Assembly: GCA_016195125.1 (NCBI GenBank)
Contig: JACQAD010000277.1
Location: 1 to 33,932, forward strand
DNA from: Magnetospirillum sp.
GTDB lineage: Bacteria > Pseudomonadota > Alphaproteobacteria > Rhodospirillales > Magnetospirillaceae
Reading direction: 5' to 3'
Length of the DNA: 33,932 bases
A model generated the notes under the pieces. The model had not been told where the DNA came from, made no database searches, and saw nothing but the letters and a program-made list of their open reading frames with translations. Below are positions 1 through 33,932 of the stretch, one piece after another. The position numbers and the translations under genes are program-made. Position 1 is the stretch's first letter; the number at the start of each line of letters is the position of its first letter.

Positions 1-3000
1 AGGCGGCCGATCCGTCGCTGGACGGCGGCAAGACCGAGGTGGTGTTCGTCGATACCAGCATTGCCGATTACCAACATCTAGTGGCGGCGGTGAAGACGGG
101 CATCGAGGTCGAGCTTATTGATGGCAATCAGGACGGTTTGGTGCAGATGGCGGCGTGGGCTGGCAGCCATTCCGGCTATGACAGCATCAGCCTGCTGTCG
201 CACGGATCCGAGGGAACGGTGCGGGCCGGCAGCTTCGTTATCGATGATTACAACATATCTGTTCCGGAAATCCGGGCACGACTGGCGCAGGTCGGCGCGG
301 CGCTGAAACCTGGTGGCGACCTGTTGCTATACGGCTGCAATGTGGCCGAGGGCGCCGACGGACAGCAGTTCGTCAACGATTTGGCTGCTGTCACCGGCCG
401 TACCGTTGCCGCTTCCAGCCATGTTGTCGGTTCCGACGGCACCTGGACCCTGGACGATACCACCGGCACCGTCACCGCCACCCTGTTCAAGGATTCAGGA
501 TTCAAGGGGGATCTGGCCGATAGCCAATATGTGCTCAACGAAGGCACCGTTGTCGCAGGCGCTATCCTGCAAGACACCTATAACGGCGCCCCATTTTCCG
601 ACGAGGATGTCAGCGGTCTGCCGACGGGCTACACCTTCGGCTACATCAATTCTGCCAACCACCAGTTTTATGCCCTGAGCTCAGGTGTTTTCGTCAATCG
701 TGGCGCCGTGATCGCTCTTCAGACCTCGACCACCTGCTACAACGGCTACCACGAGTTCACGGTTCATATCTCGGCGGCGAATACGGGGACTGTGTCGGTC
801 GACATCGTCTACGGTATCATCATGACCGGCGGTTTTACGCCGACTCTGTCCAACCCGACCATTGCCGCCAACGGGCTGAAGACCTCGACCAGCGTGGTGA
901 TCGATGGCTCGTCCAGCAGTACCGATGCCGGTGCCACCATCACGGTCTATGACAACGGATCATCCATCGGCACCACCACCGCCGACAGCAGCGGCAATTG
1001 GAGTTATACCGCCAACCTGGCGGCGGGCTCCCATCCCATCACCGCCAAGGCGACGGAAACCGGCTACAACGCTTCCGGCCTTTCCAATACCGCCAACATC
1101 ATCGTCGATACCGGGCCGACCTTCACCAATGCCAATTCGGTAACGGTCAATAATTCCTCGCCCTTCGCCCTGACGGCCACCGTCACCGATCCGGCTTCGG
1201 CCAGCATCACCTACAGCGTCTCGACCGCGGCCGGACACGGCACCGCCGGCATCAATTCCAGCAGCGGCGTCATTTCCTATACGCCCACCGGCGGATACCT
1301 GGGCTACGACACCTTCGTCATCAGGGCGGTGGACGGCTATAATGTCGCCTCGACCCAGACCATCACCGTACTGAACGACAATCCGCCGACCCTGACCACC
1401 ACCAGTTCCAGCCCGATGTACATCGTCGGCAACGCGCCGGTGGTGGTGGACAGCGGCATCACTCTCAACGACGCCGATACGCCCAGCAGCATCGCCGCCT
1501 TTGGCGGCGGCAGCCTGCGCGCCCATTTGTCCAACAGCGATACCGCCAACGACAGCCTGTCGGTGGTGGCGCAGACCCTGGCCAACAGCCACGTCATCGC
1601 GGTCACCGGCAACACCATCACTGACAACGGAACCACAATCGGCACATTCACCGGCGGCAGCAACGGGACCGATCTGGTCGTCACCTTCGCCAGCGGGGTG
1701 ACCAGCACCCAAGCCACCGATATCGCCCGCGCTATCGAGTTCAGCGGCGGTAACACCAGCAGCACGGCGCTTCGCACCATCACCTTTACCGCCAGCGATG
1801 GCCTGGGAGTGTCCGCCAACGGCTCGGACACCGCTCGCGCTCTTCTGGGGCCGACCATTCTGAGTGCGACCTACGATCCGGCAACGGGCAACCTGGTCCT
1901 GAACGGTGGCGATTTCACCACCAGCACCGGGGATTACACCTTGTCGGGCCTGACCCTGTCAGGCGAAGGCAGCGGCACCTACACATTGGGCAACGGTGAT
2001 GCCATCACCGGCACCCCGACCTCCACCAGCGTCACCATCCACATCGCCAGTGCCAACCAAGCCTCCGTGGACGCCCTGTTCGACAGGAACGGCACCACCG
2101 CGCTCACCAACGGCCATGCGTTCAACATCAACGCGGCGCTGAACTGGGACCAGCACGGCACCACCCACGCCCCGGCGGTGGCGACCAACGGAGTGACGGT
2201 GACCAGCAGCGGCACGCCGACGCTGGGCAATGCCAACAGTCCGGCGCCGGGGCTGGCTTCGACCGATACCACCACGGTATTGACCCTGGAAAGCGGCTCC
2301 GTCCTGGTGGCCGACGCCCCCGATCTGTCCGGGGCCGGCATGTGGAACGGCGGGACTCTGTCGGTGGCCATGGCCGCCACCAACCGTGACAGCGCTCATG
2401 ATCAGCTGAGCATCGCCGCCAGCGGCGGCATCACCGTGTTCGGTTCAGTGGTGTCCTACAACGGCAATGCCTTCGCCACCCTTCAAGGCACCGCCACCGG
2501 CACCAGCCTGCAATTCACCCTGAGCGGCGCGGCTGCCAATGATGCCGCCATCGCCGCCTTGGCAAAGGCGATCCGTTACCAGGAAACCGGCACCACCACC
2601 GGCGGCGACCGCACCATCAACTTCACCGTCACCGATGCCTATGGCCGCAGCAGCGCGCCCCTGGCCGCCGTGGCACACGTCTATACGCCGCCAGCAATCA
2701 CGGGCGTCGCCTACGATGCCAATACCGGCCTCCTGAGCATTACCGGCACCAACCTGACCCTGAACCCCACCGATTTCACCCTGTCCAAGCTGACCATCAC
2801 CGGCGAGGGCAGTGGGTCGTACACGCTGAATAATGCCGATTCCATCAACAGCACCAGCACCACCCAGCTGGTGATTCAGATCGATCCGGCCAATCAGCCG
2901 ACCCTGGACGCCATCCTGGACAAGCAGGGCACTACGGCGGCAATCAACACCACCCACACCTTCAATCTGGCGCTGGCGGCCGGCTGGGATGCCAACGTCA

Positions 3001-6000
3001 TCGTCACCGAGGCTGTCTCGGCCACCAACACCGTCACCGTCAGTTCTTCCGCCACCCCGACACTGACCACCACCGGCGCCACCACCATCTATGACACCAA
3101 TGTGGGCAGTAATCCCGGCACGGTGATCACCACCTCGGTCACCGCCACCGACATGGCGCTGGTGACGGCGTGGAATACCGGCAACCTGACCGCCAGCGTC
3201 GCCGCCGCCAGCGGGGGCGTCTATGATTCCAACGCCGATCAGCTGACCATCGCCGTCACCGGCGGCATCACCACCTCGGGCGCCACCGCTGGCTCGACGG
3301 TCTCTTATAACGGCACCGTCATCGGCACCATCAAGAGCGGCGCCACCGGCATTCCCGGCCAAAACCTGACCATCACCCTGAACGCCAGCGCCACCAGCAC
3401 CGCCATCGGCGCCCTGGTCAACGCCATCCAGTTCAGCGATTCCACCGCCACCTCGACCGGCAACCGCGCCGTATCGTTCAGGGTCACCGACGCCTACGGC
3501 GCCACCAGCGCCGCGCTTTCCAATACCGTCTCGGTGGTTCCGGCCCCGGCCATCACCAGCACCGGCGCCATCGCCGGGGGGTGGAGCCCGCTGGCCGCCC
3601 TGCCCAGCGGCACCGCCCTGGGCGATGAATTCTTCCGGGTGGTACCCGGCCAGAACGGCGCCCTGTACGCCGCCTATAACGATGCCGGCAACCTGGGGCA
3701 CGTCTACAAGTATGCCAACGGGGCGTGGACCCAGTTGGGCGCCACCTTCTCGTTCCAGATCACCGATCTCGAGGTCGCCCCCACCGGCGCGGCCGATGCG
3801 GGAACGCCCTATGTCATGAGCGCGGTCGGGGTCAATCCGACGGTCTATGTCGACAAATACAACGCGACGACCTCGACCTGGGCAAACGCGCTGATCGGGA
3901 CGAGTTCCTTCAGCCCGCTTTCAGTCGTGGGAAACTCTTGCACGATCACCAATTTTGCCATCGACACAAGTAGTAAGTTATATTTTGGAGGAACATATGT
4001 ATCAGGATCTAGTTGGAGCGTAGTTGCATATGAATATTCAGCTTACCGGTCAGGATACTATATCTTATCTTCTAGCGCCGGCTTTCTCTGGGGGCTGCAG
4101 AGCTGGGCGGTAATGGGCAAGGGTGATGGCCTTATCACTTATTACGGGGCAATTGGACAGGTTGCTCAACAAGCGGCCGTTAATATGGGTGGCTATCCAA
4201 CCAGTTATTTTTATGGAACCGCGCGCGTCAACTCCGACGCCGGCAGCATTCCGAACCTGAACATGCCGGATCAAGACCCCAGCGTCACTCTGTCCGGGGG
4301 CGGCTCGAACTACTCGGGCATTGCATCCGCCAACGGCCAATACGTGTTTTACGCCAGCAATTACGGCAGTGCCGGCGAGACATCGACGGTTACGGACGAG
4401 GGCACCGGCACCAGTATCTCGGGGCCGCCGGTGGCCTCGGGCGGTATTCCGGTGGGCATCACGGTGACGCCAAGCGGCACCCTCTATGCCGCCGTCGCCT
4501 ATAATTCCAGTTCGGAATCCATCCAGATCTATCGATACACCGGCAGTTCCTGGGTGGCCTACGGGACGGCGGTGAGCCTGGCCGCCAACACCTGGTCGGA
4601 CCTGATCAGCGACACCAACGGCAATATCAGTCTGGCCACGGTGGGATCGGGCAGCGGCAGCGCGCCCTACACCGCCCAGGTCTATCACTACGCGGCGCCG
4701 GGGGTGTTCTACGACCCCTACACCGCCAACCTGACCATCACCGGCACCAACTTCACCACCAACACCACCAACACCGCCGACTACACCTTGTCCAAGATGA
4801 CCATCAGCGGCGAGGGTGGGGTGTCGGCCTATACCCTGGGCAACGGCGATGCCATCACCAGCCTCAGCTCCACCCAGATCGTCATCCATATCGCCAGCGC
4901 CAACCAGGCGTCGGTGGACGCGCTGCTGGACGCCAAGGGCGCCAACGCGGCGGTGACCACCGGCAATTACTTCAACCTCTCGGCGGCGCAAGGCTGGGAC
5001 ACCAGCGGCGGCATCATCGCCCCGGCCGAGACCATTAACACCATCAACGTAACCAGCACCGGCACTCCGACCCTGACCAATTCCAACCCCATCGCGCCGG
5101 TCGAGGTCTATAACGCACCAACGCCGAAGGTGGTGGACAGCAGCACCATCACGGTCACCGACCAGCCGGACTTCTCGGGCAACGGGGTGTGGGCCAGCGG
5201 CAGCCTGACCGCCAGCATCACCGCCGGCCAGGACACCAGCCACGACGAATTACTGGTCGGTAATGTGGGCGCGATCACCAATTCCGGCGGCACCATTTCG
5301 TACAACGGCAACCTCATCGGCACGGTGGACGGCACCGCCAACGGCACGCCCAGCCATGCGCTGACCATCAACTTCGCTCACAATTCCTATATCACCGACG
5401 CGGCGATCCAGGCACTGGTCAACGCCATCCAGTTCACCGACACCGGCACCACCACCACCGGCGACCGCACCATCAGCATCGTCGCCACCGACGCCTACAG
5501 TCGAGCCACCACCGCCGTGACCGACACCGTGCACGTGGTGACGGGGCCGACCATTTCGGGCGCCACCTACGATCCTTATACCGGGATACTGACCATCCAG
5601 GGCGGCGCCTTCGTCGGCGGTACCGCCAACGTCACCCTTTCCAGCCTGGGCATCACCGGCGAGGCGGCGGGCGGCACTTTCACCCTGTCGGGAGCCAACG
5701 CCACGGTGACCAACGTCACCTCCTCGGCGGTAACCATCCAGATCAGCCCGGCCACCCAGCAGACGCTGAACGCCATCCTGGACAGGAACGGCCTGTCTGC
5801 CGTCACCAGCGGCACATTCAACCTGAATGCCGGGGTGGCATGGGATTCGTTCGGCGGCGTCAACGCGCCTGCCGCTGCCACCAACGTCATCTCGGTGACC
5901 AGCAGCGGCACGCCGTCCTTCACCCACACCCTCACCACCACCACCGACACCAACTTCCAGAGCAGCCTGGACACGGTGGACAGCAGCACCGTCACCGTCA

Positions 6001-9000
6001 ACGACGTCAATTCCGGCGCCAGCGCCTATTTTGCCTCCAGCCTGGGGGCGTGGACCAACGGCAATCTGACCGTGTCGATCAGCGGCGCCAGCGCCGATAC
6101 GGCCCATGACCAGTTGAGCATCGGCGCCATCGGGCTGATCACTACCTCGGGCGCCACTGCCGGTTCGACAGTGTCCTATAACGGCCACCAGATCGGTACC
6201 ATCGCCACCGGGGCGGCCGGCACCCCCGGCCAGATGCTGACCATCAAGCTCTCCGGCCAGTACGCCACCAACGCGGCGGTGCAGGCCCTGGTCAACGCCA
6301 TCCAGTTCAGCGACAGCGGCACCACCAACAGCCTCGGCAACCGTACCGTCACCTTCACAGCCACCGATGCCTACGGCAAGAGCGCCTCGGTCACCGATAC
6401 GGTCACGGTGGTGGGGGTTCCGGCCATCAGCGGTGCCAGCTACGATCCCTTTACCGGCATCCTGACGATCACCGGCACCAACTTCACCACGGTGGCCGGT
6501 AATTACACCCTGGCCAACCTGACCCTGTCGGGCGAGGGCAGCAGCACCTACAGCCTGGGCAATGGTGACGCCGTCACCGGCACGCCCACCGCCACCAGCG
6601 TTCAGATCCAGATCGCCAGTGCCAACCAATCGGCGGTGGATGCCCTGTTCGACAAGAGCGGCACCACGGCGCTGGTCTCCACCACTCACAATTTCAACGT
6701 CGCCGCCTTGGCCGGCTGGGACGCCAACGGCTCGGTCTCGGCCTTCGCCCAGGCGACCAACACGGTAAGCGTGGCCAGCACCGGCACGCCGACGCTGACC
6801 AACAACAGCCCCACCATCGCGTCCGGCACCACCATCGGCAGCACGGCGCAATTCATCGACACCAGCACCATCACCGTCACCGACGCTCCCGACCTGTCGG
6901 GCAGCGGCATGTGGGCGGGCGGCAACCTGACGGTGGCGTTCGGCGCCACCAACCGCGACACCGCCCACGACATGCTGAGCGTCGGGACCGGCGGCGGCAT
7001 CACCGTTTCCGGCAGTAATGTCTCCTATAACGGCACCGTGATCGGGACACTGCAGACCGGGGCCACTGGTGCCCCCAACCAGAACCTGACCATCAAGTTC
7101 AGCGGGGCGGCCGTCAATGACGCCGCAATCGCCGCGCTGGTCAACGCCATTCAGTTCAGTGACACCGCGACCACCACCGCCGGCACCCGCAAGCTGACCT
7201 TCACTCTGACCGACGCCTACGGGCGCAGCAGCTCCGGTCTGGCCGAGAAGGTCTATGTGACGCCGGACACGCCGCCTGCTTACGTCAACGGCAACGGCAC
7301 CCAGACCGTCAATACCGGCCGCGACACGGCGGTGACCATTTCCTCCGCCACCCTGTCGGTCAGCGATACCGATGCCAATCAGAACGAGACCTGGTCGGCC
7401 AGCGTCGCGCCCTCGCACGGCACGCTGTCCTTCTCCATGACCAATGCCGGTTCGGGCAGCACCAGCATCGCCGGGCCGGTAGTCACCTATACGCCGGCTG
7501 GCGGCTATGTGGGCAGCGATACCTTCACCATCCAGGTCAGCGACGGCCAGGGCGGCGTGGTCGCCAAGATGTTCAACGTCAACGTCATCGCCCCGGTGAT
7601 CCAGAGCATCGTGCGGGTCGGATCGGCCGCGCCGACCAAGGCGACCACCGATTCCTTCACCGTCACCTTCAACGAGACGATCAGCGGTCTCTCCGCCGCC
7701 AATTTCAGCCTGGGCACCACCGGTTCGGTGACCGGCACCATCGGCACGCCCACCAGCAGCGATGGCGGCAAGACCTGGAGTGTGGCGGTGACCGGCGTCA
7801 GCGGCACCGGCACCCTGGGCCTCAACCTGCTCAGCAATCTGACGTCCATCACCGACAGCTACAGCCTGTCGCCCAGCAGCGGCTATACCGATACCGCCAG
7901 CCTTTACACCATCGACAACACCGCGCCGGTGGTCACCGGCGTCACCTTGAATGCCGCCGCCTACAAGGTCGGCGATACGGTGACCGCCACCATCACCACC
8001 GATGCCTATGACGGCAACGGCGCCTATGCCTTAAGCGCCGGCACTATCGACGGCGCGACCTTGGCGGGGTGGACCTACAACACCGGCACCCATTCGGGCA
8101 CCGCCACCTTCACCGTGACCACGGCGCTGACCGACGTGCTGAGCGGCTTGGTGCCGCTCAGTGTCCAGGTGGCCGACGTGGCGGGCAATGTAAGCACCGC
8201 CTATACGACCGGCGTGGCCGGAACGATCATCGACAGCCATGCCCCGAGCGCGGTCGCTTTGTCCAACACAGTGGCGCCGCTGGCGGCCAATGGCGTGGTC
8301 GGAACTCTGACCTCCACCGATGCCAGCACGGGGGCGGAAAGCTTCACCTATGCCATCACCGGCGGAGCGGACGCGGCGAAGTTCCAGGTGGTCGGCAACA
8401 CCCTGCAGGTGGCCAACGCCACCACGCTGGTCGGCAATACCAGCTACACCGTCACCGTGCGGTCCACCGATCTTGGCGGCAACAGCGTCACCCAGACGCT
8501 GACCCTGACCGGCGCCAGGGGGCCGACCGCCTCGGCCGGCGGCACACTGACCTACAACGAGCGGTCGGCGGCGGCGGTGATCGATACGGGCGTCACTCTG
8601 GTCAACGCCACCGGGGCGGCCAATATGACCGGCGCCACAATCTCCATTTCATCAGGCTTCGTGGCCGGCGACGTGCTGGCCTTCACCAGCCAGAACAACA
8701 TCACCGGCAGCTATAATTCCGGCACCGGCGTGCTCATCCTCTCCGGCGCCGATTCCTTCGCCAACTATCAGGCGGCGCTGCGCTCGGTGACCTTCGCGGC
8801 GCCCTCGCTCTACGAGACGGCGACCACGCCCCGCACAATCACCTGGGCGGGGACCGACACCAACGGCACCGGCGGCACCGCCACCAGCACGGTGAGCGTG
8901 GTCTATGTCAATGCGTCGCCGACCCTGTCGCTGACCGGCACCGCCAATGCCAGCATCAACACGGCGGCAGGGGCCAGCGGCGGCACGGCCCTGTTCACCG

Positions 9001-12000
9001 GCGCCAATGCCTCGACCCTGGAAGCGGGCCAGAGCATTACCGGGCTCACCCTGGCGGTGAGCGGCCTGGCGGATGTGGGGGCCGAGCAGTTGCGCATCGG
9101 CGGCACCTGGGTCTCCCTGACCTCGGGGGCCAGCGGCACGGCCGGCGGCATCGCCTACACGGTCGGAACCATCACCGGCGGCGCCACCACGGTAACGCTG
9201 AGCAAGAGCGATACGGCCGCCAACTGGAACACCACCATCACCGGCCTGTCTTACAAGGATACCGCCGCCGGCTCATCCTCGGTGGGGGCGCGCAGCTTCA
9301 CCCTGACCAAGATCTCGGATAGCGGCGGCACCGGCGCGGGCGGCAGCCCCGACACCACGCTGAGCAATCAGGCCATTGTCACCCTGTCGGCCAACGACAC
9401 CCCGGTGATCACGGTTCCGGGCGGCCAGACCATCAACAATGCCGGGGCCAACGCCATCACCGGTGTCAGCGTCTCGGACACCATCGTTGGGGGGGCGGTG
9501 ACCGCCACGGTAAGCGCCGGTCACGGCACGCTGGGCTTCACCGGCGCCGGGATCACCGGCAACAATTCGGCGTCGGTGACCATTTCGGCGGCCAGCGTCA
9601 GCGCGCTCAACACCATCCTGGGGACGCTCAATTACACCACCAGCCTGACCACCTCGGGAGCCGATTCCATCACCGTGTCGGTCAACGATAATGGCGGCAG
9701 CTATATCGGCGGCGCCAAGAGCGCGTCCGGCACCATCGCGGTCAGCGTCACCAACGGCACCCCAGTGGTGAACGCGCCGTCCAGCGTCACCGATACCCTG
9801 AGCGGCCAGTATGCCGTCACCGGCATCAGTGTGGCCGAGGCCTTGTCGGGTCCGTCCATGACCGCCACGCTGAGCGACAGCCGCGGCAATCTGCATGTCA
9901 CCGCCGGTGGCGCCACGGTCGGCGGCAACGACAGCGCCAGCGTCACCATCACCGGCACCCTGGCACAGCTGAACACGGCGCTGGCCAGCCTTAAATACAC
10001 CACCACCCTGACCGATACCGGCGCCGACGTCATTTCCATCAGCGTCAACGACAATGGCAAGAACGCCAGCGGCGCGGTCAACGTCACGGTGACCGGAAAT
10101 GACACCCCGGTGCTGGCGTTGGCCACCACCCAGAGCTTCCATGACACCAATTACCATGGCCTCACCGGAGTGGCGGTGACCGACACGCTGGGCGGTGCCA
10201 GCGTCACCGCCACCCTGGCGGCTACCAGCGGCAATCTGCGGGTGACGGCGGGCAGCGGCGTCACAGTCACCGGCAACGGCACCGGCAATGTGAGTATCTC
10301 CGGCTCGCAAGGTTCGGTGAACGCGGCGCTGGGGACGCTGCAATACGCCACGACGGCCACCAGTACCGCCAACGACACCATCACGGTGAGTTACAACGAC
10401 AATGGTGGCAATCTGGTGGGTGGGGCCAAGAGCGCGTCCGGCACCATCGCGGTCAGCCTGATCGGCAACCAGCCGGCAACCATCACCACTCCGGCGTCGC
10501 AGAGCTATACCGACGCGGTGCAGCACGCCATTTCCGGCCTGGCCCTGGCCGATACCTACAGCAATTCCAGCGTCACCGCGACGGTCAGCGACCTGCACGG
10601 TAATCTGAACTTTACCGCCAGCGGCAGCGCCAGCATCGGCGGCAACGACAGCGGCAGCGTCACCATCACCGGCAGCCTTGCGGATGTCAGCAGCACGCTG
10701 AACAGCCTCAAATACACCACCACGGCGACAGGGACGACCAGCGACACCATCAGCCTGTCGATCAATGACAACGGCGCCACCGCCAACCTGATCGGCGGCG
10801 ACAAGACGGCATCCACCAGCATTGCCGTCTCGCTGACCGGGAACGACATTCCGGTGGTGACGGCGCCGGCGTTGCAGAGCTTCACCGATACGAACCAGCA
10901 CGCCATTTCCGGCGCTGCGGTGGCCGATACCCTGTCGGCCGCCTCGGTAACCGCCACGGTGGCGGCGCAATCGGGTAACCTCAACTTCACTGCCAGCGGC
11001 GCGGCCGGTATTGGCAGCAACAACAGCGGCAGCGTCACCATCACCGGCACCCTGGCCGACGTCAACGCCACGCTCGCCAGCCTGAAATACACCACCACCG
11101 CCACCGGCACCGCCGGCGACACCGTGACGGTTTCGGTCAATGACAACAACACCAACGGCATCGGCGGCGCCAAGACCGGAAGCAACAGCTTCCAGATCAA
11201 CCTGACCGGCAACGACGCGCCGGTGGTCACGGTCCCCGGCACCCAGGATATCTCTGACCTCACCGCTCATGCCCTGTCCGGCATCAGCCTCAGCGACACC
11301 TATAGCGGTGCCACGGTCACCGCCACCGTTTCAGCAAGCGTGGGGACGCTGACCGGGACCGGCTTCACGGGAAGCGGCACCGGGTCGATGACCATCACCG
11401 GCACCCAGGCCAATGTGAATGCCGCGTTGGCCACCGTGCAATACACGGCCGCCGATGATGGTTCGGGTGGCGCTTCCGCCGACGTGGTCACCGTCCAGGT
11501 CAACGACAACAACACGAGCGGAGTGGGCGGCGCCAAGACCACCAGCCGCACGGTGGCGATCACCCTGATCAATAACGACACGCCGTCCATTGCGGTACCG
11601 GCCCAGCAGACCATCAACGATACGACGACCCATGCCATTTCCGGCATTTCGGTGACCGACAGCCTGGACGGCACCAGCTACGTCGCCACCGTGTCCGACA
11701 CGGCGGGCATCCTCACCATGACCACCGGCAGCGGCGGGGCCACCATCAGCGGCTCGGGCAGCACCAGCGTCACCGCTTCGGGCAGTACGCTGGCGGATGT
11801 GAATTCGGCCCTTGCCACCCTGACCTATGCCACCACCGCCACCAGCACCGGCGGCGAGACCATTACGGTCTCCATCAATGACAACGGCAGCACCAAGGCC
11901 CGCATCACCGGCGACAAGACCGGCACCACCACCCTGGATGTGGCGCTGATCGGCAATGACACGCCGGTCCTGACCATGCCGGCCACTCAGACGGTCACCA

Positions 12001-14459
12001 CCAGCGCTGCCAATGCCATTTCCGGTATCGCGGTGGCCGATACCTACAGCGGCAGCAGCCTGACTGCCACGGTGAGCGCCAGTCACGGAACACTGTCGTT
12101 CACCGGCAGCGGCGTCACCGGCAACAATTCCGCCTCGGTGAGCATTTCGGCAGCCAGCGTCAGCGCGCTCAACACCATCCTGGGGACGCTCAATTACACC
12201 ACCAGCCTGACCGCCAGCGGCAGCGATTCCATCACGGTCACCGTGGATGATGGCGGCGGCAGCCGAATCGGCGGCGCCAAGACGGCGACCTCCTCGGTCG
12301 CGGTCAATGTCGTCGGCAACGACACGCCCGTCGTCAATGTCGCCACCGAACAGACCATCAGCGACACCAACGCCCATGCCCTTTCCGGCGTCGGGCTTAC
12401 CGATGGGGCCAGCGGTACCACCGTCACCGCCACGGTGACCGCCCAGCACGGCAACCTCACTTTCACCGGCGGCGGCGTCACCGGCAACGGCACCGGCAAC
12501 GTCACCATCAGCGGCACGGCCTCGGCGGTGAACACTATCCTGGGGACGCTGCAATACACCACGACAGCGACCGCCACCGGGTCGGACACCGTCTCGGTCA
12601 CCATCAACGACGGAGCGACCTCCCTGGTCGGCGGCGCCAAGAGCGCCACCAATACCTTCCAGATCGACCTGATCGGCAATGACACCCCGACGCTGTCGCT
12701 GGCCTCGGCACAGGGCTTAAGCGACACCAACGCCCATGCTCTGTCCGGCATCGGGGTCACGGATGGCTACAGCGGTGGCACCGTCACCGCCACCTTGCAG
12801 GACACCACCGGGCATCTGCACGTCACCACCGCCGCCGGCCTGACGGTGACTGCCAACGATACCAACAGCGTTTCCCTGTCCGGCACGCTGTCGGCGATCA
12901 ATACCGCGCTGGGGACGGTGACCTACAGCGCCACCACCTCGGGCAACGACAACATCACCATCTCCGTCGACGACGGTGGCAGCACGCTGATCGGCGGACA
13001 CAAGACCACCAGCGGCACGGTGGTGGTCAACGTGGCCGGCAATGACGCCCCGACCATCACCGTGCCGACGACGCAGACCATCAATGATACCGCCCAGCAT
13101 GCCATCGGCGGCGTCGTGGTCTCCGACACCTATCACAACACCACGGTGACGACGACGGTGAGCGCCCTTTACGGCAACCTCAACGTCACCAATGGCGGCG
13201 GCGCGGCGGTGGTCACCAACAACGACACCGGCACGGTGACCATCAACGGCTCATTCGCCGATGTGAACATCGCGCTGAGCACCATCAAGTACACCACCAC
13301 CCGCGCTACAGCGGGTAGTGACGATATCTCCATCGCCTTCAACGATAACGGCACCACCGCCAATCTGCTGGGCGGCAGCAAGAGCAGCACCGCCTATGTA
13401 TTCGTGGCAGCCACCAAGCCGCCGACCGGGCCGGCCACCTCCGGGGCACCATCAGTTCCGCTGGGGGGTTCGGGTGGAATACCCGGCTCGACCGTGACCA
13501 TCCGCGACGGCGGAACCACGGTAGGGACCGCGACGGTCGACAACAATGGCAACTGGACCTTCACGGCACCCGCCGGGGAGGGCAGTCACAGCTACACGTC
13601 TCAGGAGACCGATCCGCACGGCAAGGTCGGGCCGCAATCCATCCCCCTGACCACCGTCGTGTCGCTGCCGAAGCCTCCGCCGCCACCCCCGCCGCCACCG
13701 CCGGCACCGGTGGTCGAGGCTCCCAAACCACCCCCGCCCCCAACCGAGGCCCCGGTTCTGGTTACGTCCATCCGGGCGGCGGTCAGTGATGCAGGTGCCT
13801 TCAATCAAGGCAGCCAAGGTGGTGGTGACGCGGTTGCTGCCAAGGTTGCCGCCCTGACAACCGGTGGCGGCTTCCAGGTGGTGGTTTCCACCGCCGCCGT
13901 GAATGCGGTGCGCGACGGCGCCCTGTTCGTCGCCAAGGGCATTCCCACCATTGATGCCACCAGCAATGCCATCAGCTTTGCGGTGCCGGCCGACGCCTTC
14001 GGCCATACCAATGCGGATGCCGGCATCCAATTGGCCGCGAAAATGACCGATGGTCGACCCCTGCCTCCTTGGGTGTCGTTCGATCCGACCAAGGGAACTT
14101 TCGTCGGCGAAGCCCCTGAAGGGTTCAAGGGAACCCTGTCGGTGGTGGTGGTGGCGCGTGACAGTTCCGGGCATGAAGTGGCAACCACCTTCCGCATCCG
14201 TGTGGGAGGGGGAGCGGCACAGGATGCCGCGCCGACCAAACCCCAGGCTCAAGGTGAAGCCGGCGAACGGCCTTCGACCGGCGCTCCCCGGCAAGGCGAT
14301 TCTGGCCCGGCACTTGACGGCAAGCCGGCCAAGCTGGGGCAGCGTCACGGTGACAAGCAGGTCGGTAAGGTTGCCTTCACCCAACAACTGAAACTGGCCA
14401 GCCGTAATGCGGCCTTTGCCCGCCATGCCACTCTGGCGGCCCGCGCGGTGAGGTCATGA
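1..14459 (+). CDS. Giant repeat-containing surface/adhesin-like protein with DUF4347-like N-terminal domain (5' partial; frame open to the window edge)
   Basis: Single open frame of >4800 codons; frame also open upstream of the GTG at 39 (AADPSLDGGKTEVVFVDTSIADYQHL). N-terminus 'VVFVDTSIADYQHLV...ISLLSHGSEGTVRAGSFVID...LLLYGCNVAEGADGQQFVNDLAAVTGRTVAASSHVVGSDGTW' is DUF4347-like; remainder is Thr/Ser/Gly/Ala-rich beta-strand repeats. Confidence 0.93.
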   Translation, partial: AADPSLDGGKTEVVFVDTSIADYQHLVAAVKTGIEVELIDGNQDGLVQMAAWAGSHSGYDSISLLSHGSEGTVRAGSFVIDDYNISVPEIRARLAQVGAALKPGGDLLLYGCNVAEGADGQQFVNDLAAVTGRTVAASSHVVGSDGTWTLDDTTGTVTATLFKDSGFKGDLADSQYVLNEGTVVAGAILQDTYNGAPFSDEDVSGLPTGYTFGYINSANHQFYALSSGVFVNRGAVIALQTSTTCYNGYHEFTVHISAANTGTVSVDIVYGIIMTGGFTPTLSNPTIAANGLKTSTSVVIDGSSSSTDAGATITVYDNGSSIGTTTADSSGNWSYTANLAAGSHPITAKATETGYNASGLSNTANIIVDTGPTFTNANSVTVNNSSPFALTATVTDPASASITYSVSTAAGHGTAGINSSSGVISYTPTGGYLGYDTFVIRAVDGYNVASTQTITVLNDNPPTLTTTSSSPMYIVGNAPVVVDSGITLNDADTPSSIAAFGGGSLRAHLSNSDTANDSLSVVAQTLANSHVIAVTGNTITDNGTTIGTFTGGSNGTDLVVTFASGVTSTQATDIARAIEFSGGNTSSTALRTITFTASDGLGVSANGSDTARALLGPTILSATYDPATGNLVLNGGDFTTSTGDYTLSGLTLSGEGSGTYTLGNGDAITGTPTSTSVTIHIASANQASVDALFDRNGTTALTNGHAFNINAALNWDQHGTTHAPAVATNGVTVTSSGTPTLGNANSPAPGLASTDTTTVLTLESGSVLVADAPDLSGAGMWNGGTLSVAMAATNRDSAHDQLSIAASGGITVFGSVVSYNGNAFATLQGTATGTSLQFTLSGAAANDAAIAALAKAIRYQETGTTTGGDRTINFTVTDAYGRSSAPLAAVAHVYTPPAITGVAYDANTGLLSITGTNLTLNPTDFTLSKLTITGEGSGSYTLNNADSINSTSTTQLVIQIDPANQPTLDAILDKQGTTAAINTTHTFNLALAAGWDANVIVTEAVSATNTVTVSSSATPTLTTTGATTIYDTNVGSNPGTVITTSVTATDMALVTAWNTGNLTASVAAASGGVYDSNADQLTIAVTGGITTSGATAGSTVSYNGTVIGTIKSGATGIPGQNLTITLNASATSTAIGALVNAIQFSDSTATSTGNRAVSFRVTDAYGATSAALSNTVSVVPAPAITSTGAIAGGWSPLAALPSGTALGDEFFRVVPGQNGALYAAYNDAGNLGHVYKYANGAWTQLGATFSFQITDLEVAPTGAADAGTPYVMSAVGVNPTVYVDKYNATTSTWANALIGTSSFSPLSVVGNSCTITNFAIDTSSKLYFGGTYVSGSSWSVVAYEYSAYRSGYYILSSSAGFLWGLQSWAVMGKGDGLITYYGAIGQVAQQAAVNMGGYPTSYFYGTARVNSDAGSIPNLNMPDQDPSVTLSGGGSNYSGIASANGQYVFYASNYGSAGETSTVTDEGTGTSISGPPVASGGIPVGITVTPSGTLYAAVAYNSSSESIQIYRYTGSSWVAYGTAVSLAANTWSDLISDTNGNISLATVGSGSGSAPYTAQVYHYAAPGVFYDPYTANLTITGTNFTTNTTNTADYTLSKMTISGEGGVSAYTLGNGDAITSLSSTQIVIHIASANQASVDALLDAKGANAAVTTGNYFNLSAAQGWDTSGGIIAPAETINTINVTSTGTPTLTNSNPIAPVEVYNAPTPKVVDSSTITVTDQPDFSGNGVWASGSLTASITAGQDTSHDELLVGNVGAITNSGGTISYNGNLIGTVDGTANGTPSHALTINFAHNSYITDAAIQALVNAIQFTDTGTTTTGDRTISIVATDAYSRATTAVTDTVHVVTGPTISGATYDPYTGILTIQGGAFVGGTANVTLSSLGITGEAAGGTFTLSGANATVTNVTSSAVTIQISPATQQTLNAILDRNGLSAVTSGTFNLNAGVAWDSFGGVNAPAAATNVISVTSSGTPSFTHTLTTTTDTNFQSSLDTVDSSTVTVNDVNSGASAYFASSLGAWTNGNLTVSISGASADTAHDQLSIGAIGLITTSGATAGSTVSYNGHQIGTIATGAAGTPGQMLTIKLSGQYATNAAVQALVNAIQFSDSGTTNSLGNRTVTFTATDAYGKSASVTDTVTVVGVPAISGASYDPFTGILTITGTNFTTVAGNYTLANLTLSGEGSSTYSLGNGDAVTGTPTATSVQIQIASANQSAVDALFDKSGTTALVSTTHNFNVAALAGWDANGSVSAFAQATNTVSVASTGTPTLTNNSPTIASGTTIGSTAQFIDTSTITVTDAPDLSGSGMWAGGNLTVAFGATNRDTAHDMLSVGTGGGITVSGSNVSYNGTVIGTLQTGATGAPNQNLTIKFSGAAVNDAAIAALVNAIQFSDTATTTAGTRKLTFTLTDAYGRSSSGLAEKVYVTPDTPPAYVNGNGTQTVNTGRDTAVTISSATLSVSDTDANQNETWSASVAPSHGTLSFSMTNAGSGSTSIAGPVVTYTPAGGYVGSDTFTIQVSDGQGGVVAKMFNVNVIAPVIQSIVRVGSAAPTKATTDSFTVTFNETISGLSAANFSLGTTGSVTGTIGTPTSSDGGKTWSVAVTGVSGTGTLGLNLLSNLTSITDSYSLSPSSGYTDTASLYTIDNTAPVVTGVTLNAAAYKVGDTVTATITTDAYDGNGAYALSAGTIDGATLAGWTYNTGTHSGTATFTVTTALTDVLSGLVPLSVQVADVAGNVSTAYTTGVAGTIIDSHAPSAVALSNTVAPLAANGVVGTLTSTDASTGAESFTYAITGGADAAKFQVVGNTLQVANATTLVGNTSYTVTVRSTDLGGNSVTQTLTLTGARGPTASAGGTLTYNERSAAAVIDTGVTLVNATGAANMTGATISISSGFVAGDVLAFTSQNNITGSYNSGTGVLILSGADSFANYQAALRSVTFAAPSLYETATTPRTITWAGTDTNGTGGTATSTVSVVYVNASPTLSLTGTANASINTAAGASGGTALFTGANASTLEAGQSITGLTLAVSGLADVGAEQLRIGGTWVSLTSGASGTAGGIAYTVGTITGGATTVTLSKSDTAANWNTTITGLSYKDTAAGSSSVGARSFTLTKISDSGGTGAGGSPDTTLSNQAIVTLSANDTPVITVPGGQTINNAGANAITGVSVSDTIVGGAVTATVSAGHGTLGFTGAGITGNNSASVTISAASVSALNTILGTLNYTTSLTTSGADSITVSVNDNGGSYIGGAKSASGTIAVSVTNGTPVVNAPSSVTDTLSGQYAVTGISVAEALSGPSMTATLSDSRGNLHVTAGGATVGGNDSASVTITGTLAQLNTALASLKYTTTLTDTGADVISISVNDNGKNASGAVNVTVTGNDTPVLALATTQSFHDTNYHGLTGVAVTDTLGGASVTATLAATSGNLRVTAGSGVTVTGNGTGNVSISGSQGSVNAALGTLQYATTATSTANDTITVSYNDNGGNLVGGAKSASGTIAVSLIGNQPATITTPASQSYTDAVQHAISGLALADTYSNSSVTATVSDLHGNLNFTASGSASIGGNDSGSVTITGSLADVSSTLNSLKYTTTATGTTSDTISLSINDNGATANLIGGDKTASTSIAVSLTGNDIPVVTAPALQSFTDTNQHAISGAAVADTLSAASVTATVAAQSGNLNFTASGAAGIGSNNSGSVTITGTLADVNATLASLKYTTTATGTAGDTVTVSVNDNNTNGIGGAKTGSNSFQINLTGNDAPVVTVPGTQDISDLTAHALSGISLSDTYSGATVTATVSASVGTLTGTGFTGSGTGSMTITGTQANVNAALATVQYTAADDGSGGASADVVTVQVNDNNTSGVGGAKTTSRTVAITLINNDTPSIAVPAQQTINDTTTHAISGISVTDSLDGTSYVATVSDTAGILTMTTGSGGATISGSGSTSVTASGSTLADVNSALATLTYATTATSTGGETITVSINDNGSTKARITGDKTGTTTLDVALIGNDTPVLTMPATQTVTTSAANAISGIAVADTYSGSSLTATVSASHGTLSFTGSGVTGNNSASVSISAASVSALNTILGTLNYTTSLTASGSDSITVTVDDGGGSRIGGAKTATSSVAVNVVGNDTPVVNVATEQTISDTNAHALSGVGLTDGASGTTVTATVTAQHGNLTFTGGGVTGNGTGNVTISGTASAVNTILGTLQYTTTATATGSDTVSVTINDGATSLVGGAKSATNTFQIDLIGNDTPTLSLASAQGLSDTNAHALSGIGVTDGYSGGTVTATLQDTTGHLHVTTAAGLTVTANDTNSVSLSGTLSAINTALGTVTYSATTSGNDNITISVDDGGSTLIGGHKTTSGTVVVNVAGNDAPTITVPTTQTINDTAQHAIGGVVVSDTYHNTTVTTTVSALYGNLNVTNGGGAAVVTNNDTGTVTINGSFADVNIALSTIKYTTTRATAGSDDISIAFNDNGTTANLLGGSKSSTAYVFVAATKPPTGPATSGAPSVPLGGSGGIPGSTVTIRDGGTTVGTATVDNNGNWTFTAPAGEGSHSYTSQETDPHGKVGPQSIPLTTVVSLPKPPPPPPPPPPAPVVEAPKPPPPPTEAPVLVTSIRAAVSDAGAFNQGSQGGGDAVAAKVAALTTGGGFQVVVSTAAVNAVRDGALFVAKGIPTIDATSNAISFAVPADAFGHTNADAGIQLAAKMTDGRPLPPWVSFDPTKGTFVGEAPEGFKGTLSVVVVARDSSGHEVATTFRIRVGGGAAQDAAPTKPQAQGEAGERPSTGAPRQGDSGPALDGKPAKLGQRHGDKQVGKVAFTQQLKLASRNAAFARHATLAARAVRS
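841..1113 (+). other. Bacterial Ig-like domain near the N-terminus of the giant protein
   Basis: 'GATITVYDNGSSIGTTTADSSGNWSYTANLAAGSHPITAKATETGYN' has the typical bacterial Ig-like 'G.TV.VYDNG..IGTT.AD..GNWSYT...L..G.H' pattern. Confidence 0.65.
1387..7260 (+). repeat. Tandem long repeat family (~280 aa / ~845 bp per A+B unit; leading half-unit plus 5 full units, one interrupted)
   Basis: Recurring A module '[P]TI/AISGA.YDP.TG.L.ITG.NFTT...YTLS.L.ITGEGS..YTLGNGDAIT......IQIASANQ..VDALFDK.GT' and B module 'T.VTDAPDLSG.GMW..G.LTV......D.AHDQLSI...GGIT..G..VSYNG..IGT...G..G....L.I....A.N.AAI.ALVNAIQFSDT.TTT.G.R...F..TDAYGR'. A modules begin near 1850, 2691, 3546 (interrupted), 5545 and 6417. 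Confidence 0.85.
3558..4703 (+). other. Propeller-like domain inserted into a repeat unit of the giant protein
   Basis: Repeat pattern stops after 'PAIT' and resumes with 'VFYDPYTANLTITGTNFTT'. The intervening ~380 aa has blade-like repeats: 'GALYAAYNDAGNLGHVYKYANGAWTQLG', 'TPYVMSAVGVNPTVYVDKYNATTSTWANA', 'KLYFGGTYVSGSSWSVVAYEYS', 'TLYAAVAYNSSSESIQIYRYTGSSWVAYG'. Confidence 0.6.
9393..13413 (+). repeat. Second tandem repeat family: 11 units of ~120 aa (~365 bp)
   Basis: Units start with 'N(D/G)(T/A/I)P...(V/A)P..Q(T/S)..D...HAI(S/T)G(I/V)...D......VTATVS...G.L..T......GN.(S/T)..V(T/S)I.G....(V/L)N..L.(T/S)L.YTTT.T..G.DTI.VS.NDNG....GG.K....' and end in '(L/V).GND'. I count 11 N(D/G/Q)-P starts from nt 9393 to 13041. 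Confidence 0.85.
13666..13758 (+). other. Poly-proline linker in the giant protein
   Basis: Translation LPKPPPPPPPPPPAPVVEAPKPPPPPTEAP between the repeat array and the C-terminal domain. Confidence 0.9.
13920..14211 (+). other. Dystroglycan-type cadherin-like (CADG / putative Ig) C-terminal domain
   Basis: 'LAAKMTDGRPLPPWVSFDPTKGTFVGEAPEGFKGTLSVVVVARDSSGHEVATTFRIRVGGG' matches the typical 'A...dG.pLP.Wl.Fd..tg.f.G.pp.......l.v.a.D..G......F.l.v' signature. Confidence 0.7.
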
Positions 14460-14537
14460 TCATGTGCTGGAACAGCAATTCCATACAGTCGGGCGTCGTG
14501 TCGCCGGCTGCAGACGTTCGTTCAAGGGATTAAGGTA

Positions 14538-16190
14538 ATGACTATCGGAACAGCATCCCGCCGCATGGCCCATCTTTTGGCCGCCGTTTCCACCATGGCC
14601 CTGCTGACGGCCTGCGCGGTGACGCCGACGCCTTACAGCCAGGATGAGTTCATGGCTCGAGCCAAGGCCGACCGCGCCGCCATGTTCGACGGGCAAGAGG
14701 TTCTGTCGAAGCCGCTGACCTTGCCCGAGGCGGTGGCCCGGGTGCTGAAATACAATCTGGACAAGCGGGCCAAGATGATGGACGAGGCGCTGGCCTTGGG
14801 CCAGCTTGACCTTGACCGCTTCGATCTTCTGCCAAAGCTCACCGCCAATGCCGGCTATACCGAGCGCTCATCGCCCAACGCCACAAGGTCGCGCGACCTC
14901 TATACCCAGACCACCAGCACCTCCAATCCCAGCTATTCGGCGGATCGCTTCTCCATCACCAGCGATCTGGGACTGACCTGGAATATCCTCGATTTCGGCG
15001 TCAGCTATTTCTCCGCCCAGCAGAATGCCGACCGCGCCCTGATCGCTTCGGAACGCCGCCGCAAGACGGTGGCCAATCTGGTCCAGGAGGTGCGCTTCAC
15101 CTTCTGGCGGGCCGCCGCCGCCCAAGTGCTGAAGAGTAAGGTCACCGATATTATCACCACCGCCGAGAAGGCCCTGGCCGATTCCGAGCGGGTCGAGAAT
15201 GAACGTCTGCGCAATCCGACCGAGTCGCTGCGGGTCCAGAAGACTTTGCTGGAAAGCATCCGTCAGCTGGAGGCCATCGATCAGGAACTCACTACCGCCA
15301 AGGCCGAACTGGCGGCATTGATCAACGTGCCGCCCGGCAGTGATTTCCAGCTCGATATCCCCGAGAACGGCGGCATGACCGTTCCGGAATGGTCGCTGCC
15401 CATCGAGCAGATGGAAGAGGCGGCCCTGATCAACAATCCCGACCTGCGCGAGCAGGATTATCAGAGCCGTATCGCCGTCGATGATACCCGCAAGGAAATC
15501 CTGAAGCTGCTGCCGGGCATCACCTTCAGTCTGTCACGGCAATATGATCAGAACTCGTTCCTGATGGATAATCGCTGGAATGAGGTGGGGACCAAGATCA
15601 CCTGGAACCTTCTCAATCTTCTGTCGGGGCCGGATCGTATCAAGCATGCGGATACCGCCGAGGATGTCGCCACGGCCAAGCGCGTCGCCCTTAGGATGGC
15701 GGTGCTGGCCCAGGTCCATGTGATCTCGCACCAATTCCTGAGTGCCGCAAAGCAGTACGAGCGGGCCGACAAGCTGTGGAAGATCGAGCAACGTCTGGCG
15801 GAGGCGTCCGGCAACCAGAGCCGGGGCGGCACCCAGAACGAGATCGAGCGGGTCAGCACCGAGACTTCGGCCATCGCCGCCGAGCTGCGCCGCTTCCAGA
15901 CTTACGCCCAGATGCAGTCGTCCTACGGCAAGCTGCAATCGACCATCGGCGCTGACACGATCCCCGAGCGCCTTGCCACCCACACGCTTGACGGTGTGTC
16001 CGGGGCTATTGCCGTGAACTTCGGCGGTAAGACGCCGTCGCCCGATCCGGTTCCCACGGCGGTTCCCGCCGGGAAAGAGACGGTCGCGCCCGTGGCGGCG
16101 CTTGAACCGGGACGCCAGGACGTGGTGCGTGATGGCCTGGTCTGGCTGGGCGGCAAGATCGCCAGTCTGGCCGATCAGGTCGGCAAATAA
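14538..16190 (+). CDS. TolC-family outer membrane efflux/secretion protein (lipoprotein-like signal)
   Basis: N-terminal signal with lipobox-like 'LLTAC'; TolC-like architecture ('LTLPEAVARVLKYNLDKRAKMMDEALALGQLDLDRFDLLPKLTANAGYTER', long helices, internal duplication with 'LLPGITFSLSRQYD'). Confidence 0.85.
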   Translation: MTIGTASRRMAHLLAAVSTMALLTACAVTPTPYSQDEFMARAKADRAAMFDGQEVLSKPLTLPEAVARVLKYNLDKRAKMMDEALALGQLDLDRFDLLPKLTANAGYTERSSPNATRSRDLYTQTTSTSNPSYSADRFSITSDLGLTWNILDFGVSYFSAQQNADRALIASERRRKTVANLVQEVRFTFWRAAAAQVLKSKVTDIITTAEKALADSERVENERLRNPTESLRVQKTLLESIRQLEAIDQELTTAKAELAALINVPPGSDFQLDIPENGGMTVPEWSLPIEQMEEAALINNPDLREQDYQSRIAVDDTRKEILKLLPGITFSLSRQYDQNSFLMDNRWNEVGTKITWNLLNLLSGPDRIKHADTAEDVATAKRVALRMAVLAQVHVISHQFLSAAKQYERADKLWKIEQRLAEASGNQSRGGTQNEIERVSTETSAIAAELRRFQTYAQMQSSYGKLQSTIGADTIPERLATHTLDGVSGAIAVNFGGKTPSPDPVPTAVPAGKETVAPVAALEPGRQDVVRDGLVWLGGKIASLADQVGK

Positions 16191-16915
16191 TGTCAATCCG
16201 CCTGGGATGGGCGGTCCCGGCCCTGTGCCTGTTGCCCTTCGGGGTGGCGGCACAGGAGCCGGTGATTCCGGTGCAATTGGTGGCGGTCAACTTCACCACC
16301 CTATCGTCGGAACTGCCGGCCAAGATCGACCGGATCACGGTGAAGGAAGGTGATCGCTTCAAGGAGGGCCAGCCGCTGGTGGTGTTCGACTGCACCATCC
16401 AGCGGGCGCAACTGGACGAGGCCAATGCGGTTCTGGCGGCGGCCGAGAAGTCCAAATCCGTCCATAAGCGCCTGCTGGAGCTGAATTCCACCGGCAGCCT
16501 GGAGGCGGAAAAATCGGTCTCCGATGCCGCCGTGGCCCAGGCCAAGCTGAACTCGGCCCGCGCGGTGACCAGCAAATGCGCCATTACCGCTCCGTTCCCC
16601 GGTCGGGTGGTCGAGCAGAAGGCTCGCGCTCATCAATATATCCAGGCGGGCCAGCCGATCCTCGACATCCTCGACGATTCCGCCCTCGACGCCGAATTCA
16701 TCGTGCCGAGCAATTGGGGGCAGGGACTGAAGGTCGGCCAGACCATGCAGATCGCGGTGGACGAGGTCAGGAAGACCTATCCGGCCAAGCTCGGCCGCAA
16801 GGGGGCCAAGGTCGATGCGGTCAGTCATTCGGTCAAGATGATTGCCGAGATCCGGGGGGATTATCCTGAGTTGATGGCCGGGATGACCGGCCGGGTGCTG
16901 ATGTCTCCGCCATGA
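16190..16915 (+). CDS. HlyD/MacA/RND-type periplasmic adaptor subunit
   Basis: Signal peptide followed by 'PAKIDRITVKEGDRFKEGQPLVVFDCTIQRAQLDEANAVLAAAEK...APFPGRVVEQKARAHQYIQAGQPILDILDDSALDAEFIVPS', a biotinyl-lipoyl/barrel-sandwich adaptor. Start overlaps the TolC stop. Confidence 0.88.
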   Translation: MSIRLGWAVPALCLLPFGVAAQEPVIPVQLVAVNFTTLSSELPAKIDRITVKEGDRFKEGQPLVVFDCTIQRAQLDEANAVLAAAEKSKSVHKRLLELNSTGSLEAEKSVSDAAVAQAKLNSARAVTSKCAITAPFPGRVVEQKARAHQYIQAGQPILDILDDSALDAEFIVPSNWGQGLKVGQTMQIAVDEVRKTYPAKLGRKGAKVDAVSHSVKMIAEIRGDYPELMAGMTGRVLMSPP

Positions 16916-18204
16916 GTGATAATCCGCTGGTCGCCCTGCTGGGGCTGGAGGAACATGCCCGCCAGGCCGCCACCGTGGATGAACTGGGCTTCGTCATGGT
17001 CAACGACACCCGCTCGCTGGTGGAGTACCGCCAGGCGGCGCTGGTGATCGACGACCGGCTGAAGGCGGTATCGGGCGTGGCCGCGGTGGAAAAGGGCGCC
17101 CCCTTCACCCTGTGGCTGGAGCGGATGGTGCAGCGTCTGGCCATCGACCGGCCGCGTGCCGCCGGTCCCGACGATCTGCACGGTCCCGATGCCGACGAAT
17201 GGTCGGAATGGCTGCCGCCCCATGTTCTGCTGTTGCCGCTGGCAGATAAGGGCACCCTGCTGCTGGCCCGTGATGGAGAGTGGCAGGAGGGCGAGGTCGC
17301 GCTCCTCGCCCATGCCTCGGGCGCCTTCGCCCATGCCTGGGCCTTCCTCCACAAGCCGTCACCGGTGACGGAATTGCGTGCCCGCCTGACCGCTATCCCG
17401 AAATGGCGGCTGAAACTCGCTGCCGGTATCGTTCTGATCCTGCTGTTTCCCGTACGGCTGTCGGTGCTGGCGCCATCCGAGGTGGTGGCCCATGATCCGG
17501 CGGTGATCCGCTCGCCCATGGAAGGCGTTGTCGAAAAGGTGCGGGTTACGCCCAATCAGGCGGTGGCGGAAGGCGATCTGCTGTTCGAACTGGACCGCAC
17601 CACGCTTTCCGGCAAGCTGGAAGTGGCGAAGAAAGCCCTGTCCACCGCCCAGGCCGAATTCGATCAGGCCACCCAGCAATCCTTTTTCGATCCCAAGGCC
17701 AAGGCGTCGGTGGCCATCGTCAAATCCCGTATCGACGAGCGCCAGGCCGAGGCGACGCAGTTGGAAGACCTGCTCGACCGCTCTCAGGTCAAGGCACCGC
17801 GCGCCGGAATCGCCGTGCTGGATGATCCCGCCGAATGGCAGGGCCGTCCGGTGAATGTGGGCGAGAAGGTGATGGCGGTGGCCGCCTCCGACGATGTGGA
17901 GGTGGAGGCCTGGCTGGCCCCCGCCGATGTCATCGCCCTGGAACCCGGCAATCCGGTGGTCGTATTCCTCAATTCCGATCCGCTGTCGCCGGTCACCGCC
18001 CGGCTGCTCTACGTCGCCTACGAGGCGATCCCCCAGCCCGATGGCACGCTGGGCCATCGGGTGCGGGCCAGACTGGACAAGGGGAGCACGCCGCCCCGGC
18101 TGGGCCTCAAAGGCACCGCCCGGCTCGACGGCCATCGGGTGGCCTTGATCTATTGGCTGGCGCGGCGGCCCTTGGGGGTGATTCGCACCTATCTGGGTCT
18201 GTGA
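16912..18204 (+). CDS. HlyD-family membrane fusion protein with N-terminal GAF-like cytoplasmic region
   Basis: ~150 aa soluble N-terminus ('VNDTRSLVEYRQAALVID...KGAPFTLWLERMVQ' resembles GAF-domain HlyD proteins), one TM ('LKLAAGIVLILLFPVRLSVLAPSEV'), then 'VIRSPMEGVVEKVRVTPNQAVAEGDLLFELDRTTL...VKAPRAGIAVLDDPAEWQGRPVNVGEKVMAVA'. ATGA overlap with the previous gene. Confidence 0.85.
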   Translation: MSDNPLVALLGLEEHARQAATVDELGFVMVNDTRSLVEYRQAALVIDDRLKAVSGVAAVEKGAPFTLWLERMVQRLAIDRPRAAGPDDLHGPDADEWSEWLPPHVLLLPLADKGTLLLARDGEWQEGEVALLAHASGAFAHAWAFLHKPSPVTELRARLTAIPKWRLKLAAGIVLILLFPVRLSVLAPSEVVAHDPAVIRSPMEGVVEKVRVTPNQAVAEGDLLFELDRTTLSGKLEVAKKALSTAQAEFDQATQQSFFDPKAKASVAIVKSRIDERQAEATQLEDLLDRSQVKAPRAGIAVLDDPAEWQGRPVNVGEKVMAVAASDDVEVEAWLAPADVIALEPGNPVVVFLNSDPLSPVTARLLYVAYEAIPQPDGTLGHRVRARLDKGSTPPRLGLKGTARLDGHRVALIYWLARRPLGVIRTYLGL

Positions 18205-18205
18205 C

Positions 18206-20305
18206 ATGGACGCCGTCGCCCTACCGCCGCTCCGCGACGAGCTTTCCCTGCATCAAGGCCCGGCCGGTCTCGACGGCGCTCCCACCTGGACCATCCGTGA
18301 TCCGGTGCGCAACAAGTATTTCCGTATCGGCTGGGCCGCCTTCGAGGCTCTATCCCGCTGGGGCGGCACGCCGGAGGCGGTGGCCGAGGCAGTCAATGCC
18401 GAGACCACCCTGGACCTCGAGCCAGAGGATGTGGTGGAGGTCGCTAAATTCCTCCTCGGCAACCAACTGACCCGGCCCGGTAATCACGGCGACACGCTAC
18501 GCATCGCCCAACAGGCGGCGGCCGAGCATCAATCCCTGTTCCACTGGCTGCTGCATCATTACCTGTTCTTCCGTATCCCGCTGGTGCGGCCGGACCGGCT
18601 TCTGACCGTCACCGCCCCCTGGGTGTGGTGGCTGGGCGGCGCCTGGTTCCGCTGGGCGAGCGTGGCGGCCCTGGTGCTGGGCTTGGGCCTGATCGCCCGT
18701 CAATGGGAGGTCTTCTCCGCCACCTTGGTGGACAATCTCAGCCTGTCGGGAATGCTGAGCTATGCCGTCGCCCTGTCGCTGGTCAAGGTCGTCCACGAAT
18801 TGGCTCATGCCTACACCGCCAAGCGGATGGGGTGCCGGGTGCCGACCATGGGGCTGGCCTTCCTGGTGATGTGGCCGGTGCTCTATACCGATGTCAACGA
18901 GACCTGGACCCTGGCATCGCGCCGCCAGCGGCTGCTGGTGGGCGGGGCGGGCATCCTGGCCGAACTGGCGGTGGCCGCCTGGGCGACCCTGCTCTGGGCC
19001 TTCCTGCCCGAGGGCGGGTTGCGCCAGGGCGTCTTCGTGCTGGCGACCCTGACTTGGGTCAGTTCGCTGGCCATCAACTTGTCGCCCTTCATGCGCTTCG
19101 ACGGCTATTTCCTGGCCATGGACGCGTTGGAGATGCCCAATCTCCACCCCCGTTCCTTCGCCATGGCGCGGTGGTGGCTGCGCGAAATTCTATTCGGCCT
19201 GGGCGAAGCGCCGCCCGAACCCATGGCGCCGAGGCGACGCCTCGCCATGGTGGTGTTCGCCTTCGCCGTCTGGATCTATCGGCTGACCTTGTTTCTCGGC
19301 ATCGCCGTGCTGGTCTACCACTTCTTCATCAAGGCGGTCGGCGTGCTGCTGTTCGCAGTCGAGATGGGCTGGTTCGTCTTCCTGCCGTTCTGGACCGAGT
19401 TCCGCGAATGGGCCAAGCGCAAGGATGACATCAGGGCCAGGACCAACTGGCGCCGCCCCGCCATGGGATTGGGGCTGGCCTTGCTGGTGGCGATCATCCC
19501 CTGGCGCACCCGGATCGAAGCGCCCGCCATGCTGTCGGCCGAGGTGATGACGCCGCTGTTCCTGCCCGGTCCGGCCCGGCTGGAGGCAGTGCTGGCGACA
19601 CGCGGCCAGCATGTGGAGAAGGGGGCCAAGCTGCTGGCCTTCATCTCTCCCGATATCGACCACCGCCGGGCTGGCACCGCCGCGCGTCTGGCCGGCAAGT
19701 CGGCCGAGCTGGAAGCGGTCAAGCTCGACCCCTTCGGCCGCGAGCGATTGTCGGCGCTCACCGAGGAGGTGTCGCGCCTCGCCGCCGAGCAGGCCGCCTT
19801 GGATGCCGAGGCCGAACGGCTGAACATCACCGCCCCCCAGGAGGGCAGCTTTCTCGACCCGCTGCCCGATCTGAAACCGGGCACCTGGCTGTCGCCGAAG
19901 AGCCAATTGGGCCTGATCCGCGCCGACGGCAAGGTCCAGGCCCTGGCCTATGTGGCCGAGGACGATCTTGCCCGCATCACCGAGGGCGACATGGCGTCCT
20001 TCGTGCCCCACGGCCTGGACTTTTCCCGATTATCCGGCACGGTGACCGCCATCGACCGCAACCCGGCCAAGATATTGACCGAACCCGCCCTGGCCTCGAC
20101 CCATGGTGGCGATATTCCGGTGCGGGTGGCGGGGCAGGCATTGGTGCCCCAGGGCGGATTCTACCGTGTCGTCATTACCCTCGACGGCGTCCAACCCGAC
20201 CTCAAGCTGGCTGGCCATGTCATGATCAACGGCCAGGGCCAGAGCACGGTGGGGCGGCTGGCCCGTTCCGTCCTGGTGGTGCTGGTCCGCGAATGGGGCG
20301 CCTGA
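18206..20305 (+). CDS. Multi-pass M50-family zinc metalloprotease with PqqD-like N-terminus and HlyD-like C-terminal region
   Basis: 'VVHELAHAYTAKRMGCRVPTMG' (HExxH in a TM segment), second M50 motif 'NLSPFMRFDGYFLAMD', multiple TMs, C-terminal 'EAVLATRGQHVEKGAKLLAFISPDIDHR...LNITAPQEGSFLDPLPDLKPGTWLSPKSQLGLI' barrel-sandwich. N-terminal ~85 aa 'WTIRDPVRNKYFRIGWAAFEALSRWGGTPEAVAEAVNAETTLDLEPEDVVEVAKFLLGNQL' is PqqD-like. Confidence 0.85.
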   Translation: MDAVALPPLRDELSLHQGPAGLDGAPTWTIRDPVRNKYFRIGWAAFEALSRWGGTPEAVAEAVNAETTLDLEPEDVVEVAKFLLGNQLTRPGNHGDTLRIAQQAAAEHQSLFHWLLHHYLFFRIPLVRPDRLLTVTAPWVWWLGGAWFRWASVAALVLGLGLIARQWEVFSATLVDNLSLSGMLSYAVALSLVKVVHELAHAYTAKRMGCRVPTMGLAFLVMWPVLYTDVNETWTLASRRQRLLVGGAGILAELAVAAWATLLWAFLPEGGLRQGVFVLATLTWVSSLAINLSPFMRFDGYFLAMDALEMPNLHPRSFAMARWWLREILFGLGEAPPEPMAPRRRLAMVVFAFAVWIYRLTLFLGIAVLVYHFFIKAVGVLLFAVEMGWFVFLPFWTEFREWAKRKDDIRARTNWRRPAMGLGLALLVAIIPWRTRIEAPAMLSAEVMTPLFLPGPARLEAVLATRGQHVEKGAKLLAFISPDIDHRRAGTAARLAGKSAELEAVKLDPFGRERLSALTEEVSRLAAEQAALDAEAERLNITAPQEGSFLDPLPDLKPGTWLSPKSQLGLIRADGKVQALAYVAEDDLARITEGDMASFVPHGLDFSRLSGTVTAIDRNPAKILTEPALASTHGGDIPVRVAGQALVPQGGFYRVVITLDGVQPDLKLAGHVMINGQGQSTVGRLARSVLVVLVREWGA

Positions 20306-20323
20306 TCCATGAAGGAGAACATC

Positions 20324-20611
20324 ATGAAACGATTGATCACTCTACTGGCGGCGTTGCTGCTCTGGACCGGGGCGGCCCTGGCCCAATCCGGCCCCATCGA
20401 CAAGGCCTATGAGGACGGTAAGGCCGCCGAAATCTCTGCGGCTCGGCTTCGGTTGGCCACACGCCCAGCGGCAACCGGCGTGCAGGAGTTGAACGAGGCG
20501 GAAGGATTGTTGCGGCACCTGAAGGCCGCCGTGGACATTAAAGCCCGCCGTAAAATCGCCACCGAACTCGAACTGGCAGTGACCCGCCTCAATATCCTTG
20601 CGAATGAATGA
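20324..20611 (+). CDS. Small exported protein (~95 aa, cleavable signal peptide)
   Basis: ORF called from 20309, but AAGGAG at 20312-20317 precedes ATG 20324 with good spacing. 'MKRLITLLAALLLWTGAALAQ|SGPIDKAYEDGKAAEISAARLRLATRP...' has a signal peptide and a charged helical mature part. Confidence 0.65.
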   Translation: MKRLITLLAALLLWTGAALAQSGPIDKAYEDGKAAEISAARLRLATRPAATGVQELNEAEGLLRHLKAAVDIKARRKIATELELAVTRLNILANE

Positions 20612-20873
20612 AATCAGATGGTCACGGGATGGTTTTGGACAACTGGTGCCACCGTTATGAAAAGTGACGCGCCATCGCGGCATTGACCGCATTGCGGCCA
20701 TGAGGGGCCTCTACGATTCTCAAGAACGGATGTTGTGCTGAGTTGCCATATGGAAGATCGCGTCGGCTCTCTCCATATTTGGCGGCTGATGCGTCCTTTG
20801 CCACCCTTCAAGCCTGTGCGCAGTGCCGTAGGATGAATTCGGCAGTGGTACAGCCAGCAGCTGATCAACAGAC

Positions 20874-21098
20874 TTGGATGGCGGCAGGAAGATCATGGGG
20901 TTCCGCGTGACCCCCGTTACCTTCCATGAAATTCGGCCGCAGGCCGCCCGGCAGTGGAGCGAGCGGCGGGGAGAGGGATTCGCGAAGGCCCTGTCCGGTC
21001 ACAAGTCGGCCGTAAAGGCACAGCAATCCGTACCAATGGAATTCGATGCCCCGATTTTCGGCAGTGCTCGTCTTCGCAACGTGCCTAGATCAAGCTGA
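20874..21098 (+). pseudogene. Possible degraded tyrosine recombinase/phage integrase C-terminal remnant
   Basis: 'VTPVTFHEIRPQAARQWSERRGEGFAKALSGHKSAVKAQQ' resembles the integrase 'TFHEIRSL.ARLY.....FAQ.LLGHKS..MT..Y' block (box II HxxR and GHKS), but the ORF is very short and the catalytic Tyr context is missing. Confidence 0.42.
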
Positions 21099-21840
21099 TG
21101 AGGGATCGAATCTGGCGCTCACGGATATCCTGTGCGATTTCGGTCTGCGTCACGCCACGTCCACCCCCGTAATTGGCGATCAGCACCCGGTGGACGCGGT
21201 GGAAGGAGCCGTAGCTGCTTTCCTCCCATTCCTCCACCCGAGGGCTGCCGTCGAAGGTGACGACACGGCGTGGCCTGGAGGCGTTGCGCCTGACGGCGAA
21301 GATGGCCTCGGTAATCACCACGTAGATGCTGTCACTGGTGAAATAGCCGGCCAGAATGCCAAGAGCTGCTCCCGACGCCATGCCAATTCCTCCGCCCACG
21401 CCCGTTCCGGTCGCTCCGCCGATGGCGCCCCCCGCCGCGCCACCGATCAGTCCGCCGCCGGCGGAGCCGAGGAAGCCAAACTGGGCCATCATGTCGCTGT
21501 CGAATTGCTGGCTGCGGACGACGTTGAGATCGACCTTGAGCCCGAAATCATTGCCGTCCGAGCGCTCGTAGCCCTTGCTTACGTATCCCTGGTAGAGCCG
21601 CTCGCGGGTGGCATCCAGATCCCAGACCTGATCACCCGACATGTTGCGCAGGGCCAGCTTCAGCCGCCGGTTGGGAAACAGGGAGGAATCGGTGAACACC
21701 GACGAATCCGAACGCATGCCGTACATGCGGTCAGTTTTGGGATCGACCACCATGTCTGCGCGATTACCGCGCTGGCAGGCGCCTAGGGCGACGGCCAGGC
21801 CGGTGGCCAGGAACAGGCGCCGATCGATGCTCATGCTCAT
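21085..21840 (-). CDS. TraT-like complement-resistance lipoprotein
   Basis: Lipobox-like 'ALGAC' near the N-terminus; 'VVDPKTDRMYGMRSDSSVFTDSSLFP', Gly-rich hydrophobic centre 'GSAGGGLIGGAAGGAIGGATGTGVGGGIG', C-terminal 'ANYGGGRGVTQTEIAQDIRERQIRSLISLI', a TraT-type layout. Confidence 0.6.
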   Translation of the reverse strand: MSMSIDRRLFLATGLAVALGACQRGNRADMVVDPKTDRMYGMRSDSSVFTDSSLFPNRRLKLALRNMSGDQVWDLDATRERLYQGYVSKGYERSDGNDFGLKVDLNVVRSQQFDSDMMAQFGFLGSAGGGLIGGAAGGAIGGATGTGVGGGIGMASGAALGILAGYFTSDSIYVVITEAIFAVRRNASRPRRVVTFDGSPRVEEWEESSYGSFHRVHRVLIANYGGGRGVTQTEIAQDIRERQIRSLISLI

Positions 21841-23378
21841 TCTCCCCCCCTCAGGGATTCTTCAAGGAAGCGCTTGGCTTCGGAATAGTGGATGGCGAAA
21901 TTCAGGCCGGGGATCCGTGTCTTCACCGCCGGATCATCGCCGACAGGCTCGTACTTGATCAGGGCGTTCACGCCCACCACCTTGCTGCCTTTAAACAGGG
22001 GGCCGCCGGAATTGCCATGATTGATTTCGGCATCGGTCTGGACGTAGTAGACGTCGCGATTCTTATGGGTTGGGTTGCCCCATCCCGGTTGCTTGCGGAT
22101 GGCGCTGACCACGCCCCTGGTAATGGTGAAAAGCTGGCGTTTGGGATGGCCGATGGCGTCCAGTTGCTCACCGGGCAGCAGATCCTTGCCCTGATAGAAC
22201 TCCACCGGGCGCCCCCGGTCCTGGACCTTGACCAGGGCCAGGTCCAGCAGCACGTCCTTGGCGATCACCTGCCCGAAGGTCTCGCGCTTGTCGTAGAGGC
22301 GAAGCTCGACGATGGGGCGATTGTCCACCACATGCCAGTTGGTCATGACGATGTTGGAGCGCACGAAAAAGCCGCTGCCCATGCTGCCATCACCGTTATA
22401 GATGGCGACCACGCTGTCGAAGCGCGGATCGTTCAGGGGGCGGTCCTCGTAGCGTTCGGCCTCGGCGCGGGCCACCGCCCGGCTGCGGTCGCGGGCCACC
22501 TCGTCCAGCAGGGCGGAGAGATTGCCGGCCGGCAGGCCGGGGCCACCCTGGGCCTGGGCATGGCCGAGAAGCTGGGTCAGGGAGATCATCACCGGGGCGC
22601 GCTCCCAGTACTGCACCTGTTTCTCGCGGGTCACGTCGCTGCTGAGCTGGCTTTGGCCGGGATCGGTGGGATCCATGTCGTAGGCGATGGTGAAGCGCTC
22701 GCGCTCGACCACGTCGAACAGCGACTTCATGTAGCGGCCCGTGTTCCGGTCAAGCAGGTAATAGTTGACGGTCAGGGTCTTGGCTCCCTCCACGTCGGCC
22801 AGCTTGTAGGTGTAGGGGGCATAGACGGGCAGTTCGATGAATTGTGGCGTATTGGCCAGCTTGGCCCGGGAATCCTCCATCAGCTTCTGCAGCTTGGGGT
22901 GGTTGGATTGCTTCTCCAGCTTGATGGCGGCCTTGTCGAACTGGCTGACGGCGCGGGCAAAGGCAGGATTCCCGATCTTATTGACCTCGATTACTTTCTT
23001 CGACGCCTGCTCCTTCATGTCGCGGACCCGCCGCGTCGCCTTGGCCAGGGCCACGTCGAAAATCACCACATAGCGTCCCGTCTCGTCCACCGGGCCTTTC
23101 AGCGCCGTTCCCAGGCTGCGGGGCTGGGCGTCCACCGGCAGGTCGATACCCACCTGGAAGGGGAAGTCGATGTCGCCGTCGATGCGCTTGAGATATCGGG
23201 AGGTGGCGTCCACCAGGGTCATCTTGCCCAGGCTGGCGCCATCCACCTCTCCCGTCATCTTGGCGGCCTCTACGAGGGTCTTGAGATCGGGATCAGCCGC
23301 CTTGGCTGCAAAGGGCAGGGCAAGCGCAGCCGTCAGAAGGAGGCCGCCGATGACCTTTGTGACCCGATTGTTGCTCAT
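21837..23378 (-). CDS. Trypsin-like (S1/DegP-like) serine protease with N-terminal extension
   Basis: Signal peptide; catalytic motifs 'MTNWHVVD', 'DVLLDLALVKV', 'QTDAEINHGNSGGPLF'. Overlaps the downstream TraT-like ORF by 4 nt. Confidence 0.85.
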   Translation of the reverse strand: MSNNRVTKVIGGLLLTAALALPFAAKAADPDLKTLVEAAKMTGEVDGASLGKMTLVDATSRYLKRIDGDIDFPFQVGIDLPVDAQPRSLGTALKGPVDETGRYVVIFDVALAKATRRVRDMKEQASKKVIEVNKIGNPAFARAVSQFDKAAIKLEKQSNHPKLQKLMEDSRAKLANTPQFIELPVYAPYTYKLADVEGAKTLTVNYYLLDRNTGRYMKSLFDVVERERFTIAYDMDPTDPGQSQLSSDVTREKQVQYWERAPVMISLTQLLGHAQAQGGPGLPAGNLSALLDEVARDRSRAVARAEAERYEDRPLNDPRFDSVVAIYNGDGSMGSGFFVRSNIVMTNWHVVDNRPIVELRLYDKRETFGQVIAKDVLLDLALVKVQDRGRPVEFYQGKDLLPGEQLDAIGHPKRQLFTITRGVVSAIRKQPGWGNPTHKNRDVYYVQTDAEINHGNSGGPLFKGSKVVGVNALIKYEPVGDDPAVKTRIPGLNFAIHYSEAKRFLEESLRGGE

Positions 23379-23426
23379 CCGCCAAAGAGTCTCACTGGTT
23401 GTGATGGACGGTCATCATATGGAATT

Positions 23427-24059
23427 TCAAGTGTATGTGCAAACGCCGGAGATGGCCCCGATGGCGGTGGTCAGCATGAACCCGGCCTTGGTGGTGAAGG
23501 GCAATGGTGCCCAGGCGACGGCAATATGCGCATTTCCCAGTTTGCGGTGTGTCGCGACCCAAACGCCATTGCCGCAAAGCCCATTCCTCCCGGCGATAAT
23601 GGCGGCACCGTCCAGGGCTAGGGCGGCGGCGAGGCCATCCTGCCCCAGCTTGGCCACAGCCTCGCGCAGGGTCCAGAAGGCCAGGAAGGCGTCTTCGCCG
23701 TCCGCTGCCACGGCCCGGATTTCCTCGGGGGAGAAATAGGCCTCGGCCATGGCCGCATAGTTCCGGTGGCGGTGGGGAACTTCCAGGTCGATGCCGATCC
23801 GGCCGTTCTCGGCCAGTGCCGCCGCCGCCCAGTCGCCGGAATGGCTGAGCGAGATGTCGGGACAGGCCAAGCCATGGGCATTGGTGACGTGCGGCCGCGT
23901 CTGTCCTCCGCCGCCCAGATCCCATTGTCCCGGAGGCAGAAGGTTGCGGACCAGGGTGCGGGTGCGCAGGTCAATACTATCCGGATAGTTGTCTTTCCGG
24001 TCGTTTCCCGGTTTATTGGTCGGCGCAGCAACCGCCAGACGAGGCGGCCTCACGGTCAA
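23427..24059 (-). CDS. 4'-phosphopantetheinyl transferase (Sfp-type)
   Basis: 'ISLSHSGDWAAAALAENGRIGIDLEVPHRHRNY' and 'FLAFWTLREAVAKLGQDG' match the GIDxE and (F/W)xxREAxxK signatures. Confidence 0.85.
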   Translation of the reverse strand: MTVRPPRLAVAAPTNKPGNDRKDNYPDSIDLRTRTLVRNLLPPGQWDLGGGGQTRPHVTNAHGLACPDISLSHSGDWAAAALAENGRIGIDLEVPHRHRNYAAMAEAYFSPEEIRAVAADGEDAFLAFWTLREAVAKLGQDGLAAALALDGAAIIAGRNGLCGNGVWVATHRKLGNAHIAVAWAPLPFTTKAGFMLTTAIGAISGVCTYT

Positions 24060-24100
24060 GACATCTTCTCCGCGTCCCTGGAAAGGCGATATCTCTCATC

Positions 24101-24808
24101 ATGGCAGGTCCGGCACCGGAAGTCCCTCGGGCTTTGAGCCTTGGAATCATCGCCTGGGCCGCCTGGAGCGGGATGGGTGGGGCCATGGCCTCCGGTGGCG
24201 AGATTCATGCGGCGTTGCCGTTGCCCGCCTCCCTGCGCCGGCGGATTACCCCCATCGGACGCAAGGCGCTCGAGGCGGCCTGGGCGGTTCTTGCCGGACG
24301 GCCGGGGCTGGAGCCCCGCATTATCCTGTCGTCGCGTCATGGCGAATATGCCCGAACCCTCGGCCTGCTGTCGTCCCTGGCCGAAAGTGGCGAGGTGTCT
24401 CCCGCCGAGTTCAGCTTGGCCGTGCACCATGGTTTGGCCGGATTGCTGTCCATCGTCACCGGCAATCGCGCGGGCCATACGGCCGTTGCCGCCGGAATCG
24501 ACAGTTTTGGTGCCGCCCTTTGGGAGGCCGCGGCCTGCCTGGCCGATGGCGACGGGACGATCTTGCTGTTGCATTTCGACGAGGCGCTCCCCGAATTCTA
24601 TGGTCAGGTGGGCGGCGGTTCCGAGCCGGCTCAGGCCCTGGCCTTGTTGTTGAGCGCGGGCGAGGGAATTCATCTGGACTGGCGGAAGGCGGAGGTGGCG
24701 GGAACGGAAAGTGCCGCCGGTGCTCTGCTCGACCTGCTGGCCGGCGGTACGGATCGGGCCAGCGCGGCCGGTGAACGCATGATCTGGAGTTTCCGCCGTG
24801 TGGCCTAG
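24101..24808 (+). CDS. Beta-ketoacyl synthase-like chain length factor (Ketoacyl-synt_2 type)
   Basis: 'IILSSRHGEYARTLGLLSSLAESGEVSPAEFSLAVHHGLAGLLSIVTGNRAGHTAVAAGIDSFGAALWEAAACLADGDGTILLLHFDEALPEFY' is the short KS-N-like protein typical of aryl polyene clusters. Confidence 0.75.
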   Translation: MAGPAPEVPRALSLGIIAWAAWSGMGGAMASGGEIHAALPLPASLRRRITPIGRKALEAAWAVLAGRPGLEPRIILSSRHGEYARTLGLLSSLAESGEVSPAEFSLAVHHGLAGLLSIVTGNRAGHTAVAAGIDSFGAALWEAAACLADGDGTILLLHFDEALPEFYGQVGGGSEPAQALALLLSAGEGIHLDWRKAEVAGTESAAGALLDLLAGGTDRASAAGERMIWSFRRVA

Positions 24809-25634
24809 GCCTGAACGGTTATGGCGGGCCTTCGGCACCGGCCTGTTCCTGGCGATCATCGGCGTGGGCGGATCCTTCCTGGCCATGACGGTGTTTCCCC
24901 TCATCGCGCTTGTGACTCGGGATCGGGAAAAGTGCCGACGGCGAATCCAGCGGGTGTTGCATCGGAGCTTCCAGCTCTATTGCGGTTCCATTCGCGTCCT
25001 GAAGGTCGCCGATGTTCGGATGGAGGGGCGCGAACGTCTGAAGGGTCTGCGCGGCGCCATGGTCATCGCCAACCATCCTTCGCTGCTGGACGTGGTCATG
25101 ATCATGGCGGCCATTCCCAACATCCAGTGCGTGGTCAAGGGAGGGCTGTGGAAGAACCCGTTCTTCCGCCTGACCGTCGAGGGTGCGGGCTATATCCGCA
25201 ACGACCTGGAGCCCGAGGCACTGTTGCAGGCCTGCGTTAATACGCTGAAGGCTGGCAACAACCTGATCGTGTTTCCCGAGGGCACCCGTACCGTGCGGGG
25301 AAAGCCCATGAAACTGCATCGGGGCTTCGCCAATATCGCCATCCTGGCGGAGGCGGACCTCCAGATGATCCGCATGTCCGTCGAACCTCCCCTGCTGCAC
25401 AAGGGGAACCCCTGGTGGAAGGTGCCCGAGACGCGGACGGAATTTTGCATGCAGGTTTGTGACCGTCTGGACATCGGTCGGTTCCTGGGCTATCGCTTCC
25501 GCTCGCAATCGTCGCGACGGATTGTCGCATTCATTGAGGACTTTTACGCGGAACCTTCCCATCATGGACACGTTGGAACTGGACCTGAAACGGCTGATCG
25601 TCTCGGCGCTGAAGATCGAGGACTTGTCGCCTGA
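24798..25634 (+). CDS. Lysophospholipid (1-acyl-sn-glycerol-3-phosphate) acyltransferase-like protein
   Basis: PlsC motifs 'VIANHPSLLDVVMI' and 'IVFPEGTRT', N-terminal TM. Confidence 0.85.
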   Translation: MWPRPERLWRAFGTGLFLAIIGVGGSFLAMTVFPLIALVTRDREKCRRRIQRVLHRSFQLYCGSIRVLKVADVRMEGRERLKGLRGAMVIANHPSLLDVVMIMAAIPNIQCVVKGGLWKNPFFRLTVEGAGYIRNDLEPEALLQACVNTLKAGNNLIVFPEGTRTVRGKPMKLHRGFANIAILAEADLQMIRMSVEPPLLHKGNPWWKVPETRTEFCMQVCDRLDIGRFLGYRFRSQSSRRIVAFIEDFYAEPSHHGHVGTGPETADRLGAEDRGLVA

Positions 25635-25833
25635 AGATATCGCCTCGGACGAGCCGCTGTTCGGCGATGCCGGGCTCGGCCTCGATTCGATCGATGCGCT
25701 TGAACTGGGAGTGGCCATCCGCAAGGTCTACGGCGTCAAGATCGAAACGGTTTCCGAGGAGGTCAGGCGGCACTTCGCCAATATCCGCAATCTGGCCCAG
25801 TTCATCCGCTCCCATAACGAGGTGAAGCCGTGA
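25564..25833 (+). CDS. Acyl carrier protein (first)
   Basis: From internal ATG 25564: 'MDTLELDLKRLIVSALKIEDLSPEDIASDEPLFGDAGLGLDSIDALELGVAIRKVYGVKI'; DSID phosphopantetheine site. Confidence 0.88.
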   Translation: MDTLELDLKRLIVSALKIEDLSPEDIASDEPLFGDAGLGLDSIDALELGVAIRKVYGVKIETVSEEVRRHFANIRNLAQFIRSHNEVKP

Positions 25834-26075
25834 TGCGCGAGGAAATTTTCGCCACTCTGTCCGAATATCTTCAGGAGATGTTCGAACTTCCGGCCGACAA
25901 GGTGACGCCCGACGCCAAGTTGTTCGAAGATCTGGACTTGGACAGCATTGACGCCGTCGATCTGGTGGTGCGGCTGCAAGACCTCACCGCCCGCAAGATC
26001 AAGCCTGATCAGTTCAAGACGGTACGCACGGTCTCCGACGTAGTCGACCGCGTCCATGATCTCATCGCCGAATAG
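25830..26075 (+). CDS. Acyl carrier protein (second)
   Basis: 'EEIFATLSEYLQEMFELPADKVTPDAKLFEDLDLDSIDAVDLVVRLQDLTARKI'; DSID site. Confidence 0.9.
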   Translation: MMREEIFATLSEYLQEMFELPADKVTPDAKLFEDLDLDSIDAVDLVVRLQDLTARKIKPDQFKTVRTVSDVVDRVHDLIAE

Positions 26076-26637
26076 GCCCGGTCTTTCCGTCGTGGTGCTG
26101 GCGGCTCTCGGGCTCGCCTATCCCTTTGTCGTCTATTTTTCTCAGGGACGCATTCCCGCCGGTGCCCTGGTACTGGCGGCCCTGATCCTGGTGGCCGCGC
26201 GGCTGTGGGCACTTCGCCGTGCCGCTTCCGCCCATGCGCTGATGCCCGCCCTGGCCATGGTCTTCGCCATTACCGGTATCCTGGGACTGGTCAAGTCCGA
26301 GACGGCAGCCCTGGCCTATCCGGTGCTGATGAGTCTGGGCATGTCGGTGGCCTTTGGCCTGTCGTTGCTGCGTCCGCCTTGTCTGGTTCAGTGCTTTGCC
26401 GCCCTGACCGAGCCTGACCCCAGTCCCGCGGCGACGGCCTATATGCGCAAGGTAAATCTGGTCTGGACCCTGTTTCTCGGCACCAATGCCGCCGTGTCGG
26501 CGTTTACGGCCTATCTCGGGGACATGGCGGTGTGGACTCTTTACAACGGCCTGGTCAGCTATCTGCTGATGGGGATTCTGTTCGCGGTGGAATACGCGGT
26601 ACGCCGCCGTGCGAGGGCGCGGGAGGCAAGGCCGTGA
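26056..26637 (+). CDS. COG4648-type inner membrane protein of aryl-polyene-like clusters
   Basis: Several TMs; 'VNLVWTLFLGTNAAVSAFTAYLGDMAVWTLYNGLVSYLLMGILFAVEYAVRRR' is typical of the membrane protein between ACPs and AMP-ligase in APE clusters. Confidence 0.75.
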   Translation: MISSPNRPGLSVVVLAALGLAYPFVVYFSQGRIPAGALVLAALILVAARLWALRRAASAHALMPALAMVFAITGILGLVKSETAALAYPVLMSLGMSVAFGLSLLRPPCLVQCFAALTEPDPSPAATAYMRKVNLVWTLFLGTNAAVSAFTAYLGDMAVWTLYNGLVSYLLMGILFAVEYAVRRRARAREARP

Positions 26638-28259
26638 TCCGCCTTGAAGACCTTTCCCCCTCTGCCTTCGCCCCGGACCATGTGGTTCTGCCGGGCGGGG
26701 AGGGGGGCGTGCTCTGGTCCCAATTTTGCGCCGAAATCGGCGGTGCGGCCCGGCAATTGGCAGGTTGCCGCCGGGTTGCCGTGGTCGACGAGGATTGCCG
26801 GCGCTTCGCCGTGGGTCTGCTGGGAGGTTTGAGCGCGGGGGCCGAGATCGTGCTGCCCGCCAATACCCAGCCCGCAACCCTGGCCCTTCTGGCCGAAGAG
26901 GTGGACCGGGTTGTCGACGACACCTTCATTCCTGGGACGGCGGAATGGAAGCCGGGCCTTTCGGCCGAAGACTCAAGGCTGGTTTTCCACACATCAGGCT
27001 CCACGGGTGCCGCCAAGCGGGTCGAGCGCAGCTTGGGAACCCTGAGCGCCGAACTGACGGCGTTGCATGGCCTGTGGGGGGATTGTCTGGCCGGTGCCGT
27101 GACGACCTCCACCGTTCCCCATCACCACGTCTACGGACTGGTCTTCAATTTCCTCTGGCCACTGGCTGCCGGGCGGCCGTTCCTGGCCGGTCGGTTCGAC
27201 CTGTGGGAGACGCTGCTGGCCGAGATGCCCGAGGGTGCCGTGCTGGTCACTTCGCCCGCCCATCTGGCCCGGCTGGGCGGGTTGGAGCCCTTGGCGCCGG
27301 ACCGTCGCCCTCGCATGGTTCTGTCGGCAGGCGCGCCGCTGTCCGAGGCGGCAAGCCTGGACGCCCGGCGAGTGCTGGGGACCACCGTGACCGAGATCTA
27401 CGGCAGCACCGAGACCGGGGCCATGGCCACCCGGTCGCGTGACGGGGTGGGACAGCCGCCCTGGCGGCCCTTGCCCGGCTACAGGATTACGTCCGACGCC
27501 GAGGGGCTGCTGCACCTGGACTCGCCGGTCGGCAACCTTCGGATCGCCGACCGTGTCGAGGTGATGGACGACGGCGGCTTCCACCTGCTGGGCCGCGCCG
27601 ACCGTATCGTCAAGATCGAGGGCAAGCGTGTCGGCCTGGACGAGGTGGAGCAGGCCCTGGAAGGATTGCCCGAGGTCGAGCGGGCGGCGGTTGTGGTTCT
27701 GGACGGACGGCTGGCCGCCGTGCTGGTGCTGGGCGACGAGGGGCGCGAGGCTTTGGCCGCCTGGGGAGCGTATCGTTTTGGGCGCCGGTTGCGCGCAACG
27801 CTGTCGGCTGGGCTGGAGCCCGTTTGCCTGCCGCGCCGCTGGCGCTTTGTGGCGGCTTTGCCGGAAAGCGTGATGGGCAAGCGGCGGGCCGAGGATCTGG
27901 CGGAGTTGTTCACCGCCCCGGAGCGGCTGCCCAAGGTTCTCGACCGCCGTCGGAAGGGGGAGGCGGAGTTGGAACTGGAGTTGGAGATTCCACCCGCTCT
28001 CCTGTGGTTCCAGGGACATTTTCCCGGCCGGCCCATCCTGCCCGGCGTGGTGCAGATGGATTGGGCCGTCCATTTGGGCCGCGAGGAGTTGGGGCTGCCC
28101 CTTCAGGCCGCCCAGGAGTTCCAGATCAAGTTCAAGTCGGTTGTCGCGCCCGGCGACCGGCTGACCCTCGGTCTGCGCCACGACCGGGACAAGCGCCGCC
28201 TGTCGTTTGAATATCGGCGGGGACGGGATGTATGCTCCTCCGGGACGGTCTTCCTATGA
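26634..28259 (+). CDS. AMP-dependent acyl ligase fused to a C-terminal hotdog (FabZ/ApeI-like) dehydratase domain
   Basis: GTG start at 26634 overlapping the previous stop. 'LVFHTSGSTGAAKRVERS', 'VTEIYGSTETGAMATR', 'GRADRIVKIEGKRVGLDEVEQAL' are ANL motifs; C-terminal 'PPALLWFQGHFPGRPILPGVVQMDWAVHLGREELGLPLQAAQEFQIKFKSVVAPGDRLTLGLRHD' is a FabA/FabZ-like hotdog. Confidence 0.88.
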   Translation: MIRLEDLSPSAFAPDHVVLPGGEGGVLWSQFCAEIGGAARQLAGCRRVAVVDEDCRRFAVGLLGGLSAGAEIVLPANTQPATLALLAEEVDRVVDDTFIPGTAEWKPGLSAEDSRLVFHTSGSTGAAKRVERSLGTLSAELTALHGLWGDCLAGAVTTSTVPHHHVYGLVFNFLWPLAAGRPFLAGRFDLWETLLAEMPEGAVLVTSPAHLARLGGLEPLAPDRRPRMVLSAGAPLSEAASLDARRVLGTTVTEIYGSTETGAMATRSRDGVGQPPWRPLPGYRITSDAEGLLHLDSPVGNLRIADRVEVMDDGGFHLLGRADRIVKIEGKRVGLDEVEQALEGLPEVERAAVVVLDGRLAAVLVLGDEGREALAAWGAYRFGRRLRATLSAGLEPVCLPRRWRFVAALPESVMGKRRAEDLAELFTAPERLPKVLDRRRKGEAELELELEIPPALLWFQGHFPGRPILPGVVQMDWAVHLGREELGLPLQAAQEFQIKFKSVVAPGDRLTLGLRHDRDKRRLSFEYRRGRDVCSSGTVFL

Positions 28260-29884
28260 TCCGCCCTTGCGCCTTGATTCCCAGCCACAATCACTGGCGG
28301 GTCTTGCCTGAGGTGGTGAGACGCCTGCGGGAGCTCGGTCTTCCTGTCCTGATCATCGATGACGGCAGCTCCGAGCCCGCCGCCTCGGCCATGGCCGCGC
28401 TTCACCACCCCGACGACGGAGTCACCGTCCATCGCAGGCCGGTGAACGGCGGTAAGGGCACGGCCGTGATGGACGGGTTTCGCCTTATCGCTCAGAGGGA
28501 CTTCACCCATGCGGTGCAGGTGGACGCTGACGGACAGCATGATCTGAACGCGCTGCCGCTCTTGCTGGCAGCCGCCGAGGCCCAGCCCGACGCGGTAGTA
28601 AGTGGTAAGCCGGTCTATGACGAGTCCGTGCCGCTGGGGCGGCGGATCGGCCGTTGGGTGACCCATCTCTGGGTCTATGTGGAGACGCTCAGCCTTCGCA
28701 TCAGCGACAGCATGTGCGGCTTTCGCGTCTACCCCCTGGCGCCCTGCCTTGCCTTGATGGACGAGGAGCATATCGGCGGGCGCATGGATTTCGACACCGA
28801 GATCATGGTGCGTCTGTTCTGGCGCGGTATCGCACCGGTCATGGTGCCTGTGCGGGTGATCTATCCCGAGGGCAACACCTCCAATTTCCGGATGGTGCGG
28901 GACAATGTCCGCATCACGCTGATGCATACGCGCCTCGTGCTGACTATGCTGAGCCGGCTTGCCCGCAAACACTGGCCTGCCGGACCCTCCCACTGGGCAG
29001 GTTTGGGCGAGCGAGGGGCCTTGTGGGGGCTGGCCTTCGTCGCCGGTAGCTATCGGCTGCTGGGGCGCAGGGCCTGCACCTGGGTGATGGCGCCTATCGT
29101 CCTCTATTTCTTTCTGACGGGGGGCGAGCAGCGGCGGGCCTCGCGCTCCTATCTTGGCCGGGTGCTGAACCGCCAGCCATCCCTTGCCGAGGGTTTCCGT
29201 CATCTGATGGACTTTGCCGGCCGCGCTCTCGACGCGTTTGCCGCCTGGAGTGGTGCCGTCCCGCTTCGGGCCATGGAGATTAAAGGCCTCGCCGCCGCCG
29301 CCGATCCCCGTGGCGCCTTGCTGCTGGTCAGCCATCACGGCAATGCCGAATTATCCCACGCCCTGATGGATCCGGCGCTCCGCCGGCGTCTGACCGTGCT
29401 GGTCCATACCCGCCACGCGGAGAACTACAACCGCCTGCTGGAGGTCCATCGTGGCGAGGCGGCCTCGCGTATGCTCCAGGTCACCGAGATGGGGCCTGAA
29501 ACGGCCATTCTGCTGCGCGAGCGCATCGAGGCCGGCGAGTGGGTCGCCATGGCGGGCGACCGGGTGCCGGTACTGTCCCAGGGGCGGACCTGCAGTATTC
29601 CGTTCCTGGGCGAGGCGGCTGAGTTCTCGCAAGGCCCCTGGCTGCTGGCCTCGTTGCTGGGCTGTCCGGTCTATTTGCTGTTCTGTCGTCGCACGGGCGA
29701 CGGAACCTGGACGCTCAGCCTTGAACCCTTTGCCGAGCGGGTGGACCTGCCGCGCGGACGGCGCCAGGAGGCCATCGCCCAGTGGGCCGGACGCTATGCG
29801 GCGCGGCTGGAGCGGGAGTGCCGGGAGGCTCCGTTCCAATGGTACAATTTTTTCGACTTCTGGGCGAAAGGGGTCGCCGAATGA
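28256..29884 (+). CDS. Bifunctional family 2 glycosyltransferase / LPLAT (LpxL-like) acyltransferase
   Basis: ATG 28256 in ATGA overlap. N-terminus 'ALIPSHNHWRVLPEVVRRLRELGLPVLIIDDGSS...VQVDADGQHD' (GT2); C-terminus 'LLLVSHHGNAELSHAL...AGEWVAMAGDRVPVLSQGRTCSIPFLGEAAEFSQGPWLLASLLGCPVYLLF' (LPLAT). Confidence 0.88.
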   Translation: MIRPCALIPSHNHWRVLPEVVRRLRELGLPVLIIDDGSSEPAASAMAALHHPDDGVTVHRRPVNGGKGTAVMDGFRLIAQRDFTHAVQVDADGQHDLNALPLLLAAAEAQPDAVVSGKPVYDESVPLGRRIGRWVTHLWVYVETLSLRISDSMCGFRVYPLAPCLALMDEEHIGGRMDFDTEIMVRLFWRGIAPVMVPVRVIYPEGNTSNFRMVRDNVRITLMHTRLVLTMLSRLARKHWPAGPSHWAGLGERGALWGLAFVAGSYRLLGRRACTWVMAPIVLYFFLTGGEQRRASRSYLGRVLNRQPSLAEGFRHLMDFAGRALDAFAAWSGAVPLRAMEIKGLAAAADPRGALLLVSHHGNAELSHALMDPALRRRLTVLVHTRHAENYNRLLEVHRGEAASRMLQVTEMGPETAILLRERIEAGEWVAMAGDRVPVLSQGRTCSIPFLGEAAEFSQGPWLLASLLGCPVYLLFCRRTGDGTWTLSLEPFAERVDLPRGRRQEAIAQWAGRYAARLERECREAPFQWYNFFDFWAKGVAE

Positions 29885-30291
29885 TTTCGGCCGAGATCGA
29901 GCTTAAGGCGCAATTCTATGACCTGGACCCCATGCAGGTGGTCTGGCACGGCAATTATCCCCGCTTTCTGGAAGAGGCCCGCTGCGCCCTGCTGGACAAG
30001 ATCGGCTACAACTACCCGGAGATGGAGCGCTCGGGCTATGCTTGGCCCATCGTCGATATGCGCCTCAAATATGTGCGGCCGATCCGCTTCGCCCAAATGG
30101 TACGGGTCATCGCCACTCTGGCCGAGTACGAAAATCGGCTGCGCATCGAATACCGCATCCTCGACGCCCAAAGCGGCGAGACTCTGACCAAGGCCACCAC
30201 CATTCAGTTGGCTGTGGCCATGCCATCGGGAGAGTTATGCCTGGAGACGCCGCCCGCCCTGGTGGATCGGGTGCGGAGGTTGCTGTCATGA
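29881..30291 (+). CDS. Acyl-CoA/ACP thioesterase (4-hydroxybenzoyl-CoA thioesterase-like hotdog)
   Basis: 'IELKAQFYDLDPMQVVWHGNYPRFLEEARCALLDKIGYNYPEMERSGYAWPIVDMRLKYVRPIRF'. Confidence 0.88.
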   Translation: MISAEIELKAQFYDLDPMQVVWHGNYPRFLEEARCALLDKIGYNYPEMERSGYAWPIVDMRLKYVRPIRFAQMVRVIATLAEYENRLRIEYRILDAQSGETLTKATTIQLAVAMPSGELCLETPPALVDRVRRLLS

Positions 30292-30854
30292 TCCGCCTGA
30301 CGCTTCTGCTTCTGCTGCTGGTCTCCCCGGCCTGGGCCGAGACCGCCGTCTTGAAGGACGGAGACGTGCTGCGCGGCCGCTTCGTGCAGGAGCGGTACAT
30401 GCAGGGCTTCGCCGCGCCCTTGCGATCCGAAGGCGGCTTCCTGGTGGCGCCCGGGCGCGGCCTGATCTGGCGGGCGGAGACTCCCTTCGCCATCACCACG
30501 GTCGTGACCCCCGGCGGATTGGTGCAAAGCGTCGATGGCGCCGAGACATCGCGGCTTTCCGTCGCCCGGCTGCCGTTTCTGGCCCGGCTTTACGACATGC
30601 TGGCCGCCGCCCTGGCCGGGGATTGGCGTGGACTGGACGGCGCCTTCGCGGTGAGCCGCAGGGGCGACGTTGTTTCCCTGCGCCCGCTGCGGGCCGATGA
30701 TCCCAACATGCCCGCCATCGCCGCGCGGGTGGGACGCTTCGTCGAAGAGGTGGAGATCACCAAGCCGGGCGGTGACCGGGACCGGCTGCTTTTCAGCGAT
30801 CAGGTTCTCAATGCGCGCCCCCTGGATGCCGCCGAGGCGGCGTTGCTCAGGTGA
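30288..30854 (+). CDS. LolA-like outer-membrane carrier protein of the aryl-polyene-like cluster
   Basis: ATG 30288 (ATGA overlap); signal peptide 'MIRLTLLLLLLVSPAWAE'; 'LRGRFVQERYMQGFAAPLRSEGGFLVAPGRGLIWRAETPFAITTVVTPGGL' is LolA-like. Confidence 0.78.
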   Translation: MIRLTLLLLLLVSPAWAETAVLKDGDVLRGRFVQERYMQGFAAPLRSEGGFLVAPGRGLIWRAETPFAITTVVTPGGLVQSVDGAETSRLSVARLPFLARLYDMLAAALAGDWRGLDGAFAVSRRGDVVSLRPLRADDPNMPAIAARVGRFVEEVEITKPGGDRDRLLFSDQVLNARPLDAAEAALLR

Positions 30855-33128
30855 GGAAGGCTCTCGCTCTGCTGTGGCTGGCCGTGGTGCTGGCCGCCTG
30901 TGTCCATGTGGCTTGGCTGTCGCGCGACGGCTTGCCGCGCGAGACCGATATCATGGCTCTGCTGCCGCGCGAGGAACGTGAACCGGAGCTTCAGGCCGCC
31001 AAGGACAGGGTGGCGCGCTGGCTGTCGGGCCGGGTGGTGGTGCTGGTGGGCCATAAGGACCGGGACAAGGCCCGTGCCGCCGCCCTGAGCCTGCGTGCCG
31101 CCCTGGTGGAGGGTGGGTTGGTGCGGCCCGAAAGCGATATCCCCGGTGAGGACGCGGTCAAGCGGCTGGGCGCCGCCTATTTCGCCCATCGGGCTGGCTT
31201 ACTGGCCGAGGAGGACCGGCAGAGGCTGTTGCGCGGCGAAGGCGAGGCTTTGGTCAAGCGGGCGCTGTCGCAGATCTACGGCTTTGGCGGCGCGGTGGAT
31301 TCAAGGCTGTTGGTCCGCGATCCCTTCCTGCTGTTTCCCGCCTTCCTGGGCGGCTTGCCCAATCCGGCCAGCCGGGTGAGCATGGACGAAGGGCTGCCCG
31401 GTCTGGTCGAGGACGGTGTCACCTGGGTTTTGCTCAGCCTGCGGACCCAGGGCGAAGCCTTTGACCTGGAGTTCCAGAACCGCTTCGTCGCCGCCTTCGA
31501 CACTGCCAGCTCGGGAGTCCCCGAGGGGACGAACGTCCTGCGCCTGGGCGCCGTGTTCTTTGCCCAGGCGGGGGCGGAGCAGGCCATGGCCGAATCGGCG
31601 CGTATCGGTCTGGTGTCCCTGGCCGGCACGGTGTTGCTGGTGGTGCTGACCTTCCGCTCCCTGCGTCCGCTACTGCTCTCCCTGGCCGCGATCGGGGCCG
31701 GTTTGGCGGCGGCGTTGTCGGCATGCCTGTTCCTGTTCGGCTCGCTGCATGTGGCGGCCCAGATGTTTGGTGCCGCCCTGATCGGCATCGCCGTCGACTA
31801 CGCTCTGTTATATTTCGGCCAGATCTTCACGCCGCGAACCGATCCAGCCGCCCGGCTCGCCCATGTGCTGCCGGGCATTGCCCTGGGGGCAGCCACCACC
31901 ATCATCGGCTATGGCGCCCTGGCGCTGTCGCCCTTTCCCGGCCTGCATCAGGTGGCGGTGTTCTCCGCCATCGGGCTGGTCGGATCGTTTCTATCGGTGA
32001 TTCTGTGGTTTCCCCTGCTGGACCGCGTGCCGGCCGCCAAGCTGAACCGGTCCTGGGCGGCGGCGGCCGCCGGGCTGTGGCGATTCTGGGGCGAGGCGGG
32101 ATGGGCGCGGGCGCGGAGGATCGTGCTGGCCGTTCTCGTTCTGGTGGGCGTGCTGGGGCTGGCCCGGCTGGAGGTGGATGACGACATGCGGCGCCAGCAA
32201 GGGCTTGACCCAGCAGGCCGAGATTCAGCGCCTTGCCGGGTTCGGTCAGGCCGGGCGCTTCTTTCTGGTGCGAGGGGACGACGGGCAGCAGGTGCTGGAG
32301 CGGGAGGAGGCGCTGGACGAGCGGTTGGACGGGCTGGCCAATCGGCAATCCGTGGCGCGGTTCGTGCCTTCGGCCAAGCGTCAGGTGGAGAATGCCGCCC
32401 TGGTTCTGCGGGCGCTGTACAATCCTCATCTGGCAGCCTACCGGGCGGGCCTGGGCATGGCTGAGCCCGAGGCCGCTCCTTACGGTACACCTCTGTCCCT
32501 GGCCCATATTCAAGCCACCGGAGGCTTGCCTTTCCTCGACGCCCTGGTGCTGGACGACACCATGCATGTGGTCAGCGTGGATGGCGGCGTGGAATCCGGC
32601 ATTCTGCGGCAGGCGGCGCAAGGATTGGACGGTGTGCGCTTTGTCGATCCCACCGGCGATCTGAACCTTTTGCTGGAAAGCTATCGCCGCCGCGCCCTGA
32701 TGCTGGTGGCGGCCTCGACCCTGCTGATGGTGCCGCTGCTGGCCTGGCGCTATGGAATGAAGAGGGCGGTACGGGTGATGATCCCCGCGGCGGCGGCCGT
32801 GGCGCTGACCCCACCCCTGCTGGCGCTGGCGGGATTGGGGTTTTCCTTCTTTGGCGCCATGGCTCTGGTGCTGGTGCTGTCCATCGGTACCGATTACGCC
32901 GTGTTCTGCGCCGAGGATGGCCAGCGTGATCCCGTCACCCTGGTGTCGGTCAGCCTGGCCATGCTGACCACCCTGCTGTCCTTTGGCCTGCTGGCGGCCA
33001 GTCAGGCGGTGGCAGTCCGGGCCTTCGGCGCCACCATGCTGGTGGGGGTGGCGCTGGCCTTCCTGCTAGCTCCATCCGTCAGAGCAAGGCCTTCTGAAGC
33101 TCCGGGGCGTTCAGCAGATCGGCCATGA
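30851..33128 (+). pseudogene. MMPL/RND-family exporter, split by an apparent frameshift near nt 32190-32215
   Basis: First frame (30851..) gives the N-terminal half to 'LARLEVDDDMRRQQ' then out-of-family residues; second frame (32178..33128) gives 'GLTQQAEIQRLAGFGQAGRFFLVRGDDGQQVLEREEALDERL...SIGTDYAVFCAEDGQRD...MLVGVALAFLLAP'. The two halves together make one 12-TM MMPL protein. Confidence 0.8.
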
Positions 33129-33672
33129 TCGCCTTGAAGTGGACCAGCACCTCGGCGGCGGTGGTGCTGGGCAGGTTGTTGAAGGTGGAGAATGTGCGTT
33201 CGTTCTTGACGGCGTTGCTCGCCAGGACGGTTCCCGCAGCATCCATCACCTCGGCCCGCAGGTCATAGCGGATCAGCGTGTTCATCATGGTGTCCGACCG
33301 CCAGTCCTTGATGGTGACCGACAACTTGCGCTGCTGGGGGGAGGCCGCCGTCTGGCTCGAGGCCACCACCGCATTGACGCCCTTGGCCCGCAAGCCGGCG
33401 ACCAGCGCCACGGCCACGTCCTCGGCGAGAGGGGCGCCGGACGCGGTGTGGGCGCCGAACGGATTGCCGAACCCGCCCCGGAACATGCCCACCCATTGTG
33501 GCGTGTTGTCTCCAGCCAGGACATACGGGCGCTGGTCGATGGTCACCACAACCACCGCCTTTTCGGTGGTCGCGGCCAGTTCGGGAACCGCATTACGGTA
33601 ATCGAAGGTGTTTCCGACGGCGCATCCCGCCAGAAAGAAGCAAAGTCCGATTGCCGCTATCGTCCGATTCAT
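33079..33672 (-). CDS. Predicted lipoprotein (YajG-like)
   Basis: Lipobox 'FFLAGC'; 'KAVVVVTIDQRPYVLAGDNTPQWVGMFRGGFGNPFGAHTASGAPLAEDVAVALVAGLRAKGVNAV'. Confidence 0.65.
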   Translation of the reverse strand: MNRTIAAIGLCFFLAGCAVGNTFDYRNAVPELAATTEKAVVVVTIDQRPYVLAGDNTPQWVGMFRGGFGNPFGAHTASGAPLAEDVAVALVAGLRAKGVNAVVASSQTAASPQQRKLSVTIKDWRSDTMMNTLIRYDLRAEVMDAAGTVLASNAVKNERTFSTFNNLPSTTAAEVLVHFKAIMADLLNAPELQKALL

Positions 33673-33810
33673 GGTGTGCCCTTATTAAAAGGAAATATTA
33701 ATGTTGCCATATTTCTACCATAGTGATGTGTGGTGTCAAGGTTCGGCGGTGGAGGTCGTGGGGAAAGTCGTGTAGGATCCCTCCCCTTTGTCAGAATCGT
33801 CTTTCTACCG

Positions 33811-33932
33811 ATGCGTTTGCCCTTTCTCTGCTTCGTTGCCGCACTTCTGACCGGCTGCTCGGTCCCGCCCCCCGTCTCTGACCAGGTGATGGTGGCGCCC
33901 GGCATTACCCTGGCGCTTCCCGCGCCGGGCGA
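33811..33932 (+). CDS. Start of a lipoprotein, probably DUF3261 type (3' partial, runs off the window)
   Basis: 'MRLPFLCFVAALLTGCSVPPPVSDQVMVAPGITLALPAPG', lipobox LLTGC; sequence and position after the MMPL gene fit the DUF3261 lipoprotein of APE clusters. Confidence 0.6.
   Translation, partial: MRLPFLCFVAALLTGCSVPPPVSDQVMVAPGITLALPAPG

Follow-up and report, generated by a model that had tools for sequence, protein, structure and literature searches.

RRE domains are the leader-peptide readers of RiPP synthesis, and LapA-type giant adhesins are retained via their N-terminus. In type I secretion, the C39 or C39-like domain of peptidase-containing ABC exporters reads the cargo (PMC8277102). 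Two RRE surveys leave fusions to M50 or HlyD domains unmentioned in their main text (PMC7470986, PMC12710340), and our literature searches for PqqD combined with M50 or HlyD returned nothing relevant. The LEPR-XLL domain (NCBIfam NF012209, LEPR-8K) has been described as an N-terminal feature of a ~8000-aa Vibrio protein with no function given, and our literature search found no function for it either.

We analysed a 33,932-nt stretch of DNA from Magnetospirillum sp. (GCA_016195125.1, contig JACQAD010000277.1; hereafter the window), in which an RRE-type domain is joined to a membrane protease-adaptor that accompanies some of the largest proteins of bacteria. Judged from sequence, this domain is probably the tag-reading part of an unusual export machine for giant surface proteins. 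The features of the locus are as follows.

39..14459, + strand: giant DUF4347/cadherin-like protein, presumed cargo, 4806 aa seen (DUF4347 E 1.2e-41, Big_9, Cadherin)
14538..16190, + strand: outer-membrane channel, TolC/OEP family (Pfam OEP E 1.6e-26)
16190..16915, + strand: HlyD1, first periplasmic adaptor (Pfam HlyD_3 E 9.8e-17)
16912..18204, + strand: HlyD2, second adaptor, with an N-terminal cytosolic GAF-type domain plus HlyD (Pfam HlyD_3 E 2.4e-16)
18206..20305, + strand: PqqD-M50-HlyD protein, 699 aa (ORF; Pfam M50 E 5.7e-9, HlyD_D23 E 1.7e-6; AlphaFold2)
18230..18481, + strand: its N-terminal PqqD/RRE domain, residues ~9-92 (hhalign with shuffle controls, AlphaFold2, Foldseek)
18545..19495, + strand: its M50 (site-2-protease-like) membrane domain, residues ~114-430 (Pfam PF02163; NCBIfam daptide_HExxH; model helices)
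18794..18808, + strand: HExxH zinc motif, H197 E198 L A H201 (invariant in 79 homologues)
19076..19105, + strand: second M50 motif NLSPFMRFDG (N291, P294, D299 and G300 invariant in 79 homologues)
19496..20302, + strand: its periplasmic adaptor (HlyD/MacA/EmrA-type) domain, residues ~431-699 (Foldseek against PDB)
20309..20611, + strand: small exported protein, 100 aa (no Pfam/NCBIfam family at meaningful score)

The PqqD-type domain and the protein that carries it

A preliminary description of this DNA had likened the first ~85 residues of the PqqD-M50-HlyD protein to a PqqD fold, and the N-terminal sequence that it quoted is present, in frame, as the opening of the 18206-20305 ORF. Pfam and NCBIfam scans of the window's domain alone gave no PqqD call, and residues 1-95 had no Pfam match. 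Among 79 homologous N-termini, four matched PF05402 weakly and below its curated cut-off (best E 0.017), and TIGR04353, TIGR03859, NF033530 and NF050069 each gave one to three sub-threshold matches, with a best E of 0.005 for the PqqD-type models. Profile-profile comparison was performed with hhalign, using the 79-sequence N-terminal alignment and a PqqD alignment built from PF05402 matches in related genomes. This gave a colinear match over 72 columns with a score of 36.5 (probability 89%); the top score of 300 column shuffles was 21.0 (probability 12%), and no window starting at residue 101 or later in this protein exceeded 11.8.

The AlphaFold2 model of the domain, made with the 79 sequences, had strands at residues 14-18, 27-32 and 37-41 followed by helices at 43-50, 56-66 and 73-85, a beta-beta-beta-alpha-alpha-alpha topology, with a block-mean pLDDT of 90-95 over residues 11-90. 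When the model was compared with 350,542 PDB chains by Foldseek, ranks 1-3 were 5v1u_B, 5v1v_A and 5v1u_A (probability 1.00, TM-score 0.68-0.73 by target). These are chains of TbiB1, a lasso-peptide RRE whose structure was solved with the TbiA leader peptide; ranks 5-6 were 5why and 5wgg, enzyme structures of sactipeptide biosynthesis. The Foldseek E-values, 7.5e-3 at best, were modest, in line with what a domain of ~85 residues can be expected to give. A search of PDB sequences with the PqqD-domain profile (hmmsearch) found no RRE, so support for the PqqD fold is structural and profile-profile. Within the first 110 residues, aligned for the window and 78 homologues, R10, G24, D32 and W52 were invariant and W28, P33, F82, L83 and L88 nearly so; residues Y/F38, F39 and I41 of strand 3 and V76, F82 and L83 of helix 3 were strongly conserved. 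Taken together, the predicted structure (pLDDT >90) and the profile match place the N-terminal domain in the PqqD/RRE fold family, as the preliminary description had supposed. It resembles known PqqD/RRE domains (TbiB1, the CteB RRE) in fold, in its top structural match and in its PqqD profile match, but differs in being too diverged for Pfam and NCBIfam cut-offs, in its fusion to M50 and HlyD parts, in the lack of RiPP-modifying enzymes nearby and in its presumed substrate, a giant protein rather than a small peptide. Two ordinary PqqD-family genes occur elsewhere in the genome (contigs C205 and C160) and are unrelated to the export cassette.

The remainder of the protein was assigned by Pfam to M50 (residues 186-276) and HlyD_D23 (residues 463-617), and the full-length model had a mean pLDDT of 91. 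Its best NCBIfam match was the daptide intramembrane metalloprotease (daptide_HExxH, NF041824; E 1.6e-44), which covered residues 34-387, and so the greater part of both the PqqD-like and the M50 region, at 152.6 bits, below the 300-bit equivalog cut-off. The M50 part, with its HExxH, also resembles YydH/LiaK (NF058609), again below the equivalog cut-off. In contrast to both families, the PqqD-M50-HlyD protein adds an HlyD extension and belongs to a giant-protein cassette with no daptide genes. Since HExxH and the downstream Asp motif lie in membrane helices of the model and are invariant among the 79 homologues, the M50 protease is predicted to be intact. The C-terminal part matched MacA (E 3.2e-12), EmrA and MexA in the PDB by Foldseek.

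The cassette and its relatives

A scan of GTDB contigs recovered at least 339 relatives of the PqqD-M50-HlyD protein, from which 80 loci were kept and 78 aligned with the window. The listed loci came from Alpha-, Beta- and Gammaproteobacteria, Magnetococcales and Nitrospira; within the class of Magnetospirillum, 13 of 289 genomes encoded a homologue. Among the 78 loci listed, HlyD2 directly preceded the PqqD-M50-HlyD gene in 76, HlyD1 was present in 50 and a TolC-type channel in 47 within the flanks covered, and a giant protein adjoined in many. Giant, outer-membrane channel, adaptor, GAF-adaptor and PqqD-M50-adaptor thus form a conserved cassette of Proteobacteria and Nitrospirota, and no further family recurred as a member in the 78 loci. 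The GAF-type domain of HlyD2 (16912-17400) precedes the membrane anchor, and the N-termini of its homologues match GAF, one of them over the cut-off; it could regulate export via a cytosolic ligand.

The cassette resembles type I secretion (HlyB-HlyD-TolC) in placing a TolC-type channel and HlyD-type adaptors beside a giant adhesin-like protein. In contrast to type I secretion, it has no ABC transporter, its multi-span inner-membrane component is an M50 protease and the tag is an N-terminal LEPR leader. A scan for Walker-A and LSGGQ motifs found ABC ATPases in 9 of the 78 loci, scattered and none conserved in the cassette, which is not a classical type I system because this defining component is absent. 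A dedicated LssB-type ABC of type I secretion was over the cut-off in 7 of 20 genomes with the PqqD-M50-HlyD protein. All positive genomes tested carry some ABC exporters elsewhere in the genome, and an ATPase may act in trans. Secretion of a multi-repeat adhesin in Pectobacterium was considered as an experimental precedent and set aside as not demonstrably this cassette: its cluster is described with LapG and as a classical type I system.

The small exported protein at 20309 was one of two partners that the preliminary description had named for the domain. Its relatives occurred in 3 of the 78 loci listed, all from Magnetospirillum-type relatives, and it was rejected as a conserved partner; its distribution suggests a lineage-specific protein that is probably no core part of the cassette. 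No family of RiPP precursor peptides or modifying enzymes recurred near the gene in the 78 loci, and the locus is not part of a RiPP cluster.

Beyond the cassette, a TraT-like lipoprotein and a Trypsin_2/HtrA-like exported protease lie side by side, divergent from the cassette (21085-23378, - strand). They are followed by an aryl-polyene-type cluster (23427-33128, mainly + strand) encoding a phosphopantetheinyl transferase, a ketoacyl synthase, an acyltransferase, an AMP-binding/ApeI-like protein, a glycosyltransferase-acyltransferase, a thioesterase, a LolA-like protein and an MMPL exporter. The MMPL reading frame is apparently split (30851-32464 / 32178-33128), which suggests that the sequence has an error or a frameshift at about 32.2 kb.

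The N-terminal leader of the giant proteins

The N-termini of the giants have a common pattern, in which a short, often basic stretch is followed by LLALEPRxMFDxAAVxTA, an Ala/acid-rich linker and often DUF4347, so that the leader lies at the extreme N-terminus. At their C-termini, the giants have in common a Cadherin/Ig-like segment, and they end in a short run rich in alanine and arginine. The preliminary description had named the adhesin tail as its other candidate tag; this end is not favoured, because the tag that tracks the PqqD-M50-HlyD protein sits at the N-terminus.

Base 1 of the window is also base 1 of the contig, which begins 12 codons upstream of DUF4347 in the window giant; any leader of this giant is therefore out of view. 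A second DUF4347 ORF on another contig of the same genome (C294, 4667-5509) runs off the contig end and has a complete LEPR leader; it carries MRKRRRNNLGLIALEPRWMFDGAAV (E 1.9e-14), and the leader peptide of this genome reads MRKRRRNNLGLIALEPRWMFDGAAVADAAHA. Right before DUF4347, its linker AADPAQDGGRKE resembles that of the window giant, AADPSLDGGKTE.

Compared with LEPR-XLL, the leaders gave borderline scores of 15-17.6 bits where matched (cut-off 17). Two of seven leader-bearing giants were above the cut-off, three just below and two without a match, the window giant being truncated N-terminally. The named motif has Leu where the leader consensus LEPRxMFDxAA mostly has Asp. NF012209 alone was discarded as a genome marker, being short and noisy, with matches in 178 of 289 genomes at E<=10; those over the cut-off that were read in negative genomes were chance-like, in short or internal frames.

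In the class sample, all 10 genomes with the PqqD-M50-HlyD protein had the leader on DUF4347 proteins, and none of the 9 without the PqqD-M50-HlyD protein did. Split by family, and with two weak DUF4347 matches dropped, this was 8 versus 6 with no exception (p 0.0003). In an independent phylum sample of 299 genomes, the PqqD-M50-HlyD protein was found in 84 and DUF4347 in 83; 70 had both, 14 the protein only, 13 DUF4347 only and 202 neither (p 2.9e-40, with co-occurrence p-values overstating independence because genomes are phylogenetically non-independent). A leader HMM was trained on other loci, from GTDB, and its threshold set at the best of 1320 shuffles (5.9 bits). In positive genomes, 45 of 50 DUF4347 proteins exceeded all shuffles; in negative genomes 1 of 25 did, and it comes from a 57%-complete MAG whose congeners are positive. 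Among the five that fell short in positive genomes are the truncated window giant, a second DUF4347 copy that is internal and a protein with a Sec-signal-like N-terminus. Two DUF4347 proteins without leader (L252 of genome G364 and L261 of G454) have N-termini that read as Sec signal peptides, suggesting that the DUF4347 domain can leave the cell by other routes.

A blind search of 40 genomes was then made with the leader alignment. Of 11 genomes that have a close PqqD-M50-HlyD homologue and no DUF4347, 6 showed the leader. It turned up in none of the 23 genomes that lack the PqqD-M50-HlyD protein, although many of these are DUF4347-positive, and in none of the 6 with only a distant paralogue. 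Excluding G050, whose sequence was in the query, left 5 of 10 versus 0 of 23 (p 0.0011), and about half of the DUF4347-free positive genomes had no leader at the threshold used. These matches are N-terminal, in giants that have other domains. Together with the count of 1 in 25 in negative genomes, these non-DUF4347 giants led us to reject the idea that the leader simply belongs to the DUF4347 family. A complete same-strand cassette was present in five genomes with the leader on a non-DUF4347 giant, and the stretch that was read contained no ABC gene. The order in four of the five was giant, channel, HlyD1, HlyD2, PqqD-M50-HlyD, as it was in Pectobacterium aroidearum; in the fifth (G562), the giant lies between HlyD1 and HlyD2. 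Leader divergence correlated equally with the PqqD, M50 and HlyD parts in a mirror-tree comparison (r 0.72, 0.74 and 0.72), so co-variation does not pin the binding site to the PqqD domain.

A candidate role in export and its alternatives

From the computed fold, protease motifs, cassette and leader association we infer binding, cleavage, direction of export and topology, including a cytosolic placement of the PqqD domain. On balance we favour a reading in which the PqqD domain acts as the docking site for the N-terminal leader of the giants and the M50 part probably clips this leader during export via the cassette. The PqqD-type module would do its docking in the cytosol, attached to an M50 protease in the inner membrane whose chain runs on into a periplasmic adaptor. 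By analogy with RRE-leader complexes, the domain would most likely grip the leader as an added beta-strand and bring it to the M50 active site, where the cut would probably fall close to the FD-[GA]A segment; the three adaptor polypeptides, together with the channel, would form the conduit that passes the giant chain outward. The proposed role is similar to that of the C39 or C39-like domain in type I secretion. The earlier idea that the domain recognises a peptide tag carried by a substrate thus survives as the best reading of the sequences, though probably with neither of the two partners named for it.

The leader at the extreme N-terminus would also suit a giant that exits C-terminus first by another route, with the PqqD domain holding the leader until an M50 cut frees the protein, by analogy a LapA/LapG logic moved to the inner membrane. 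LapA-type giants are indeed held by the N-terminus, and the GAF domain of HlyD2 could gate release. However, the cassette has no conserved ABC exporter, and the LssB-type ABC was over the cut-off in just the 7 of 20 positive genomes noted above; we regard this route as unlikely, and its recognition step, identical to that of docking and export, makes the two hard to separate by sequence. It is more doubtful still that the PqqD fold persists solely to help assembly, in contact with HlyD2 or M50, while HlyD2 or an ABC exporter in trans reads the leader. The equal mirror-tree correlations would fit this, as would HlyD2 linkage as tight as that of the PqqD protein (76 of 78 loci listed), but RRE folds of known function bind leader peptides, and strand 3 and helix 3 are strongly conserved.

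A RiPP-like function, in which the PqqD and M50 parts mature a small peptide such as the 20309 product, could draw on PqqD as a RiPP hallmark and on the daptide protease as nearest relative of the M50 part. With the rarity of the 20309 protein, no conserved small peptide gene in any clade so far, no recurring RiPP-modifying enzyme and a score of about half the equivalog cut-off against it, we consider it very improbable. Hardly credible is a DNA-binding winged helix that recognises no peptide: winged helices and RREs have a common fold and are confused by software (PMC7470986), but the best PDB matches are RREs with leader rather than regulators, and the rest of the polypeptide is a membrane protease and exporter subunit.

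If the pairing of leader and domain by docking and export is true, the LEPR-XLL domain gains a function and cargo becomes predictable from sequence alone. Giant surface proteins would then have an export route with no dedicated ABC transporter in the cassette, and RRE-leader recognition would extend from natural-product synthesis to protein secretion. We tentatively suggest, at somewhat less than even confidence, a distinct Gram-negative class of giant-protein export without its own ABC ATPase, in which an RRE would read a cleavable N-terminal LEPR-type leader on the cargo, and an intramembrane protease belonging to the adaptor conduit would process it; it is possible that this class is categorically new. 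The prediction is directly testable, namely that the 85-residue domain binds the 30-residue leader peptide. Distant paralogues of the PqqD-M50-HlyD protein (~25-31% identical), found in six genomes with no LEPR leader (G296, G303, G346, G429, G436 and G561), may represent a sister system whose cargo differs.
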